Below are positions 1-64,000 of a stretch of 64,000 nucleotides of DNA, piece after piece. The stretch lies in contig JADZCN010000158.1 in NCBI GenBank assembly GCA_020851565.1, positions 1 to 64,000 of the forward strand, given 5' to 3'. The position numbers and the translations under genes were made by a program. Each line of letters begins with the position of its first letter. The first letter of the stretch is position 1. A model generated the notes under the pieces. That model saw nothing but the letters and a program-made list of their open reading frames with translations, ran no database searches and was not told the DNA's origin. The stretch is from Acidobacteriota bacterium. GTDB taxonomy: Bacteria > Acidobacteriota > Vicinamibacteria > Vicinamibacterales > UBA2999.

Positions 1-706
1 CCACCACCTGCACGAGCCCGGCCGTGTGCTCGCCGAAGGTCGCGTGCTTGGCCGGCGCGCTCTTGTCGCCGTAGCGGAAGCGGCGCCGGACGACGAAGTT
101 CTGGCCGGCCTTCATCCCCATGTCGGCTCCCACGTCCACCAGCAGCACGTCGCCGGGACCGTAGAGCTCGCGTCTCGGGTCGTCGCGGTGCGCGGCGATG
201 TGGCCAACGGTGTAGCTGACTTCCACGGGCTTGTCGGGCCCGCACACCGAGGCCAGCATGGTCTTCGGTACCGGCACGGCCTGGGGGCGGGTGCGCAGCG
301 GTGGCAGCGGCGCGGCTGGCGGCGGAGGCGGCTTCGGAGCCTCGCCGGTGACGGTGACGGTTTCGGTCAGGGCGGCGAGGCCGAGCTGGCGGTCCAGGAC
401 GAAGACCTCGCCAGGGCCCAGCACGATCGTGGGATTGGTCCGCGTCTCGAAACCGGACATCTCGAAGGTGACGCTGTAGCTGCCGGGTTGGAGCGGGGGA
501 GTCTGGTACTGGCCAACCTCGTCGGTGACCACCACGATGGGCCTCGAGCCGGGGCCCGCGATGGTCACCGTCGCCCCGGGCAGCGCGGCGCCCGAGCCAT
601 CGGTGACGCGCCCGGTGAGCCGCGACTGGTCGGGCTGGACCCCGATGGCGCCGGCCACCGCGGTCACGACCACGGCCAGGGCGAGGGAGGAAACCAGGGA
701 TCTCAT
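1..706 (-). CDS. Carboxypeptidase-regulatory-like exported protein (partial, C-terminus outside window)
   Basis: The reading frame opens with ATG at 706 and runs off the left edge with no stop, so about 235 residues are visible. A GGAG lies about 9 bases before the start. Residues 1-22 form a signal peptide (MRSLVSSLALAVVVTAVAGA). Residues about 28-105 form a CarboxypepD_reg-like beta-sandwich, with the family signature of a TGRVTDGSGAALPGATVT stretch followed by GQYQTPPLQPGSYSVTF. A proline-rich linker (PKPPPPPAAPLPP) leads to a second, unassigned part containing GDVLLVDVGADMGMKAG. In Acidobacteriota such domains often begin surface or TonB-dependent proteins. The proline linker and the short second domain argue against a TonB receptor here, and the missing end prevents a firm call. 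Confidence 0.75.
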   Translation of the reverse strand, partial: MRSLVSSLALAVVVTAVAGAIGVQPDQSRLTGRVTDGSGAALPGATVTIAGPGSRPIVVVTDEVGQYQTPPLQPGSYSVTFEMSGFETRTNPTIVLGPGEVFVLDRQLGLAALTETVTVTGEAPKPPPPPAAPLPPLRTRPQAVPVPKTMLASVCGPDKPVEVSYTVGHIAAHRDDPRRELYGPGDVLLVDVGADMGMKAGQNFVVRRRFRYGDKSAPAKHATFGEHTAGLVQVV

Positions 707-770
707 TCGTGCCACTCCGGGGGTTCGATGTCGTATCGGCCCCTGGAGGGCACGCCTGTAGAGCGCGAAT

Positions 771-3098
771 CTAGAATCGGAACAACCGCGTGGCTTTCAC
801 GACGAACGTGCGGTTCACCAGGCCCGGGAACCGATCGCCAAGCCGCGTGTCGCGGCCGTCGCTGTAGACGAGAAACAGGTCGCTGCCGGGCTGGTACTCC
901 CAGCGGAACCGCACGCTCGACCCCAGGCTGTGCGAGGTGGAGTTGTACTGGCTGAGGCCGCTCACCGCCATCCGCGGGGAGAACATGAACGTGGAGCGGA
1001 TGCTGACCACCGTCGTGGTGAAGTCGCCGGCCGGCCGGCCGATCCGGTTCACCGTGAAGCCGGGCTCGACATTGAAGCGGGGCGAGATCTCGAGGATGCC
1101 CCGATAGCCGACCTCGGTGTTCGTGCCGTCGTAGAACGTCCCGTGCGCGCCACTCACCGAGCCCGACAGGCGCCGCTGCGGCCCGAACACGTACGTGCCC
1201 CGGACGTCGCCGAAGTGGTAGGCCCCCGCGCCAATCTGCTGGCCAGGCACGATGGTGAACCCCTCCCGGAGGAACTCGTAGTTCCGTGAGAAGTCGATGG
1301 CCCACTGATCGTTGTTGTTGAATTCCATCCGGTAGGCGACCTTGGCCTCGCGCGTTTCCAGCACGCCGTCGGTGCCCGTGATGTGATCGAACTCGCTCTC
1401 GAAGACGTGCCGGCGGATGAGGCCGGGCCCGCGCAGCCGGGGGCTGAACCGCGCGGAGGCGTAGTTGCGCCGGAACGCCGTCCGGCGGAGGAACCCGACC
1501 TCGGGCTGGAACGCCGATCCGACGACGAGGTGCTCGTAGCGCAGGCCATACCGATCCGGCGACCATTCGAACTCCGCGCGGTAGCTGCTCCGGTCCTCTG
1601 CCGCGCGCGTGTCCGATTCGGTCTTCGATTGGGCATAGAAGCCGGTGAGCGTCACGTTCTGGAAGAACCAGAAGTTCGCATCGACGCCGAAGACGTCGTT
1701 CACCGCCTGCCCGTCCGGCGCGCGCCGCGTGTAGACGAGCCCGACGTTGCTCCGCCGGAGGATGTCGCGCCGCACGCGGACGACGGAGAAGTTGGTCGAT
1801 CGGGCGCCGAGCGCGGGCGCGTCCTCGGTCTGGATGTTCAGCACGCCGATGGCCGTGCGACCGGCCCGCCCCGCCAGGCGGCCGCCGGCCACGATGGGGA
1901 CGATGCCGCCCGTCCCGAGCCCGATGCGCCGGCTGTAGAAGACGACGGGTGTCAGGCTCGGCGTCTGCGTGCGGGCCGAGGACTGGCCGCCTCCGCCCCC
2001 GCCACGCTGCTCGCCGCCGAAGCCGAACAGCCCCTGGCCCTCGAGGAAGAAGTCGCGCCGCTCCGGGAAGAACAGGCTGAAGCGGGTCAGGTTGACCTGC
2101 TGCTGGTCCTCTTCCACCTGCGCGAAGTCGGTGCGATAGGTGAAATCGGCCACCAGGCTGTTGGTGATGCCGTACTTGACGTCGAAGCCGCCGTTGGCGG
2201 TCGGGTCGTTCCGGAAGGGCGGCGAGGCGCCGAGGTTGGTGGTGCTCGAGGCGATGGCGTACGGCTTCACGTCCACCGGCCGACGCGTGGTGGGCGTCTC
2301 GACGCCGACGAGCGTCGCGAAGATGTCGAAGCGGTACATGGCCCGCACCGACGCCGCCGCCGGGATCGGCGCGATGGAGACGTGCTCGTTCTTCCAGCGG
2401 ATCACGCGCCGGAGGTTGAAGCCCCAGACCTGCGGCCCCTCGCCGCGGTAGCGCAGCGAGACGAAGGGAATGGCGAACTCCATGGTCCAGCCATCGGGCA
2501 GGATGCGCGAGCGCGTATACCAGATGGTGTTCCAGTCGTTGTTGTTGCTCCGCTCGTCCTGGATCTCCTGGTCGCGCTGGGCGCCGAGCGCGTTGGTCTG
2601 GAAGAAGACGCCGCTCCGGCGCGTGTACAGCGGGTCGATGCTGATCGAGATGTTGTCGTTCTGGAAGATGTTGAAGCTGTCGCGGCGCAGCTCGTTGGCG
2701 ACGAGCCGCTCGGGGGCCGAGTCGAAGGCCCGCACGCTGACGTAGAAGCGCTCATCGTCGTAGAAGAGCCAGGCCAGCGTGCGCTCGGTGGCCGGCTGGC
2801 CCTCGCGCGGTTCCTGCTGGATGAAGTGATCGATGGGCTGGACGAGGCGGTAGTCGGCCTCGTCGAGGTTCCCGTCGATCGAGATCGGCGCCGTGAGCCG
2901 GGTGGCTCTGAGCGTGATGCGCCCCTGCTCGTCCCTGGCGAAGACCGCGGGGGCGACGGGCGCGGAGGGGCCGGAGAATGCCGGCGCGTCCTGCGCCGAC
3001 AACACACGAGGAACGGCCAACGCCACCAGGGTGGCCAGGAGAAGTGCCCGAACGATCAAGATCCGACATTGTACGACGAGTGCGTCGATATGCCGCAT
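771..3098 (-). CDS. DUF5916 outer-membrane protein with N-terminal CBM9-like domain
   Basis: This 775-residue protein has an exported N-terminus (hydrophobic segment ending VPRVLSAQ, about residue 36). A CBM9-like beta-sandwich (about 45-270) follows, starting at the conserved ISIDGNLDEADY and containing DDERFYVSVRAFDS. The remaining 500 residues look like a membrane beta-barrel: alternating strands, a glycine-rich loop (GGEQRGGGGGG), and a C-terminal phenylalanine (ATRLFRF) typical of BAM-assembled porins. The DUF5916 family is common in Acidobacteriota and Bacteroidota; its substrate is unknown. The start is uncertain: ATG at 3098 gives a long n-region, and a TTG at 3059 would give a tidier signal peptide. 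It is divergent from the cytochrome c gene, with only about 35 bases between the starts. Confidence 0.85.
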   Translation of the reverse strand: MRHIDALVVQCRILIVRALLLATLVALAVPRVLSAQDAPAFSGPSAPVAPAVFARDEQGRITLRATRLTAPISIDGNLDEADYRLVQPIDHFIQQEPREGQPATERTLAWLFYDDERFYVSVRAFDSAPERLVANELRRDSFNIFQNDNISISIDPLYTRRSGVFFQTNALGAQRDQEIQDERSNNNDWNTIWYTRSRILPDGWTMEFAIPFVSLRYRGEGPQVWGFNLRRVIRWKNEHVSIAPIPAAASVRAMYRFDIFATLVGVETPTTRRPVDVKPYAIASSTTNLGASPPFRNDPTANGGFDVKYGITNSLVADFTYRTDFAQVEEDQQQVNLTRFSLFFPERRDFFLEGQGLFGFGGEQRGGGGGGQSSARTQTPSLTPVVFYSRRIGLGTGGIVPIVAGGRLAGRAGRTAIGVLNIQTEDAPALGARSTNFSVVRVRRDILRRSNVGLVYTRRAPDGQAVNDVFGVDANFWFFQNVTLTGFYAQSKTESDTRAAEDRSSYRAEFEWSPDRYGLRYEHLVVGSAFQPEVGFLRRTAFRRNYASARFSPRLRGPGLIRRHVFESEFDHITGTDGVLETREAKVAYRMEFNNNDQWAIDFSRNYEFLREGFTIVPGQQIGAGAYHFGDVRGTYVFGPQRRLSGSVSGAHGTFYDGTNTEVGYRGILEISPRFNVEPGFTVNRIGRPAGDFTTTVVSIRSTFMFSPRMAVSGLSQYNSTSHSLGSSVRFRWEYQPGSDLFLVYSDGRDTRLGDRFPGLVNRTFVVKATRLFRF

Positions 3099-3133
3099 GG
3101 TGCCTGCGCGAGGCCAGCTGCTACGCTTGGGTC

Positions 3134-3538
3134 ATGCGAGCCACGAGCGGCCTTGTCGCCCTGCTGGCGGCCATGGCCATGGCCGCGGCGTGTGAGGACA
3201 ACCGGCCTCGGCAGCTCTCCGAGGAGGTCGAACGGGGCCGCCAGCTCTACGCGGCCAACGGGTGCGGCACATGTCACGGGATGCAGGGGAAGGGTGATGG
3301 TCCGGTGGCCGTGACCCTCAACCCGCCCCCGCGCGATTTTCGCGACGCGGAGGCATTCAAGAACGGCGCGGATCCCTCGTCCATCGCCAACACGCTCGCG
3401 ACCGGCCTCACCCGTGACGGCGGGCAGATGCAGTCGTACTTCCACCTGTCCGACCGCGAGCGCTACCTCATCGCGCGGTACGTGATTTCCCTCCGAGAGT
3501 CCTCTTCCCCTGGAGCTGGCAATGTTCCGACTCACTAG
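3134..3538 (+). CDS. Class I c-type cytochrome, exported or lipid-anchored
   Basis: A 134-residue protein with an N-terminal hydrophobic segment ending in AMAAAC-20, a plausible though weak lipobox, followed by one mono-heme cytochrome c domain. The heme site is C44-G-T-C47-H48 (NGCGTCHG). A methionine in GGQMQSYFHLSD is the likely sixth ligand. The start at 3134 is preferred over upstream in-frame starts because it begins the hydrophobic segment directly. It is the first gene of a compact cluster: its 3' end overlaps the PCuAC gene by 17 bases, and Sco and CcmH-like genes follow. This suggests an electron carrier made together with copper-site assembly factors. No oxidase subunit is in the window. 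Confidence 0.85.
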   Translation: MRATSGLVALLAAMAMAAACEDNRPRQLSEEVERGRQLYAANGCGTCHGMQGKGDGPVAVTLNPPPRDFRDAEAFKNGADPSSIANTLATGLTRDGGQMQSYFHLSDRERYLIARYVISLRESSSPGAGNVPTH

Positions 3539-3965
3539 TGTTGCGGCCGTGGCCGTGCTCGTCGCCGGCCTCGGCGTGGCCGAGGCGCAGGCGCCACTGA
3601 CTGCCTCCGGCGCCTGGGTGCGCGAACCCGTGCCCGGCCGCACCGTCACCGCCGGATTCGTCGTCATCGAGAATCCGGGCGGTGCCGACATCCAGGTGGT
3701 GGGCGCCTCGTCCGACGTGGCGGGCACCGTGGAGCTGCACGAGATGGTCCGCAGCGGCGACATGATGAAGATGGCCCCCGTGAAGAGCATCGTCGTGCCG
3801 GCGAAGGGCAAGGTGGAACTGAGACCCGGCGGGCTGCACCTGATGCTCTTCGAGCTGAAGAAGCCCTTGAAGGAGGGCGACACCGTGACCCTGACACTGA
3901 CGACCGACAACGGTGCCACGGTGCAGGCCTCCGCGGCCGTCAGGAAGTTCCGGATGCAGCCATGA
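3522..3965 (+). CDS. PCuAC periplasmic copper chaperone
   Basis: A 147-residue exported protein with a signal peptide (cleavage near GVAEAQA, residue 23). It carries the complete PCuAC copper(I) signature H73-X10-M84-X21-H106-X-M108, visible as VELHEM, MMKMAPV and GLHLMLF. Family members bind Cu(I) in a cupredoxin-like fold and deliver it to the CuA centre of cytochrome c oxidase, usually together with Sco. The gene starts inside the 3' end of the cytochrome c gene and its stop overlaps the Sco start as ATGA, which indicates translational coupling. The function call is strong; the target oxidase lies elsewhere. Confidence 0.93.
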   Translation: MFRLTSVAAVAVLVAGLGVAEAQAPLTASGAWVREPVPGRTVTAGFVVIENPGGADIQVVGASSDVAGTVELHEMVRSGDMMKMAPVKSIVVPAKGKVELRPGGLHLMLFELKKPLKEGDTVTLTLTTDNGATVQASAAVRKFRMQP

Positions 3966-4573
3966 CGCGTCACCTGATCCTTGCGGTGTTCGTGTTGTCG
4001 GTGTCGGCAGCCTGCGCGCCGGCTGGCGATTCCGCCACGCCCGCGGCGTCGGGGGCCGCCACGGCGGCCGAGCTCCCGCTTCTCCCGATTGGCGGCGACT
4101 TCACGCTGATCGACCAGGACGCCAGGCCCTTCACGCTCTCGTCGCTGAAGGGCAAGGTGGTGCTGATCTTCTTCGGCTACACCATGTGCCCCGACGCATG
4201 CCCCACCACGCTGTCGAAGCTGAGCTCGGCGTACTCGCGGCTGACACCCGAGGAACGCGCGCGGGTGAAGGCCGTCTACATCAGCATCGACCCCGAGCGC
4301 GACACGCCGGCCGTGATGAAGGAGCACCTGACGTACTTCGGCGTGGACGCCATCGGGCTGACCGGCACCCCCGAAGATACGGCGAAGGTAGCGCGGCAGT
4401 TCGGCGCGCACTTCGAGAAGACCTCGGACAAGACCGCGGCGGGCTACCTGATGTCGCACACCGTCTCGGTGTTCGGGCTGGACGCGAACGGGCAGACCCG
4501 CGTGCTCATCGACTACGAAGCCAGCGTGGACACGGTCGTCAACGAGATCCGGGCCCTGCTGGCGGCCGCGTGA
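3962..4573 (+). CDS. SCO1/SenC family copper-metallochaperone lipoprotein
   Basis: A 203-residue protein with a lipoprotein signal (VSAAC, Cys18) and a thioredoxin-fold domain (about 45-200). The metal/redox site is intact: C76-PDA-C80 in GYTMCPDACPTT, plus His166 in LMSHTVSVF. These three residues form the Sco copper site. Sco proteins insert copper into, or reduce, the CuA site of cytochrome c oxidase at the outer face of the inner membrane. The ATGA overlap with the PCuAC gene puts both in one operon, matching their known joint role. Confidence 0.94.
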   Translation: MTRHLILAVFVLSVSAACAPAGDSATPAASGAATAAELPLLPIGGDFTLIDQDARPFTLSSLKGKVVLIFFGYTMCPDACPTTLSKLSSAYSRLTPEERARVKAVYISIDPERDTPAVMKEHLTYFGVDAIGLTGTPEDTAKVARQFGAHFEKTSDKTAAGYLMSHTVSVFGLDANGQTRVLIDYEASVDTVVNEIRALLAAA

Positions 4574-4648
4574 CGGCCGGGCGGCTGCGACGATTCACCG
4601 CACCTCCGGGCGCCCTTCCGGGCGCACACTGAAGGCAGGTGGTGGTGT

Positions 4649-5152
4649 ATGACACGTCCCCGGATTCTCCCTGCGATGCGCTGGACGCCCTGGCCGCTTG
4701 CGCTCGTCATGCTGCTGTTCGCGGCGGCCCCCGCCCTGGCGCAAGCGCCGCCCGGGGTTGACCGGGAAGCCGCCCAGGCCGAGGCGCAGGTGCTCTTCCG
4801 CGAGGTGATGAGCCCGTTCTGCCCGGGCCTCACGCTCGCCGACTGCCCGTCGCCCAACGCGTTCGAGCTTCGGAAGGACATCCAGGCGCGGCTCGAACGC
4901 GGCGAGAGCCGCGAGGCGATCGTGGATGCGCTGGTCGCGCAGTACGGCACCGAGCTGTTGTCGGACCCGTCGGACACGCCCATCGGCCGCGTCGTCTGGG
5001 GCGTGCCCTTCCTGCTGGCGGCGCTGGCCGCCGGGGTGCTCGCATTTCTCGTGCGGCGGATGACTGGCGGGCAGCCATCCGAAACGCCCGGCGGCGCCGA
5101 GACGCCTGCCGTCCGCGAACGGCTGGACGAGGAGCTGGCGGCGCTGGATTAG
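4649..5152 (+). CDS. CcmH/CycL/NrfF-type cytochrome c biogenesis protein, atypical Cys spacing
   Basis: A 167-residue protein with a signal peptide (ending PALAQA, about residue 33), a three-helix domain (about 40-105), a transmembrane segment (about 114-137) and a short cytoplasmic tail. The order and the helical text (AFELRKDIQARLERGESREAIVDALVAQYG) match CcmH, which reduces apocytochrome c for heme ligation. Classical CcmH has LRCxxCQ. Here the two cysteines are C58 and C66 in SPFCPGLTLADCPSP, a CX7C arrangement. The gene follows Sco by 75 bases and probably belongs to the same cluster. CcmH-like identity is well supported by fold and order; redox activity with the changed spacing is inferred. 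Confidence 0.75.
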   Translation: MTRPRILPAMRWTPWPLALVMLLFAAAPALAQAPPGVDREAAQAEAQVLFREVMSPFCPGLTLADCPSPNAFELRKDIQARLERGESREAIVDALVAQYGTELLSDPSDTPIGRVVWGVPFLLAALAAGVLAFLVRRMTGGQPSETPGGAETPAVRERLDEELAALD

Positions 5153-5351
5153 GGACTTGGGCCTTGGGGCTTGGGACTTGGGACTTGGGGCTTGGGACTT
5201 GGGGCGTGCGACTTAGGACCTGGGACTGGAGACCTGGGAAGTGAAGGCCTTGCGGCTCACAGAACCTCAGAACCTCAGAACCTCAGAACCCCAGAACCTC
5301 AGAACCCCAGAACCTCAGAACCCCAAGCCCCACGCCCCAAGCCCCAGGACC
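5153..5351. repeat. Spacer repeat: CTTGGG(A/G) and AGAACC(T/C)C families between convergent genes
   Basis: The whole spacer is short-period repeat. The left part repeats GGGACTTGGGGCTT, the middle repeats CAGAACCTCAGAACCCC, and the right part returns to CCCCAAGCCCCACGCCCC, the complement of the left part. The ends can therefore pair as a long imperfect stem. It lies between the stop codons of the CcmH-like gene and the M24 peptidase, where a two-way terminator would be expected, but there is no U-tract. Confidence 0.85.
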
Positions 5352-6692
5352 TCAAGGCCTTATCAGGTAAAACTCCGTCTGCCGCCCGTCGATCCAGTCC
5401 CACTTGCCGCCGGGCATCAGTGCGGCGTCTTCCTCGAGAGCGAAGCGCACGGGCTGGTTGTCCCACTCGGGCACGCGGTGCGTGGCGTTCAGCTCGATGG
5501 AGTGCCACGTATCCGGCCGGAACACGTAGTCGCCGCGCACGGGGACGCCGGACTGGTAGTCGGTCATCCCGATGGGCGGGCCAGCGCCGTGGCCGTGATA
5601 CCCAATCGCGTGGCAGTAGATTGAAGGGACGAGCCCTTCTTTCTTTGCGTGCGCGAGCGCGTCGGCCAGCGCCTCGTTCCCCGTTCGCTCCAGCCGCGCG
5701 TACTGCATCGTCAGGTCCTGCAGCCGGTTGGCGGCCTTCAGCCCGTCCTTCAGGCCCTGCGGCGCGTCGGTCTCACCCGGGCGCAGCACGTAGGCGTTGT
5801 GCTGCGTGTCGGTGGAGAAGCCCATGTAGACAATGCCGAAGTCGGTGTGGAGCATGTCGCCGGGCTGGATGACGCCCTGGATCGTGCCCTTCTCGCCCCG
5901 GCGCGCGATGTTGATCGACGGCTGGAACCACGAACCGAGCCCGAGCTCCGCGACGCGCTGGCGCATCCACCACACGACGTCCTGCGAGGTCGTCTTGCCC
6001 GGGGTGATCACCTTGTTCGAGAACGCCTCACGGATCACCATGTGCGCCACTTTCATGGCGTGGCGATAGGCCTCGAGCTCCTCCGGCAGCTTCACCTCGA
6101 GCCAGCCCACGGCGAGCATCTCGGCCGACTTCACGCGCGCGGCGTAGGCGGGCCCGAGCGCCTCGAGGAGGCGCCGCTTCTCGTTGGCGGTGATGCCGTC
6201 GGCGTGGTTCCACGCGTCCGACTCGTTGATGCCGATCACCTTCGGCTGCTTCTCCTCGACCAGCTTGCGCAGCCCCTCGTGCTGCCCGTCGTTGCTGGTG
6301 GGAATGGGCGTGTAGATCCTGTCGTAGTCGAAGCGGCCGATTGAGTAGCGCTCGACGGGCCTGCCGCCGCCAGGGTTGTAGAAGACGAGGATGGTGCGCC
6401 GCCTCGACGCGAAGTAGGTGAGGGGCGACATCGACGCGAACACGGGATCCTCGTTGTATTCACGCGTCGGGATGATCCACATGTCGATGCCCTCGCGGGT
6501 CATCAGTCCCGGGAGGAGGGTATCGAAGCGCTTGCTGACCCAGGGCGTGACCAGCTCGTTCTGCTCGCGATGAGTCAGGACGCGGGCGGCGGGGTCCGGG
6601 AAGGAGATGGCGGATTGCGCCGAGGGGCTGACAACGCCAACGACGAGGGCGATAGCGGTGGCGGCAAGGACGAGATGCTTCGCGGCAGTCAT
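5352..6692 (-). CDS. Secreted M24 family metallopeptidase (Xaa-Pro aminopeptidase-like)
   Basis: A 446-residue protein with a signal peptide (about 1-26, ending SPSAQS). It has an N-terminal creatinase-type domain and a C-terminal pita-bread domain. The expected two-metal ligands are visible in order: the Asp of HTDFGIV, the Asp of GFSTDTQ, the His of YCHAIGYHGHGAGP, the Glu of HSIELNA and the Glu of ALEEDAAL. M24 peptidases remove N-terminal residues next to proline; an exported form would act on periplasmic or outside peptides. It is convergent with the copper cluster. The spacer upstream of its start is filled with repeats that continue to the next gene. Confidence 0.88.
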   Translation of the reverse strand: MTAAKHLVLAATAIALVVGVVSPSAQSAISFPDPAARVLTHREQNELVTPWVSKRFDTLLPGLMTREGIDMWIIPTREYNEDPVFASMSPLTYFASRRRTILVFYNPGGGRPVERYSIGRFDYDRIYTPIPTSNDGQHEGLRKLVEEKQPKVIGINESDAWNHADGITANEKRRLLEALGPAYAARVKSAEMLAVGWLEVKLPEELEAYRHAMKVAHMVIREAFSNKVITPGKTTSQDVVWWMRQRVAELGLGSWFQPSINIARRGEKGTIQGVIQPGDMLHTDFGIVYMGFSTDTQHNAYVLRPGETDAPQGLKDGLKAANRLQDLTMQYARLERTGNEALADALAHAKKEGLVPSIYCHAIGYHGHGAGPPIGMTDYQSGVPVRGDYVFRPDTWHSIELNATHRVPEWDNQPVRFALEEDAALMPGGKWDWIDGRQTEFYLIRP

Positions 6693-6714
6693 GGACGTCG
6701 AGTGTAACGCTGAT

Positions 6715-7165
6715 GGCGCAGGGAAGGCCGCGGATGGCGCAGAGGACGAGGGCCGCAGAGGGCACAGATGCCAAGGAGGGCCACAGACGGCACAGATCCC
6801 ACAACGAGGGGCCGCAGATCGCGCAGATGTCGAAAAGGGCCGCAGAGGACGCAGAGGACGCAGAGGACGCAGATGACGCAGATGACGCAGAAAAGGCCGC
6901 AGGGGCCGCAGATGGCGCAGATGAGGTCAGGGGAGGGGGGCAGCCCCGCGGAGCCGCCTCCTGGGAGCGTGAGCTTCCTGTACCCTCCGGTTCATCGTCT
7001 CGCAGGGGTGCCCGGTCGGGTGCGTGGTCCCTTGTGGCCCGTGGCCGCATGGCCCACCCCCAGCGGTATCTGCGCCATCTGCGTCATCTGCGTGATCTGC
7101 GGCCCTCTGCGTGATCTGCGGCCCTCTGCGTGATCTGCGCCATCTGCGTTGCGGGCATCTGCGTT
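6715..7165. repeat. Spacer repeat: GCAGATGAC / CATCTGCGT family with internal dyad
   Basis: About 450 bases lie between the M24 start and the IorB stop (both minus strand). The left third (about 6715-6930) repeats CGCAGAGGACGCAGATGAC-type units. The right third (about 7070-7165) repeats the complement (CATCTGCGTGATCTGCGGCC). The middle (about 6940-7065) is non-repetitive GC-rich sequence. I see no gene. The two arms could pair over more than 80 bases with mismatches. The same unit reappears at the start of the VWFA gene near 59240-59275. Confidence 0.85.
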
Positions 7166-9439
7166 CTATCGGAGTGTGTAGCCGGCCCGGACGAATGGCG
7201 TTCGGCGGATGCGGTCGCCGGTCAGCGCGGCCACGGCGTTGGCCACCGCCGGGGCGATCACCGGCACTGCGATCTCGCCAAACCCGGTCGGCCTCATCGT
7301 CGAGGGGACAACGTGCACGTCGATGGCGGCCGGGGCTTCGCGGTTCCGGATCAGACGGTAGCGATCGAAGTTCCCTTCCACCGCTCCGCCGCGATCGATG
7401 GTGATTTCGCCGAAGAACGCGTGCCCCAGTCCGTCGATGATCCCGCCCTGCGCCTGCGCCTCGACGCCCGAGCGATTGACCACGATGCCGCAGTCGAGCG
7501 CGCAGGTCACGCGGTGGATGGTGACCCGGCGCGGCGCGCCCACGGCGCCGGATGCCTGGGGGCCCACCGACAGTTCCACCACCTGGGCGCAGTACGACCC
7601 GAAGGTGTAGTGCGCCGCCAGGCCCCGCGCGCGGCCCTCGGGTGGCCGCTGGCCGAAGCCACCGCGCTCCGCCGCCAGCCGCAGCACGGCAACCATGCGC
7701 TCCGGGTTGTACGGCGTGGGGTCGTCGCCGGTGATGCGAAGGGCGCTCGACGGGCCCAGCAGCTCGAGGCGGAGGTCTACCGGATTGCGGCCCGCGGACA
7801 CCGCGATCTCATCGAGCAGCGTCTCCACCGCAAAGGCGTTGGCCACGTGCGCGGGCGCACGCCATGCCCCGGTGGCGACCCCGGACCGCGGCTCGCTGAA
7901 ACGCAGGCGTACGTGCGGGATGTGCCACGGCACGAGGTCCAGCTCGAAGTCCGGGGCGAGGTTCTCCGACAGGCCCGTCACCATGCCGTAGGTTTCCGTG
8001 GACCAGGCTGGCGAGGTGCCGCGCCGATAGGCGTTGCGCGACAGGTTCACCAGGTGGCAATCCCACGCCACGATGCGGCCGTTCGCGTCCAGCCCCGCAC
8101 GAAGCGCGCGTGCGCCGGCCGGGCGATAGTAGTCGTGGCGCATGTCGTCCTCGCGCGTGCCGATCACCTGAACGGGCGCGCCGATGGCCTTCGACACCAC
8201 CGCCGCCTCGGCCGCGTAGTCCGACAGCAGCCGTCGTCCGAAGCCTCCGCCAAGGCGCGTCACCTGGATGTGCACGTTCTCACGGGGGATGCCGGTGACC
8301 TCGGAGACCACGAGCGCACCGGAGCCCTGCATCTGGAGGGGGCCCGTGATGTAGCAGTGCCCGTCGCGCACGTCGGCCGTGCAGTTGTGGGGCTCGAGCG
8401 TGGCGTGCGAGAGAAACGGGAACTCGTAGTACGCCTCGACCACGCGCGACGCTCCTGCAAGGGCCGCGTCCACGTCGCCGACGGCCCGCACCGTCGTGCC
8501 CTCGCCCCGAGCGAGCCGCGCGAACTGATCCGAGAGCGATGCACTGGTCTCGTCGCGGAACGGCCCCTCGTCCCACTGGATGCGGAGGGCATCCCGGCCC
8601 TTGAACGCTGCCCAGGTGGAGTCGGCGACAACGGCCACGCCCGGCTGCAGGAAGGTGGGATTCTCGTGGCCGGGAATACGCGCGACCTGGCGCACGCCCG
8701 GGACCCTCAGCGCGGCGCTGTCGTCCACGACGGCGGGACGGCCGCCAAACACGGGACACTTCGCGACGGCGGCGTACTTCATGCCAGGCACCCGCACGTC
8801 GATGCCGTAGAGGGGCCGGCCAGTAACGATGGCGGGGTTGTCCACGCCGGCGACGCGCGTGCCGAGCAGGGTGAAGGCAGAGGCTGGCTTCCACGCGGCC
8901 TTCTGGGGCACGGGCCTGGCTGCGGCGCGAGCGGCCAGCGGGCCGTACTCGATGGAGCGGCCGGTCGTCGCGTGTACGACGCGGCTGCGCTCGGTGCGGC
9001 ACTCCGTGCGGGTCACGCCCCACGCCTCGGCGGCCGTATCGGCCAGCATCTCGCGGATCGTGGCCCCGGCGTTCCTGTAGAGATCCCACTCGGCGCGCAT
9101 GCTGTCGCTCCCGCCGGAGCCCTGTCCACCAAACTTCGATCGATCGAGCTCGGCGTCAATGGCGCGTACGCGCGACCAGTCCGCGTCCATTTCCTCGGCG
9201 AGGATCATCGGGAGCGCGGTCTTCACGCCCTGTCCCATGTCGGGGTTCTTCGACCAGATGGTGACGGTGCCATCGGGGTCCAGCCGCACGAAGCCGCTCG
9301 GCTGCAGCGACGCGGCTGCGGGGGTGCCTGCCTGCGCGGCCTCGAGGGCCGAGGGCCGCCAGCCGAATGAGAGGAGCAGCCCGCCACCCGCTGCCGAGCC
9401 CACGCGGAGGAAAGTGCGACGCGAGACGTGCGCGCTCAT
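7166..9439 (-). CDS. Molybdopterin-binding subunit, isoquinoline 1-oxidoreductase beta (IorB) type
   Basis: A 757-residue protein counted from ATG 9439. This start is preferred because it begins a twin-arginine signal ([20 protein letters not shown]) and overlaps the stop of the upstream FeS subunit as ATGA. The body matches the xanthine dehydrogenase/IorB large subunit, with [43 protein letters not shown] and a C-terminal [19 protein letters not shown]. It would hold the molybdenum cofactor and hydroxylate an N-heterocycle or aldehyde in the periplasm, passing electrons to the 2Fe-2S partner. The substrate cannot be read from sequence. No cytochrome partner or cofactor-insertion gene is adjacent. 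Confidence 0.9.
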
Positions 9440-9969
9440 CGGCCCTCTCCCGGGGCGCTGCTCGTCGCCATCGACGCCGCGCGGCGGACGGCCTCGCGGA
9501 TGCGCATGTAGGTGCCGCATCGGCAGAGGTTCCCGTTCATGCCGGCGGCGATCTCCTCGTCCGAGGGATTCGGCGTGCGTGCGAGGAGTGCCGCTGCCGT
9601 CATGATCTGCCCGGCCTGGCAGTAGCCGCACTGCGCGACGTCGAGCTCCACCCAGGCGCGTTGCACCGGGTGGCTGCCCGGCTCGGACCCCTCCGCACCC
9701 GCCCGCACCTGGTCGTACCCGCCCGCACCTGCCCCGAGCCCTTCAATCGTCGTGATCGCGCGACCGGCCGCTTTGCCGACCGGCAGCATGCACGCACGCG
9801 TCGCGGCACCATCCACGTGCACCGTGCAGGCGCCGCAGAACCCGCCGCCACACCCGAACTTCGTGCCGACCAGCCCCAGCGAGTCGCGGAGCGCCCAGAG
9901 CAGGGGCATCTCCGGGTCGAGCTCGAGCGCGTGTGTGCGGCCGTTCACCGAGAGCGAAATGGATGGCAC
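9436..9969 (-). CDS. 2Fe-2S subunit, isoquinoline 1-oxidoreductase alpha (IorA) type
   Basis: About 177 residues from GTG 9969, chosen because GGGAGG sits 7 bases upstream and the first residues ([15 protein letters not shown]) start the ferredoxin domain at once. A longer ATG start at 10086 would add 39 low-complexity residues and has no such site. Two 2Fe-2S clusters are visible: the plant-type motif CGGGFCGAC with a later Cys (residues about 39-60), and the helical pair CGYCQAG and CRCG. The protein feeds electrons from IorB. Odd: the linker between the two cluster domains is longer than I expect and is encoded by a stretch of the GCACCTG spacer repeat (9694-9734). Confidence 0.9.
9694..9734. 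repeat. GCACCTG-family repeat inside the IorA coding sequence
   Basis: The 18-mer CGCACCCGCCCGCACCTG at 9694-9711 also occurs at 52466-52483 in the spacer of the two-component genes, and its complement resembles the 26566-26645 spacer. Here it is read in frame and gives the linker text around QVRAGAEG between the two FeS domains. Confidence 0.7.
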
Positions 9970-10089
9970 CGAGGAACCTCCCGTCGGTGCATCAGACGTT
10001 CCCCGCACGAGCGCAGTCCCTCCCTCGTCCCACGATTGGTCACCGAGCGGGGCTGGGAGGTGGGACGGGAGGCGGGGGGGGGCCATTGA

Positions 10090-10379
10090 GCGATTGCTTA
10101 TTGGCGATTGAGCGATTCACTTAGCGACCGGGCGATTTCAGCATTGCGCATTGGATTGGGTGATTGGGGCATTGGGTGATTGGGGCATTGGCGATTCGCC
10201 CGTGCACCGCGGTGCGGCGAGGCAGGTCGCCGCCGCCGTCAGCGCGGCGATACAACTCGACACGCGCAATGACTCAATCACCCGATGACCCAATCGCCCA
10301 ATCCAATGAACAATGCCCCAGTCACCAATCACCCAATGAATCGCTCAATCATCAATCAGCAGTCACCAATGGACAGGCC
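10090..10379. repeat. Spacer repeat: GATTGGGC / CAATCGCC family with internal dyad
   Basis: About 290 bases between the IorA start and the propeller stop, both on the minus strand. Left arm (10090-10195): GATTGAGCGATTC and GATTGGGGCATTGG units. Right arm (about 10265-10379): the complementary CAATCACCCGATGACCCAATC units. A GC-rich centre (about 10200-10260) lies between. Related spacers are at 46250-46390 and 49738-49996. I see no gene here. Confidence 0.85.
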
Positions 10380-13300
10380 TCAGATACCGGCCGCGGCGGC
10401 CGTCAACTCCGCCGCCGTCTGCCGGTAGAACTTGAACTCACTCAGCTGGTCGGCCGTCGGCCGGCCGACCCAGCGGCCGCTCTCGCCGTAGAGCCTGGTG
10501 AGCCGCGACAGCAGCTCGCGCGCCTGGCGCTTCCGGTCCGTCATCTGCGCGTCGCCCGCCGGGGCCTTCTGCACCTTGTCGGCCACCGGCGCGAACTCGC
10601 GGATGGCGCCCGCTACCTGCACCTGGAAGTCCGCCCACACCTTGCGATCCGGCGCCGGGGCGTCGATGCGCGGGTCGTCCTTCACCTCGACCTTCTGCTC
10701 CAAAGTCCGACCGCCGGAGACGAGCCGCACGGTGTAGACGCCCGGCGTCACATACGGGCCCGCGAGGTTCCCCCGCGGCCCATCGTCGTCGCCGAAGCCG
10801 CCGCCGCGGACCGGCAGGTCCGCGTGGCGAAGGTTCCATACCACGCGGTTCACGCCACGCGCACGCGCCGGGTTGAGCGTCTGCACCAGCGTGCCGGACG
10901 CGTCGTGCACCGAGAGGGTCACCTCGCTCGTGGGATTCGCGAGCCAGTAGTCGATGATGGCGCCGTTCGGCGGGTTCTCCCCGCGGAACAGCATGTCGCC
11001 GGTGTGCGCCTTGAGGTTCGTGTAGCGAATCTGCTCCGCCGTGTCGATGGGGAAGAGGTGCGCATCGCTGCCGATGGCCGCCGGCGTCAGGCCCTGCAGC
11101 GCCGTGAGCTGGTCGAGGATCCAGATGCCGCGCCCGTGCGAGGCGAGCACCAGGTCGTTGTCGCGCGTCTGAATGGTGAGGTCGTTGAACGGCAGCGTGG
11201 GCATGTTGTTCTTCAACTCAACCCAGTTCTGCCCGCCGTTCACGCTGACGAAGAGCCCCAGCTCCGTGCCGAGATAGAGCAGGTTCGGGTTCCGGTGATC
11301 CTCGCGGATGGTGCGTGCCACACGCTCGGAAGGCAGGTCGCCCACGATGGACGTGAACGTCTTGCCGAAGTCCGTGGACTTGAAGACGTAGTTCTTGAAG
11401 TCATTGCTCCGGTGGTTGTCCACGGTGACGTACACCGTGCCGTCCGCGTGGCGCGATGCCTCGATGCCCGCGAACCACGACGAGGCGGGCAGCCCGGAGA
11501 ACCGCGACTCCGCACTCTCGAAGGTCTTCCCATCGTCCATCGAGATGCGGAACTTGCCATCGTCGGTGCCCACGTAGAGCAGGCCGCGCCGCCGCGGCGA
11601 CTCGGCAATGGCCGTCGTGCCCGGGTAGTACGGCACGCCGTCGTCGATCGACAGGATGTTCTCGTCGGGCAGCCGGCCCATCAGCGGCAGCGTGGCGCGA
11701 TCCACGCCGCTCGTCATGTCGCCCAGGTCCTGCCAGGTCAGCCCGCGATCGCGCGACCTGAACAGGTGCTTGGCACCCGCGTAGATGGTGGCGCTGTCGT
11801 GCGGGGAGATAAGGATGGGCGCGTCCCAGTTGGCCGGGTGCATGGCGTTGCCCAGCACCTGTTCGGGGACGCCCTTCCCCCATGTGTTCCAGTTGCGGCG
11901 ATCGCCGATGGCACCGGTCGGATCGCCTGGCCGGACGTCCTGCACCTGCCACGTGCGCGTGTCGTTGCGCTGGAGCCCGAGGAACTGCGAGGCCGAGAAG
12001 ACAATGCGTGGATCCTTCGGGTCGGGGACCGCGAAGAACCCGTCGCCGCCGCACAGCCGCGCCCAGTGATCGTTCAGCACCCCGTTCGACGTCCAGCTCG
12101 CGTTCGGGCCCACCCAGCAGCCGTTGTCCTGCAGGCCGCCGTAGACGTTGTAAGGGTGCGCGTTGTCCACGGCGACACGGTAGTACTGGGACACCGGCAG
12201 CGACGTGACGTACAGGAACTTGTTCCCGCGGTCGTACGAGATCCCGATGCCGCCGTCGTCCAGCTTCACGACATGCCGCGAATCCCGCGGGTTCACCCAG
12301 ACGAAGCGATCGTCGCCGTGCAGCGTCTGGCGCGGCGTCGTGAACGTCTCGCCCCCGTCGTTCGAGTACGAGTAGCTGTTCATCATGTAGATACGGCGGT
12401 CGTCGTTCGGATCGACGGTGGGCTGGCTGGCGTACATCGGGCGCGGGTTCCAGTCGGACATGAACCGCCACGTGCGACCGCGGTCGTTGCTCCGGTAGAT
12501 GCCGCCCCTGCGGTTGATGTAGGCCGTGGACGCGTTGTAGCGCGTGCCCTGCTCGATGCTCACGTAGACGATGCTCGGGTCCTTGCGGTAGACGGCGATG
12601 CCGACGCGCCCGTACTCGCCGTCAGGCAGGCCGTTGCCGGTGAGCTTCGTCCACGTGGCGCCCGCGTCCGTGCTCTTCCAGAGTGCGCTGCCCGGGCCGC
12701 CGCCGTTGAAGCCGAACGCGCTGCGGCGGCGCTGGTAGGTGGCGGCGTAGAGAATGCTCGGGTCGCGCCAGTCCATCGCCACGTCCGTGGCGCCCGTGTC
12801 CTCGTCCACGTAGAGCGTGCGGGTCCACGTGCGGCCGCCGTCCATCGTGCGGTACAGCCCGCGGTCCCCGCCAGGACCCCACACCGATCCTTGTGCCGCC
12901 ACGTAGGCGATGTCCGGGTTCGTCGGGTGCAGGACGATGCGGCCGATGTGCTTGCTGGCCCTGAGGCCCACGTTCGCCCAGCTCTTCCCGGCGTCGGTCG
13001 TCTTGTAGATGCCGTCGCCCCAGCTGACGCTCTGGCGGTTGGCGCGCTCGCCGGTCCCCACCCAGATGATGTTCGGGTTGGGCTGGAAGATGGCGATGTC
13101 GCCGACCGAGTGCACGGGCTCTTTCTCGAAGACGGGCTCCCACATGATCCCGTTGTCGCGCGTGCGGAAGATGCCACCGGTCGACGAGGCGACGTACATG
13201 ACGTACGGGTCGGACTCGACCACGTCCATGTCCACGAAGCGGCCGGACATGGTGGCGGGGCCGATGTTCCGGAGGCGCAGGCCCGAGAGATCCCGGGACT

Positions 13301-13382
13301 GCAGGGCGACTTGCTGAGCCGGCAGCTGCGGCGCCAGGGTGACGCCCAGCACGGCGACGAAGAAGATGAGGAGGCGCTTCAT
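10380..13382 (-). CDS. Secreted Asp-box / VPS10-type beta-propeller (sortilin-like 'glycosyl hydrolase')
   Basis: A 1000-residue exported protein (signal peptide to about PQLPAQQ, residue 23). The first 700 residues hold about ten Asp-box turns of type S/T-x-D-x-G-x-T-W/F, such as TTDAGKSW, TMDGGRTW, STDAGATW, SNDRGRTW, SRDRGLTW and STDFGKTF. These mark a large propeller of the VPS10/sialidase superfamily. The last 250 residues are a beta-sandwich and helical tail (VEVKDDPRIDAP and after). Database relatives are often named glycosyl hydrolases, but I see no catalytic residues that would prove it. Binding of extracellular polymers or peptides is equally possible. The ATG has no close neighbour, so it is probably transcribed alone. 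Confidence 0.85.
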   Translation of the reverse strand: MKRLLIFFVAVLGVTLAPQLPAQQVALQSRDLSGLRLRNIGPATMSGRFVDMDVVESDPYVMYVASSTGGIFRTRDNGIMWEPVFEKEPVHSVGDIAIFQPNPNIIWVGTGERANRQSVSWGDGIYKTTDAGKSWANVGLRASKHIGRIVLHPTNPDIAYVAAQGSVWGPGGDRGLYRTMDGGRTWTRTLYVDEDTGATDVAMDWRDPSILYAATYQRRRSAFGFNGGGPGSALWKSTDAGATWTKLTGNGLPDGEYGRVGIAVYRKDPSIVYVSIEQGTRYNASTAYINRRGGIYRSNDRGRTWRFMSDWNPRPMYASQPTVDPNDDRRIYMMNSYSYSNDGGETFTTPRQTLHGDDRFVWVNPRDSRHVVKLDDGGIGISYDRGNKFLYVTSLPVSQYYRVAVDNAHPYNVYGGLQDNGCWVGPNASWTSNGVLNDHWARLCGGDGFFAVPDPKDPRIVFSASQFLGLQRNDTRTWQVQDVRPGDPTGAIGDRRNWNTWGKGVPEQVLGNAMHPANWDAPILISPHDSATIYAGAKHLFRSRDRGLTWQDLGDMTSGVDRATLPLMGRLPDENILSIDDGVPYYPGTTAIAESPRRRGLLYVGTDDGKFRISMDDGKTFESAESRFSGLPASSWFAGIEASRHADGTVYVTVDNHRSNDFKNYVFKSTDFGKTFTSIVGDLPSERVARTIREDHRNPNLLYLGTELGLFVSVNGGQNWVELKNNMPTLPFNDLTIQTRDNDLVLASHGRGIWILDQLTALQGLTPAAIGSDAHLFPIDTAEQIRYTNLKAHTGDMLFRGENPPNGAIIDYWLANPTSEVTLSVHDASGTLVQTLNPARARGVNRVVWNLRHADLPVRGGGFGDDDGPRGNLAGPYVTPGVYTVRLVSGGRTLEQKVEVKDDPRIDAPAPDRKVWADFQVQVAGAIREFAPVADKVQKAPAGDAQMTDRKRQARELLSRLTRLYGESGRWVGRPTADQLSEFKFYRQTAAELTAAAAGI

Positions 13383-13444
13383 GGCGCCATTATGCGGGGC
13401 CTGCTGTCACCGGTTGTCAAGAGGCGACGAGCGGCCGGCCTGCG

Positions 13445-16111
13445 CTACGCGTCGTGCAGCGCGCGCGCCGGATCGATGCGCGTGGCTCGCCGCGCGGGGA
13501 TGACCGCGGCCAGCGTGGCCGCCAGCAGCAGCGCCACCGCCACCAGCCCCAGGCTGAGCGGATCGCGCGGACTGACCTCGAACAGCTGTCCCTGCAGGCA
13601 GCGGCCGGCTGCCGCAGCGCCGACAATCCCGAGCACCAGGCCGACGGTGACCGGTTTCAGCCCGTGGCCAACCACCTGGCGCACCACCCGGGCCGGCGAA
13701 GCGCCAAGCGCCAGGCGCACGCCGATCTCGCGCGTGCGCTGGGCCACCAGCCACGCGATCACGCTGTAGATGCCGAGCACGGCCAGCAGCAGGCCAGTGG
13801 CCGCCAGCAGCGACATCAACACGGTGTTGAATCGCGACTGCGCCATCGTCCGGCGCAGGCCGTCGTCCAGCGTGCCCAGGCCGTAGACGGGCAGGGATGG
13901 ATCCAGCGCGCGCACGGCGCCGCGGATGGTGCCCGCCAGCGCGGCAGGGTCGCCATCGGTGGGCCTCGCCATCACGTCGAGGGTGTTGTTCACCCAGCCC
14001 CACGCCTCCGGTGGGATCTGCGCGAGCGGCAGGTAGAACTCGGGCACCGGCGCGTTGCCCGGCCCGCGCGAGCGGACGTCGGCCACGACGCCCACCACGA
14101 TCTTCCAGCGGGGGCTATCGGGACCGCCCTCGCAGCACGTCACGCGCTTGCCAACGGGATCGGTGTCGGGGAACGCGGCGCGCGCCAGCGTCTCGTTGAT
14201 GATCATCACGAGCGGCGCCGATCGGATGTCCGCCGCTTCGAACATCCTGCCCTCCCGGAGCGGCAGGCGCAGGACGCGGAAGTAGTCCGGCGTCACGAAG
14301 TGCGCGAGGCTGTTGACGACGCTCTCCATCCGAAGCGGCCTGCCCTCGGGACTGAGCCCGTTCGAGACGCCGGTGCCCACCAGCGGCGCCTGTGAATCCA
14401 GGGCGGCGTGCGCCACCCCGGGCGACGCCGACAGCGTCGAGACCAGCTGTTCGAACGAGGTCCTCACGACATCCGCGGTGCGGTACTGCGCGGCCGGCAG
14501 GCCCACGCGCGCGCGCAGCACCCCGGTGGTGTCGATGCCGATGGGCACCTGCTGCAGGTTGATGGCGCTGCGCACCATCAGCGCAGCGGCGGCCAGCACC
14601 ACGATCACGAGCGCCGCCTGCGCCGCGATCAGCAATTGACGGACCCACGGGTTGATGGCGCCCGCGACGGCACCCTTGCCGTCGCCCAGGTCGCGACGAA
14701 GGTCGCGCGAGGTGGCCCACCACGACGGCAGCACGCCCACGACCACGGCGCTGGCCACGGCAAGGCCGACGGCGGTGGCCAGCACCGTGACGTTCAGCGA
14801 CGCGTCGGCCAGGCGCGGCACGCCTTCGGGCGCCGCGGCAATCAACGCGGGCAGCGCCCACATCGCGGCGAGCACGCCCGCCAACGCGCCCAGGAGCGTG
14901 AGCACCAGGCTCTCGGCCAGCACCTGGCGGACGATGCGCCCGCGGCCCGCGCCGACCGCGGCGCGGATGGAAAGCTCGCGTGCGCGGACGGCGAGCCGTG
15001 CGAGCAGCAGGTTCGCGGCGTTCCCGCACGCGATCACCAGGACGAGGGCCACGGCTCCCAGCAGCACCAGCAGGCGCAGGCGGAAGCTGCCGACCACGGA
15101 CTCGTCGAAGCGTTGGCTGATGGCGCCGCGGTCCACGTTGTACCGCGCGTGGTCCCGGCGCAGCCCTTCGGCAATGCGGGCCAGCTCGTCGTTCACTTGC
15201 GCGTCGGTGAAGGCCGCCCTCCGGCGCGCATACATGTCGAGGAAGTGTTCGTCGTACATCGTCAGGCGCTCGGGCGTGAACGCGATGGGCACCATCACCT
15301 CCGCGCCGTCCATGACCGTGGAGAAGGACGCGGGCATCACGCCAATCACCTGGTAGGGCTCACCGTTCAGGTGCAGGGTCTGCCCCAGGACGTCCATGCG
15401 GCCACCGAAGCGCCGCTGCCACAGGCCGTGGCTCAGCACCACCACGCCGTTACGCCCCGGCTGGTCCTCGTCTGCCGTGTAGGCGCGCCCCAGGGCGGGC
15501 GACACCTGGAACACCTGGAAGTAGCTGGCCGTGGTCCGCAGTGCCGACACCCGTTCGGGCTGGTGGTCGCCGGCCAGGTTGAAGCTGATGAACGCGGCGG
15601 CCGCCAGCGGGTCCAGCGTGGTGGCGCGCTGACGGATGTAGTCGAAGTTGCCGGCGGAGGTGTTGGTCGCGCGGTCCTGCCGGGTCGTGTAGACGCTCAG
15701 CACCCGATCGGGCTCGGTGAAGGGGAACGGCGCCAGCAGCACCGCGTGCACCACGCTGAAGATGGCGGTGGTGGCGCCGAGGCCGAGGGCGAGCGTGAGG
15801 ACGACGCTGGCGGTGAAGCCGGGCTGGAGGCGGGCCTGCCTGAGGGCGAAGCGCACGTCCGTCACGAAGTCGGCGATCCACTCGCGGAGCGCGAAGGCGC
15901 GATCACGATCGGTGCCCAGGCGCTGCAGCGTGTCGGCGATGCGGGCGGAGTCGCCCATCCGTCGCTCCGCCTCGGCCCGGGCGGCTGCTGGTGGCAGCCC
16001 GCTGTCCATGAGATCCCGGGTGAGCAGATCCAGGTGATGCGACAACTCGTCGCGCACCTCTTCTTCGACCGGCACCCGCCACAACAACGAGCGAAGGGAT
16101 CGGCGCGCCAT
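13445..16111 (-). CDS. ADOP-type (acidobacterial duplicated orphan permease) MacB-like ABC permease
   Basis: An 888-residue protein counted from ATG 16111, 2 bases after the PadR stop. Residues about 10-65 form the ADOP-specific N-terminal cytoplasmic domain (EEEVRDELSHHLDLLTRDLM). Two MacB-like periplasmic/FtsX repeats follow, each with transmembrane segments; the FtsX signatures are CGNAANLLLARLAVRARELSIRAAVGAGRGR and, in the second repeat, AQRTREIGVRLALGASPARVV (read in pieces). ADOP proteins lack their own ATPase partner in the locus, as here, and their cargo is unknown. The pairing with a PadR regulator directly upstream is typical and suggests control by a small ligand or stress. Confidence 0.9.
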   Translation of the reverse strand: MARRSLRSLLWRVPVEEEVRDELSHHLDLLTRDLMDSGLPPAAARAEAERRMGDSARIADTLQRLGTDRDRAFALREWIADFVTDVRFALRQARLQPGFTASVVLTLALGLGATTAIFSVVHAVLLAPFPFTEPDRVLSVYTTRQDRATNTSAGNFDYIRQRATTLDPLAAAAFISFNLAGDHQPERVSALRTTASYFQVFQVSPALGRAYTADEDQPGRNGVVVLSHGLWQRRFGGRMDVLGQTLHLNGEPYQVIGVMPASFSTVMDGAEVMVPIAFTPERLTMYDEHFLDMYARRRAAFTDAQVNDELARIAEGLRRDHARYNVDRGAISQRFDESVVGSFRLRLLVLLGAVALVLVIACGNAANLLLARLAVRARELSIRAAVGAGRGRIVRQVLAESLVLTLLGALAGVLAAMWALPALIAAAPEGVPRLADASLNVTVLATAVGLAVASAVVVGVLPSWWATSRDLRRDLGDGKGAVAGAINPWVRQLLIAAQAALVIVVLAAAALMVRSAINLQQVPIGIDTTGVLRARVGLPAAQYRTADVVRTSFEQLVSTLSASPGVAHAALDSQAPLVGTGVSNGLSPEGRPLRMESVVNSLAHFVTPDYFRVLRLPLREGRMFEAADIRSAPLVMIINETLARAAFPDTDPVGKRVTCCEGGPDSPRWKIVVGVVADVRSRGPGNAPVPEFYLPLAQIPPEAWGWVNNTLDVMARPTDGDPAALAGTIRGAVRALDPSLPVYGLGTLDDGLRRTMAQSRFNTVLMSLLAATGLLLAVLGIYSVIAWLVAQRTREIGVRLALGASPARVVRQVVGHGLKPVTVGLVLGIVGAAAAGRCLQGQLFEVSPRDPLSLGLVAVALLLAATLAAVIPARRATRIDPARALHDA

Positions 16112-16113
16112 GG

Positions 16114-16446
16114 CTACACCCTGGCGAGGACCCGGGTGACCGCGGAGGCAAACGCCTGCCATGCCTCGGTGTCGCGCGCCAGCTGCTGCCGGCCCGCGCG
16201 GGTGAGGCGGTAGAGCTTGGCCCGCCGACCCAGTTCGGACACCCCCCACTCGGCCTCCACCCAGCCCTTCTTCTCCATCCGGTACAGGGCCGGATAGAGC
16301 GATCCCTCCTCAACCGGGAAGGTCTCACCCGTGGCGCCCTCGATCCACCGCGCGACGGCATAGCCGTGCATGGGGCCGCGCGTCAGCGTCTTCAGGATCA
16401 ACGTTTCCAGGGTGCCGTGCAGGTAGTCCACCGGGCTGCGGCTCAT
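16114..16446 (-). CDS. PadR family transcriptional repressor
   Basis: A 110-residue protein from ATG 16446 (MSRSPVDYLHGTLETLILKT). The PadR winged helix is clear: LETLILKTLTRGPMHGYAVARWIE, then EEGSLYPALYRMEKKGWVEAEW and RRAKLYRLTRAGRQQL. A further upstream in-frame start (16497) would include the palindrome described below and is unlikely. The stop lies 2 bases before the ADOP permease start, so the two form an operon. PadR proteins repress promoters by binding inverted repeats as dimers, and ADOP-PadR pairs are common in Acidobacteriota. Confidence 0.93.
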   Translation of the reverse strand: MSRSPVDYLHGTLETLILKTLTRGPMHGYAVARWIEGATGETFPVEEGSLYPALYRMEKKGWVEAEWGVSELGRRAKLYRLTRAGRQQLARDTEAWQAFASAVTRVLARV

Positions 16447-16462
16447 GCGTTGATACCTCGAT

Positions 16463-16478
16463 TGTCTATATATAGACA
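16463..16478. promoter_or_regulatory. Perfect 16-bp palindrome, likely PadR operator
   Basis: TGTCTATATATAGACA is a perfect palindrome with an AT-rich core in very GC-rich surroundings, 16 bases upstream of the padR start codon. The core TATATA can also serve as a minus-10 element, so repressor binding would block transcription of the padR-ADOP operon. Operator identity is inferred from position and symmetry. Confidence 0.7.
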
Positions 16479-16565
16479 CACATAGCCTGCCGCGCAAGTG
16501 GGGGCGGCCAGACGGCTGGGACGAATCGAGGGGTACCAGGGCCCTGCCGGCGGTAGGATGCGCGC

Positions 16566-16868
16566 ATGCTGGGAAACCGCCCGATGACCGACTGGATCCG
16601 GCAGTACTCGGAGAGCCATCAGCACCCGGTCAATCGGATGCTGCACACCTTCGGCATCCCGCTGATCGTGGTGTCCATCGTCATGGCGATCGCGGGTGTC
16701 GTGTGGCCTGCACTCTGGTGGCCGGCTCTCGGGCTCTTCGGGCTCGGCTGGTCCCTGCAGTTCATCGGCCACGCCGTGGAGGGCAAGCCGCCCGAGTTCT
16801 CCAAGGACTGGCGGTTCCTGTTCGTCGGCCTGCGGTGGTGGCTGGCGAAGCTGGCGGGAAAGGCCTGA
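16566..16868 (+). CDS. DUF962 / Mpo1-like small membrane protein
   Basis: A 100-residue protein with one long or two short hydrophobic segments (about 32-66) and the family's conserved histidines: HQHPVNRMLHTFGIP near the N-terminus and FIGHAVEGKPPEF. In yeast the Mpo1 relative is an iron-dependent dioxygenase that alpha-oxidises 2-hydroxy fatty acids. For the short bacterial forms this activity is an extrapolation. The start at 16566 follows TAGGA, and an internal ATG at 16584 (MTDWIRQYS) is an alternative. It stands alone between the divergent padR and the convergent kinase gene. Confidence 0.8.
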   Translation: MLGNRPMTDWIRQYSESHQHPVNRMLHTFGIPLIVVSIVMAIAGVVWPALWWPALGLFGLGWSLQFIGHAVEGKPPEFSKDWRFLFVGLRWWLAKLAGKA

Positions 16869-16910
16869 GCCGCGCCGAAGCTCGCGGCGCAGCCGCGAAC
16901 GAAGGCGGCC

Positions 16911-18659
16911 CTACTTCCCCGGGTTCTCCAGGGTCAACTGCCGCACCCACACGCCACGCGCGGTCTCGCGCGCGTCGGGGAGCGGCGCCGTGAACTCGTT
17001 GCTCATCCGCTCGCCGGCGGGGCGCGCCGGTGCCTTCTTCAACCCGCCCACGCCGCGGAGTACGGTGGCCAGCTCACCGGACAGCGGCTGTGGCGCGGGC
17101 GCCGCGCCCGGCACGGGCCGCGGGAGCGAGTCGAACATGCGCTCGAAGGCCGGCGACGGAGGCTCGGGGCTCGCGAAGACGACGAAGTGCTCGCGCCCGC
17201 CCGCGCTCGACACCTGCCAGTTGGTCCGTTCTCCGTTCACGACGCCCGGGATCTCGTGGCGCGAGCCTGGCGGCAGCGGGTTGGCCAGCTGCTGACCCGG
17301 CAGCGGGAAGAGGAGATACGCCTCGCCGCGATCGTCTTCGTTGACGACGTAGACGTAGGTGGGGACCGAGCTTTGAATCTGGAAGGAGAGCTCATCGCCC
17401 GGAGCAATCCGCGAGCCCGGCTGCAGGCGAACGGCGGTTCCGCCCTGGTACCGGTAGAACGCTGCCTCCACTTCGTAGCTGTCCGCGGTTGTGGTCGTGG
17501 CCGGAGGCGCAGCCGCGACGGCCGCGACTGAAGCAGGCACGGCACTGGTTTCGGGCACCGCACTCGTCGACGACGGCCACCACTGATATCCCGCTCCGAT
17601 CGCAACGGCGAGGGCTGCCACCAGCGGCAGCGCCCAGCGCGGAATCGGGGGCGGGACCGGCTCGGGCACGACTTCGTCCTGGCTCGCGCGGTGCAGCGCC
17701 GCCTCGAACTCGCCCGCCGTCTGGTAGCGATCCTCCGGCCGCTCGGCCGTCGCCCGATCCACGACGTGGATGAACGCCTCGGGAAGCTCGGGCCGCACGT
17801 CACGCAGCAGCCGGCGTGGCGCGTGTGCCTCGTGCTGCCGCTCGATGTCATCACGACTCTGGCCGTCCACCGGGTAGCTGCCCGTAGCCAGGTAGAAGAG
17901 GAGGATGCCGAGGCTGTAGATGTCCGACGCCTTCGTGCGTGGGGCACCCGCCATCACCTCGGGCGCCAGGTAGATGGGCGTGCCGGCCGTCCGCCGTCCC
18001 GTGCGCGCGGGCGAGGCCTTCAGATCGTGCCCGGCCCCGAAGTCCATCAGCACGGTGCGCCCGCCGTGGGCGCGCATCACGTTGTTGGCCTTGATGTCGC
18101 CGTGCAGCAGGCGCGCGCCATGCACGGCCGCGACCGCGCGGCACAGGTCCTGGCCAATCAGCATCGTCTCGCTGGCGCTGAAGGGGCCATGGGCGCGCAC
18201 GAGCCAGTGGAGCGTCCGGCCCCGGACGAGCTCCATGGCAATGCCCACCTCCTGGCCAATCCGCTCCGCCGAGTACACGCGGACGACGTTGGAGTGGTTG
18301 ACCTGCGCGAGCAGGCGCGCCTCGTTGAGGGCGCGACGGATGTCGTGGTCGTCGCCGTCGCGGCCGGGACGGATCACCTTGAGGGCGATCTCGAGGCCCA
18401 GGTCCTGATCCAGCGCGCTGTAGACCGTGCCGTACGATCCGCGCCCGAGCTCTCCCGTGATCTCGACGGGCCCCCAGGTCTCGGGGATGGGCGAGCTCGC
18501 CTGGCAGACGCTCTCGAGCCGACGGAGCTCTTCGAGGATGGTCGTGGATTCGGGATCGGCATCGGTGGGCGCGGTGGTCCAGTCCACGGGCAGGCCCTTC
18601 GCGATGGTGGATGCCACCGAGAGCAGGCGCGGGTCCTCAGCGTCTGGGCTTGCGGTCAT
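16911..18659 (-). CDS. Hanks-type Ser/Thr protein kinase with C-terminal DUF4384 sensor domain
   Basis: A 582-residue protein. The kinase domain (about 65-325) has the glycine loop GELGRGSYGTVY (69-80), Lys94, Glu113, the catalytic loop L-H-G-D-I-K-A-N-N with Asp188, DFG 206-208 and APE 232-234. The usual HRD is HGD, so this is a non-RD kinase that may not need activation-loop phosphorylation. One transmembrane helix (about 342-358) follows, then an Ala/Thr linker and a DUF4384 domain outside the membrane (about 385-505: VYVVNEDDRGEAYLLFPLPG). DUF4384 is a known frequent partner of caspase-like proteases. The gene overlaps the ECF sigma gene by 23 bases, so the two are co-expressed. A sensor-kinase role over the sigma factor is inferred. 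Confidence 0.9.
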   Translation of the reverse strand: MTASPDAEDPRLLSVASTIAKGLPVDWTTAPTDADPESTTILEELRRLESVCQASSPIPETWGPVEITGELGRGSYGTVYSALDQDLGLEIALKVIRPGRDGDDHDIRRALNEARLLAQVNHSNVVRVYSAERIGQEVGIAMELVRGRTLHWLVRAHGPFSASETMLIGQDLCRAVAAVHGARLLHGDIKANNVMRAHGGRTVLMDFGAGHDLKASPARTGRRTAGTPIYLAPEVMAGAPRTKASDIYSLGILLFYLATGSYPVDGQSRDDIERQHEAHAPRRLLRDVRPELPEAFIHVVDRATAERPEDRYQTAGEFEAALHRASQDEVVPEPVPPPIPRWALPLVAALAVAIGAGYQWWPSSTSAVPETSAVPASVAAVAAAPPATTTTADSYEVEAAFYRYQGGTAVRLQPGSRIAPGDELSFQIQSSVPTYVYVVNEDDRGEAYLLFPLPGQQLANPLPPGSRHEIPGVVNGERTNWQVSSAGGREHFVVFASPEPPSPAFERMFDSLPRPVPGAAPAPQPLSGELATVLRGVGGLKKAPARPAGERMSNEFTAPLPDARETARGVWVRQLTLENPGK

Positions 18660-19299
18660 GGGCCATCTCCTCAGCCAGCCGCATCAGGGCGCGGCTCACG
18701 GCCATATGGGCGGCGGCGGCGCTCGACTTGCCGAGCGACGCGGCCACCTCCACGTGTGACAACCCCATCTCGACGCGGGCGATGATGGCCTCGCGGTCCT
18801 CTGGGCGCAACCGGTCCATGGCAGCTTCGTAGCGGGCGAAGGCCTCGCTGCCCATGGCTTCTTCCAGGGGTGAGGGCGCGTCGGCGGGCACGTCGGCCTC
18901 GAGCGGCCCGGTGGGGCCGCGCCGCCGGTATTTGCGGGCGATGTCGCGGATGGCGTTCCAGAGCGTGGTCCAGACGTACTCGCGGAAGGCGCCGGGGTGG
19001 CGCGGCTCGAAGCTCTGCAGTTGCCGGAAGACGCGGATTAGGGTTTCCTGGACCAGGTCCTGGGTGTCCAGGGCGCCGCGCGCGGCGGGCGGGAGGCGGC
19101 CGTGGGCCCAGCGGCGCAGACGGGTCTCATAACGGGCGAACAGCTCGTCGCACGCGTCCTGGTCGCCGGCCCGGGCTTTCAGGACCAGGTCCAGCGTGGC
19201 CGCGGCGTCGGGCGGCTCGACCGGCCGGGGGGCCGGGCGGTGGTCGGCATCGTCCATCAGGGGAAGGCCGCCGAGCGCGAGTGTCGCGGTGCCAATCAT
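18637..19299 (-). CDS. ECF-type RNA polymerase sigma factor linked to a Ser/Thr kinase
   Basis: A 220-residue protein. Region 2 spans about residues 40-125 (QDACDELFARYETRLRRWAH, then DTQDLVQETLIRVFRQL and AFREYVWTTLWNAIRDIARKY). Region 4 spans about 155-215 (DRLRPEDREAIIARVEMGLSHVEVA, then MAVSRALMRLAEEM). No anti-sigma gene is adjacent. Instead the downstream gene, overlapping by 23 bases, is a transmembrane kinase. Control of ECF factors by partner kinases is established (EcfP/PknT in Vibrio). The start is uncertain: ATG 19299 adds 14 residues before a second ATG at 19257, and neither has a strong ribosome site. The regulon probably includes the divergent protease genes (inference). Confidence 0.9.
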   Translation of the reverse strand: MIGTATLALGGLPLMDDADHRPAPRPVEPPDAAATLDLVLKARAGDQDACDELFARYETRLRRWAHGRLPPAARGALDTQDLVQETLIRVFRQLQSFEPRHPGAFREYVWTTLWNAIRDIARKYRRRGPTGPLEADVPADAPSPLEEAMGSEAFARYEAAMDRLRPEDREAIIARVEMGLSHVEVAASLGKSSAAAAHMAVSRALMRLAEEMAHDRKPRR

Positions 19300-19349
19300 A
19301 CGCCTGATGGTGGAAACGTCGCGGGGAAGTCCGTCGAACAGGGTGATCA

Positions 19350-19440
19350 GTTCCGAAACGGGCGCTGGCGGCGTTCACGACAGTCGGAACGGTTTGAGAT
19401 TGCCGTTTCAGATAGCGGGCGGCTGGGCTAGACTACGCCC
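19350..19440. promoter_or_regulatory. Divergent promoter region with GGAAC motifs on both strands
   Basis: The 266-base spacer between the sigma gene and the C11 protease gene holds GGAAC on the plus strand (19386-19390) and on the minus strand (complement at 19350-19354). GGAAC is the usual minus-35 element of ECF sigma factors. On the plus strand a TAGACT lies at about 19429-19434. No exact ECF minus-10 was established, so autoregulation and joint control of both operons is only a suggestion. I see no other feature in this spacer. Confidence 0.25.
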
Positions 19441-19565
19441 CCCTTCGCTCTCGTCGTCGCTGGCCTCGTCCGTCCGCATCCGGTGTCGTTTCCTGGGCTG
19501 GCCATTCTCGTTCGACCGGCTCGAGCAGTCACGCAGCCGCCCGTCATGGGCTCGGGGGTGAAATC

Positions 19566-20843
19566 GTGGCGAATGGAACCAGCACGTCTCAGGCCACCGG
19601 CACGTCAGGGAACCCGCCCAAACACATGTGGACCGTCATGGTCTTCATGGGAGCGGATGGCGTGGAAGGGAACAAGGAGTTGGCCGACGAGGCCGAGGCC
19701 GATATCAAGGAGATGAAGGATGTCACCCCAAGCGACTCCCTCAACATCCTGGTGGAGTTGCACGGGGCGGGTGAACCGAGACGGGAATACATCGTAGGCA
19801 AAGGCGCCTGGAAAAAGGAATCGGTCAGTGCCTCGAAGCCCAGCGACTTCGCCAACGGTATCGCGTTGCTCGACTTCATCGGCTGGGCCCTGAAGACCGC
19901 GCACCACGACCCCAAGGAGCCCGAGCACTACTCGATTCTCGTGCTCTGGGGGCATGCCTACCGATTCGCGATTGGGAACACCGAGACGCAGGCCGGCCTC
20001 GATGCGTTGGACTTCGCGGAGCTCGCGAAGGTGCTCGCGGTATTCCAGGAGCGTATCGGGAAGCAGTACAACCTGCGGGAACCGAAGCTGGACATCGTCG
20101 GATTCGATGCCTGCGAGCTCGCGACCATCGAAATGGCTTATCAGCTCCGGCCCTACACCGATTACCTTCTCGCCTCCCAGATTGGCATCCCGCTGCCGGG
20201 GTGGCCTTACGATCGCGTCCTCGAGCGCCTTGCGGTACCTGAAGGGAGGCTGATGGGCCCGGCGGAGTTCGGCAGCTGGACGGTCAGGCGCTACTGTGAA
20301 TTCTATCGTCCCTTCGAACAGGTTGTGTCGCTGTCCCATCTCAACCTGAGCCACGCACGCAATCTTTCGCAGAAGACCGATCGACTTGCGCAGGCGCTGG
20401 CCATCGCGATGGACGACTCCCCTGACGAGCTGGAATTGGTGACGCGCCTCTTCGAGTTCTCACAAACAGTGGAAGGGCCGCCACTGGTCGACGTCGTCAC
20501 CCTGTGCCGTCTCCTGATGCGCCACAGCGGCGCTGACGCGGTGCGGGCGGCTGCGAAGGAGCTGGGAGACGCCCTGTTCGGTCCACGCGCGCAGCCGGGC
20601 GGCCAGAACGCGCAGGGGCTGCCCAAGAGCCAGGCAGGTGACTGCAAGCCCTTCGTCGTGGAGCATGGCAGCAACTCGGCCGAGGGTGCCGGACTCCACG
20701 GCGTCAGCCTTTACGCGCCTCACGTCGCCCCTGGACACGACTTCGGTGCGGCCAGTCACTTCTACGAGAAGTTCGTGTTCGTCAGGGACACGCTGTGGCG
20801 CGACCTGGTGCGTGCCCTCGCCCTTCCGAATGTGTGCTGCTGA
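19566..20843 (+). CDS. Clostripain-type (peptidase C11) cysteine protease
   Basis: A 425-residue protein with a GTG start. The clan CD catalytic pair is intact: His130 in SILVLWGHAYRF and Cys183 in IVGFDACELATIEMAY, each preceded by the hydrophobic strand expected of a caspase-hemoglobinase fold (MWTVMVFMGADG starts the first strand). There is no signal peptide or membrane segment, so it should act in the cytoplasm. C11 enzymes typically cut after Arg/Lys and are often self-processed; no clear cleavage loop was recognised here. It is followed by a small membrane-anchored protein and a TPR-CHAT protein and is divergent from the sigma-kinase pair. Two clan CD proteins side by side suggest a proteolytic relay, which is inferred. 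Confidence 0.88.
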   Translation: MANGTSTSQATGTSGNPPKHMWTVMVFMGADGVEGNKELADEAEADIKEMKDVTPSDSLNILVELHGAGEPRREYIVGKGAWKKESVSASKPSDFANGIALLDFIGWALKTAHHDPKEPEHYSILVLWGHAYRFAIGNTETQAGLDALDFAELAKVLAVFQERIGKQYNLREPKLDIVGFDACELATIEMAYQLRPYTDYLLASQIGIPLPGWPYDRVLERLAVPEGRLMGPAEFGSWTVRRYCEFYRPFEQVVSLSHLNLSHARNLSQKTDRLAQALAIAMDDSPDELELVTRLFEFSQTVEGPPLVDVVTLCRLLMRHSGADAVRAAAKELGDALFGPRAQPGGQNAQGLPKSQAGDCKPFVVEHGSNSAEGAGLHGVSLYAPHVAPGHDFGAASHFYEKFVFVRDTLWRDLVRALALPNVCC

Positions 20844-20870
20844 CGTCGGTCTTGCCAAAAGGAGCCGTAG

Positions 20871-21167
20871 ATGCCAAAGCAGGAGAACAAAGGCGGCGAA
20901 ACAGCCGGAAGGAATGGCGTCGGTCCGAGTCCCGACGGCCAATCCCCCTGCGCAAATGACGCCGCGATGAACATCCTCCGGAGCGCAGCCGGCTTGTGCG
21001 GCCTGCTCGTTGTCGCGGTGGTCTCGCCCCTGGGCGGCGGCGGCTCTACCTGCACCAATGCGAGCAGCCCACAACGGTTGGCCTTGTCGGAGGTTCGTCG
21101 CAAGGCGGAGCTCCGTGAACGTGAAGCGCAGAATACGCCCACCCCGCCCCCCGCGGCCAAGCCCTGA
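20871..21167 (+). CDS. Small membrane-anchored protein between C11 and CHAT genes
   Basis: A 98-residue protein, not recognised. A hydrophilic N-terminal stretch of 32 residues precedes one hydrophobic segment (about 34-55, MNILRSAAGLCGLLVVAVVS), then GGGGSTC, a charged helix (LSEVRRKAELREREAQ) and a Pro-rich end. It could be a type II membrane protein, or, from the internal ATG at 20967, an exported small protein. It begins 27 bases after the C11 stop with a purine-rich leader (AAAAGGAG) and ends just before the CHAT gene, so it probably belongs to the operon. Its frame is chosen over the overlapping upstream extension of the CHAT frame, which reads like a non-coding shadow. Confidence 0.6.
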   Translation: MPKQENKGGETAGRNGVGPSPDGQSPCANDAAMNILRSAAGLCGLLVVAVVSPLGGGGSTCTNASSPQRLALSEVRRKAELREREAQNTPTPPPAAKP

Positions 21168-21210
21168 CGCCGCACGGCAAGCGGTGGCGACGTGCGCACC
21201 GCGCCCTCGT

Positions 21211-24200
21211 GTGACGCTTCGGCGCGTCGTGGCGCTGGTGTGGGCCGCATGGGCGGCGACCTCGTGCGCACCGGCGTCCTGCCGGGCGCCGGCGTTCGCC
21301 GCCAGGGCTGAAAGCATCACGGCTCTCATCCGGGCAGGCGACTACGTTGCCGCGGAAGCTGAGGCCCGCGCTTTTGTGGAGGCGGTAGGAAGGGCACGGG
21401 GGGAGCGGTCGCTCGAGGCAGCCGCGGCATCAGACCTTCTCGTCCGGGCGTTGGTAGCCAACGGGAAGGGCTCGGCGCCGGAGACCCTCGCGGTCGCCAG
21501 CGAAACCGCCGAGCGCTGGCAAGCGCGGCTTGGCTCCCAGGATCCCGGCCTAGTGCCGTCCCTCCAGAACCTCGGGGACGTGTTTGCGGCGGCGCACAAG
21601 TACGATCGCGCGATTCACGTGCTGGAGCGCGCACTCGCTACTCAGGAGAAGGAAGTGGGACGCGGGGTGGAACTCACCCAGACGCTCAACCGCCTGAGTC
21701 ACGCGTTGAGGGAGGCGAACCGCTTCGACGACGCGGTGGCGTTCGCCGAGCGCAGTGTGCGGCTCGCCGCGGAGCCCGGAGACCGTCGTGAGCTGGCGCG
21801 GTCGCTTGAAGTGCTGGCCCGCGCCCTCCAGCGTCGCGGCGACTATGAGAAGGCCCGCGACATCGTGGTCAAGGCGGTGAACCTGCGTCGTGTTGATGAT
21901 GCGGATCACCCCGAGTACATCGAAACACTCTCGGTCCTCTCGTACCAGGAGTGGTCGCAGGGCCGGCTGGACGCGGCGCGCGATGCGGCCGCGGCTGCGG
22001 TTGCCCTGGCGCAAAGAACGTTGCGCGCCGATCACCCAACGCTCGCCCAGTCACTGCGCCAGCTAGCCGGCGCGAGGTTGGATCTCTGGGACATCGAGGG
22101 CGCCCACGATCTCGGCAGTCAGGCGGTGGCCATGGCGGAGCGTGGCCTCTCACCAACGCATCCAGCCATTGCCGGTTACCTGAACGATCTCGCGGCTTCG
22201 ACGGTCTTGCTCGGCCGCTATGAAGACGCTCGACGGCTGTACGAGCGGAGCCTGGCTGTCGCCGAGAGACAGTACGGTGAAGCGCACGAGCTGAGCGCCA
22301 CCATCATCTACAACCTCGCCGAGGTCGATGCTCATCTCGGCGACCTCAGCCGCGCCGAGCGTGAGTATCGGCGGGCAGGCGCTGTCTGGCAACGATTGCA
22401 TGGGGCTGATCATCCCTTCGTGGCGCAGGCGCTCACCGCGCAGGCCTTGGCCGTGAGGGACCAGGCCCGCCCCTCCGAAGCTCTCGAACTACTGGAACGC
22501 GCCCTGGCGATCAATCAACGGGCCCTTGGACTCCAGCACCGCGCCGTGGCCAACACCCTCACGCAGATCGCCGAGGCCTTCATGAGGCTGGGGCGAAGCT
22601 CCGATGCCAGGCGGGCCTCGGACCGTGCACTTCGCATCTGGGTCGCTGCGGGGTCACCTGACGCTCACGAGCATGCCGTCGCCCTCGCGCTGTCGGCGGA
22701 GCTCGGCTTCGAGCGGGGCGACGTTCGTGCCGCACGCAGCGCCTACGAGCGGGCCCTCGCGATGACGGGGCGCGTGTTCGGGACTGGACATCCGGAGTTC
22801 GCAGACGTGCGCCTGGGCCTGGCCCGCACGCTGGCGCGCTCCGGCGAATATGTCGCCGCGTTCGCCGGCGCGCGGGATGCCGAGGAGATTGGGCGAGAGC
22901 ATCTCCGGCTGATGCTGCGATCCCTGCCCGAGCGCGAGGCGCTCAACTACGCGCGCGTCCGACCCCGGGGACTGGAATTGCTGCTCTCCCTCGCGGGGCT
23001 GGAGCCGCGTGCCGCCGCGGCTGGCCTTGACGCACTGATCCGCAGCCGCGCGTTGGTCCTCGACGAAGTCGCGGCTCGTCGAAGGGATGCTGCGACAGCC
23101 GCGGATCCGAGCCAAATCGCCCTTGCGGGGGCTCTTGCGTCCGCTCAACAGCGCGTGGCCAACCTCATCGTGCGTGGCGCAGGCTCCATGTCCCCGACCC
23201 GCTACGCGGGACTGCTGGAGGCCGCCCGGAACGACAGCGAGTCGGCCGAGCGCCGGCTGGCTGAGGCCAGCGCCGCATTCAGGGGCGAGCGGAGCCGCGC
23301 ACAGGCGGGGCTCGAGTCAGTCACGAGGGCCCTGCCGCCGAACACGGTACTCGTGTCGTTCGTCAGGTATCAGCAACTGGCCCTCGGCGGCCAGGCTCGG
23401 TATGCCCAAGCGATCGGGCGGGGCCCCGCGGCAGACGAGACGCCGTCGTACGTCGCGTTCGTGCTGCGGGCCGGATGGACGCCCCAGGCCGTGAAACTGG
23501 GGGCAGCCCAGGCCATCGACGAGCTCGTGTCGAGATGGCGGGGTGACATCGCCGCTGAGGCGCTCGAGCCACGGACGGCCTCAAGTGTGCGACGCGTGTC
23601 GTCTCGCGTGTCCGGCGCCGGACTCCGAGCGAAGATTTGGGACCCGTTGTCGCAACACCTGAACGACGTTGGTCAGGTGCTCATCGTTCCTGACGGAACG
23701 TTGGGGCTCGTGCCCTTCGCGGCCCTGCCGGTCGGGCGCGAGTCGTTCGTCCTTGAACAGGCGCCGCCGATCCACTACCTCTCCGCCGAGCGCGATGTCG
23801 TATCGGCGGGCGCCAGCAGCGTGTCTGCCACCGGGATGCTCGCAGTTGGCGGCCCCGCGTTCGACGATGCCCCCGGGTCGCCCCCCGCATCGAGCCACGC
23901 GTCTGCCGGAACCGCCACAGCGCTATCGGCACGGCGAAACGTGAGAACCGCCTGCGCGAGCCTGGAGTCGCTGCGATTCCAGCCGCTGGACGGGACTCTG
24001 CAGGAAGCCCGCGAGCTATCGCGCCTCTGGCCCACTCCGCTCGGCGCCGCGCGCACGCTCGTCGGGAACGAGGCCAGCGAGCATGTGTTCAAACAACAGG
24101 CTCACGGCTATCGGGTCCTGCATCTGGCCACGCACGGCTTCTTCCTCGACGGGTCCTGCCTCCCTGAATCCACGCGTGCTGGCACGCGCGGCGTCGGTGG

Positions 24201-24660
24201 GCTGTCGAGCACGAAGGCCGTCGAGAACCCGCTGCGCCTCTCGGGTCTCGCCCTGGCCGGCGCCAACCGGCGCGCCCAGGCGCGCGCGGACGAGGACGAT
24301 GGCATCCTCACTGCCGAGGAGGTGGCCATGCTCGACCTGCAGGGCGTGGACTGGGCCGTGCTCTCCGCCTGTGACACGGGTGTGGGCGAGATCAGGGCCG
24401 GCGAAGGCGTCTTCGGTCTGCGCCGCGCCTTCCAGGTGGCCGGCGCCCGTACCGTCGTCATGAGCCTCTGGTCCGTGGACGACCAGGCCACGCGCGCGTG
24501 GATGCGCGCGCTGTACGAGGGACGCTTCCAGAAGAAGCTCTCCACCGCGGATGCCGTGCACCAGGCCAGCCTCAGCGTGCTGCGCGATCGGCGCGCGCGG
24601 GGGCAGAGCACGCATCCCTTCTACTGGGCGGCGTTCGTGGCGGCGGGCGATTGGAGATAA
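21211..24660 (+). CDS. Exported TPR-CHAT protein (caspase-like CHAT protease domain)
   Basis: About 1149 residues. An N-terminal hydrophobic segment (TLRRVVALVWAAWAATSC) looks like a lipoprotein or signal sequence, which is why GTG 21211 is preferred. GTG 21121, with a GGAG upstream, or ATG 21010 are longer options that overlap the small gene. About ten kinesin-light-chain-like TPRs follow (roughly 21300-22830, units such as YDRAIHVLERALATQEKEVG). A helical linker leads to a C-terminal CHAT domain (about 23690-24655) with both catalytic residues: His in HLATHGF (codon 24133-24135) and Cys in LSACDTG (codon 24370-24372). CHAT proteins are separase/caspase relatives; TPRs usually sense a partner. 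The likely export, beside a cytoplasmic C11 enzyme, is notable. Confidence 0.85.
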   Translation: MTLRRVVALVWAAWAATSCAPASCRAPAFAARAESITALIRAGDYVAAEAEARAFVEAVGRARGERSLEAAAASDLLVRALVANGKGSAPETLAVASETAERWQARLGSQDPGLVPSLQNLGDVFAAAHKYDRAIHVLERALATQEKEVGRGVELTQTLNRLSHALREANRFDDAVAFAERSVRLAAEPGDRRELARSLEVLARALQRRGDYEKARDIVVKAVNLRRVDDADHPEYIETLSVLSYQEWSQGRLDAARDAAAAAVALAQRTLRADHPTLAQSLRQLAGARLDLWDIEGAHDLGSQAVAMAERGLSPTHPAIAGYLNDLAASTVLLGRYEDARRLYERSLAVAERQYGEAHELSATIIYNLAEVDAHLGDLSRAEREYRRAGAVWQRLHGADHPFVAQALTAQALAVRDQARPSEALELLERALAINQRALGLQHRAVANTLTQIAEAFMRLGRSSDARRASDRALRIWVAAGSPDAHEHAVALALSAELGFERGDVRAARSAYERALAMTGRVFGTGHPEFADVRLGLARTLARSGEYVAAFAGARDAEEIGREHLRLMLRSLPEREALNYARVRPRGLELLLSLAGLEPRAAAAGLDALIRSRALVLDEVAARRRDAATAADPSQIALAGALASAQQRVANLIVRGAGSMSPTRYAGLLEAARNDSESAERRLAEASAAFRGERSRAQAGLESVTRALPPNTVLVSFVRYQQLALGGQARYAQAIGRGPAADETPSYVAFVLRAGWTPQAVKLGAAQAIDELVSRWRGDIAAEALEPRTASSVRRVSSRVSGAGLRAKIWDPLSQHLNDVGQVLIVPDGTLGLVPFAALPVGRESFVLEQAPPIHYLSAERDVVSAGASSVSATGMLAVGGPAFDDAPGSPPASSHASAGTATALSARRNVRTACASLESLRFQPLDGTLQEARELSRLWPTPLGAARTLVGNEASEHVFKQQAHGYRVLHLATHGFFLDGSCLPESTRAGTRGVGGLSSTKAVENPLRLSGLALAGANRRAQARADEDDGILTAEEVAMLDLQGVDWAVLSACDTGVGEIRAGEGVFGLRRAFQVAGARTVVMSLWSVDDQATRAWMRALYEGRFQKKLSTADAVHQASLSVLRDRRARGQSTHPFYWAAFVAAGDWR

Positions 24661-24691
24661 GAGAAGAGGCGCGGGCTCTGCGAAGGGAGCA

Positions 24692-24724
24692 ACCGCGCGG
24701 GGCTGGGGGCCAACCCCGCGCGGT
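24692..24724. terminator. Strong hairpin between convergent CHAT and secreted-protein genes
   Basis: ACCGCGCGGGG at 24692-24702 pairs perfectly with CCCCGCGCGGT at 24714-24724 around an 11-base loop. It lies 32 bases after the CHAT stop and 16 bases past the end of the minus-strand gene at 24740, so it can serve both strands. There is no T-run. Confidence 0.6.
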
Positions 24725-24739
24725 AGTGCGAAGACCGCG

Positions 24740-25120
24740 CTAGTAGACGAACGCATGTCCCGAGTTCTCACCAACCGGGTACCACGCCGTGATGGGGGCC
24801 GGATCGCCAGGGCGCGACTCGCCGAACGTCACGGCCCGATCGGACATCCCCCCCGGCCGCGGTACGCTCCGCGTCATCGCCATGTAGAACACCTTCGTGC
24901 GGTCGCGATCGCGGACGACGACCACGTCGGGCACCGTGTCCACCACACGCTCGAAGATGTAGGTGCCCCCCGGCAGGGTCACCCCGGGCAGCGCCACGGA
25001 ACCGCTGAACGTGAGGTAGTTCGTGTGATAGCCGATCCCCTCGCCATGCATCGGCACGACGAGGACGCAGCCCAGGATGAGCGCTCCGAATACGGTCAGA
25101 AGCAGACTGCGCTTGACCAT
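24740..25120 (-). CDS. Small secreted protein of unknown function
   Basis: A 126-residue protein with a clear signal peptide (MVKRSLLLTVFGALILGC, cleavage near residue 24; Cys18 could also mark a lipoprotein). The mature part looks like a single small beta-sandwich: SGSVALPGVTLPGGTYIFERVV, then VVVVRDRDRTKVFYMAMTRSVPRP. I recognise this as a type of short exported protein frequent in Acidobacteriota, but know no function. A good ribosome site (GGAGGT) precedes the ATG. It is convergent with the CHAT gene and followed upstream by a repeat spacer. Confidence 0.75.
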   Translation of the reverse strand: MVKRSLLLTVFGALILGCVLVVPMHGEGIGYHTNYLTFSGSVALPGVTLPGGTYIFERVVDTVPDVVVVRDRDRTKVFYMAMTRSVPRPGGMSDRAVTFGESRPGDPAPITAWYPVGENSGHAFVY

Positions 25121-25169
25121 TGACGTGACCTCCTGTGCAGGAAGTCAACGTCACGGGGGCGGGGAGTGA

Positions 25170-25266
25170 ACCTCAGAACAGGGTTCTGAGGTTCTGGGGT
25201 TCTCGGGTTCTCAGGTTCTCGGGTTCTGGGGTTCTGAGGTTCTGAGGTTCTGAGGTTCTCGGGTTC
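25170..25266. repeat. Spacer repeat: GGTTCTGA family
   Basis: About twelve tandem degenerate copies of GGTTCT(G/C)(A/G)G lie between two minus-strand genes. The left end includes one complementary unit (GAACCTCAGAACAGGGTTC), giving a short dyad. Confidence 0.85.
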
Positions 25267-25279
25267 CTGTCGAGCTGCG

Positions 25280-26530
25280 TCAGCGAACCGACGAGGTCGT
25301 GCGGCCGCCGAGCACCGCCACCACGCGGTCGATGTCCTCGTGCGTGTTGAACACCGACACTGCCAGGCGCAGGCGGTTCTCGTTGCCGATGACGGTCCCC
25401 ACCACCTTGCCCGCCTGCAGCGCCTTGTTCGTCGCGGCCGTGTCCTTCAGCCCGAACGCCACGATGGGCGTCTCGGTGCCGCGCGGCGTGAGGGGCGTGT
25501 AGCCGAGCGGTGGCAGCTCGTTCTGCAGGCGATCCGTGAGCGCGCGCGCGTGCGTGCGGATCTTCTCGATGCCGAGCGACTGCACGTAGTCGATGCCCGC
25601 GGACACCGCGGCAGCCAGGATGACGGCGATGCCCCCCGTCTCGTACCGCGCCGCGCCGGGCAGCGGCTCCCACGTCAGCTCCGCGCGATTGAAGTTCGAC
25701 ACCTGCCGATGGCCGTAGCGCGTGGTGGGCAGCACCGTGCCCTGCAGGTCCTCCTTCACGTAGAGGAAGCCGAGGCCGCGCTCGCCCATCAGCCACTTGT
25801 AGGTGCCGCACGACGCGAAGTCGATGCCGAGCGCTTTCACGTCCAGCGGCACCGCGCCCGCGGCCTGGATGATGTCCGCGAAGACGTGCGCGCCGCGCGC
25901 GTGCGCGATGTCGCTCACGGCCTTGCAGTCGTGCATGTAGCCGTTGACGTTCGATACCAGCGCCAGCGACACGAGCCGCGTGTTGCGGTCGATCGCCTTG
26001 CTCATGTCCTCCGGATCGATCGCCCAGTTACGGTGCTTGACGATGCGCAGCTCGACGCCCTGCTTCTCGAGCTCCTTGTACATGTAGAGCGAGGTCGTGA
26101 AGTGCAGCTCGTCGATGACGACGTTGCCCTTTTTCCGCGGCAGGTCCAGGCCCATGACGACGATGTTCTCGCCGTCGGAGGTGCTGGCGGTGTAGGCAAT
26201 CTCGTTGGCCGTGGCGCCAATCAGCTTGCCGTAGCGCGCCTTGAGGTCGGCCTGCTGCGCGGCGCTGAAGTCCGCGCGGCCCTCGCCGGGGCCGTGCAGG
26301 CGGAAGTCGATGACCTGCTGCATCGCGCGGGCGGCAAACGTGCCCACCGGATGCAGTGCCGCCGAGTTCAGGTAGGTCTGCGTGAGCACCGACGGGAAGT
26401 CGGCGCGCACCGAGGCGGGGAAGATGCCCGCCGGCCGCGCGGCGGCAGCCTGGCCGCCGGCGAAGAGGGACCGCGGCATGGCAGCGAGAGCGCCGGCGCC
26501 TGCCAGGAATTCGCGACGACCGAGGATCAT
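25280..26530 (-). CDS. Tat-exported class V aminotransferase (cysteine desulfurase-like fold)
   Basis: A 416-residue protein from ATG 26530, with AGGAGG 4 bases upstream. The N-terminus is a twin-arginine signal (MILGRREFLAGAGALAAMPR). The PLP lysine is in FASCGTYKWLMGERGLGF, preceded by the cofactor Asp in HVFADIIQAAG; the C-terminal ENRLRLAVSVFNTHEDIDRV is typical of class V. Export in folded form through Tat fits a cofactor-loaded enzyme. Relatives include isopenicillin-N epimerase-like and selenocysteine lyase-like proteins, so the substrate is open. It is divergent from the DUF1028 gene with a repeat-filled promoter region. Confidence 0.88.
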   Translation of the reverse strand: MILGRREFLAGAGALAAMPRSLFAGGQAAAARPAGIFPASVRADFPSVLTQTYLNSAALHPVGTFAARAMQQVIDFRLHGPGEGRADFSAAQQADLKARYGKLIGATANEIAYTASTSDGENIVVMGLDLPRKKGNVVIDELHFTTSLYMYKELEKQGVELRIVKHRNWAIDPEDMSKAIDRNTRLVSLALVSNVNGYMHDCKAVSDIAHARGAHVFADIIQAAGAVPLDVKALGIDFASCGTYKWLMGERGLGFLYVKEDLQGTVLPTTRYGHRQVSNFNRAELTWEPLPGAARYETGGIAVILAAAVSAGIDYVQSLGIEKIRTHARALTDRLQNELPPLGYTPLTPRGTETPIVAFGLKDTAATNKALQAGKVVGTVIGNENRLRLAVSVFNTHEDIDRVVAVLGGRTTSSVR

Positions 26531-26565
26531 GGGACCTCCTGAAGGGTGACGGGGCATTGTAGACG

Positions 26566-26645
26566 ATCGGGACAGGTGCGGCGGGTGCGAACGGGTGCGA
26601 CAGGTGCGGGCAGGTGCGGGCGGGTGCGGGCAGGTGCGAACGGCT
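26566..26645. repeat. Spacer repeat: GGTGCGA/GGTGCGG family in a divergent promoter region
   Basis: Degenerate units GACAGGTGCGG, GGGTGCGAAC and GGCAGGTGCGG fill nearly the whole spacer between the divergent aminotransferase and DUF1028 genes. The complement is the unit found at 52316-52542 and inside IorA. Any promoter of these genes must lie in or next to it. Confidence 0.85.
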
Positions 26646-26656
26646 ACACTCGCAGG

Positions 26657-27646
26657 ATGCGCGTTCGACTCCTGCCGGCCCTTGCCCTCCTGTTCGTCCT
26701 TGCCGGCGCCTCCCCGCGCGGGGCGGATCCGCTCGTCCACACCTTCTCCATCGTTGCGCGCGACCCGCAGACGGGCGACATGGGCGTTGCCGTCCAGTCC
26801 CACTGGTTCTCCGTCGGCTCCATCGTCAGCTGGGCCGAGGCGGGGGTGGGCGCCGTGGCTACCCAGTCGTTCGTGGACCCCGGCTACGGGCTCCGCGGGC
26901 TCGGGCTGATGCGGGAGGGCGCCAGCGCGCCCGACGCGCTGAAGCAGCTGGTGTCGAAGGATCCTCAGCCGGACGGCCGGCAGGTGGCGATGATCGACAC
27001 GCAGGGGCGCGTGGACGCCTACACCGGCAAGGCCGCCGTCGCGTTCGCGGGGCACATCATCGGCGAGCAGTTCTCGGTGCAGGCCAACATGATGGCCAGC
27101 GCGAGGGTGTGGCCCGCCATGGCCGACGCCTACCGCAAGACGTCCGGCGATCTGGCCGACCGGATGCTGGCCGCGCTCGACGCCGCACAGGCCGCCGGCG
27201 GTGACGCTCGAGGAAAGCAGTCTGCCGCCCTCGTCGTGGTGAAGGCGAAGGGCACGGGCCGGCCGTGGGTGGGTGGCGACAAGCTCTTCGAGCTGCGCAT
27301 CGAGGACCACCCGCAGCCGCTGGTCGAGCTGCGCCGGCTGCTGCGCCTCCAGCGCGCCTACGGGCACGCCAACCGCGGCGACGAGCTGATGACCGAGAAG
27401 AAGGTGGACGAGGCGCTGGTCGAGTATGCGGCGGCCAGCAAGCTCGCGCCCGAGATCGTGGAGCTGCCCTTCTGGCACGCCGTGACACTGGCGTCCATCG
27501 GCCGCGAGGCAGAGGCCGCGCCCATCTTCAAGGCCGTGTTCGCGAAGGAGCCGCTCTGGCTGGAGATGCTCGAGCGGCTGCCCGCTGCGGGGCTGTTTCC
27601 GGCGGACCCGGCTCTCCTGGCTCGCGTCAAGGCACTGGCGCGCTGA
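26657..27646 (+). CDS. Exported DUF1028 protein (Ntn-hydrolase-like)
   Basis: A 329-residue protein from ATG 26657, chosen because it opens a signal peptide (MRVRLLPALALLFVLAGASP). Upstream in-frame sequence is only repeat. The DUF1028 domain (about 22-225) begins at the family signature HTFSIVARDPQTGDMGVAVQSHWFSVG and includes GAVATQSFVDPGYG and GKQSAALVVVKA. Its fold resembles Ntn hydrolases, but no reaction is proven. A C-terminal helical extension (about 245-329, TPR-like: VDEALVEYAAASKLAPEIVELPFWHAVTLASIGREAEAAPIF in parts) may bind a partner. It is transcribed alone and convergent with the DinB gene. Confidence 0.85.
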   Translation: MRVRLLPALALLFVLAGASPRGADPLVHTFSIVARDPQTGDMGVAVQSHWFSVGSIVSWAEAGVGAVATQSFVDPGYGLRGLGLMREGASAPDALKQLVSKDPQPDGRQVAMIDTQGRVDAYTGKAAVAFAGHIIGEQFSVQANMMASARVWPAMADAYRKTSGDLADRMLAALDAAQAAGGDARGKQSAALVVVKAKGTGRPWVGGDKLFELRIEDHPQPLVELRRLLRLQRAYGHANRGDELMTEKKVDEALVEYAAASKLAPEIVELPFWHAVTLASIGREAEAAPIFKAVFAKEPLWLEMLERLPAAGLFPADPALLARVKALAR

Positions 27647-27673
27647 CGCCGCGGATCCGGGTCACGCGCAAGT

Positions 27674-27874
27674 CGGCGGTTGCTGGCGACGGTGTGGCTG
27701 TTGGGCCAGTGGCCCCTTTGAGGCCGGGCGACGCCAGTGGCAGACACGCGACCGCCGGTCAGGAAGCGCGCGGCTCTTTTGCGCGCTCGGCTCTGAGCGT
27801 CACGGCGGGAGCGTGACCGCACGGCCGATGGGGCCACCGGCCCAACAGCCACGCGGTCGCCCAGGGCACCGCCG
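27674..27874. repeat. Long inverted repeat (MITE-like or two-way terminator) in a convergent spacer
   Basis: GTGGCTGTTGGGCCAGTGGC.. at 27694-27716 matches the complement of 27830-27852 at 22 of 23 positions. Similarity continues outward with small gaps to about 27674 and 27874, so the arms are about 43 bases. Inside are smaller hairpins, for example AGCGCGC/GCGCGCT at about 27764-27787 around a TTTT loop and GTCAC/GTGAC near 27800-27816. It lies between the stops of the DUF1028 and DinB genes. It holds no gene. Confidence 0.7.
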
Positions 27875-27888
27875 TGAACGCGCTGACG

Positions 27889-28404
27889 CTAGCGGTTCTG
27901 ACGCGCCCGCGTCAGGTGCGGGACGATGCCGAGCATGCGCTCGATGAGCATGAGCTGCCCGCGGTGGTGCATCTCGTGCTCCTTCACGCCGAGCAGCATC
28001 TCGAAGCGCGACTTCGTGGGCGGCTGGATGGGCGCCGGGAATGCCACGTGCTCGGCGAGCTGGGCGTCGGTCATCTGCTCGAGCTGGCATGCGAAGTCGT
28101 GGCCGCCGGACTCGAGCGCGGCGATGATATCGGCTTTCATCGTGAGCGCCGCCGCCTTTGCCTTGCCCTCGGCCATGTAGCGGCCGAAGTCCTCGTAGCT
28201 GACGTCGGTCTTCTTCTCGACGAAGTGCAGCTGCGCGGCCCAGTAGGTGGAGGTGGCGAGGTGCGAGAGCATCTCGCCCACCGTCATCGCCCCCTCCGCC
28301 GCGCGGAAGCCGTACCGATCCTCGGGAATATCCTGCGCCACCTGGATCGTGTTCTTGCGCACGGTCCGGAAGCTCTCCGCCATCTCTTTCGCGCCGTAGC
28401 TCAT
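27889..28404 (-). CDS. DinB family putative metal-dependent hydrolase/transferase
   Basis: A 171-residue four-helix protein. The DinB metal triad is visible as His48 (GEMLSHLATS), His143 and His147 (KEHEMHHRGQLMLIERMLG). DinB/YfiT-type proteins include thiol transferases and damage-inducible proteins of unknown reaction, and no substrate can be named here. There is no signal peptide, so it is cytoplasmic. It is convergent with DUF1028, and its upstream spacer is a repeat block leading to the M14 gene. Confidence 0.85.
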   Translation of the reverse strand: MSYGAKEMAESFRTVRKNTIQVAQDIPEDRYGFRAAEGAMTVGEMLSHLATSTYWAAQLHFVEKKTDVSYEDFGRYMAEGKAKAAALTMKADIIAALESGGHDFACQLEQMTDAQLAEHVAFPAPIQPPTKSRFEMLLGVKEHEMHHRGQLMLIERMLGIVPHLTRARQNR

Positions 28405-28423
28405 GAGGACAGTCTAGTGCACA

Positions 28424-28552
28424 GTCGGTTCTGAGGTTCTGAGGTTCTGAGGTTCTGCGGTTCTGGAGTTCTCGCGTGCACCCGAACCTCAGAACCCCAG
28501 AACCCCAGAACCCCAGAACCTCAGAACCTCAGAACCTCAGAACCTCAGAACC
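28424..28552. repeat. Spacer repeat: GGTTCTGA / AACCTCAG family with internal dyad
   Basis: The left arm (28424-28470) repeats GGTTCTGA and the right arm (28488-28552) repeats the complement AACCTCAGAACCCCAG, joined by about 17 bases. The whole could fold into one long hairpin. It fills the spacer between the DinB start and the M14 stop. Confidence 0.88.
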
Positions 28553-31405
28553 TTACCGTGCCATCGTCTCCCGGGCCGTGGCGCCCGTGGCCTGCGCCGT
28601 CCCGTAGAAGATCCCGTTGAACAGGAACTTGAACGTGCCGTGCGGCTGGGCGCGGAAGGTGATCTCCGGGCCCAGCAGGAAGACCTTGCCCTTGCCGACC
28701 GCGGCCTCCACGGCGGCCGTGCCGCCCTCGAGGTAGTGCTGGCCCCACGCCCATCCCGAGCGGAGCGGTTCCTTCGAGTCGAACCAGGAGACGGGCCGCA
28801 CGCCGCGGAGCGTGGCGTCCGGCGCCAGGCGCAACACCGGGCTGTTGTCGAAGAACACGTCCAGCTGCTTCTCGAAGCCGAAGGCCAGCGGGTTGGTATT
28901 GTCCACGGCCACGCGCAGGATCGACCCGGGGATGTAGTACTTTGTCCGCGGCAGCGGCTGCTCGCGGCCGTCGGCCGTCGACTCGACGAGATGATCACCC
29001 AGCGCGAACCCCAGGTGATGGCCCAGCACCGCGGAACCGCCGAACGCGACGATGACGCCGCCTTCCTCGGCGAACTGCTTCAGTGCCGGCACGGTGCGCG
29101 CGATGGTGACGCGGCCGAGGCGGTCGCGATACTCCGCCGGGATGTCCTCGGCGCGGGGCTGGCCGCCGCCGAACCCGCCGCCCGCGTTGTCGGTCTCCGG
29201 GATGCCGCCATCGGGAAACAGGATCACGTCGTACTTCGCCTTCAGCCCGCCGGCATCCAGTGCCTGCGGGTAGATGACGTCGAACTCGAACTCGAACTGC
29301 TCGAGCAGCCAGCGCACGTGGCCCGAGGGCATCGACCCGCCATACTGATCCCACAGCGCGATGCGCGGCTTCGTCAGCTTGTACATCGGGCCCGCCGGGC
29401 GGCTGGTGACCCCCGTGAAGCTCAGCCCCAGGTCCACCGCCGCCTTCTGCAGGACCGCCGCCGTGCTGGGCCGCGCGGTGATGAACATCACGCCGGTACC
29501 GTCGGCACTCTGGTACGAGCGATCGCCGACGAAGAACACCTCTTCACCGGCCTTGAGCAGCCGGTTCACCGCCGTGAACGCGTCGTTCAGGCGATGCGGT
29601 ACGGTGAAGCCCACGGCGCCCTGCGCGTTGGTCACCTGGCCTGCCGCGGGCGCGACCACGTCGGGGATCTTCTCGAGCGGCCCGTCCACGTTCTCGAGGA
29701 CCCGGTCGAACTTGATGCCCATCTGGTACGCGAGCGTCCAGCCCGAGTTGTCGTAGGGTGGAATCGGCGGCCCGCCGGGATACTGCAGGTCGTGCGGGTG
29801 ATCCTGCGGCTCGAACATGTCGATCAGGTGCGGGCGATAGGCCTGCGCCGCCTTGAAGACGTACGAGCCGGCGGGATAGGTCTTGCCCCCCACCGTGAGG
29901 GGCGCCGTCGCGCGGTGCACCGTGAGCCCCGCCTTGATCATGATGTTCACGAACTTCGTCGCGGTGAGGAAGTCGCCCTCGTTGGCCGGCAGGATGTAGG
30001 CGCGCGCGTCGCGCCATTCGGGCTTGCGGAGCAGGTCGTAGTACTTCGCCGGTACCGGCTGGGCACGGCCGCCGGCCACCATCCGCGGATCGCTGGCCTC
30101 GGTCTTCGTCGCCTTCGCGATTTCGGCCTTCACTTCGGCAATCCGCCGCGGATACATCGTCCAGGTATCGGTGCTGCCCTTCGCGATGGAGTTCCGCCCC
30201 ATCACGTAGGTGTTGTAGAGCAGCGTCTCGCGGTAGCGCTGCGCGAAATCGAGCACGGCGTAGTTGGCCGTGATGGAGTAGTCGATGGACTGGCGGAAGT
30301 GCCACGTCTGCGGCGCGATGGGCGCCGGCAGGTCACCCCGCGCCAGCAGGCGGTCCGGCACGAACTCGATCTGCACGGGCGTTGGATTCCCAATCGACTC
30401 GGTGAGCAGGCCGATCTGGTTGTGGAAGTACGGCATCGTGCGGAGGCCGCCGTTCCACCACGTCGAGTAATTCGCGCCCGAGCGCGTCGTCACGCCCGGC
30501 TTGCCCTCCTGGTCGAACCGCGCGTGCATGGCCGCGCCCACCTGGTCCAGCGTGTTGACGACGAGCGGGTCGTACACGTAGTTGAACGGATCGCGGAAGG
30601 GCGGCGAGAACATCACCGTGCCCGTGGGCCCCGTCTGGTGGTGGTTGTAGACGATCTGCGGGAACCACTCGCGATAGAGCTGCCGGTTGATGTTCACCGA
30701 CTCCGGCTGGTTCATCATGTAGAAGTCGCGGTTGTTGTCGTGCCCGACGTACTTCTGGTACAGCCTCGGGATGGCGCCGGTGCTGCGCGCCTTCGGGTCC
30801 TCCTTCCGCATGTACCAGTCGGAGACCAGCTCCATGCCGTCGGGGTTGGCGTGCGCGGCGAGGATGATCACGTCGCGGAGGATGCGCAGCGTCTCCTCGT
30901 CCGTCTTGCTGACGAACTGGTAGATCGTCTCGGTGAGCTGCTGGGCCCCGAGCACCTCGGTGGCGTGCAGCCCGCCATCGATCCAGACGACGGCCTTGCC
31001 CTCCTTTGCCAGCGCACGTGCCTGGTCGTCGGTGAGCCCCTCGGCGTGCGACAGCCGGCGCACGATCTCCTTGTAGCGGTCCAGCCGCTTGAAGTTCTCG
31101 GGCGCCGTGATGATGGCCATCAGCTGGTCGCGGCCCTCGGCCGTCCTGCCGATGCTCTGCACCACCATGCGATTCGATTCGGCGTCGAGCTTGCGGACGT
31201 ACTCCGTGAACTTCGTGTAGTTCGGGAGCACGTAGTCCTCGCCGATCGTGTGGCCGAAGAACTGCTCGGGCGTGGTGACCTTCAGGGGGGCCGGGGCGGC
31301 GGCCGGCGGCCGGGGGGCCGTGGCGGTCTGCGCGCTCGGCGCGCCGGAGGCAGCGAGTGTCACGGTCAGGGCGAGAAGGGCGAACGAGCGGAGTCTGGCG
31401 TGCAT
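28553..31405 (-). CDS. Secreted M14 family zinc carboxypeptidase
   Basis: A 950-residue protein from ATG 31405, preferred because GAGG lies 7 bases upstream; ATGs at 31411 and 31426 are alternatives. Signal peptide about 1-27. The M14 domain (about 45-330) shows the zinc ligands His and Glu in DGGLHATEVLGAQQ and the third His in PQIVYNHHQTG, plus the substrate-binding text HDNNRDFYMMNQPES. The long C-terminal part includes an imelysin-free, GATase1-like Rossmann stretch (DVILFPDGGIPE, GGVIVAFGGSA) as in many bacterial M14 proteins of this size. It probably trims peptides outside the cell. It is divergent from the S9 peptidase gene across a 366-base spacer. Confidence 0.9.
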   Translation of the reverse strand: MHARLRSFALLALTVTLAASGAPSAQTATAPRPPAAAPAPLKVTTPEQFFGHTIGEDYVLPNYTKFTEYVRKLDAESNRMVVQSIGRTAEGRDQLMAIITAPENFKRLDRYKEIVRRLSHAEGLTDDQARALAKEGKAVVWIDGGLHATEVLGAQQLTETIYQFVSKTDEETLRILRDVIILAAHANPDGMELVSDWYMRKEDPKARSTGAIPRLYQKYVGHDNNRDFYMMNQPESVNINRQLYREWFPQIVYNHHQTGPTGTVMFSPPFRDPFNYVYDPLVVNTLDQVGAAMHARFDQEGKPGVTTRSGANYSTWWNGGLRTMPYFHNQIGLLTESIGNPTPVQIEFVPDRLLARGDLPAPIAPQTWHFRQSIDYSITANYAVLDFAQRYRETLLYNTYVMGRNSIAKGSTDTWTMYPRRIAEVKAEIAKATKTEASDPRMVAGGRAQPVPAKYYDLLRKPEWRDARAYILPANEGDFLTATKFVNIMIKAGLTVHRATAPLTVGGKTYPAGSYVFKAAQAYRPHLIDMFEPQDHPHDLQYPGGPPIPPYDNSGWTLAYQMGIKFDRVLENVDGPLEKIPDVVAPAAGQVTNAQGAVGFTVPHRLNDAFTAVNRLLKAGEEVFFVGDRSYQSADGTGVMFITARPSTAAVLQKAAVDLGLSFTGVTSRPAGPMYKLTKPRIALWDQYGGSMPSGHVRWLLEQFEFEFDVIYPQALDAGGLKAKYDVILFPDGGIPETDNAGGGFGGGQPRAEDIPAEYRDRLGRVTIARTVPALKQFAEEGGVIVAFGGSAVLGHHLGFALGDHLVESTADGREQPLPRTKYYIPGSILRVAVDNTNPLAFGFEKQLDVFFDNSPVLRLAPDATLRGVRPVSWFDSKEPLRSGWAWGQHYLEGGTAAVEAAVGKGKVFLLGPEITFRAQPHGTFKFLFNGIFYGTAQATGATARETMAR

Positions 31406-31544
31406 GGGCATCCTCGACCCCGACACTTTAGCGCGGATATGACGGTGGCCCTAGCGACGGCCGAGGCGGCTCCATGCTCGGCCCGTGTGAAGGAGGCCCA
31501 CCCTGGGGCTCTCAACCGATGCCGAAATGGAAAAGTTCGCGCCG

Positions 31545-31560
31545 TATGACAGCCGTCATA
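31545..31560. promoter_or_regulatory. Palindrome TATGAC-N4-GTCATA, candidate operator
   Basis: A perfect 6-bp dyad around AGCC lies in the M14/S9 divergent spacer, in an AT-richer patch (GAAATGGAAAAG upstream). It sits just upstream of the hairpin-terminator unit at 31570-31670 and is placed to control one or both neighbours. The regulator is unknown. Confidence 0.45.
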
Positions 31561-31569
31561 TGGACGCCC

Positions 31570-31670
31570 GGGGAGCGGTGGCACTATCTCCCCAGCGACA
31601 TCTCCCGTAACAAACCTTCAGCCGCCGTGGGGCTTCCTACACCTCCTGTGCCCCCGGCGGCTGCTTTTTT
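31570..31670 (+). ncRNA. Candidate small RNA or attenuator leader ending in an intrinsic terminator
   Basis: Two plus-strand stems lie in the spacer. GGGGAG/CTCCCC spans 31570-31593 around a 12-base loop. A terminator follows: CAGCCGCCG at 31619-31627 pairs with CGGCGGCTG at 31655-31663, with GGGG/CCCC extending the stem, and CTTTTTT follows (31664-31670). It ends about 100 bases before the S9 start, with no open reading frame before it. It may be a free small RNA or a transcription attenuator for the S9 gene. No known riboswitch class was recognised. The rest of the 31406-31771 spacer shows nothing else. Confidence 0.4.
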
Positions 31671-31771
31671 GCCTCCCCGCCCCGGTCCGCGCCGGACTTC
31701 GCCGCCCCTTCGCCGCAGTGGGCTGGTGCAGGCGTCTCTCATCCCGTAAAGTGCTCCCACAGGCTTCTGAG

Positions 31772-33907
31772 ATGATACGAACGGCATCACGGGCCCCCCT
31801 GCTCGTGGCAGTCCTGTCGGCGGGGTGTATGCAGCAGAGTCCTCAACAGGTGAAGACGGTGGCGCCCTATGGGGCCTGGGCCTCGCCGCTGACGGCGGCG
31901 CGGGTCACGGCGGGCGCGCTCAGGCTCGGGGAGATCGCCCTCGACGGCGGCAACGTCTATTGGACCGAGGGCCGCGCCTCCGAAGCCGGGCGCTACGTCA
32001 TCGTCCGGCGCACGGCGGACGGCCGCATCAGCGACGTGACGCCGCCCGGTTTCAATGTGCGGTCACGCGTGCACGAGTATGGCGGCGCCGCCATGACCGT
32101 GCACCGCGGGGATGTGTACTTCTGTAACTTCTCGGACCAGCGGCTCTACGCTCAGCGGGGCGGCGGCGCGCCCGCGGCCCTGACCCCGGAGGGGTACTTC
32201 TACGCCGACGCGCGCGTCGACGCGACGCGCGACCGGCTCATCGCCGTGCGCGAGGACCATCGGAAGGGCGATGCCGAGCCGCCGGCCGCGATCGTCGCCA
32301 TCCCGGTCGCCGGGGCTGAAGCCCCGGCGCTCCAGCAGACGGCAGCCTCCAGACCGACAGGTACGGAGCGCCGGGACTTCAGTCCCGGCGTCACCAGTCC
32401 TGGCCTCGTGCTCGTCTCGGGCGCCGACTTCTACTCCGATCCCGCGGTTTCGCCCGACGGCGCCACACTGGCGTGGCTGCAGTGGAATCACCCGAACATG
32501 CCCTGGGACGGCACGGAGCTGTGGACGGCGCCCATTCGTCCCGACGGGACCCTCGGCGAGCGGACGAAGGTGGCGGGTGGCGCCGACGAGTCCATCTTCC
32601 AGCCGGAGTGGTCGCCCGACGGTGTCCTGCACTTCGTGTCGGACCGCACCGGGTGGTGGAACCTGTACCGCGCACGTCCGCGGGACGCCGGCGCTGGAGC
32701 CCCGGCCACTCCTGCCCATGCGATCGAGCCGCTGCACCCGATGAGCGCCGACTTCGGCAAGCCGCAGTGGACCTTCTCGATGGTGACCTACGCGTTCGCG
32801 GGGCCGCGGCGCATCGCCGCCACCTACACGCAGAACGGTCGATGGCACCTGGCGTTCATCGAGACCGACTCCCTCCGGTGGGAACCGGTCCAGACGTCCC
32901 TCGACGTCATGGAATCCATCCGCGCCGACGATCGCGCCATCTACTTCGTCGGCGGATCGCCGACGGCGGCTGCCGTGGTGGCCCGCATGACCCTCGCCGC
33001 GATGGAGCCGGAGGTGCTGCGCCGATCGACGAGCGAGCCCATCGACGCCGCGTGGATCTCGACCGCCGAGCCCGTCACGTTCCAGTCGCCGCACCCGTCC
33101 GCACCCGCCGGCACCCGTGAGGTCCACGCCTTCTACTACTCGCCGCGAAATCCGGACTTCCAGGCGCCCGACGGGGCCCGCCCGCCCCTGCTCGTGCTCA
33201 CCCATGGCGGGCCGACCGGCGCCACTGAGACCGCGCTCGATCCCGAGGTGCAGTTCTGGACGAGCCGCGGCTTCGCGGTTCTCGACGTCAACTACAGCGG
33301 CAGCACCGGCTACGGCCGCGCCTATCGTGGCCGGCTGAAGGGGCAGTGGGGCGTCGTGGACGTCGAAGACGCGGTGGCCGGCGCCATGGCCATGGTGGAG
33401 GCCGGCAAGGCCGACGGGGAGCGCCTGGCCATTCGCGGCGGGAGCGCGGGCGGCTACACGACGCTGGCCGCGCTGACATTCCACTCGACTTTCAAGGCGG
33501 GTGCCAGCTACTACGGCATCAGCGACATCGAGGTGCTGGCCCGCGACACGCACAAGTTCGAGTCGCGCTACCTCGACTCGCTGATTGGCCCCTATCCGGC
33601 TGCGAAGGATGTGTACGTCGAGCGGTCCCCCATCCACTTCACCGATCGGCTGTCGAGCGCGCTCATCCTGTTCCAGGGCCAGGAGGACAAGGTGGTGCCG
33701 CCCAACCAGTCCGAGATGATGGCCGACGCCGTCAGGAAGAAGGGACTACCCGTGGCCTACATCACCTACGAGGGCGAGCAGCACGGCTTCCGCAAGGCCG
33801 AGAACATCGTCCGCAGCCTGGAGGCCGAACTCTACTTCTACGGAAGGGTCTTCGGTTTCACGCCGGCCGACACCATCGAGCCGGTCGTCATCGACAACCT
33901 GCGCTAA
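31772..33907 (+). CDS. Prolyl oligopeptidase family (S9) lipoprotein peptidase
   Basis: A 711-residue protein from ATG 31772, chosen for the lipoprotein signal (MIRTASRAPLLVAVLSAGC). A beta-propeller (about 30-430) is followed by an alpha/beta hydrolase domain. The catalytic Ser is in RGGSAGGYTTL, the Asp in FQGQEDKVVPPNQ and the His in EGEQHGFRKAEN, in the order expected for S9. The oxyanion text LVLTHGGPTGATE is present. It would cut short peptides at the outer face of a membrane. Odd: an 81-bp palindromic repeat pair (32309-32389) and a degenerate half copy (32687-32712) lie in frame inside the propeller, adding about 27 residues (text around APALQQTAASRPTGTERRDF). Confidence 0.9.
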   Translation: MIRTASRAPLLVAVLSAGCMQQSPQQVKTVAPYGAWASPLTAARVTAGALRLGEIALDGGNVYWTEGRASEAGRYVIVRRTADGRISDVTPPGFNVRSRVHEYGGAAMTVHRGDVYFCNFSDQRLYAQRGGGAPAALTPEGYFYADARVDATRDRLIAVREDHRKGDAEPPAAIVAIPVAGAEAPALQQTAASRPTGTERRDFSPGVTSPGLVLVSGADFYSDPAVSPDGATLAWLQWNHPNMPWDGTELWTAPIRPDGTLGERTKVAGGADESIFQPEWSPDGVLHFVSDRTGWWNLYRARPRDAGAGAPATPAHAIEPLHPMSADFGKPQWTFSMVTYAFAGPRRIAATYTQNGRWHLAFIETDSLRWEPVQTSLDVMESIRADDRAIYFVGGSPTAAAVVARMTLAAMEPEVLRRSTSEPIDAAWISTAEPVTFQSPHPSAPAGTREVHAFYYSPRNPDFQAPDGARPPLLVLTHGGPTGATETALDPEVQFWTSRGFAVLDVNYSGSTGYGRAYRGRLKGQWGVVDVEDAVAGAMAMVEAGKADGERLAIRGGSAGGYTTLAALTFHSTFKAGASYYGISDIEVLARDTHKFESRYLDSLIGPYPAAKDVYVERSPIHFTDRLSSALILFQGQEDKVVPPNQSEMMADAVRKKGLPVAYITYEGEQHGFRKAENIVRSLEAELYFYGRVFGFTPADTIEPVVIDNLR
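32309..32389. repeat. REPIN-like palindrome pair inserted in frame in the S9 gene
   Basis: Two 25-base halves (32309-32333 and 32365-32389) are inverted copies of each other at 23 of 25 positions, separated by 31 bases. Each half contains its own palindrome: GCCGGGGC-TGAA-GCCCCGGC and GCCGGGAC-TTCA-GTCCCGGC. The total of 81 bases is 27 codons, so the reading frame is kept. The architecture equals a REPIN (two REP hairpins head to head). Confidence 0.8.
32687..32712. repeat. Degenerate single copy of the same REP-like palindrome
   Basis: GCCGGCGCTGGAGCCCCGGC at 32687-32706, followed by CACTCC, resembles the left half of the REPIN-like element with few changes. It too is in coding sequence (RDAGAGAPATP). 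Confidence 0.5.
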
Positions 33908-33910
33908 TCT

Positions 33911-34564
33911 GTGACCACCATGACGAAGTCTCTGCCGGGAATCCGCACGATCGTGGCATCGGTCCTCGTCCTGGGCGCGCTTGCCGTCGTCCCGGCTGCT
34001 GCCCAGGGGCGGGCGCGCGTGGGTCTCATCCCGTTCGACGTGGCCAGCGTGGACGGCGGCACGCACCAGGCGGCCACGGCCCTGGCCAAGCTGGTGCGGG
34101 CCCAGATGATCACCAACCGCAGCATGCAGCCCGTGCTCATCGAGCTGCCCGCAGGCGAAATGCTGCCGCTGCCCGAGGATCGCCTTGCTGCCCTGGCCGC
34201 GGAGCACAAGGTGGACCTCATCATCGCCGGCACCGTGCTCGATGCCACGACCACCTATGGCAGCAACCGCGTCTCCACGGGTTCACTGGGCCGTGTGGCG
34301 GGCATCGGCAACGTCGGCGGAAGCATGCGGAAGACCCGTGCAGAGGTCCGGCTGCACGTGGAGATCGTGAACCCCGAAGGGACCACCACGCACGCCTTCG
34401 AGGTCGAGGGCAACAACACGGATGTCGGCATTGGCGCGGACCTCTGGACGACCCTCGGTGGCTTCGACGTCGGCGACGCCGGCTGGGACAAGTCGCCGAT
34501 GGGGAAGGCCTTGCGCGAGGCCGCCGAGAAACTGGTGAACGAAGTCCAGAAGAAGCGCCGCTGA
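33911..34564 (+). CDS. Exported CsgG/FlgO-like protein
   Basis: A 217-residue protein with a signal peptide (to about VVPAAAQG, residue 33). Mature text such as ARVGLIPFDVASVDG, LAKLVRAQMITNRSMQPVLIE, AAEHKVDLIIAGTVLDATT and AEVRLHVEIVNPEGTTTHAF follows the alpha/beta plan of the CsgG N-terminal domain: an anticodon-binding-like fold that in CsgG forms an outer-membrane secretion pore. The protein lacks a lipobox and seems too short for the pore strands, so an accessory envelope role is more likely. It starts 3 bases after the S9 stop (ATG 33911, or 33920), so it is co-transcribed with that peptidase. Confidence 0.65.
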   Translation: MTTMTKSLPGIRTIVASVLVLGALAVVPAAAQGRARVGLIPFDVASVDGGTHQAATALAKLVRAQMITNRSMQPVLIELPAGEMLPLPEDRLAALAAEHKVDLIIAGTVLDATTTYGSNRVSTGSLGRVAGIGNVGGSMRKTRAEVRLHVEIVNPEGTTTHAFEVEGNNTDVGIGADLWTTLGGFDVGDAGWDKSPMGKALREAAEKLVNEVQKKRR

Positions 34565-34565
34565 T

Positions 34566-34614
34566 CCCTGACCCCTGATCCCCGATCCCCGATCCCTGAT
34601 CCCTGACCCCTGCT
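34566..34614. repeat. Spacer repeat: CCCTGATCC family, one orientation only
   Basis: Six or seven degenerate units of CCCTGAT(C)/CCCCGAT(C) directly follow the CsgG-like stop. It is the same family as 40938-41162, 51226-51421 and 52154-52300. Confidence 0.85.
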
Positions 34615-34623
34615 CGAAAGGCC

Positions 34624-34680
34624 TTGCACGCGCCGCCTTCCGGGCTGTATATTGCTGAATAGTCATATAGCGATAAGGAG
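34624..34680 (+). promoter_or_regulatory. Promoter and AT-rich imperfect dyad upstream of the persulfide dioxygenase gene
   Basis: A sigma-70-type promoter is readable: TTGCAC (34624-34629), an 18-base spacer and TATATT (34648-34653). Immediately downstream, ATATTGCTGAATAGTCATAT (34649-34668) is an AT-rich imperfect dyad, the kind of site bound by ArsR-family repressors such as the one encoded two genes down. AAGGAG at 34675-34680 is the ribosome site, 9 bases before ATG 34690. Confidence 0.6.
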
Positions 34681-34689
34681 CCGACTCTC

Positions 34690-36116
<1,427 letters not shown>

Positions 36117-36120
<4 letters not shown>

Positions 36121-36455
36121 GGGGCCGTGCGATGACGCCCGAGCTGCTGGAGGACGTGGCCGCGCGATTCAAGGTGCTGGCCGAGCCGGCACGGCTGCAG
36201 GTGCTCGACGCGCTGGCCGACGGGCCGCGGCACGTCAGTGCGCTGATGGAGGCCACGGGCCTCAACCAGGCCAACCTGTCGAAGCACCTGCAGATGCTCC
36301 ACGCCCATGGCTTCGTCTCGCGCCGGCGCGAGGGGCTGTTCGTCTACTACGAGCTGGCGGACGACTCGGTGTTCACGCTGTGCGACCTCGCCTGCGGTGC
36401 GGTCGAGGCGAGAGCGCAGCGGGCCGCCGAGCGCCACGCACGCCCCCGGCGGTAG
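36117..36455 (+). CDS. ArsR family regulator, probably sulfide/persulfide-responsive
   Basis: A 112-residue winged-helix protein from ATG 36117, overlapping the dioxygenase stop; ATG 36132 is an alternative. The fold is clear: ARFKVLAEPARLQVLDALADG, then GLNQANLSKHLQMLHAHGFVSRRREG in pieces. In the known BigR/SqrR regulators of similar dioxygenase genes, two distant cysteines form a (poly)sulfide bond. Here only two cysteines exist, close together near the C-terminus (TLCDLACGAV, CX3C). Sensing by this pair is possible but unproven. Autoregulation of the upstream promoter is inferred from context. Confidence 0.88.
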
Positions 36456-36461
36456 AGCAAG

Positions 36462-36504
36462 GAAACCACGAAGACATGATCCCCCTTCGTGCCTTCGTGG
36501 TTTC
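36462..36504. terminator. 12-bp perfect hairpin after the ArsR gene (GAAACCACGAAG family)
   Basis: GAAACCACGAAG (36462-36473) pairs perfectly with CTTCGTGGTTTC (36493-36504) around a 19-base loop, six bases after the arsR stop codon. The sequence belongs to a repeat type also seen at 43280-43320, so it may be a mobile hairpin used as terminator. Confidence 0.55.
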
Positions 36505-36522
36505 TCTTGACGCTTGCACTCT

Positions 36523-36552
36523 TGAACCTTGACGTCCGTTCCTTCGTATGTT
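36523..36552 (+). promoter_or_regulatory. Possible promoter for a leaderless ADOP transcript
   Basis: TTGAAC (36523-36528), an 18-base spacer and TATGTT (36547-36552) lie just before ATG 36559. Transcription would begin at about the start codon, so the message would be nearly leaderless. There is no ribosome site before this ATG, which is consistent. Confidence 0.35.
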
Positions 36553-36558
36553 CCCCAC

Positions 36559-38958
36559 ATGCGCGAGGTCCGCCTGGCCGTTCGCTCCCTCCTCCACCAG
36601 CCGGGGACGTCGGCCCTGGCCGTCGTGGCCCTCGCCCTGGGCATCGGGCTCACCACCACCATGTTCAGCATCGTCAACGGTGCGGTGCTGCGGGGCCTGC
36701 CGTTCCCCGAATCCGACCGCATCGTCCACCTGGCGCCCTTCAACATCGCCGAGCAGGACGATGTGGATGCCCGGGTACACACCTTCGCGGAGTTCCGCGA
36801 TCGGCAGCAGTCGTTCGAGCAGCTGGCCGCCTTCGAGTTCCAGACGGCCAACGTGGTGGGTCCGGGGGGTGACGCGGTCCGTTACACCGCGGCCGCCGTC
36901 ACGGGCAACACGTTTCGACTCCTGAGGGTCGCGCCGGTCCTCGGGCGCGACTTCACGGAGGAGGACACGCGTCCCGGCGCCGCGCCGGTGGTCATCATCG
37001 GGGATCAGGTGTGGGACGAACAGTTCGGCAGATCGCCTGGAGCCATTGGCGAGGCGATCCGCATCAACGGCACCGTGATGACCGTGGTCGGCGTGATGCC
37101 GCCGAAGTTCGCGTTCCCGAACAGCCAGGACCTGTGGCCGGCGCTGGTGATCGACCCGCTCAACACGACGTTCGGGGAGGGACCCGCGCTCGAGACCATC
37201 GGGCGGCTGAAACCCGGCGTCAGCATGGACCAGGCGGGCGCCGAGTTGGCCACCATCTGGCGCCAGCTCGAGCAGGCGTACCCGGAGCGCTACCAGGGCG
37301 GGTACACGGTCGAGGTGAAGACCTATATCGAGGAGTTCATCGGCAGCGAGACCATCGGCGCGCTGATGACGATGCTGACGGCGGTGTTCGGCGTGATGAT
37401 CATCGCGTGCGCGAACGTGGCGAACCTGGTGCTGGCACGCGCCGCCGCTCGCACGCGGGAGATCGCGGTGCGCACGGCGATTGGGGCCACCCGCTGGCAG
37501 GTCGTGCGGCAGATGCTGGTGGAAGTGCTGGTGCTGGCCGCCGTCGGCGCCGCACTCGGCCTTGGCCTGGCCCAGGGCGGCATCACGCTGTTCAACCGCG
37601 GCATCGTGGACACGAACCCGCCTTTCTGGATCGACATCCGCATCGACGGGATGGTGCTGCTCTTCGTGACGCTCAGCACGCTGGTCGCAGCGCTCGTGTC
37701 CGGCATCGTGCCGGCGCTGCGCGCGTCGCGCACCGACCTTGTCGCCGTGATGAACGACGAGGGTCGCACGACGGGCCTCCGCATGGGCCGCTTCTCGCGT
37801 GCGCTGGTCGTCGGCGAGATGGCGCTCTCGTTCGGGCTGCTCGTGATGGCTGGCCTGATGATCCAGAGCCTCGTGAACATCGCGAAGGCCGACTTCGGCT
37901 TCGCGATGCGCGACGTGTGGAGTGCGCGGCTGTCCCTGCCTGCCGCAGACTATCCGGACGAGTCCAGGCAGCGGCAGTTCACCGACGCCGCCATGGAGCG
38001 CATGCGGAATCTGCCCGGCGTGGTGAGCGTGGCGGCAGGCACGGGCGTGCCCCTGGGCGGCCCGCGCTACGCCATCAAGCTGCCGGATCGGCAGTACGCG
38101 AGCGATCGCGACTACCACGACGTGCATGGCATCCTGGTTACGCCGGACTACTTCCGGGTTCTGCGTGTCGGGATGGTGGAGGGCCGGAGCTTCGACGCGC
38201 GGGATCGGGACACGGGTGCGCCGACGGTGATCGTGAACCAGGCGTTCGCGCGCCGGTACTACCCGCAGGGCGCCATCGGCCAGCGGCTCGCGCTGGCCAC
38301 GGGCGTGCACCAGGAGTGGCGGGAAATCGTCGGCATCGTGCCGGACCTCGGCATGGGAGAGGGCCCGAACGACCGCGTGCCCGAGGCTGTCTACCTGCCC
38401 CTGTCACAGGTGCCGACAAGCGGACTCACGCTGTTCGCACACGTATCGGGCCCGCCGCTCAACCTGTCGGGCCCGGCGCGTGACGCGGTGCGCGCCGTGG
38501 ACGCCAACCTGCCCCTCTTCAATATCGCCACGGTGCAGCAGGGCTTCGAGCAGGGGACGTGGGCGTTTCGCGTCTTCGGGTCGCTGTTCCTCGCCTTTGG
38601 ATTCGCCGCGATGTTCCTGGCCACGGTGGGCCTGTACGGCGTGATGGCGTTCTCGGTGAGCCGCCGCACGCAGGAGATTGGGGTGAGGATGGCCATGGGC
38701 GCCGCAACCCGGGACGTGCTGCTGATGGTCGTCCGGCAGGGCCTGTGGCAGATCGTGGCCGGCATCGCCCTTGGCGCGGGCCTGGGCATCGCACTGGGCT
38801 CCGCCATGTCGCTGCTGCTGTTCCGCGTGTCGCCCTACGACCCCATCATCATCGTGGGCATTGCCCTGGTGCTCGCCGGCACGGCGCTCGTCGCCTGCCT
38901 CGTCCCCGCCCGCCGCGCGGCGGCCGTGGACCCGATGGTGGCGCTCAGGTATCAGTAA
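36559..38958 (+). CDS. Second ADOP/MacB-like ABC permease, without ADOP N-terminal domain
   Basis: A 799-residue protein from ATG 36559 (MREVRLAVRSLLHQPGTSAL). Two FtsX/MacB repeats are present, with transmembrane helices at about 20-45, 270-300, 325-350, 370-400, 425-445 and then near 680-790. Signature text: ANVANLVLARAAARTREIAVRTAIGATRW (in pieces) and SRRTQEIGVRMAMGAATRDVL. Unlike the permease at 13445-16111 it has no N-terminal EEEVRDEL-type cytoplasmic domain and no PadR partner. No ATPase gene is adjacent, so it is also an orphan. Transport cargo is unknown. Confidence 0.88.
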   Translation: MREVRLAVRSLLHQPGTSALAVVALALGIGLTTTMFSIVNGAVLRGLPFPESDRIVHLAPFNIAEQDDVDARVHTFAEFRDRQQSFEQLAAFEFQTANVVGPGGDAVRYTAAAVTGNTFRLLRVAPVLGRDFTEEDTRPGAAPVVIIGDQVWDEQFGRSPGAIGEAIRINGTVMTVVGVMPPKFAFPNSQDLWPALVIDPLNTTFGEGPALETIGRLKPGVSMDQAGAELATIWRQLEQAYPERYQGGYTVEVKTYIEEFIGSETIGALMTMLTAVFGVMIIACANVANLVLARAAARTREIAVRTAIGATRWQVVRQMLVEVLVLAAVGAALGLGLAQGGITLFNRGIVDTNPPFWIDIRIDGMVLLFVTLSTLVAALVSGIVPALRASRTDLVAVMNDEGRTTGLRMGRFSRALVVGEMALSFGLLVMAGLMIQSLVNIAKADFGFAMRDVWSARLSLPAADYPDESRQRQFTDAAMERMRNLPGVVSVAAGTGVPLGGPRYAIKLPDRQYASDRDYHDVHGILVTPDYFRVLRVGMVEGRSFDARDRDTGAPTVIVNQAFARRYYPQGAIGQRLALATGVHQEWREIVGIVPDLGMGEGPNDRVPEAVYLPLSQVPTSGLTLFAHVSGPPLNLSGPARDAVRAVDANLPLFNIATVQQGFEQGTWAFRVFGSLFLAFGFAAMFLATVGLYGVMAFSVSRRTQEIGVRMAMGAATRDVLLMVVRQGLWQIVAGIALGAGLGIALGSAMSLLLFRVSPYDPIIIVGIALVLAGTALVACLVPARRAAAVDPMVALRYQ

Positions 38959-38960
38959 CG

Positions 38961-39112
38961 GCAGGGTGCAGGGGTGCAAGGGTGCACGGGTGCAGGGGTG
39001 CATGCGTGCTCCTGCACCTCGCCTCGTGCTCTCCGCACCGGTCCCTGCACTCCTGCACCCTTGCACTCCTGCACCTTTGCACCTTTGCACCCTTGCACCC
39101 TTGCACCCCGAG
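38961..39112. repeat. Spacer repeat: GGGTGCA / TGCACCC family with internal dyad
   Basis: The left arm (38961-39005) repeats GGGTGCAGGGGTGCAA and the right arm (39040-39112) repeats CCTGCACCCTTGCAC. The arms complement each other. It lies directly after the ADOP stop. Confidence 0.87.
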
Positions 39113-39128
39113 CCTATAACGTTCCCCC

Positions 39129-39797
39129 ATGCAGAAACTCCTCGCCGGCTGCCTGGTCATCGTCGTTCTTGGCACGCTGGCCGTGGGCGTGGCGCTGTAC
39201 TTCGGCTATCGCGCGGCACGGCCCATGATCGACAACGCCACCGCCTGGATGCAGCAGGCGAAGGAAATGGCGGCGGAGTCCGATCGTGTCGAGAACAAGA
39301 CCGCGTACCAGCCGCCCGCCGGCGGCGAGCTGACCGAGGCGCAGCTGAAGCGGTACCTGGCCGTCCACGAGCGCATGCGGAAGGCATTGGGGCCGCGGTG
39401 GGCCGAGCTGCAGGAGAAGGGTCGGTCGCTGGAGGCACGCGCCCGTGAGGGTGGGCGCGACCTGTCGTTCTCCGAGATCGGGACGATGCTGTCGGAGCTG
39501 CGGGCCGTGCTGAGCGAGGCCAGGCGCGCGCACGTGGACGCGCTCAACGCGGAGGGCTTCTCGTCCAGCGAGTATGCATGGGTGCGCCTGCGCGCCTACG
39601 AGGCCGCCGGCATCGAGGTGGCCAGCAGCATCGACTGGACCGCCCTGCAGGACCTGATCAAGAAGGGGACCGAGCAGGCAGGCCTGCCGGAACCGAGCAT
39701 GCCCGCGCCCGACGTCCCGGAGCGGAACCGCCAACTGGTGAAACCGCACGTGGGTGCGCTCAAGGAGTGGCTCCCGCTCACGGTGCTCGGCTTCTAG
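39129..39797 (+). CDS. Membrane-anchored helical protein of unknown function
   Basis: A 222-residue protein, not recognised. One N-terminal transmembrane helix (about 4-28, LLAGCLVIVVLGTLAVGVAL; Cys8 is not in a lipobox) is followed by a soluble, largely helical region with charged stretches (LTEAQLKRYLAVHERMRKAL, LSELRAVLSEARRAHVDALN) that could form a coiled coil. A short Pro-rich end (PEPSMPAPDVPERN) follows. Length and composition suggest an envelope-facing anchored protein. It is preceded by a repeat spacer and is probably transcribed alone. Confidence 0.7.
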   Translation: MQKLLAGCLVIVVLGTLAVGVALYFGYRAARPMIDNATAWMQQAKEMAAESDRVENKTAYQPPAGGELTEAQLKRYLAVHERMRKALGPRWAELQEKGRSLEARAREGGRDLSFSEIGTMLSELRAVLSEARRAHVDALNAEGFSSSEYAWVRLRAYEAAGIEVASSIDWTALQDLIKKGTEQAGLPEPSMPAPDVPERNRQLVKPHVGALKEWLPLTVLGF

Positions 39798-39930
39798 GCC
39801 CGCCCGGAGTTACGTCGTCGTTGCGCGCGCTTCACGCGCCCTTTCACGGCGCTCGAGTGCGTGGCTGGTCCAGGCATACCAGCCTGTTCACGGCCTGAGT
39901 CGCGCTCGCGCTGACCCTCCGGTTCGTCCC

Positions 39931-40920
39931 TCAGTACGGCACGGGGATCAGCCGATCGCCCGTGCGCATGTCCTCCCCGATCAGCTGGAGCAGCGCCTGG
40001 GCGACCGGGCCGGGCTTGCCCGTGCCGATCGGCGCGCCATCCCACTGGACGATGGGCGCGACCTTCACGGAGCTGCCGATGAGCAGCATCTCGCGTGCGG
40101 CGCGCGCCTCGGCCACCGGGATGTCGCAGATCTCCACGCCCTTGAGGAGGCCGCTCGACTGCAGGGCAGGCGCCAACTCCAGCATCCGCCGTGCCGTGCA
40201 GCCCGAGAGAATGTGATCGAACTTCGGGTGGCGCAGCACGCCGTCCGCGGTGACGAAGGCCACGTTCATGTTCGAGCTCTCACCGACGTGGCCGTTGGCG
40301 TCGACGAACACGCCGTTATCGAGCCCCTTCTCCTTGGCCTCCATCTGCATCAGGACGTTCGGCAGGTAGTTGGTGGTCTTCGTGATGGCGTAGAGCGACG
40401 GCTTGATGGGATAGGTCGTCGTCATCACGCGCAGGCCCTCGGTGTACCACCGCTCCGGGTAAGCGAGACCCGGGAAGATCATCACGAAGAAGCCGGGCTC
40501 CGCGCCCGCCGCGGGGCTCAGCTCCAGGCTGCCGGGTCCGGACGACAGCCAGTAGCGGATCGCGCCGTCACGTCGTCCGCTGGCGGCGGTGGTGCGGATG
40601 ATGATGTCCCGCATCTCGGCGCGAGTCCCCGGAAGCTTCAGCTTCGAGAGCTCCGCCGAGCGCGCGAAGCGATCGAGGTGTGCCTCGAGGTCGTAGATGT
40701 TCCCGTCCACCAGCCCCGCGGTGTCGAAGATCCCATGCCCCCGATGCACCATGTGATCGTCGAAGGGGATGACCATCAGCGCCGGGTCGGTGACGATGCC
40801 GCCGAGCTGGCTGGAGTAGAAGGCTGAGTACTTGACGGGCTGCTTCGCGCGGAGGTCGCCGAGCGCCTGGAGGACCGCACCGGCGTCGAGGAGGCGGATG
40901 GGGCTGGTCGTGGTAGCCAT
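39931..40920 (-). CDS. Class IV aminotransferase (branched-chain / D-amino-acid type)
   Basis: A 329-residue cytoplasmic enzyme of PLP fold type IV. Visible signatures: DDHMVHRGHGIFDTAGLVDGNIYDLEAHLDRF (in pieces) near residue 55-85, the likely PLP lysine in YAITKTTNYLPNVL, and GHVGESSNMNVAFV for phosphate binding. Members include branched-chain aminotransferases, D-amino-acid transaminases and aminodeoxychorismate lyase. The sequence alone does not decide; the HGIFDT text is most like D-amino-acid/branched-chain types. It stands alone, with a 133-base convergent spacer to the left and a repeat block to the right. Confidence 0.85.
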   Translation of the reverse strand: MATTTSPIRLLDAGAVLQALGDLRAKQPVKYSAFYSSQLGGIVTDPALMVIPFDDHMVHRGHGIFDTAGLVDGNIYDLEAHLDRFARSAELSKLKLPGTRAEMRDIIIRTTAASGRRDGAIRYWLSSGPGSLELSPAAGAEPGFFVMIFPGLAYPERWYTEGLRVMTTTYPIKPSLYAITKTTNYLPNVLMQMEAKEKGLDNGVFVDANGHVGESSNMNVAFVTADGVLRHPKFDHILSGCTARRMLELAPALQSSGLLKGVEICDIPVAEARAAREMLLIGSSVKVAPIVQWDGAPIGTGKPGPVAQALLQLIGEDMRTGDRLIPVPY

Positions 40921-40937
40921 GACAGCCCCTCACTCTA

Positions 40938-41162
40938 GCAGGGATCAGGGATCAGGGATCAGGGATCAGGGATCAGGGGTCAGGGATCAGGGGGCAGGGA
41001 TCAGGGATCAGGGGCCAGGGGTCAGAGAGGTGCCGTTGGGATATCTGCTCTCCGATCCCTGATCCCTGATCCCCGATCCCTGATCCCCGATCCCTGATCC
41101 TCGATCCCTGATCCCTGATCCCTGATCCCCGATCCCCGATCCCTGATCCCTGATCCCTGACC
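40938..41162. repeat. Spacer repeat: GATCAGG / CCTGATC family with internal dyad
   Basis: The left arm (40938-41020) repeats GATCAGG. The right arm (41050-41162) repeats CCCTGATCCCTGATC up to the very stop of the next gene. About 35 unrelated bases separate the arms. This is the clearest of the two-armed spacer repeats. Confidence 0.9.
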
Positions 41163-42275
41163 TTACCGCTCCGTAATCCTCAACCCGCCGTTCGTCGTCC
41201 GCACGCGCACCGGCGCGCCGCCGGAGCCGAGCGTCGTGGAGATGCCGCGCCGCGGCGACAGCTCGCCGGTGATGGTCATCGGGTAGTCAAAGCGGAAGCC
41301 GCCGTTCTGGGTGCGGGTCTCGAGCTGCGCGTTGTACGACGAGGGGATCTCCAGCGTGACGCCGCCGTTCGACGTCTCCACGTCCAGCCCCTCGCCGTCC
41401 CACTGGCTGCCGCCGAGCGCCACCCGCAGGCCGCCGTTGCGCGTGCGACCGGTCACCTGGCCGGCGAGATCGGCAAGCCGCACGCCGCCGTTGGTGGTGT
41501 CGAATCGGATGGCGCCGGCCACGTTCGCGATGGTGATGCCGCCATTACGGGCATTCAGCTCGAGGTCGGTCCGGTGCGGTACGCTGATGCGGTAGCTCAC
41601 CGACCACCCCCGGCCCCGGTCCGTGTCGGGCCCGGTGGCGCTCACGCGCCCGCCCCCGGCACGAATCTCCACCTCGCTGGCCAGCCTCTTTGCCTCGGCC
41701 TCATCCCGACCGCGGGCCTGGACCACGGCGCGCACGAGGATATCGCTGCCGTCCCAGCCCTCCACGCGGATGCCGCCATTGGTTCCGGCGTCCACCGACA
41801 GGGGGCCCGCAGGAAGTCGCTCCTCGCGGACCTCGCAGTGTCGATAGGTGTCGTCATCCCAGCGGTCGCGGTCGTTGCAGGGGTTGTCGTCGATGCTGCC
41901 CTGGTCACGGTAGGACCAGCCGGATGCCCCCAGGTGCCGCTCGATGCGTGACTGCACGACGCGGACACGAGACTCGACGCGCTCGCGGATGCGGTCGGCC
42001 TTGCGTTCCGCCCGGGCGGCCGCGCGCTCCGCCGCGTACTCGGCGCGCTGGCTCACGCGGTCGGCGACCCGCTCCACACGGTAGCCGACGCGCTCCGCAA
42101 TACGCTCCGCGATGTGCGACACGTGCTCGAGTGCGCGCTCGATGTGGTCGCCGAGCTGCACGTGGGCGTCGTGCCCGTTGTGGCGGCCGGCCTCCCAGTG
42201 GAATGTCTGCTCGGCGGCGGGCGCCGCAGCCAGGCCCGCCAGGATGGCCAGCGTGAAGAGGATGCGAAGGGTCAT
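41163..42275 (-). CDS. Exported DUF4097-like beta-helix protein
   Basis: A 370-residue protein with a signal peptide (about 1-21). Residues about 45-115 form a long charged helix rich in Arg/Glu/Ala (ERIAERVGYRVERVADRVSQ), probably a coiled coil. Residues about 150-370 form a repetitive beta structure with a recurrent NGG turn (AGTNGGIRVEGWDG, ARNGGITIANVAG, TTNGGVRLADLAG, TRNGGLRVAL, TSNGGVTLEIP, TQNGGFRFDYP, TTNGGLRITER), typical of the DUF4097/DUF4098 adhesin-like family. Function is unknown; such proteins often accompany envelope-stress regulators, none of which is adjacent here. Confidence 0.85.
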   Translation of the reverse strand: MTLRILFTLAILAGLAAAPAAEQTFHWEAGRHNGHDAHVQLGDHIERALEHVSHIAERIAERVGYRVERVADRVSQRAEYAAERAAARAERKADRIRERVESRVRVVQSRIERHLGASGWSYRDQGSIDDNPCNDRDRWDDDTYRHCEVREERLPAGPLSVDAGTNGGIRVEGWDGSDILVRAVVQARGRDEAEAKRLASEVEIRAGGGRVSATGPDTDRGRGWSVSYRISVPHRTDLELNARNGGITIANVAGAIRFDTTNGGVRLADLAGQVTGRTRNGGLRVALGGSQWDGEGLDVETSNGGVTLEIPSSYNAQLETRTQNGGFRFDYPMTITGELSPRRGISTTLGSGGAPVRVRTTNGGLRITER

Positions 42276-42441
42276 CGTCCAGGTCTCCCGTGAATGCCGT
42301 CGTGGGGATTGGACGAGAAGGAGGGGGCGGAAGTTGGCAGGGCGGAGACGGCGTCGGGATGGGATGAAGGTTGGGACGGGCGCGGGCTCGCCGGGAGTGG
42401 AGCGAGCCTGCCGGGAGTGACCCCGCGACGGGATGTTGCCG

Positions 42442-43272
42442 CTATGTCTCCACCGGTCGCGTCGGATCGGCGCACCACTCGCTCCACGAGCCCGGGAAGA
42501 TGCGCGAGCCGGTGAGGCCGGACACTTCCATGGCCAACAGGTTGTGGCAGGCCGTGACGCCAGAGCCGCAGTACATCACCACGTCCTTCGGGTCCTGGCC
42601 CTGGAGCACGGCTTCCCACTGGGCACGGAGCTCCGCCGCGGGCTTGAAGGTCTTCTCCCCCGTGAGGTTCTGCTGGAAGAAGTAGTTGCGGGCCCCCGGG
42701 ATGTGGCCAGCGACCGGGTCGAGGGTTTCGTTCATCCCGCGGAAGCGCTCGGGGGCGCGGGCGTCCACCAGGAGCCTGTGGCCACCCGCGGCCACCTCAT
42801 CCACGGTCAGGCGCCAGTCCGATCGTGGGGCTGGCGAGAAGGCGGTGGGCGTGGCGGTGACGCGGCCTGGCTGTACGGCCCCACCCTCCGCGAGCCACCG
42901 TGCGAAGCCGCCGTCGAGCACGGCCACGGCGTCGTGTCCGAGGAACCGGAGCATCCACCAGAGCCGTGCCGCATACATGCCGGAGTCCGCATCGTAGGCC
43001 ACGACCTGCGTGTCCGGAGCGATCCCCAATGCCCCGAACGTCGTGGCCATCTGCTCGACCGTCGGCAGCGGGTGTCGCCCGTTCGTGCCAGTCTTCGTTC
43101 CGGAAAGGTGGCGGTCGAGATGCGCATACCGCGCGCCCGGGATGTGCCCCGCCACGTACTGCTCCTCGCCCCACGAGGGGTTGGCGAGGTCGAAGCGGCA
43201 GTCCACGATCACCCATCGCGGGTCGGCGAGATGAGGGGCCAGGTCAGCGGGACGAATCAGCGTGCTGTGCAT
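42442..43272 (-). CDS. Two-domain sulfurtransferase (thiosulfate / 3-mercaptopyruvate type)
   Basis: A 276-residue cytoplasmic protein from ATG 43272. The N-terminal inactive rhodanese domain (WVIVDCRFDL, EQYVAGHIPGARYAHLDRHLSG in pieces) and the C-terminal active domain are both present, with the catalytic loop VMYCGSGVTACHNLLA near residue 240. The CGSGVTA loop is the class that includes mercaptopyruvate sulfurtransferases; CRxGR types would favour thiosulfate. It transfers sulfane sulfur to thiols or cyanide. It may relate to the persulfide dioxygenase at 34690, but the loci are 6 kb apart. Confidence 0.9.
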   Translation of the reverse strand: MHSTLIRPADLAPHLADPRWVIVDCRFDLANPSWGEEQYVAGHIPGARYAHLDRHLSGTKTGTNGRHPLPTVEQMATTFGALGIAPDTQVVAYDADSGMYAARLWWMLRFLGHDAVAVLDGGFARWLAEGGAVQPGRVTATPTAFSPAPRSDWRLTVDEVAAGGHRLLVDARAPERFRGMNETLDPVAGHIPGARNYFFQQNLTGEKTFKPAAELRAQWEAVLQGQDPKDVVMYCGSGVTACHNLLAMEVSGLTGSRIFPGSWSEWCADPTRPVET

Positions 43273-43279
43273 AAGCAAC

Positions 43280-43450
43280 AAGAAACCACGAAGGCACGAA
43301 GAAGAACGAAGCTCACGAAGCCTGAACCCTTGCCGAAGGCCTACCGCGCAGCGGCCGACCGCGAAGCGGCCTACCCCCGAGCGGCCTACCCTGGCCCTGC
43401 TGCGCGGGGGCCTACCGAAGGCCCGCGGCGAAGCCGCCCACCCTGCGAAG
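43280..43450. repeat. Spacer repeat: ACGAAGGC and GCGGCCTACC units
   Basis: The right-to-left spacer between two minus-strand genes starts with AGAAACCACGAAGGCACGAAG (43281-43301), shared with the hairpin at 36462-36504. It then runs into degenerate GAAGGCCTACCGC / GAAGCGGCCTACCCC units to about 43450. No gene is seen. Confidence 0.75.
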
Positions 43451-43457
43451 CACGGCC

Positions 43458-44663
43458 CTACCTCAGCGCCGTCGCCAGCTGGTGCAGGAACAGCCCCACA
43501 TCCGTGACCACGCCCACCGTCTGCGTGGATCCGCGGTCCGCGAGCTTGGTGACGACGGCCGGGTTGATGTCCACGCAGACCACCATCACCCACGACGGCA
43601 GCATGTTCCCCACGCCGATGCTGTGGAGCATGGACGACAGCATCACCACCACCTCGATGCCGTCCAGCGCTTTCGCGTAGGCGTCCTGCGCCGCCGCCAG
43701 GTCCATCATCGTCTCGGGCAGCGGCCCGTCGTCGCGGATGGATCCGGCGAGGATGTACGGCACGCCCTGCGTGTGGCACGCGTGCATGATGCCGCGCGTG
43801 AGCACGCCGGCCTCCACCGCGTTCGCGATGCCGCCCGCACGCCGGATGGCGTTGATGGCGCGCATGTGGTTGCGGTGCCCGTGCTCCACGGGCGCCCCGG
43901 AGCTGAGATCGATGCCGAGCGAGGTGCCGGAGAGCGCCACCTCGATGTCGTGCACGGCGAGCGCGTTGCCCGAGAGCAGCAGGTTCACGTACCCGAGCCG
44001 CACCAGCTCGCAGAAGTACTCGCTGCCGCCCGTGTGCACCACGACGGGCCCGGCCACGAAGGCGATACGGCCGCCGCGCGCCTTCACGCGCCGCATCGTG
44101 TCGGCCACGCGGCCCACGGCCGTCTCGACGCGCCGCTCGGACGACACCTCGTTGCTCATGAACCCGAACGTCGGCTTGTCGCGCGACTGCAGCTCCGGCT
44201 GGACCCGGACCCCCTGCAGGCCGCACACGACGAGGTCGCCCTTCCGGATGTCTCGCAGCTTCCGGCACGTGGCCGTCATGCCCTCGACGATGATGGCCGC
44301 GTCCATCCGCTGGTGATCGGCCACCACCCACCGGCCGTCGAGGTACACCGATGTCCGGTGGTTCGTCGTCGAGTAGAAGTCTTCGGGCGCCGCGCCATCC
44401 ATGTCGGCCGCGCGCAGCGCGGCGGGCGGCGTGCCCTTCACGTAGCAGCCGAACACGGACAGCTTCGACAGCAGAGCCTGGAGCGAGTCGTCCGTCTCGG
44501 CGATGAGCTTGATCGCCAGCTTCGACGGGGCCTCGTTGGTCCGGCCGACGTCGAGGCGCAGGATCTCGTACTCCGCACCATGCTCGACGATGGTGGTGAG
44601 GATGGACTGCAGGTTACCCGAGTCGATCAGGTGCCCTTCGGCTTCGACGGTTTCAGTGACCAC
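43458..44663 (-). CDS. TIGR00300 (LOR/SDH-domain) ornithine cyclodeaminase-like enzyme
   Basis: A 401-residue cytoplasmic protein. Residues about 1-90 form the LOR/SDH N-terminal domain (EAEGHLIDSGNLQSILTTIVEHGAEYEIL in pieces). A deoxyhypusine-synthase-like NAD-binding body follows, with GGRIAFVAGPVVVHTGGSEYF, LLLSGNALAVHDIEVAL and HRNHMRAINAIRRAGGI. Proteins of this family convert L-ornithine to proline (archaeal type) or form the C-terminal half of cyanobacterial arginine-degrading ArgZ/AgrE. That archaeal reaction is the best guess here. No other arginine gene is adjacent. Confidence 0.82.
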   Translation of the reverse strand: MVTETVEAEGHLIDSGNLQSILTTIVEHGAEYEILRLDVGRTNEAPSKLAIKLIAETDDSLQALLSKLSVFGCYVKGTPPAALRAADMDGAAPEDFYSTTNHRTSVYLDGRWVVADHQRMDAAIIVEGMTATCRKLRDIRKGDLVVCGLQGVRVQPELQSRDKPTFGFMSNEVSSERRVETAVGRVADTMRRVKARGGRIAFVAGPVVVHTGGSEYFCELVRLGYVNLLLSGNALAVHDIEVALSGTSLGIDLSSGAPVEHGHRNHMRAINAIRRAGGIANAVEAGVLTRGIMHACHTQGVPYILAGSIRDDGPLPETMMDLAAAQDAYAKALDGIEVVVMLSSMLHSIGVGNMLPSWVMVVCVDINPAVVTKLADRGSTQTVGVVTDVGLFLHQLATALR

Positions 44664-44665
44664 GG

Positions 44666-44760
44666 GAGTATAGGGTTCTCGGGTTCTCAGGTTCTCAGGT
44701 TCTGGGGTTCTGAGGTTCTGGGGTTCTGAGGTTCTGGGGTTCTCGGGTTCTGGGTTCCGG
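44666..44760. repeat. Spacer repeat: GGTTCTGG/GGTTCTGA family, one orientation
   Basis: About eleven degenerate copies of GGTTCT(C/G)(A/G)GG lie between the TIGR00300 start and the next minus-strand stop. No complementary arm is present. Confidence 0.87.
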
Positions 44761-44770
44761 GGACGTTGAA

Positions 44771-45265
44771 CTACCGGGGTTCTCCTGGCAACGACGTGTA
44801 GCTGCCGTTCAGGATCTTCCAGGCGCCGCCATCCTTCACCAGCGTGAAGTAATCCACGCCGTGCGAGCGGACCTTGCCTTCGACGACCACCGTGAAGTCG
44901 GCGCGCAGGAAGGCGAGGTGACCACTCTCCACGTGCACCGTAACGTTGGTGAGCGGCTCACGAAAGAGGGTCCCCGGCGTCTGCGCCTTCAGGCCCGCCA
45001 GCCACTCGTCGAAGGTCTGGTGGGTAGTGATCCACTGTCCCTCCCGCTGCCGGACCACGACCATCGTGGCCTTCGGTGCGAACAACGCCGGCAGCTTGTC
45101 GAGGCGGCGGTTGCCCAGATCGTCCAGGAATTGCTCCACCGCGCGTCGCACGGCGGCCGCATCTGGATCCACCGGCTGCGCAGCCGACAGCAGCGCGCCC
45201 GTCATCACCAGGACTGCCGCCACAGCGAGGACGCGGCCGAATTGTCGACGCTTCGTGTGATCCAC
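44771..45265 (-). CDS. Exported SnoaL/NTF2-like protein
   Basis: A 164-residue protein from GTG 45265, chosen because GAGG lies 5 bases upstream and it opens a signal peptide (KRRQFGRVLAVAAVLVMTGA, cleavage near LLSAAQ). The mature part is one cone-shaped NTF2-like domain: AAAVRRAVEQFLDDLGNRRLDKLPALFAP (in pieces), HLAFLRADFTVVVEGKVRSHG and DGGAWKILNGSYT. The family covers isomerases, dehydratases and pure binding proteins; the exported state favours a binding or scaffolding role. Upstream in-frame sequence to 45586 contains a repeat hairpin and is not coding. Confidence 0.8.
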   Translation of the reverse strand: MDHTKRRQFGRVLAVAAVLVMTGALLSAAQPVDPDAAAVRRAVEQFLDDLGNRRLDKLPALFAPKATMVVVRQREGQWITTHQTFDEWLAGLKAQTPGTLFREPLTNVTVHVESGHLAFLRADFTVVVEGKVRSHGVDYFTLVKDGGAWKILNGSYTSLPGEPR

Positions 45266-45299
45266 GCTGACCTCAGTTGACCAATTCCGACTGCCGACT

Positions 45300-45325
45300 C
45301 CCGCCTTCGCCGAGGCTTCGGCGGG
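45300..45325. repeat. REP-like hairpin upstream of the SnoaL-like gene
   Basis: CCCGCC (45300-45305) and GGCGGG enclose CGCCGA-GGCT-TCGGCG (45308-45323), two nested palindromes. Read on the minus strand this gives the spurious peptide text PAEASAKAG, which I associate with dispersed hairpin repeats in high-GC genomes (recollection, not a search). Confidence 0.45.
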
Positions 45326-45354
45326 CAAGCCCGGCACCCGCCTTCCGATCTGAT

Positions 45355-46230
45355 CTACCGCGCGTTCTGCAGCGCCGCGATTCGCGCCTCGAGCGGCGGG
45401 TGCGTGGAGAGCAGGGCCATCATCCCGCCCCGGCCCGAGATCTTCATCGTGGCCAGCGAAGGATGCGCCGTGTCGATCATCCCCGTGTTCTGCTGCAGCC
45501 GCTGCAGCGCCGCGATCATCTTGCCCCGGCCCGAGAGCGTGGCCGCGCCGGCATCGGCGCGGAACTCGCGAGCGCGCGAGAACCACGCGACGACCATCAT
45601 GCCGAGGATGCCGAACGCGATGTCCAACAGTATGGTGGTGAGCATGCCGACGAGGTACGAGATCTTTTCGTCCACGGCGTTGCGCGCGATGTTGGCGATG
45701 ACGCGCGCGAAGAACATCACGAACGCGTTCACCACGCCCTGGATGAGCGTCATCGTCACCATGTCGCCGTTCTGGATGTGCGATACCTCGTGGGCGAGCA
45801 CGCCCTCCACCTCGTCCCGCGACATCCCCCGCAGCAGGCCCGAGGACACGGCCACGAGGCTCCGGCTCTTGCTCGGCCCGGTGGCGAACGCGTTCACCTC
45901 GGGCGACTCGTAGATGCCCACCTCCGGCATCGGCAGGCCGGCCCGATCCGCGAGTTGCTTCACCGTTCCGTACAGCCAGTCGGCCTCGGCGTGCCCCGTC
46001 CGGCCATCCACCAGTTGCACGCCCATGGCCTGCTTGGCCATGAACCGCGACAGCGCCAGGGAGATGAACGACCCGGCCATACCCCAGACGAGGCAGAAGA
46101 CCATCAGCGCGCTGTAATCCAGCCCGCCCCCGGGCAGCCGGTATCCGCCAATCCCCAGGATGGCGAGGACGATGGACAACGTGACCATCACGGCCAGGTT
46201 GGTCAGCACGAAGAGGAGGATGCGCTTCAT
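45355..46230 (-). CDS. htpX: HtpX family membrane metalloprotease
   Basis: A 291-residue inner-membrane zinc protease. Two N-terminal transmembrane helices (about 4-28 and 40-60) and two more near 160-215 surround the catalytic motif H147-E-V-S-H151 (GVLAHEVSHIQNGD). The third zinc ligand is the Glu in SRAREFRADAGAA. Further family text: ESPEVNAFATGPSKS and HPPLEARIAALQ at the end. HtpX degrades damaged membrane proteins together with FtsH. Length and motif order match the family exactly. It is followed upstream by a repeat spacer. Confidence 0.96.
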   Translation of the reverse strand: MKRILLFVLTNLAVMVTLSIVLAILGIGGYRLPGGGLDYSALMVFCLVWGMAGSFISLALSRFMAKQAMGVQLVDGRTGHAEADWLYGTVKQLADRAGLPMPEVGIYESPEVNAFATGPSKSRSLVAVSSGLLRGMSRDEVEGVLAHEVSHIQNGDMVTMTLIQGVVNAFVMFFARVIANIARNAVDEKISYLVGMLTTILLDIAFGILGMMVVAWFSRAREFRADAGAATLSGRGKMIAALQRLQQNTGMIDTAHPSLATMKISGRGGMMALLSTHPPLEARIAALQNAR

Positions 46231-46249
46231 GAATCCAATATACCCCGGC

Positions 46250-46390
46250 TACCCATTGACGATTGCCGATTGGCGATGGGGTGATTCACCGGGCGATTGC
46301 GCATTGGACCATTGCCGCAATCCATTGCCGCAATGCCCCAATCACCAATCGCCAGATGAATCGTCAATCGTCAATCAGCAATCGCCAGTG
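46250..46390. repeat. Spacer repeat: GATTGGCGAT / CAATCGCC family with internal dyad
   Basis: Left arm (46250-46320) GACGATTGCCGATTGGCGAT units. Right arm (46325-46390) complementary CAATCACCAATCGCCAG and CAATCGTCAATCAGC units. It runs almost to the stop codon of the PEGA gene. Confidence 0.87.
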
Positions 46391-46396
46391 GGCGAG

Positions 46397-47173
46397 TCAC
46401 CTGACAGCCGTGTACCCTTCGGCCAGCTTCTTGCGGGCGGCCTCTACGTCGCGGTGGAAGACGAACAGCGCATCGGCGTTGGCCGCGTTCTTGTCGGTGA
46501 AATTCCAGGTCTTGCCGCCCTTCTGCTTCACGCGGAGGTTCTTGTCCATGTAGTCCACGACGAAGGTCTCGATCTGGGCGTAGGGCAGCTTGAAGGCGTC
46601 GTTCTTGTTCGTGGTCTCGTAGGCCAGCCCGTCGACGGTTGCCACCAGCGTGCCCTCGCACCCGCCAATACCGTGCTTGTGGTTCACCGCCATGCGCTTG
46701 TTCAGCCGCACTTCACGGAATTTCATGGTGACCGGGTTCTCTCCGGGCGACAGATCAACCGAGCGTTCGATCCCTTCGTAGCCATCCGCCGTGAGCTTCA
46801 GCTGCTTGCTGCCGGGCTCGAGCCTGTCGAGGCGAAGCGGTGTGGTGCCCACGTACTGCCGGTCCACGAACACCGATGCACCGGGGACGTCGCTCTCGAG
46901 CACCAGCGTGGCCATTGTCGGGGCCGCCGGTTCCGCCGGGGCCGGGGCCGGTGCCGGCTCGGCCTTGCGCGGGGCCTTGCGCGCGGGCGCGGCGGGCTCC
47001 GCCGCCGGGGCGGCCGGCTCGGGAGCCGGGGCCGGAGCGGCGGGCTCGGGCCTGGCCGCCGGCGCTGCCGCCACCGGGGCGGGCGCCTCCTCGACGCGTG
47101 AGCGGCTGGTGACGAACAGGACAATGCCCGCGACGAGCACCAGAGCGGCAATGATGGCGACGATCAGCTTCAC
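46397..47173 (-). CDS. Membrane-anchored PEGA-domain protein
   Basis: A 258-residue protein from GTG 47173, which opens a transmembrane anchor (KLIVAIIAALVLVAGIVLFV). Upstream in-frame sequence is repeat. A 65-residue Ala/Pro/Glu-rich linker (repeats of EPAAPA) follows, then a PEGA domain (about 95-160: VLESDVPGASVFVDRQYVGT, DLSPGENPVTMKF), then an unassigned C-terminal domain (about 170-258: GIGGCEGTLVATVDGLAYET and KGGKTWNFTDKN) that looks PH-like. The long linker suggests reaching across the periplasm or through the peptidoglycan. Exact role unknown. It is divergent from the ATP-grasp gene. Confidence 0.75.
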   Translation of the reverse strand: MKLIVAIIAALVLVAGIVLFVTSRSRVEEAPAPVAAAPAARPEPAAPAPAPEPAAPAAEPAAPARKAPRKAEPAPAPAPAEPAAPTMATLVLESDVPGASVFVDRQYVGTTPLRLDRLEPGSKQLKLTADGYEGIERSVDLSPGENPVTMKFREVRLNKRMAVNHKHGIGGCEGTLVATVDGLAYETTNKNDAFKLPYAQIETFVVDYMDKNLRVKQKGGKTWNFTDKNAANADALFVFHRDVEAARKKLAEGYTAVR

Positions 47174-47188
47174 GCGGCAGATCGTAGC

Positions 47189-47237
47189 ACCGGAACCCCA
47201 GAACCCCAGAACCCCAGAACCCGAGAACCTCAGAACG
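47189..47237. repeat. Spacer repeat: AGAACCCC family in a divergent promoter region
   Basis: Five or six copies of AGAACCCC/AGAACCTC lie between the divergent PEGA and ATP-grasp genes, whose starts are only 84 bases apart. Promoters must overlap the repeat. Confidence 0.85.
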
Positions 47238-47257
47238 GGATCGCACATAATCCCCCC

Positions 47258-48451
47258 GTGACGATCCTCTGCCTCGCGTCGTACTTCAAGGGCCACGACT
47301 TCATCCGCGAAGCTCATCGGCAGGGCTGCCGCGTCCTGCTCGTCACCTCCGAGAGCCTGCGCGACGCCGCGTGGCCGCGCGAGTGCATCACCGAGATGTT
47401 CTACGTCCCCGACGTGAACAAGCAGTGGAAGCTCGACGACCTGCTGATGGGTGTCAGCCATCTCGCCCGCCGCGAGGCCATCGACCGCATCGTGCCGCTG
47501 GACGACTTCGATCTGGAGAAGGCCTCGGCGCTGCGCGAGCACCTGCGCGTGCCCGGCATGGGGGAGACCACCACGCGCTACTTTCGTGACAAGCTCGCCA
47601 TGCGCGTGAAGGCCGCCAGCGACGGCCTGCCGGTGCCGGGTTTCGTGCACGTCCTGAACGAGGCGCGCGTCCGGGCGTTCTGTGCGGAGGTGGCGCCGCC
47701 GTGGTTCCTCAAGCCGCGGCAACAGGCCGGGGCCATCGGCATCCGCAAGATCAACACCGAGGCGGAGCTGTGGGCGGCCATCGACGAACTGGGGGACCGT
47801 TCGTCCCATCACCTGCTCGAAACCTACGTCGCCGGCGACGTCTATCACGTGGACTCCATCGTCTATGAACGAGAGATCCGGATGGCCATCGCCAGCCGCT
47901 ATGGCACGCCGCCCTTCGACGTGTCCCATGGCGGCGGCGTGTTCACTACCCGGATCGTGAGGCGGGCAACGGACGAGGACCGCGGCGTGCTGGAGCTCAA
48001 CCGCAAGGTGCTCACCTCACTCGGGCTGGTGCGCGGGGTGTCGCACAGCGAGTACATCCGGCGGGCGAACGGGGAGTTCGTGTTCCTGGAGACCTCGGCG
48101 CGGGTCGGCGGCGCGCACATCAACGAGCTGGTGGAGGCGGCGACCGGGGTCAACCTGTGGTCCGAGTGGGCGCGCATCGAGAGGGCGGGCGGGGACGAGC
48201 CGTACGAGGTGCGCGCACCGCGTGCCGACTACGCGGGCCTCATCGTCTCGCTGGCGCGGCAGGAACATCCGTCCACCGAGGCCTACGCGGATCCGGAAGT
48301 GGTCTGGCGGCTCGACAAGCGCCACCACGCGGGGCTGATTGTCCGTTCGCCGTCGTACGACCGCGTGGAGCAGCTGTTGGGGGACTACAGCGCGCGATTC
48401 GCGCACGATTTCGTGGCGACTCTACCGCCGAAGGCGACCCCGTCCGACTGA
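47258..48451 (+). CDS. ATP-grasp enzyme (carboxylate-amine ligase-like)
   Basis: A 397-residue cytoplasmic protein with a GTG start and no clear ribosome site. An N-terminal Rossmann-like domain (1-95, TILCLASYFKGHDFIREAHR) precedes the ATP-grasp fold: FRDKLAMRVKAASDGLPVPGF, the ATP-binding PPWFLKPRQQAGAIGIRKI with its Lys, HLLETYVAGDVYHVDSIV, and the metal-binding region GEFVFLETSARVGGAHINELVE with the Glu and following residues. Members of this group ligate amino or carboxylate groups, for instance in dipeptide or natural-product synthesis. No partner gene supports a specific product. Confidence 0.85.
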   Translation: MTILCLASYFKGHDFIREAHRQGCRVLLVTSESLRDAAWPRECITEMFYVPDVNKQWKLDDLLMGVSHLARREAIDRIVPLDDFDLEKASALREHLRVPGMGETTTRYFRDKLAMRVKAASDGLPVPGFVHVLNEARVRAFCAEVAPPWFLKPRQQAGAIGIRKINTEAELWAAIDELGDRSSHHLLETYVAGDVYHVDSIVYEREIRMAIASRYGTPPFDVSHGGGVFTTRIVRRATDEDRGVLELNRKVLTSLGLVRGVSHSEYIRRANGEFVFLETSARVGGAHINELVEAATGVNLWSEWARIERAGGDEPYEVRAPRADYAGLIVSLARQEHPSTEAYADPEVVWRLDKRHHAGLIVRSPSYDRVEQLLGDYSARFAHDFVATLPPKATPSD

Positions 48452-48495
48452 GGTGCGACCCCACCCGGCGGCGGAACCAGGCTCGTGGAGGTCCG

Positions 48496-49737
48496 ATGTC
48501 AGGTCAATCTGCACTCTCGTTCTCCGGCGTCTGGCTGCTGACGGTCGTGCTGGGCGTGGCCCAGGTGCCCGCGCCGCCCGAGTGGTCGCAGTGGCGCGGC
48601 CCGAATCGCGACGGCATCTCGCGCGAGACGGGCTTGCTCAGGGAATGGCCGTCGGGCGGGCCGCGGTTGGCCTGGCAGGCCACGGGCACGGGCACCGCGT
48701 ATTCGTCGTTCTCCACCTCGGGCGGGCGGCTCTACACCCTGGGCGCGCGGGACGATGTGGAATACGTGATGGCGTTCGACCGCGCGACGGGGAAGAAGCT
48801 GTGGGAGACGCCGAACGGCCGCCGCTTCCGCAACGAGCAGGGCGATGGCCCGCGCAGCACGCCCACGACGGACGGCAACGTCGTCTATGCGTTCGGGGGA
48901 TCCGGTGAGCTCTCATGCCTGGATGCCGCCTCGGGCCGGAAGCTCTGGTCCGTCAACGTCGTCCAGAAGTTCGGCGGCGTGACGCCCTATTGGGGGTACA
49001 GCGAATCGCCCCTCGTGATTGGCGACCGCATCGTGCTGAACGCGGGCGGACGTCGTGCCTCGATCGTCGCTCTCAACAAGACCGATGGGAGCACGTTGTG
49101 GCAGCAGGCGGGAGACGAGGCCGGATACTCCTCGCCGGTGCTGCTCAGGACCGGCAGCCTGCAGCAGGTGGTCTTCTTCACCGCCTCGCGCGGGCTTGCC
49201 GTGGATCCCAGGGATGGGCGGCTGCTCTGGACGCACGAACGCGCCTCGAACCGCACGGCGAACATCGCCACGCCCGTCGTGCGCGGCAACCGCGTGTTCT
49301 TCTCGTCCGACTACGGCACGGGCGCGGCGCTCGTGGACGTGCGCGCGGCGGGCAACTTCGCCACCGCCAACGAGGTCTACTTCACCCGGGACATGCGCAA
49401 CCACCACGCATCGTCCGTGCTGGTCGGCACGCACCTGTACGGGTTCAACAGCAGCATCCTGACCGCGATCGAGTTCGACACCGGCACGATGGCCTGGCGG
49501 AACCGCAGCGTGGGGAAGGGCTCGCTCATCTACGCCGACGAGCGGCTGTATCTCTACAGCGAGAACGGCGTTGTGGGCCTGGCCGACGCGTCGCCAACCG
49601 GCTACGTCGAGCGCGGGCGCTTCCAGCTGAAGACGGGCGGGTCGCCGACGTGGAGCCATCCCATCATCACGAACGGGCTGCTCATCCTGCGCGACCAGGA
49701 CAGGGTGTACGCCTATGATATCCGCGCTGTCCATTGA
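48496..49737 (+). CDS. PQQ-type beta-propeller exported protein (outer-membrane-biogenesis-like repeats)
   Basis: A 413-residue protein from ATG 48496 with GGAGG 5 bases upstream. Signal peptide about 1-23. The mature start PPEWSQWRGPNRDGIS is the standard opening of the PQQ-binding-like propeller family of Planctomycetota and Acidobacteriota. Repeats carry the A-F-D-x-x-T-G-K-K-L-W pattern (AFDRATGKKLWETP, CLDAASGRKLWSVN, ALNKTDGSTLWQQ, EFDTGTMAWRN). No quinoprotein dehydrogenase active-site Cys pair is seen, so enzyme activity is doubtful and a binding or scaffold role is more likely. It is followed by a repeat block and is probably monocistronic. Confidence 0.85.
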   Translation: MSGQSALSFSGVWLLTVVLGVAQVPAPPEWSQWRGPNRDGISRETGLLREWPSGGPRLAWQATGTGTAYSSFSTSGGRLYTLGARDDVEYVMAFDRATGKKLWETPNGRRFRNEQGDGPRSTPTTDGNVVYAFGGSGELSCLDAASGRKLWSVNVVQKFGGVTPYWGYSESPLVIGDRIVLNAGGRRASIVALNKTDGSTLWQQAGDEAGYSSPVLLRTGSLQQVVFFTASRGLAVDPRDGRLLWTHERASNRTANIATPVVRGNRVFFSSDYGTGAALVDVRAAGNFATANEVYFTRDMRNHHASSVLVGTHLYGFNSSILTAIEFDTGTMAWRNRSVGKGSLIYADERLYLYSENGVVGLADASPTGYVERGRFQLKTGGSPTWSHPIITNGLLILRDQDRVYAYDIRAVH

Positions 49738-49996
49738 TGATTGCTGATTGATGATTGAGTGATTCATTGGGCGATTCAGCGATTGGACATCGCGCATTGG
49801 GGTTGATCGATTGATCGATTGAGCGATTGAGCGATTGAGCGATTGAGCGATTGAGCGCCCGCAGCACAGGGCGACTCGAACGCGCAGAATGTTCAATGCC
49901 GCAATTCCCCATCGCCCGATTGCCCAATCCGAATGCCACAATCCGTCAATCACCAGTCACCCAATGAATCGCTCAATCGCCAATCGGCAATCGTCA
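49738..49996. repeat. Spacer repeat: GATTGAGC / CAATCGCC family with internal dyad
   Basis: The left arm (49738-49855) contains GATTGATGATTGAGTGATTC and five GAGCGATT copies in a row. The right arm (49908-49996) carries CAATCACCAGTCACCC and CAATCGCCAATCGGC units. The unit type equals that at 10090-10379 and 46250-46390. The right arm reaches the start codon of the next gene. Confidence 0.88.
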
Positions 49997-51421
49997 ATGG
50001 ACGCGCCGCCTCCCAGTCGCCCGAGACGTGCAGCGCTCCGCGCGGTGCTCGTCACGGCCGTCGTCACGGGCGCCATCGCGGGTTGTGCCCCAGCCGTCTC
50101 GCGCCCGCCTGCCGCAGCGCAGCCCACGCCCGTCCCGACGCTCGAGTTCCTCGCGGCGCATGTGATCCCATCCGTGCGGCCCGACTCCGTCGCCGATCGT
50201 GCACGGCTGTTCGGAAGTGTCTCGGGCCTGGCCCGCGATGCCCGCACGGGCCGCTACCTGGCGGTGATCGACGATCGACAGCCGGCCCGCGTCGCCTGGC
50301 TCGACGTCTCCTTCGCCGGTGGAGCCCTCGCGGTGACACCGCTGAGCGTGATGGCCATTGTCCCAGGTCCGGGCATGGATGAACGCCGTGTGACGGGAGC
50401 CGACCTCGAAGGCGTCGCCGCCCTGCCCGACGGCACCTTCGTGGCTACCGAAGAAGGGCATCGATCCACGGGCGCGCCGGGCCAGCCGCCGGCAGGCGAG
50501 TGGCCGGTCGCGCTGCTGTCGCTGTCTCCGCAGATGGTGGTCACCGGGATGCACGAGTGGCCTCCGTCGTTCGACCTGGGCCCGGACCGTGGCGGCATTC
50601 GCGACAATCAGGGTGCCGAGGCGCTGACGCGCACGCCGGACGGACGCCTCATTGCGGGCCTCGAGCAGCCGCGGCACGCCGATCTGCCGGCGACGCGGCG
50701 TAACGGACGGCCCTTCGGCGGCGGCCGGGGCGGCCCGGGGCGGCTGGTCGAGTTCGTGGCTGATGGGAAAGCCTGGCGCGCGCGCCGGCAGTGGGTGTTC
50801 CCGATCGCGCCCACGCCCGTGCGCGAGGGATTTGACGCGATCTGCGATGACGGCGAGAACGGGTTGACCGAGCTGCTGGCGTTGGACGACTGGAACCTGC
50901 TCGCGCTCGAGCGCGCGTGCCTCGTGAGCCCCGCCACGCGGGTCGTGCGCAACACCGCGCTCATCAGCCACGTGAGCCTGCAGGGGGCGGAGGACGTGTC
51001 GGCCGTGGAGAGCCTCGCCGGCGGACGCTGGCGTGGCGCGACGAAGACCTTGATCCTGGACGTGGACAGCCTGATCCCGCACCTGCCTCCGTCGCTGGCC
51101 AACCTGGACAACTTCGAGGCCATGGCCTTCGGCCCGGAGTTGCCGGACGGCAGCCGCACGCTGCTGGTGGTGTCGGACGACAACTTCCGCGCGACGCAGC
51201 AGACGGTGTTTCTGCTGTTTCGGATCAGGGGGCAGGGATCAGGGAGCAGGGATCAGGGATCAGGGAGCAGGGATCAGGGATCAGGGATCAGGGAGCAGGG
51301 GGCAGGGGGCAGGGATCAAGGATCAGGGACCAGGGACCAGGGACCAGGGGACCAGGGACCGGGGAGCAGGGAGCAGGGAGTCACGCCCCCTGCCTCAGGG
51401 TTCCTGCCTCCTGACCCCTGA
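49997..51421 (+). CDS. Phytase-like esterase lipoprotein with repeat-encoded C-terminal tail
   Basis: A 474-residue protein from ATG 49997, chosen because it opens a lipoprotein signal (LRAVLVTAVVTGAIAGC). Residues about 50-410 match the 'esterase-like activity of phytase' domain: SGLARDARTGRYLAVIDDR, ADLEGVAALPDGTFVATEEG, NQGAEALTRTPDGRLIAGLE, TELLALDDWNLLALER and NFEAMAFGPELPDGSRTLLVVSDDN in order. The family is a propeller of uncertain substrate. Odd: after the natural end (about VFLLFRI, base 51227) the frame continues through the GATCAGG repeat for about 65 residues of GSGSRDQ-type text before a stop, overlapping the response-regulator gene on the other strand by 27 bases. Confidence 0.82.
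   Translation: MDAPPPSRPRRAALRAVLVTAVVTGAIAGCAPAVSRPPAAAQPTPVPTLEFLAAHVIPSVRPDSVADRARLFGSVSGLARDARTGRYLAVIDDRQPARVAWLDVSFAGGALAVTPLSVMAIVPGPGMDERRVTGADLEGVAALPDGTFVATEEGHRSTGAPGQPPAGEWPVALLSLSPQMVVTGMHEWPPSFDLGPDRGGIRDNQGAEALTRTPDGRLIAGLEQPRHADLPATRRNGRPFGGGRGGPGRLVEFVADGKAWRARRQWVFPIAPTPVREGFDAICDDGENGLTELLALDDWNLLALERACLVSPATRVVRNTALISHVSLQGAEDVSAVESLAGGRWRGATKTLILDVDSLIPHLPPSLANLDNFEAMAFGPELPDGSRTLLVVSDDNFRATQQTVFLLFRIRGQGSGSRDQGSGSRDQGSGIREQGAGGRDQGSGTRDQGPGDQGPGSREQGVTPPASGFLPPDP
51226..51421. repeat. GATCAGGG / CCCCTGCC repeat forming the 3' end of the phytase-like gene
   Basis: GATCAGGGAGCAGG units run from 51226 to about 51390, followed by complementary CCTGCCTCCTGACCCCTG units. It is translated in frame at the end of the phytase-like gene and, from the other side, at the end of the response-regulator gene. 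Confidence 0.87.
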
Positions 51422-52147
51422 GCCCTGCCCCCCGACCCCGGAGTCCACGGCCATCTTGTATCCCACCCCCCGCACGGTCAGGAGCAGCGCCGGCTTCGTG
51501 GGATCGTCCTCGAGGTAGCGCCGGAGGCGCACGATGAAGTTGTCGATCGCGCGCGTGTCGGTGTCCTCGTGCAGTGCCCACACATCCTCGAGGATGGCCT
51601 TGCGCGAGACGGCCTTCCCGGCGTTGCGAATCAGGTACGCCAGCAGGTCGACCTCCATCTGGGTCAGGTGGTAGGTCTTGTCGCCGACGTGCAGTTCGAG
51701 GGCCGCGAGATCCAGGGTGCGGCCATGGAAGGTCAGTACGCGAGGTGCCTCGGCGGCCGACGCCGCCTCTCGAGCCCACTGGCGCCGGCGCAGCAGGCCC
51801 CTCACGCGGGCGAGGAGGATGGCCAGCTCGAACGGCTTGGGCAGATAGTCGTCCGCGCCCGCCTCGAAGCCCTGCAGGACGTCCTCGGGGCGTCCACGGG
51901 CGGTGAGCATCAGCACGGGCACGTACTGGCCGGCCTCGCGCAGGGCGTGCACGACCTCGAACCCGTTGCGGCCCGGCAGCATGACGTCGAGGATCACCGC
52001 GTCGTACGGCGCGCCGCCCGCGAGAAGACGCTCCAGAGCGCCGTCGCCATCCCCTTCGATGTCGACGGCGTGCCCGTCGGCCTCGAGGTTGAAGCGCAGC
52101 CCCTCCGCCAGGTGATCTTCGTCTTCGACGACCAGGATGCGGGGCAT
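51395..52147 (-). CDS. OmpR/PhoB-type response regulator
   Basis: A 250-residue protein. The receiver domain (1-118) has the acidic pocket VVEDED, the phospho-acceptor Asp54 in AVILDVMLPG, Thr in LMLTARG and Lys104 in YLPKPF. The winged-helix output domain (about 140-232) ends with LLLTVRGVGYKMAV. The last 15 residues (SGVGGQGSGVRRQEP) come from the spacer repeat and are not part of the family. The kinase at 52543-53490 is the obvious partner, although about 395 bases of repeat separate the genes. Confidence 0.93.
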   Translation of the reverse strand: MPRILVVEDEDHLAEGLRFNLEADGHAVDIEGDGDGALERLLAGGAPYDAVILDVMLPGRNGFEVVHALREAGQYVPVLMLTARGRPEDVLQGFEAGADDYLPKPFELAILLARVRGLLRRRQWAREAASAAEAPRVLTFHGRTLDLAALELHVGDKTYHLTQMEVDLLAYLIRNAGKAVSRKAILEDVWALHEDTDTRAIDNFIVRLRRYLEDDPTKPALLLTVRGVGYKMAVDSGVGGQGSGVRRQEP

Positions 52148-52153
52148 ATCGTC

Positions 52154-52300
52154 AGAGTCGGGGTCAGGGATCAGGGATCAGGGATCAGGGATCAGGGATC
52201 AGGGGTCAGGGATCAGGGGTCAGGGATCAGGGAGCCGGGAGCCGGGAGCCGGGAGCAGGGAGCCGGGAGCCGGGAGCCGGGAGCAGGGAGCGTGGGCAGG
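52154..52300. repeat. Spacer repeat: GATCAGG then GGGAGCCG units
   Basis: Upstream of the response-regulator start, GATCAGG units (52160-52232) change gradually into GGAGCCGGGAGC units (52233-52290). The units drift rather than being exact copies. Confidence 0.85.
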
Positions 52301-52315
52301 ACGCCGAGACCAGCG

Positions 52316-52542
52316 GCCACCCGCACCTGTTCGCACCTGCCGCACCTGTTCGCACCTGCCGCACCTGTTCGCACATGCCGCACCTGTTCGCACCTGCCGC
52401 ACCTGTTCGCACCTGCCGCACCTGCTCGCACCCGCCGGCACCTGTTCGCACCTGCCGCACCTGCTCGCACCCGCCCGCACCTGTTCGCACCTGCCCGCAC
52501 CTGTTCGCACCTGCCGCACCTGCTCGCACCTGCTTGCACCCG
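52316..52542. repeat. Spacer repeat: GCACCTG(C/T)(C/T) family, about 20 copies
   Basis: A dense array of GCACCTGTTC, GCACCTGCC and CGCACCCGCC units in one orientation reaches the stop of the histidine kinase. It is the longest single-orientation array in the window, and the source type for the insertion in IorA. Confidence 0.9.
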
Positions 52543-53490
52543 TCAAACGTCTGCCCGCGCGGGTTCTGCCCCGGGCTGCGCGGCCTCGGGCGCCGGGCTG
52601 GCGGCCTTCCGCGGTAGCTCGAGCGTGAACGTCGCGCCGGTGCCTTCCCCCTCACTCTGCGCGAAGACCCGGCCGCCGTGCTGCCTGGCAATGGATCGCA
52701 CGATGTAGAGGCCGAGCCCCGTGCCCTTCACCTTGTAGCCGCGCGACTGGAAGCGGTAGAAGCGGTTGAAGATTCGTTTCAGCTGTGACGGCGGGATGCC
52801 GATGCCGCGATCGCGGACGCGCACCCACACGCTGCCGGGTGCCGGCGCGGCCACTTCGACGGTGACCTGCACCACCTTCAGCGAGTACTTCACCGCGTTG
52901 TCGATGAGGTTCGAGAGCGCCGTCCTGAGCTCGTCGGCGTCTCCTTCGACGACCAGCGCCTGGTCCGCGGCCGGTGTAATCAGCGTGACCGCCTCGGGCC
53001 CCAGGTGATGACGCCGCCGCGCTGTCTCCACGCACTCGGACGCCAGCGCCTTCATGTCCACCGGCGAGTAGTGGATCGCGTGCCGGTGCCCGGCGACACC
53101 CGCCTTCAGCACCTGTTCCACGGTGTGCTGCAGGCGCTCGGTGTCGGCCAGCATCACCTTGTAGAACTCCTTCCGCTGCTGGTCGCCCACGTCCCGGGCC
53201 TGCAGCGTCTCGAGGTAGAGCCGAATGGAGGCGATGGGCGTCTTCAGCTCGTGCGTGACGGCGTTGATGAACGCGTCGTGCTGCTCGTTGCGCCGCAGCT
53301 CGCGCACCAGGAACACGGTGTAGACCACGATGCCCGCGATGATGAGCGCGAAGGCGATGATGCCGAGGACGAGGGGAAGGACGTTGCGCGCCGTCACCAG
53401 GACCCAGCCGACGTTCAGCGACACGGCGGCCGCCACGAGGACGACCGACAGGACGATGACGACGATGGCGGCGGTGCGTCGTCTGGTCAT
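52543..53490 (-). CDS. Membrane sensor histidine kinase with minimal periplasmic loop
   Basis: A 315-residue protein. Two transmembrane helices (about 8-29 and 37-61) are joined by about eight residues, so there is no periplasmic sensor domain. HisKA follows, with the phospho-accepting His80 in NAVTHELKTPIASIR, then the ATPase with N box LSNLIDNAVKYSLK, G1 VRDRGIGIPPSQLKRIFNRFYRF (in pieces) and G2 KGTGLGLYIVRSIA. This layout is that of intramembrane-sensing kinases, which respond to membrane or envelope state. The next gene upstream is a fatty-acid desaturase, making membrane fluidity a plausible signal (inference). The response regulator lies downstream across a repeat spacer. Confidence 0.92.
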   Translation of the reverse strand: MTRRRTAAIVVIVLSVVLVAAAVSLNVGWVLVTARNVLPLVLGIIAFALIIAGIVVYTVFLVRELRRNEQHDAFINAVTHELKTPIASIRLYLETLQARDVGDQQRKEFYKVMLADTERLQHTVEQVLKAGVAGHRHAIHYSPVDMKALASECVETARRRHHLGPEAVTLITPAADQALVVEGDADELRTALSNLIDNAVKYSLKVVQVTVEVAAPAPGSVWVRVRDRGIGIPPSQLKRIFNRFYRFQSRGYKVKGTGLGLYIVRSIARQHGGRVFAQSEGEGTGATFTLELPRKAASPAPEAAQPGAEPARADV

Positions 53491-53503
53491 GGATCAGGAC
53501 CAC

Positions 53504-53610
53504 GATAAAAGGCAAAAGGCAGGAGGCACAAGGCAAAAAGGGAATCCCCCTGCCCCGCGCCTCCTGCCTTGTGCTTTTCTACCTTGTGCCTTGTGCCTTG
53601 CGCTTTCTGC
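53504..53610. repeat. Spacer repeat: AAGGCA / TGCCTT family with internal dyad
   Basis: The left arm (53504-53545) contains AAAAGGCAAAAGGCAGGAGG. The right arm (53560-53610) contains CCTTGTGCTTTTCTACC and TTGTGCCTTGTGCC. The arms are complementary. The same family is at 63206-63328. Confidence 0.86.
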
Positions 53611-53616
53611 TTCGGC

Positions 53617-54480
53617 CTAGGCCGCCTCTTCCTCGAGCTGCTGGTTGATTCGGGCCACCTTGACGTCCCGGGCCAGGCCCAGGAACTCCAGGGCCTTGAT
53701 GCCCATGTAGTTGATGTCGATCTCGTACCAGGCCAGGCCGTGACGGGCCGACACCGGGTGGGCGTGGTGGTTGTTGTGCCAGCCCTCGCCCCACGTGAAC
53801 ATCGCCACCCACCAGTTGTTGGTCGAGTCGTCGCGCGTCGCGAAACGGCGCGAGCCCCACAGGTGGGTTGCCGAGTTCACCGCCCAGGTGCAGTGCAGGC
53901 CGAACACCGTGCGGAAGAAGACGCCCCACAGCACGTACGGCCAGCCGCCGATGGCCAGGAGGATGAGGCCGACCACCACCTGCGGCACCCAGTGCCAGGT
54001 GGTGAGCGCGACGTGGAACTTGTCCTTGCTGAGGTCGGGCACGTAGCGCTTGAGGATGCTGGTGTCGTGGTGCATGGCCTTGCCGGTCATGATCCAGCCC
54101 ATGTGCGCCCAGTAGGTGCCCTCGCGCGGCGAGTGCGGGTCGCCGTCGTGATCCGAGTTCTGGTGGTGGATGCGGTGGGTGGCCACCCAGAAGATGGGCC
54201 CACCCTCGAGCGCCAGCGTGCCGCAGACGGTGAGGAAGTACTCGACCCACTTCGGCGTCTTGAACCCGCGGTGCGTCAGCAGGCGGTGATACCCCATGCC
54301 GATGCCCCAGCTGCCCGAGATGTACCAGAGCGCGAGCATGGCGATGATGGCGCCCCAATCGAAATAGAAGAGCGCGGCGACCGCACCGACGTGGAACGCC
54401 GTCATCGCGATGACGGTGATCCAGTTGATGCCCTTGGAATTCTTGCGACCGTAGATCTGTGAAGCAGCGACTTGAGCCAT
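53617..54480 (-). CDS. Acyl-CoA delta-9 type fatty-acid desaturase
   Basis: A 287-residue integral membrane di-iron enzyme. The three histidine boxes are exact: HRLLTH 65-70, HRIHH 102-106 and HNNHH 235-239 (in EGWHNNHHAHP). Four or more hydrophobic segments lie at about 20-60, 84-98 and 165-200. The sequence (GWHNNHHAHPVSARHGLAWYE, in pieces) is closest in style to stearoyl-CoA delta-9 desaturases, which insert a cis double bond into saturated acyl chains and raise membrane fluidity. It starts 17 bases downstream of the EamA stop, so the two are likely one transcript. The histidine kinase follows after a repeat spacer. Confidence 0.94.
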   Translation of the reverse strand: MAQVAASQIYGRKNSKGINWITVIAMTAFHVGAVAALFYFDWGAIIAMLALWYISGSWGIGMGYHRLLTHRGFKTPKWVEYFLTVCGTLALEGGPIFWVATHRIHHQNSDHDGDPHSPREGTYWAHMGWIMTGKAMHHDTSILKRYVPDLSKDKFHVALTTWHWVPQVVVGLILLAIGGWPYVLWGVFFRTVFGLHCTWAVNSATHLWGSRRFATRDDSTNNWWVAMFTWGEGWHNNHHAHPVSARHGLAWYEIDINYMGIKALEFLGLARDVKVARINQQLEEEAA

Positions 54481-54497
54481 AGAGGCTCATGAAGGTA

Positions 54498-55484
54498 TCA
54501 GCTGCCGGGCCGACGTTCTGTAATACTTCTGTACGCGCCCGAAGTCATTGATGACGTGGAGGTTGTCGGGACCCGCACATCGCGCAATCCACGCAGCCTG
54601 CGGAACCAGACCTCGGCGTCAGCCGCGCCCATCTGTGTCATCCACGCGCCGAGCAGGCACACCGCGGCGCCCGCGACCGACAGGCCGGCCACGTGCTCAC
54701 CCCGGACGAGCACGCCGAGCCCGAGCGCGACGACCGGTACCAGGAACAGCGTCGCCGAGGCCCGGCTCGCGCCGAGCCGTCCCGCCGCGGTCGTCATCAC
54801 CACATTGGCCACGCACGTGCCAAGCACGCCGAGCGCGAGCATCGAGAGAAGGGCCCTGGCGGTCCAGCGCGCGTCCAGGACCTCGGGGAGGCCAAGGGGC
54901 GCCGTGAGCACCACGGCGACGCCCAGCGCCCGCCACACGACCGGCAGCGCCCCGCTGCGCTGCTGCAGGGGGCGCGCGATGTTCAGCGCCACGCCGTAAC
55001 AAACCAGCGCCGTCACGATCATCGCGATGCCCGCGGCGCTGCTGGCGCCGCCCAACCCGGGCACCGCCATCAGCACGGCGCCGGCGACCCCCAGGCTCAG
55101 GCCCACCGTCACCGGGCGCTCCGGCCACCTTCGCGCTACGAGGCTCGCCACCAGCACCGCGAAGATGGGCGTCGCGCCGTTCAGCATGCCCGTGAGCGCC
55201 GAGGACACGCGCTGCTCGGCGAACGGAAACATGCTGAGCGGGAAGGCCAGCCAGATGACGCCGAGAAGCGCCGCGCCCCGGCCGTCGCCCGGGTGAAGCG
55301 CCCGCCTTGCCGCGGGAACCAGCGAGAGCGCGGCGAAGCCGATGGCCAGGCGAAGGAACGTAATGCCATTCGGCGCCAGGGCCTCCAGGCCTTCCGCGAT
55401 GAACAGGAACGACGCGCCCCAGATGACACCGGGCACGACCAGCAGGCTCCAGTCGACGAGCGTGGCGGGGATCATGAACACCAC
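54498..55484 (-). CDS. EamA/DMT-family transporter
   Basis: A 328-residue inner-membrane protein with about ten hydrophobic segments in two EamA repeats (1-145 and 150-290). Text such as VVPGVIWGASFLFIAEGL, NGITFLRLAIGFAALSL and SALTGMLNGATPIFAVLVA is typical. The drug/metabolite family exports amino acids, sugars or drugs; no substrate can be assigned. The last about 40 residues (RRLRGLRDVRVPTTSTSS) are hydrophilic and cytoplasmic. It is divergent from a LysR gene 65 bases away, which normally signals control by that regulator. ATG 55475 is an alternative start. Confidence 0.88.
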   Translation of the reverse strand: MVFMIPATLVDWSLLVVPGVIWGASFLFIAEGLEALAPNGITFLRLAIGFAALSLVPAARRALHPGDGRGAALLGVIWLAFPLSMFPFAEQRVSSALTGMLNGATPIFAVLVASLVARRWPERPVTVGLSLGVAGAVLMAVPGLGGASSAAGIAMIVTALVCYGVALNIARPLQQRSGALPVVWRALGVAVVLTAPLGLPEVLDARWTARALLSMLALGVLGTCVANVVMTTAAGRLGASRASATLFLVPVVALGLGVLVRGEHVAGLSVAGAAVCLLGAWMTQMGAADAEVWFRRLRGLRDVRVPTTSTSSMTSGAYRSITERRPGS

Positions 55485-55506
55485 GATCGTTCCCGCGACG
55501 AGTTAG

Positions 55507-55521
55507 AACAAGTGAATTGTT
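55507..55521. promoter_or_regulatory. Inverted repeat AACAA-N5-TTGTT, candidate LysR site
   Basis: It lies in the centre of the 65-base divergent spacer between the EamA and LysR genes, in an AT-rich patch (GTGAATTGTTGTGACGAATA). LysR regulators usually bind such dyads and control both neighbours. Confidence 0.45.
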
Positions 55522-55549
55522 GTGACGAATATGTTTTAGAATCGCTTAC

Positions 55550-56452
55550 ATGTTGAGCGTCGAGCGACTCAGGGCCCTGCACGCCGTGGCCGCCCAGGGT
55601 TCCATTCTCGCCGCGGCAGACGTGCTGCACGTCACCACGTCAGCCGTCTCGCAACAGCTGGCAAAGCTGGAGCGCGAGGTGGGCCAGCCCCTGCTCGAGA
55701 AGCAGGGGCGGGGCGTCCGGCTCACCGATGTGGGCCGGCGCCTGGTCGAGCACACCGACCAGGTGCTGTCGGCGCTCGAACAGGCGGAGGCTGAACTGGA
55801 GTCGGCTCGGGACACCCTCAGCGGCCGTCTCGTCATCGCGGCCTTTGCCACGGGTGCCCGCGGCCTGGCCCCGCGGGCGCTGGCATCGCTCGCGGCGAAG
55901 CACCCGCAGCTGCAGCCCATGCTGCGCGAGCTCGAGCCGGCGGACTCGATTCCCATGCTGGTCCGGAGGGACGTGGACCTGGCGCTCCTGCAGGACTGGG
56001 CGAACGCGCCGCTCGCGCTGCCGCCAGGCCTGAGCAAGGCGCCCGTCCTGGACGACGTCGCCGACATCGCGCTGCCAGCCCACCATCGCCTGGCCCACGC
56101 CGACCGCGTGCGTCTGGACGACCTGGCCGACGAGCCCTGGGTCACCTGGCTCGAAGGGTCGATCTGCCACGACTGGCTGCTGCACACGCTGCGCCGGCGG
56201 GGACACGAGCCGCGTGTCGCACACACGGCCTCGGAGTACGCGACGCAGCTGGCGCTGGTCGGTGCGGGACTCGGCGCGGCTGTCATCCCGCGCCTGGGGC
56301 GAGGGCCGGTGCCTCCAGGCGTCCGGATTGTTCCATCCGAGCCCACACTCCGGCGGCACGTCTACGCCGCCTGGCGGCGCGATGCGTCACGGCGCACGAC
56401 CATACGTGTGGCCGTGGAGGCCTTTCAGCAGGCCGCGAGCGCTACGGCTTGA
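55550..56452 (+). CDS. LysR family transcriptional regulator
   Basis: A 300-residue protein. The N-terminal winged helix (1-60) has the family pattern SVERLRALHAVAAQGSILAA, then HVTTSAVSQQLAKLEREVGQPLLEKQGRGVRLT (in pieces). A linker helix (about 60-90) and the periplasmic-binding-like effector domain (about 90-295) follow, including RLVIAAFATGARGLAP and ATQLALVGAGLGAAVIPRLG. Divergent position points to the EamA transporter as its target. Its 3' end overlaps the VWFA-related gene on the other strand by 11 bases. Confidence 0.93.
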   Translation: MLSVERLRALHAVAAQGSILAAADVLHVTTSAVSQQLAKLEREVGQPLLEKQGRGVRLTDVGRRLVEHTDQVLSALEQAEAELESARDTLSGRLVIAAFATGARGLAPRALASLAAKHPQLQPMLRELEPADSIPMLVRRDVDLALLQDWANAPLALPPGLSKAPVLDDVADIALPAHHRLAHADRVRLDDLADEPWVTWLEGSICHDWLLHTLRRRGHEPRVAHTASEYATQLALVGAGLGAAVIPRLGRGPVPPGVRIVPSEPTLRRHVYAAWRRDASRRTTIRVAVEAFQQAASATA

Positions 56453-59303
56453 CGACGTATTTCAGCCACGTGCCGACGAGCGCCGCCTGCGGCCCCTTGC
56501 CTTCGGTATACCGCGCCGCGTAGTCGACGAAGCGTGCGCGATCCGCCTCGCCGATGGCGCCGCTTTCCTGCCGCACGCGGTACATCACCTGCAGCGCGAG
56601 GTAGAGCAGGTCCAGGTCGGTGGGCCGGCGCTCGATGAGCGCGTGGAGCTTCTCGAGCGCGGGCGCGTAGGCGCCGGTCATGGCCTCCGCCGTGGCCTGG
56701 CGCTCGTCACGCGCGTCAGCATCCTTCCAGGCATCGGGCGCCTCGTCCAGGAAGGTGAGCGCCTGTAATCCATCGCCCAGGCGCAGCAGGCCGTCCACGA
56801 GCGGCGGGTAGACGACGTCGGCCGCGTCGCTCAGCAGCGACATCTGCCAGGCGCCGACGGCCTCCTTGTCGCGGCCGCTCGCCGCGTGGCACGCGCCGAT
56901 GTAGAAGGCCGCACCGAGGAAGTCGGATGCGGCCTTCAGCGTCACCTGGAACCAGGCCGTCGCCTGCGCGTAGCGCTTGCGCTCTAGCTCTCCGAGGCCG
57001 CGCACGAAAGCAAACGTCGCCTCGTCTGCCGGAGTGGCTCCGCGCGGCGGCTCGGGCGCGTCGAACCGGCCCTGCCGCGCGCCCTCGAGGACCGCGGCCG
57101 CCTCGGGCGATGGCGGGTACATGAACGCCAGTGACGACAGGAACGCGTCGACGACGGATGGCGACAGGACGGATGCCGCATCGAAGCGCGGCAGCCGCAC
57201 CGCGATGCGCGGCGGGGGCGGGGGCGGCACCTCTTCGTCTACCGATGGCGGCGCCGCGGCTGCGTCGGCGGCGGTATCGGCCACCGCAGGCGGCGACAGC
57301 AATGGCGCGAAGCGGAAGGCCCTCGTCACGCGTGTCTCGGCCTGCCCGGGCGCTGCAATCACCGCGCGCGCCACGTACTGCCCCGGTGGCAACAGCCCCA
57401 TCCGGACCAGGCCGCCGAAGGTCCGCATCGTCGGCTCCCGGCGAGCCAGCGGCAGCTCCACCGAGGTGACGGGCGGGCCATCTTCCGACTCGGACACCTG
57501 CACGGTTACGGAGGTGTTGGCCAGCCGCGCGTTGTTCTGGCCCATCACCGACAGCTGGAACGACACGCTCTCGGTGTCGACGAGCGGCGCGGGCATCAGT
57601 CGCGCGGGGCCGGGGGCCGTGGGCTCGGGCGCGATCAGCAGGTCCGACACCTCCTGCCTTCCGGCGGTGCGCGTGAGGCCGGCGCGGATGGTGTGATGGA
57701 CGCTGCCGGTGCGCCCACGGTCATCCATGGCCGCAATCCGCAGGGTGTACTCGCCGGGCTCGAGGAGCACCGACGTCTGAAGCAGCCGCGGGGATGCGGC
57801 ACGCGGCGTCGCGGGCGCCAGGATCATGCGGCTGATCTGCCCGGCGGCCGTTTTGTCGTCCTTGTCCAGAACGAGGATCCCGATCGGCCACTCCGCCGGC
57901 TCGGCTGCCGGCTCGCCGATCTCGGCGCTGATGATCACCCGCACGCGCGGGTCGTCACCGTCGGCGGTGTTGTAGGTGGCCACCCTCATCGGCAGGCCGC
58001 GATCCGGCAGCGGGAAGGACAGCAGGTCCTTGACCACGGCCTCGGGCGCGCGGGCCTCGGCCCCGTTCGTGGCGCTCGCGACGGTGGTGCCCGTGGTTTC
58101 GCGCGCAAGGGCGAAGGTCGGCCGCGCCCGTACCGTCAAGCCGCGCCGCCGCACCTGCACGCGAATGCGCCGATCGCGTCCCGTGCGATCCTCGTCCGTC
58201 GGCTCGAAGCCAATCAGGTAGTAGCCCGACAGCTCGCGGTTCAGGCGCTCGAAGATGCCGGCACCGGTGCCTGCAGCCACCTGCAGCAGCCGCCCGCGCG
58301 TCTGGCCGGCCAGCTGCCCCAGGCCGTCCCGCATCAGGTAGTCGTCCATCGAGTAGGTCTGCCCGGGCGCGACGGCGCGCGACGCGTCGGCCATCATCGA
58401 CTGGGCGGGCCGGACGATGTGCAGGGTGACGCGGGCTTCGGCCGCCCGGCGGGACACGTCGGCCAGCCTGAGCGGGGCACGGCCCACGAAGAGGCCTTCG
58501 GAGATCATCACGACGTTGACGGGCGTGCCGAGGCGCGCGAGCCGCGAGAAGAGCACGTCGAGATACCGGAGGGTCTGCACGGCGCGTGCGTTGGCCTCGT
58601 TGATGGCCATGCGCGCATCGGCCTCCAGCGCGTCGGCGCACGACTCGAGGCTGAGGTCGGTGAGGCCGGTGCACTCGCGCTGCACCGCGCGCTGCCACGT
58701 GTCCATATCGTTGATCTCGAGCGCGTAGGCTTCGCTGATCTGCACCTGGCTGTTCCCGGCCGACGCGACCGGTGTCCCCGCGGGACGGCGCAGCGCCTCG
58801 ATCACGCGGCGGCGATCTGCCGTGAACTCGACGCTGCCGACCCCGGTGGGCAGCCTCGCCACGCCGACGAGGTCCCCGGGGGCCAGCTGATCGAGCAGCA
58901 TCTCGCCCGCGCGGATGATGCCCTGCGACCCGCCCACGCGGATGTGCCCATCGTCCACGACGAAGAGCATGAGGCGGCCCGACGTGGGCGCGTCGTTCGA
59001 TGAGGGCGTGCCCGCCGTCGACGTCGCATTCCTGGAGTCGGAGACCGTCGAGATGAACTGCGCCGAAGCGATGGGACGTGACTGGCCGTTCACCTGCAGG
59101 TCGAAGTCGGCGACGGTGAGATCCGACACGGGGCGGCTGTCACTGTCGGTGACGCTGACGTCGACCAGGACCAACTCGGTCCTCACGCCGAACTGCAACC
59201 CAGATGGGGATTGGGATGGGGATTGCGCCGAAACGGAGCCGCAGATGACGCAGATTGCGCAGATTAGGCGACCGACGTTCGTTAGCGTGGCGACGTTGGG
59301 CAC
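56442..59303 (-). CDS. VWFA-related Acidobacterial-domain exported protein
   Basis: About 953 residues from GTG 59303 (low-confidence start, no ribosome site). The N-terminal VWFA-related domain (about 30-340) opens with FGVRTELVLVDVSVTDSDS and DLTVADFDLQVNGQ, the hallmark of this Acidobacterial family. The metal site that should read DxSxS is VVDDGHIRV, so it is degenerate. Beta-rich domains follow (about 380-680), then a Pro-rich linker and a C-terminal TPR-like helical region (about 720-950, ATAWFQVTLKAASDFLGAAFYIGACHAASGRDKEAVGAW in pieces). The signal sequence (LICAICVICGSVSAQ) is encoded by CATCTGCG-type repeat. It forms a row with a second VWA gene and an unknown exported protein. Confidence 0.8.
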   Translation of the reverse strand: MPNVATLTNVGRLICAICVICGSVSAQSPSQSPSGLQFGVRTELVLVDVSVTDSDSRPVSDLTVADFDLQVNGQSRPIASAQFISTVSDSRNATSTAGTPSSNDAPTSGRLMLFVVDDGHIRVGGSQGIIRAGEMLLDQLAPGDLVGVARLPTGVGSVEFTADRRRVIEALRRPAGTPVASAGNSQVQISEAYALEINDMDTWQRAVQRECTGLTDLSLESCADALEADARMAINEANARAVQTLRYLDVLFSRLARLGTPVNVVMISEGLFVGRAPLRLADVSRRAAEARVTLHIVRPAQSMMADASRAVAPGQTYSMDDYLMRDGLGQLAGQTRGRLLQVAAGTGAGIFERLNRELSGYYLIGFEPTDEDRTGRDRRIRVQVRRRGLTVRARPTFALARETTGTTVASATNGAEARAPEAVVKDLLSFPLPDRGLPMRVATYNTADGDDPRVRVIISAEIGEPAAEPAEWPIGILVLDKDDKTAAGQISRMILAPATPRAASPRLLQTSVLLEPGEYTLRIAAMDDRGRTGSVHHTIRAGLTRTAGRQEVSDLLIAPEPTAPGPARLMPAPLVDTESVSFQLSVMGQNNARLANTSVTVQVSESEDGPPVTSVELPLARREPTMRTFGGLVRMGLLPPGQYVARAVIAAPGQAETRVTRAFRFAPLLSPPAVADTAADAAAAPPSVDEEVPPPPPPRIAVRLPRFDAASVLSPSVVDAFLSSLAFMYPPSPEAAAVLEGARQGRFDAPEPPRGATPADEATFAFVRGLGELERKRYAQATAWFQVTLKAASDFLGAAFYIGACHAASGRDKEAVGAWQMSLLSDAADVVYPPLVDGLLRLGDGLQALTFLDEAPDAWKDADARDERQATAEAMTGAYAPALEKLHALIERRPTDLDLLYLALQVMYRVRQESGAIGEADRARFVDYAARYTEGKGPQAALVGTWLKYVVKP

Positions 59304-59329
59304 GCGACGCCCGACGCCTCTCCCCTCCC

Positions 59330-59497
59330 GACCCGCGAGACCCCTCCCGACGTGAGTCTCCTCCCGGCGCGGGAGACCCTCGCAGTTCCCGGTTCCCGGT
59401 TCCCGACTCCCGACGCGATCCCCCTCCCGACGCGCGAAGGTCCTCCCGACGTCGTGAGCCCCCTCCCGACACGCGCAGCCCGTCCCGACGCGCTTCA
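59330..59497. repeat. Spacer repeat: CCTCCCGACGCG units
   Basis: About ten degenerate units of (C)CCCTCCCGACGCG, with a short GGTTCCCG run (59386-59408), fill the spacer between the two VWA genes, mostly in one orientation. No gene is seen. Confidence 0.8.
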
Positions 59498-60649
59498 CTA
59501 GCCCCCTCCCGGCGCGCGGTAGCCCTGGCGGGCGCGCACGGTGTGTCCGCTGCCCGGCAGGTCGATCGCGATCTCGCGCCACGTGCCGTCGCGTTTCGCG
59601 TTCGTGGACTGGTAGCCGATCAGGTACTGGTTCGACAGCTCCTCGACGATGTCGGCGAAGGCTTCCTCGAGCCTGTCGCTGCGCTCGACGAAGAGGCCGC
59701 GCCCGCCGCTGAGCGTGACGAGGCGCTGGATGCCCGAGCGCAGCTGTGCCTCGCGCGCGCCGCGGCCGAGCGCCACCATGAAGAGCGTGGCGTCGCTCGA
59801 GCGCATCGCGGCCTCGACGTTGGCGATGGTGGCATGGCTGGTGCGGTCGTCGCCGTCCGAGAACACCACGAGCACGCGCCGGCCCGGCTGCCGGGAGAGC
59901 AGCTGCACGCCGCGGACGATGACGTCGTAGAGGGCCGTGCCGCCCCAGGGCGCCAGGCGGTCCACGGCGCGCAGGCGCTGCGCCGGCGCCGTCTCGCGCC
60001 GCGCGAGCGTGAACAGGTTGTCGTTGAAGGCGGCCAGCGTCACCTGGTCCTTCGGCCCCAGCGCGGAGAGGAACCTGCGTACGGCGTTCTTCAGCTGCGG
60101 CATGTTGGGCGCCATGCTCTGGCTCACGTCCACGGCGACCACCAGCTCGAGGGGCGATCCCTCGTTCGAGAAGTGCGAGATGGCCTGCGGCACGCCGTCC
60201 TCGAGGATGCGGAACCGGCTGCGATCGAGGCCCTTCACGAAGCGATTGCCGTCGTTCACCACGGCCGTGACCTGCACGACGTCCACGGAGACCGACTCGA
60301 CGTGCTCGAGGCCCTTGGTTCGCGTCGTACTCACGATGCGCCCGCCGTCCTTCAGGTCCGCTACGACGCGCACCAGGTGTTCCTTCACCTCGGCGCCCGC
60401 ATCCCACGGGCACTCCGCGCGTGCCGTGTCGGCTACCGTGCAGACGAGGCGGCCGTCGGCATAGAACAGCACGCGCGCGGCCTCGCGCGCCCGCGGCGGC
60501 GGCTCGATGATGGCTTTCAGCAGAACGGGGCCGGAGAGGTACGTGTCCGGGCCCGGCGAAACGATGCGGATGGCGAGATCCGGCGCCTGCGCGCTCAGCC
60601 CGAGCGCGGTGAGGACGAAGACGAAAACCGCGGGCAGTCTGGCCGGCAT
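59498..60649 (-). CDS. Exported VWA-domain protein with intact MIDAS
   Basis: A 383-residue protein from ATG 60649, chosen for the signal peptide (MPARLPAVFVFVLTALGLSA). An Ig-like segment (about 25-100) precedes a VWFA-related N-part (VSVDVVQVTAVVNDGNRFVKGL, then FRILEDGVPQ) and a von Willebrand A domain. Its metal-ion site is complete: D-V-S-Q-S in LELVVAVDVSQSMAPN, with FSDGDDRTSH further on. It ends ELSNQYLIGYQSTNAKRDGT and RQGYRAPGGG, usual for this Acidobacterial family. VWA domains bind partner proteins through the metal. It starts 22 bases after the stop of the 858-residue protein, so these are co-expressed. Confidence 0.88.
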   Translation of the reverse strand: MPARLPAVFVFVLTALGLSAQAPDLAIRIVSPGPDTYLSGPVLLKAIIEPPPRAREAARVLFYADGRLVCTVADTARAECPWDAGAEVKEHLVRVVADLKDGGRIVSTTRTKGLEHVESVSVDVVQVTAVVNDGNRFVKGLDRSRFRILEDGVPQAISHFSNEGSPLELVVAVDVSQSMAPNMPQLKNAVRRFLSALGPKDQVTLAAFNDNLFTLARRETAPAQRLRAVDRLAPWGGTALYDVIVRGVQLLSRQPGRRVLVVFSDGDDRTSHATIANVEAAMRSSDATLFMVALGRGAREAQLRSGIQRLVTLSGGRGLFVERSDRLEEAFADIVEELSNQYLIGYQSTNAKRDGTWREIAIDLPGSGHTVRARQGYRAPGGG

Positions 60650-60671
60650 GTGGAGCCCCGAGGGGCCGATT

Positions 60672-63248
60672 CTAGCGCGGTCTGAGGGGGCCGGCGCTGG
60701 CCAGGGCGGCGACGAAGTCCTCGATCCGGGCGGCCGGGATGCCCGCGGCTCCACGCACCATGGCGGGCCAGTCGTCCGAGAAGCGTGCCTCCACTTCGTG
60801 CCAGAAGTCCTGCGTGGCGAAGAGCAGCAAGGCAGGGATGAGTACCGCTGGTACCCGCCTTTCAGCGGTCACCTCAACCAGGCGCAGCGTCAGGTCCGGC
60901 ACCTGCGTGGCCAGCACGCCCATGTCGGGCCGCCCCGCCAGGTGGTCCCACGGCACGGGCGGATCGAATCGGGTGGTGAGCCGGCCGTCCACAGGGTGGC
61001 TGAGCACGCCCCATCGGTCGAGCGCGGCCCGATCCACGCGCGGGCGCCCCAGCCACAGCAGGTCCCGCGTGCTGAAGAGAGACGCACCGATCCCGGGGAG
61101 ACGAGACACGCTCCACGCCAGAGCCTCTCGCTCCGTCGCGGTCAGCGCCGCCTCGTCGGCGAGGGCGAGCAGCGCGGTCGCGCTGGCGCCGGCGGCAGCC
61201 ACGCGCGCGCGTCCGCGTCCAATCGCGTTGGCCAGCTCATCGCGGGTGACATCGTCCATGTCCAGCGGGCGCAGCGCGACGGCGGTGCGGGTCAGCGTCA
61301 GCTGGTCGTTCAAGTTCACGGTCGGGATGGCCGGCATGTCATCGAGGGAGAGCCGGCGAAGCGCGGAGCGCGCCAGCGCCAGGTCGAGCCCGAGGAGGCT
61401 TCCCGCCACGTGCCACGGCTCGCCGATACCGGTGCGCTCCACCGGCGTACGCCAGGGCACGTCGCGGCCGGGCGCCGAGCGCGATCCGCCGAAGTCGTGG
61501 CGCTCGACCACCTCGGGGCCGAGTGACACGGCGCCCTCGGGGTCGCCCAGGGCCGGCGCGTACGCGAGGGCGATGAGCGCCGCGGCCAGCGCCTCGTCCT
61601 CCTGGCCCGCGAGCGCCGGGTCCAGGCCAGGTGACGGCAGCAGCGCGCGGATGCGGAGGATGCGCTCGTGTTCCGCGGCGACGACATCGACGCTGTAGTC
61701 GGCGCCTTCCCACGAGAGCGCGGCGGGGGCCTCCAAAGGAGGGCCGGCGAGAGCCTGCAGCACGCGCGACTCGTAGGCCGTGGGCCCGGAGAAGCGATCC
61801 GGCCGGACGAGAGGCGGCAAGGCCGGGATGAAGGTGTCGAGGAGCCACGCGCGCACGGCCGCGGGCGCAGTGGCGGTGTCCGCGGCGGCGGCGAGCGCCA
61901 GGAGCACGCGCTCGGTCGTGTCCCGCTCGAGGCTGCCGGCGAGATGCGCGCGCTCGACGAGCGCCAGCGCCCCCTGGAAGGCGGCGAGCCGCACGCGGCG
62001 CTCGCGGCTGCTTCCCTCGTCCACGCGCAGGGCCGCATCGACGAGCTGCGCCCACACCGCGGGGGATGTCACCCCCAGTCGATCCAGCATGAGAAGCAGG
62101 GCCGGGAACCGCCGGTAGTGTCCGAGCGCATAGAGGATGTCCGCCTGCTCGTTCAGCGGCGCCGCGTCCGGCCAGACGCGGCGCGCCATCGACACGACCG
62201 TCATGTGATTGCGCCGCTCGCCCGGCGATCCGTCGAGCATGGCCCGGACGAGGGCTGCGAAGGGAGCGGCGGCAGGCGCCCGCTGCAGCAGCGCGCGCGC
62301 GTCGGCACGCGAGCGCACGTCCTCGGACAGCAGCGCGCCCCACCACCCCGCGGGATCCGGGACGGTCCTCTCGGGCGGTGGGCCGAGCGCGTGCAGCACG
62401 GAGGGGAGGTCGGCGTAACTCAGCTGGTAGGGATGCGCGTTCGGGTCCCACGGCGCATCGGCCTCCCTGGCCAGGCGGTACGTGGCGGCGAGCGCGCGCA
62501 CGGCATCCTCCCCCGGGAGGGGGTTCAGCAGCGCTGTGCGCGTGGCCTCATCGAGCCTCCCCATGGTGCCGTAGAACCGCGCCAGGTGCCCCTCGTCGCG
62601 TGCCAGCAGGCGCCGCAGGAACGGGTCGGGCCTCGAGGGTGGTGCGCCCACGAGGGCGGCCCAGGCCGCCTCGAGCGACGTGCCGCCGGGAACGGCCACG
62701 CCGTCTCCGGCCATGTGAAGTGCCGGCGCCGCCTGTGCGAACGAGCCCGCCCACGTCGTGACGACGTCCCGCAACAGGCGTGGCTCCCCGGCGACCCATT
62801 CGCGGAAGTCGGGACGCGACTGCATCGCGCCCGCTGAGACGAGCAGGGCGCCGCGATGCATGACGATGGCCCTGAAGAGGTCGGCGCCGGCGGGCACTCC
62901 GAGCACCCTCCGCCATGCGGCGTCGCTGAAGGGCGCCAGCACGACACCGGCCGATGATGCCGTTGCCGGAATGGCAGCGCCGGTCGCAGGAGCGAGGATT
63001 TCGGTGGCCGTGACCGCGAGCCCGCTGCCCGCGCCCGACGTGACCACGCCGTGCATGGCGCGAGCCAGCAGGTGAAGGGCCGCGCCGCGCTCTTCGGGAC
63101 GGATGCCGAGCTGCTCGATGGTCGCCTCGCCTCCCGTGACGGGCAGTTCGAAGGCCCCAGCGGGAGGTTGCGCGTAGGCGAACGTTGCGCACGCGAGGGA
63201 GAGAGCCAGGGAAAGGCAGAAGGCAGAAGGCACAGGGCAGAAACGCAT
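60672..63248 (-). CDS. Large exported protein of unknown function in the VWA operon
   Basis: An 858-residue protein from ATG 63248. Signal peptide about 1-26 (ALSLACATFAYAQ), whose first residues are encoded by the AAGGCA repeat. The mature part is Ala/Leu/Arg-rich and largely helical, with no domain I recognise. Candidate landmarks are IEQLGIRPEERGAALHLLAR, FYGTMGRLDEATRTALLNPL, LNEQADILYALGHYRRFPAL and a C-terminal TQDFWHEVEARFSDDWPAM. The helical hairpin texture suggests a TPR- or HEAT-like scaffold. Tight linkage to the VWA gene (22 bases) suggests a partner of that protein outside the cytoplasm. Confidence 0.75.
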   Translation of the reverse strand: MRFCPVPSAFCLSLALSLACATFAYAQPPAGAFELPVTGGEATIEQLGIRPEERGAALHLLARAMHGVVTSGAGSGLAVTATEILAPATGAAIPATASSAGVVLAPFSDAAWRRVLGVPAGADLFRAIVMHRGALLVSAGAMQSRPDFREWVAGEPRLLRDVVTTWAGSFAQAAPALHMAGDGVAVPGGTSLEAAWAALVGAPPSRPDPFLRRLLARDEGHLARFYGTMGRLDEATRTALLNPLPGEDAVRALAATYRLAREADAPWDPNAHPYQLSYADLPSVLHALGPPPERTVPDPAGWWGALLSEDVRSRADARALLQRAPAAAPFAALVRAMLDGSPGERRNHMTVVSMARRVWPDAAPLNEQADILYALGHYRRFPALLLMLDRLGVTSPAVWAQLVDAALRVDEGSSRERRVRLAAFQGALALVERAHLAGSLERDTTERVLLALAAAADTATAPAAVRAWLLDTFIPALPPLVRPDRFSGPTAYESRVLQALAGPPLEAPAALSWEGADYSVDVVAAEHERILRIRALLPSPGLDPALAGQEDEALAAALIALAYAPALGDPEGAVSLGPEVVERHDFGGSRSAPGRDVPWRTPVERTGIGEPWHVAGSLLGLDLALARSALRRLSLDDMPAIPTVNLNDQLTLTRTAVALRPLDMDDVTRDELANAIGRGRARVAAAGASATALLALADEAALTATEREALAWSVSRLPGIGASLFSTRDLLWLGRPRVDRAALDRWGVLSHPVDGRLTTRFDPPVPWDHLAGRPDMGVLATQVPDLTLRLVEVTAERRVPAVLIPALLLFATQDFWHEVEARFSDDWPAMVRGAAGIPAARIEDFVAALASAGPLRPR

Positions 63249-63328
63249 GGGGACCGCGCGCCGGTGCCGGCAACTTACCTCAGTTCTCCGCTTTTTTCCT
63301 TCCGCCTTTTGCCTTCTGACTCCTGCTT
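63206..63328. repeat. AAGGCA / TGCCTT repeat overlapping the start of the 858-residue protein gene
   Basis: The left arm (63206-63240) contains AAAGGCAGAAGGCAGAAGGC and lies inside the signal-peptide codons. The right arm (63290-63328) contains TTTTTTCCTTCCGCC and TTTTGCCTTCTGACTCC. The arms are complementary and bracket the start codon region. Confidence 0.83.
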
Positions 63329-64000
63329 TACGTCGCGACCGGGCTCTGTGCCGGGGCGGGGCGGTCCGAGACCTCGTCGGCGACTTCCGCACCCTGGCCG
63401 GGGATGCAGATCTCCACCGTGGTGCCCGCGGGCGTGCTGGCGGCCACCTGGATGGTGCCGCCGTGCAGCGTGAGCACCTCGCGGCAGATCGCGAGGCCGA
63501 GGCCACTGCCGCCGGTATGGCGCGCGCGCGACTGATCGAGCCGGAAGAATCGCTCGAAGATGCGCTCGTACTGATCGGGCTGGATGCCCGTGCCGGTGTC
63601 CTGCACCAGGATGTGCACGATGGGTGGCGCCCACGTGCCGGCCGTGGGCTCTTCGACCCGCGCGGTGACCTGCACCCAGCCGTTCTCGCGGTTGTAGTGC
63701 ACGGCGTTGGCGAGCACGTTGTCGATGACGCGCGCGAAGAGGGACGGGTCCGCGTAGACCTGGATGCCGTCCAGCCCCTCGTGCCTGAGCGTCACGCCCC
63801 GCGCGCGCGCGGAGGCGTCGAGCCGGTGGAAGGCCTCATCGATCAGGGGCGCCAGGGCCACCTCGCGCAGGGTGACTTCGCGCGTGCCTTCCTGCGCGCG
63901 CACGAGCAGGATGAGGTCCTCGGCCAGCTTGGTGAGCGCCCCCAGCCGCCCCCGCACGTGCCGCAGCGTTTCCTCGTAGCTGTCGGCCGAGCGGGGGAAG
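63328..64000 (-). CDS. Sensor histidine kinase, C-terminal part (N-terminus outside window)
   Basis: About 224 residues are visible. The frame continues past the right edge without a start (text SADSYEETLRHVRGRLGALT lies upstream of the GTG at 63957), so the phospho-accepting His is outside the window. Visible parts: the second HisKA helix (ALTKLAEDLILLVRAQEG), the N box ARVIDNVLANAVHYNRENGW, G1 VQDTGTGIQPDQYERIFERF and G2 HTGGSGLGLAICREVL. These make a complete HATPase domain. It precedes the 858-residue gene on the same strand, separated by an 79-base repeat spacer. Its response regulator, if adjacent, lies to the right. Confidence 0.9.
   Translation of the reverse strand, partial: FPRSADSYEETLRHVRGRLGALTKLAEDLILLVRAQEGTREVTLREVALAPLIDEAFHRLDASARARGVTLRHEGLDGIQVYADPSLFARVIDNVLANAVHYNRENGWVQVTARVEEPTAGTWAPPIVHILVQDTGTGIQPDQYERIFERFFRLDQSRARHTGGSGLGLAICREVLTLHGGTIQVAASTPAGTTVEICIPGQGAEVADEVSDRPAPAQSPVAT

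Follow-up and report, generated by a model that had tools for sequence, protein, structure and literature searches.

A locus in Acidobacteriota linking a TPR-CHAT protease and a C11 protease to an ECF sigma factor: a candidate envelope signalling module

The outer part of DdvA from Myxococcus xanthus is a TPR-CHAT protein whose His-Cys site is incomplete. DdvA is a transmembrane anti-sigma factor that holds the ECF sigma factor DdvS (PDB 8rot, 8rw5). In the type III-E Craspase, the TPR-CHAT protease Csx29 cuts Csx30, an inhibitor of the ECF sigma factor CASP-sigma (PMC10028731), while ECF54 sigma factors have CHAT proteins in their conserved gene context and no classical anti-sigma factor (PMC8999054). 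A sigma factor gene adjoins the gene of a transmembrane Hanks kinase in the ECF43 pairs EcfP/PknT and EcfK/PknS (PMC13147305, PMC8999054). In the C11 family of proteases (MEROPS C11), which includes clostripain and PmC11, the S1 aspartate of a D-x-C motif confers Arg/Lys specificity (PMC4850288). Our literature search found no report that joins CHAT, clostripain and a sigma factor.

Gene content of the locus and likeness to described systems

We analyzed a stretch of 64,000 nt, called the window throughout, from the 6.06-Mb genome of a soil-type acidobacterium, and assigned gene identities by Pfam matches above the cut-off together with alignments for each family. All five genes of the original prediction are present, and both proteases carry their His/Cys residues. 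The start of the TPR-CHAT gene was revised: the program-made reading frame begins at 21010, inside the small gene, and either of the two likely GTG starts gives the protein a hydrophobic, signal-peptide-like N terminus.

Features of the divergent sigma-kinase and protease genes in the window
Feature	Position	Strand	Evidence
Hanks-type Ser/Thr kinase, one TM helix and extracytoplasmic DUF4384	16911..18659	-	Pfam, 6 orthologs aligned
ECF sigma factor	18637..19299	-	Pfam Sigma70_r2 and r4_2, family alignment
-10-like box GCTAGACTACG, 139 nt before C11	19427..19437	+	common to 4/6 loci
C11 (clostripain-family) cysteine protease	19566..20843	+	Pfam, alignment, clostripain-type PDB chains
98-aa protein, small ORF	20871..21167	+	AGGAG-like ribosome site, hydrophobic stretch
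TPR-CHAT caspase-like protease	21184..24660 (start GTG 21184 or 21211)	+	Pfam CHAT and TPR_12

The Pfam scores are 148 bits (Pkinase) and 50 bits (DUF4384) for the kinase, 90 bits (Peptidase_C11) for the C11 protein and 229 bits (CHAT) for the TPR-CHAT protein; the 98-aa protein has no Pfam family match. The sigma and kinase genes overlap by 23 nt. The predicted catalytic residues were borne out by alignment: His130 of C11 is nearly invariant and Cys183 invariant across 11 homologs, and the CHAT protein carries both motifs, HLATHG and LSACDTG, with the catalytic His and Cys invariant across 10. Genome-wide, we counted one DUF4384, five CHAT and 62 Sigma70_r4_2 matches, and a search with the window C11 protein found a single C11 homolog. 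Because the sole DUF4384 gene and the sole detected C11 gene lie within 8 kb of each other together with one CHAT and one sigma gene, the grouping is not due to chance.

The AF2 model of the TPR-CHAT protein (pLDDT 79) has a separase- and DdvA-like predicted fold, with Foldseek matches to separase (E 3e-15) and DdvA (E 2e-11) at TM-scores of only 0.2-0.3 over the full superhelix. When its CHAT part was used as a direct sequence query against PDB, no CHAT match resulted. In contrast to DdvA, the window TPR-CHAT protein is separate, bears a signal segment, has no anti-sigma domain and keeps its active-site His and Cys; the membrane partner is a kinase-DUF4384 protein and a C11 protease is added. 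As in Craspase, a TPR-CHAT protease appears coupled to an ECF sigma factor, but here it is predicted to be extracytoplasmic and has a membrane kinase or anti-sigma factor as its partner. The window shows no CRISPR array, and none of the scanned genes encodes Cas7-11, Csx30 or Csx31. The likeness to ECF54 is one of gene context, which in ECF54 includes a carboxypeptidase and a subtilase with no mention of kinase-DUF4384 or C11. The novelty of the system is thus narrower than first proposed, because DdvA-DdvS, Csx29-Csx30-CASP-sigma and ECF54 are precedents for coupling CHAT proteins to ECF sigma factors; the C11 side is what stands as new.

Sigma-kinase adjacency, the ECF43 trait, is found here as overlapping genes and is kept in six orthologs. 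Unlike the ECF43 factors, in which the acidic DxxDxxQE motif of sigma2.2 is absent and a phospho-Thr motif stands in its place, the window sigma factor retains the acidic motif (DTQDLVQE) in the family alignment. Consequently, the EcfP phospho-switch model is not directly transferable to it.

Conservation of the sigma-protease neighbourhood

Full-length kinase orthologs occur six times among 193 genomes of the class, and all six are divergent from a C11 gene and a TPR or TPR-CHAT gene, including one locus (L018) whose contig stops within the TPR part. This layout is found across at least two families of the order, and the divergence of its proteases is large. The neighbourhood is thus conserved among relatives, as had been anticipated. 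Sigma-kinase genes accompany TPR-CHAT genes in other phyla too, namely Gemmatimonadota and Krumholzibacteriota.

Three further counts give strong support to a sigma-protease link. A sigma factor with a one-pass membrane partner is found at 18 of 20 CHAT-linked C11 loci, compared to 0-1 of 13 unlinked ones. Among 20 sigma/anti-sigma loci picked by an anti-sigma profile, 14 have TPR-CHAT next to the anti-sigma gene or fused with it, and at three the stretch examined contains no CHAT and no C11. Finally, each of the five CHAT genes in the source genome has a sigma gene nearby.

The kinase is the variable part. It is kept in its own clade, whereas in other Acidobacteriota a predicted anti-sigma factor occupies the same slot. 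Since C11 and TPR-CHAT are more often accompanied by the predicted anti-sigma factor than by the kinase, we regard the kinase as one interchangeable input and not as the core. The original prediction was to be refuted if the C11 and CHAT genes lay mostly apart from the sigma-kinase pair; literally, they do, but another sigma factor with a membrane partner then adjoins them. The wider unit is therefore C11, TPR-CHAT, an ECF sigma factor and a one-pass membrane partner.

At three loci (L160-L162), and probably also at a fourth in the source organism's own genome as read from its sequence (L030), anti-sigma domain, one TM helix and TPR-CHAT form a single protein with the architecture of DdvA. The three fusions keep the CHAT His and Cys that are incomplete in DdvA. 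The presence of anti-sigma domain and TPR-CHAT in one protein places the CHAT protease outside the membrane.

The C11 protease and its repeat partners

The window C11 shares with clostripain and PmC11 the catalytic His/Cys pair and the S1 aspartate of the D-x-C motif (Asp181 in GFDAC), and is predicted to be Lys/Arg-specific. It differs from them by its linkage to TPR-CHAT and sigma genes and by lacking a signal peptide, from which a cytoplasmic location is predicted. In further contrast, this set of C11 proteases has either a C-terminal tandem-repeat tail with Lys or Arg in every unit, as at L131, or a separate small repeat protein. The window C11 itself has no repeat tail; the slot of its 98-aa neighbour holds a protein with the 6-aa repeat RGIELK in L018 and a 54-aa reading frame in L023. 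For a repeat-tailed C11, the AF2 model has a pLDDT of 50. This C11 side, with its Lys/Arg repeat tail or separate repeat protein, is new, and the fast change of the tails is an apparently undescribed feature.

In two species of one genus, the C11 proteins are 29% identical while most flanking genes are 85-94% identical, and C11 is patchily distributed (11/193 genomes of the class and 41/396 of the phylum). A scan of genome contigs with the window C11 alone gave no match; the alignment of the kinase C terminus, used as query, did. It is conceivable, at low odds, that C11 carries its own disposable multi-site substrate, either as short Lys/Arg-containing peptides in tandem, closed by the conserved tail [V/F/I/W]-[K/R]-N, or as the detached small repeat protein. 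Activation of TPR-CHAT and the sigma factor would then trigger clipping of the array, which could serve as a fuse or a timer or set free repeated signal peptides, with unit sequence and copy number shifting fast between species.

Proposed signalling route and alternative readings

We propose that the locus is an envelope-to-RNA-polymerase signalling module in which a one-pass membrane partner provides the functional coupling between an extracytoplasmic TPR-CHAT protease and an ECF sigma factor (probability roughly 0.6). The proposal is built on gene content, conservation, topology read from sequence, fusions, catalytic residues and repeats, and from these we infer every causal step. An outside event would be sensed by TPR-CHAT, by DUF4384 or by both, and the kinase would be changed or the membrane partner cut. 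The sigma factor could then be activated by phosphorylation or by release, by analogy to EcfP/PknT, EcfK/PknS and DdvA/DdvS. C11 would be the inner protease, with its repeat tail or the adjoining small protein as multi-site substrate or inhibitor. The membrane seems to separate C11 from CHAT, so a direct cascade between them is not obvious. The sigma-kinase pairs that have no protease close by and the three anti-sigma loci with neither protease also count against the proposal, and so does the protease operon, where the analysis showed no ECF-type promoter.

The kinase ends in RGVWVRQLTLENPG, and the WVRQL of its tail had suggested, with WVKNL in the C11 tail, a common cleavage site; we dropped this candidate, as the kinase tail is kept where no protease is nearby (L111). 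The predicted ECF promoters before both operons are unsupported, since unrelated genes, too, have the conserved -10-like box in front of them. The rarity of GCTAGACTNCG had suggested a sigma-specific promoter, which we rejected: each of its five genomic copies coincides with or closely precedes a gene start, and four of these genes are unrelated, making a vegetative -10 box more likely. The box GCTAGACTACG is probably a vegetative promoter element.

The divergence and patchiness of C11 would also fit an arms race, in which the sigma factor and its membrane partner detect damage and C11, together with TPR-CHAT, kills the cell. Bacterial conflict systems often use caspase-like proteases as effectors, and ECF sigma factors have been described at EACC2-caspase loci (PMC8195603). 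We nevertheless judge regulated self-killing unlikely: PADLOC models match none of sigma, C11 and CHAT and match the kinase only through its kinase domain, the window has no CRISPR array, and the flanking genes checked have ordinary metabolic, peptidase or permease functions.

A phospho-relay, in which the kinase phosphorylates the sigma factor and C11 or the small protein while TPR-CHAT matures or turns over proteins in the periplasm and has no signalling role, is suggested by some C11 genes without CHAT that adjoin other kinase genes (L099, L100). It is improbable, however, as no other neighbour is as constant as TPR-CHAT, which is also fused to anti-sigma domains, and the sigma factor is mostly absent from C11 loci without CHAT. 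That a sigma-kinase pair and a protease pair merely share a divergent promoter region would suit the vegetative look of the box before C11 and the sigma-kinase pairs without a nearby protease (L111, L113, L115, L116), yet is improbable when all six orthologs keep the layout across more than one family despite large protease divergence, and when other phyla, and loci whose sigma partners are unrelated, show similar linkage.

To our knowledge, a function is established for only a few TPR-CHAT proteins, all of which control a sigma factor. Our data suggest that extracytoplasmic TPR-CHAT proteases may widely have this role in Acidobacteriota, with kinase and anti-sigma factor exchanged as membrane partner and a second caspase-like protease added. 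That bacterial caspase relatives serve as DegS-like envelope signal proteases, and not as death effectors only, is now testable. The recurrence of the arrangement with a swapped partner suggests an unstudied route from an outside event to protein cutting and gene control.

Composition and conservation of the locus

As originally predicted, the window contains five genes at the positions tabulated below, which Pfam assigns to a kinase with DUF4384, an ECF sigma factor, Peptidase_C11 and TPR-CHAT; Pfam gives the small ORF no family. The kinase and sigma reading frames share 23 nt, and both proteases retain the catalytic pair. The mechanically called CHAT ORF starts within the small gene; a GTG at 21184 or 21211 fits better and yields a signal-peptide-like N terminus. 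Chance grouping of these genes is excluded by their numbers in the 6.06 Mb genome: one DUF4384, five CHAT genes, one C11 homolog (search with the window protein) and 62 sigma region-4 matches.

Coordinates of features in the window and in compared loci
Locus	Feature	Positions	Strand
Window	Kinase-DUF4384	16911-18659	-
Window	ECF sigma	18637-19299	-
Window	C11	19566-20843	+
Window	98-aa ORF	20871-21167	+
Window	TPR-CHAT	21184-24660	+
Window	MacB/FtsX permease, PadR and Mpo1-like genes	13445-16868	
Window	Intergenic tandem arrays	5244-5339, 25173-25274, 28418-28561, 40920-41174, 44649-44766, 51200-51367, 52146-52299	
L029	Sigma, TPR membrane protein, TPR-CHAT operon	7815-11872	
L026	C11 beside caspase C14	4149-7593	
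L142	CHAT-DUF4384-trypsin-like fusion	7606-10656	

The proposed neighbourhood is conserved. A kinase profile search of 193 Vicinamibacteria genomes returned exactly six full-length orthologs (898-1002 bits), the next-best match (433 bits) covering the kinase part only. Each of them lies divergent to a C11 gene that TPR-CHAT follows; in L018 the CHAT domain is unseen because the contig stops within the TPR part. C11 is rare, occurring in 11 of the 193 genomes (search with the window protein) and in 41 of 396 Acidobacteriota genomes (profile search). Distant sigma-kinase pairs (L111, L113, L115 and L116) have protease-free neighbourhoods. TPR-CHAT accompanies sigma-kinase-DUF4384 in Gemmatimonadota (L136) and Krumholzibacteriota (L138), kinase and CHAT genes are convergent in Lysobacterales (L140), and a Thermodesulfovibrionia locus (L142) encodes a CHAT-DUF4384-trypsin fusion between a TPR-CHAT gene on one side and, on the other, sigma paired with a protein that has a weak zf-HC2 match.

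The ECF promoters expected before both operons were not found. GCTAGACTNCG lies upstream of C11 at four of the six loci, and its five genomic copies are each at or just ahead of a gene start, four preceding unrelated genes; we read it as a putative vegetative -10 box.

Identity to the same-genus locus L131 is 73-94% for the flanks, sigma and kinase (mostly 85-94%), versus 62% for a 126-aa neighbour, 57% for the C-terminal part of CHAT and 29% for C11. Third-position GC is 0.80 for C11 and 0.79 for CHAT, versus 0.89 for sigma and 0.88 for the kinase. At an unchanged site, the proteases have thus either been replaced or undergone rapid divergence. The permease, PadR and Mpo1-like genes between the kinase and a VPS10-like gene are missing there in L131. 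Many short intergenic tandem arrays with 7-8 nt units (GGGATCA, GGTTCTGA and complements) are spread over the window.

Sigma factors linked to CHAT and C11

The module is broader than originally supposed. Neighbour clustering places TPR-CHAT beside about half of C11 loci, and about 14 C11 loci have a different pair: F4, a sigma-like protein (~190 aa), and F2, a one-pass membrane protein (~270 aa). By its N-terminal helical domain, TM segment and outer domain, F2 looks like an anti-sigma factor. Its zf-HC2 match is weak, passing the whole-protein cut-off in L144, where F4 has only a weak sigma region-4 match. The C-terminal outer domain of F2 proteins, including that of L094, shows weak similarity to copper proteins of the CopC type (E 0.007).

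Corrected for how far each contig extends, a sigma of either family is present at 18/20 CHAT-linked C11 loci versus 0/13 unlinked loci; a more sensitive scan of unlinked loci gave one weak sigma match (L099). Because some of these loci went into building the profiles, and the loci are related by descent, this linkage is a strong association and not a clean probability.

In the window's genome, the five CHAT genes occupy four places, with a sigma gene 0.1-5.3 kb from each; the chance of four places lying within ~2.5 kb of a sigma gene is roughly 0.085 to the fourth power. One (L029) is an operon of sigma, an anti-sigma-like TPR membrane protein and TPR-CHAT. At another (L030), the sigma gene is followed by a protein readable as an anti-sigma::TM::CHAT fusion, in which no Pfam anti-sigma match was found.

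C11 tails and the small protein

Short tandem repeats (KLAGQEGS, TRLGGSGSS, SGALEPSDKS, AGQGNPEK, TKDFPELG, KFTPPYV, RYTDRS, RFSDHS, RFADFG and others) occupy the C terminus of most C11 proteins linked to CHAT and of several that are unlinked; in nearly all of these proteins the repeats lead into a tail containing a [V/F/I/W][K/R]N motif. TRF detects the arrays in DNA, with 18-nt units in L131 and 24-nt units in L100. Lys or Arg occurs in 20/20 hand-listed unit types (probability ~2e-5 at background composition). In PmC11, the D-x-C aspartate confers Lys/Arg specificity (PMC4850288); most C11 proteins here retain it.

Of the six kinase-linked C11 proteins, three have no such tail, the window's among them, and each of these three loci has a small ORF between C11 and CHAT: RGIELK repeated seven times in L018, 54 aa in L023 and 98 aa in the window. 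We infer that the small protein is a detached C11 tail; for the window this reading is based solely on position, since no repeat is visible in its 98-aa protein.

Other C11 contexts were also observed. Repeat-tailed C11 (KLAGQEGS, TKLGGSGSS, KLAGTQDS) occurs without adjoining CHAT in L098-L100, L102 and L104, beside a divergent kinase gene in L099 (a TPR kinase by Pfam) and L100. CHAT-less C11 genes lie beside caspase C14 genes in L026 (an nSTAND1 fusion), L091 and L092 (with DUF7379). L118, L120, L123 and L125 form a separate C11 group with no CHAT, no repeats and long, similar C-terminal extensions (~200-250 residues).

Precedents and a proposed envelope signal module

Kinase activation of sigma has precedents in EcfP/PknT and EcfK/PknS (PMC13147305, PMC8999054). 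Unlike ECF43, the window sigma retains an acidic motif, and therefore its switch must differ from these. Control of sigma by TPR-CHAT has a precedent in Csx29-Csx30-CASP-sigma (PMC10028731).

A structural model of the window TPR-CHAT (pLDDT 79) has separase among its matches, and DdvA at ranks 10 and 12; the E-values are good but the TM-scores low, presumably because the curvature of the long TPR superhelix differs. From its PDB title, we take DdvA-DdvS, the transmembrane anti-sigma and ECF sigma of Myxococcus xanthus (PDB 8rot, 8rw5), to be a further precedent. Coupling of TPR-CHAT to an ECF sigma is already established in three cases, DdvA-DdvS, Csx29-Csx30-CASP-sigma and ECF54 (PMC8999054). 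Searches of an open-access library turned up no account of a kinase-DUF4384 partner, of an added C11, of repeat tails or a detached repeat protein, or of a partner swap, although an earlier description may exist.

Among 20 loci selected by F2 instead of C11 (high-scoring matches, a non-random sample), TPR-CHAT is nearby at 11 and fused to F2 at three (L160-L162), in the order anti-sigma domain, TM near residues 116-155, TPR and CHAT. If the anti-sigma domain is inside, the CHAT of these fusions would be outside the membrane. In 34/51 stand-alone CHATs a hydrophobic segment at the N terminus exceeds a strict threshold; 45/52 C11 proteins have none, with seven exceptions. The best reading of the locus is an envelope signal module, in which TPR-CHAT would act outside, a one-pass partner would provide the link to sigma, and C11 would act inside.
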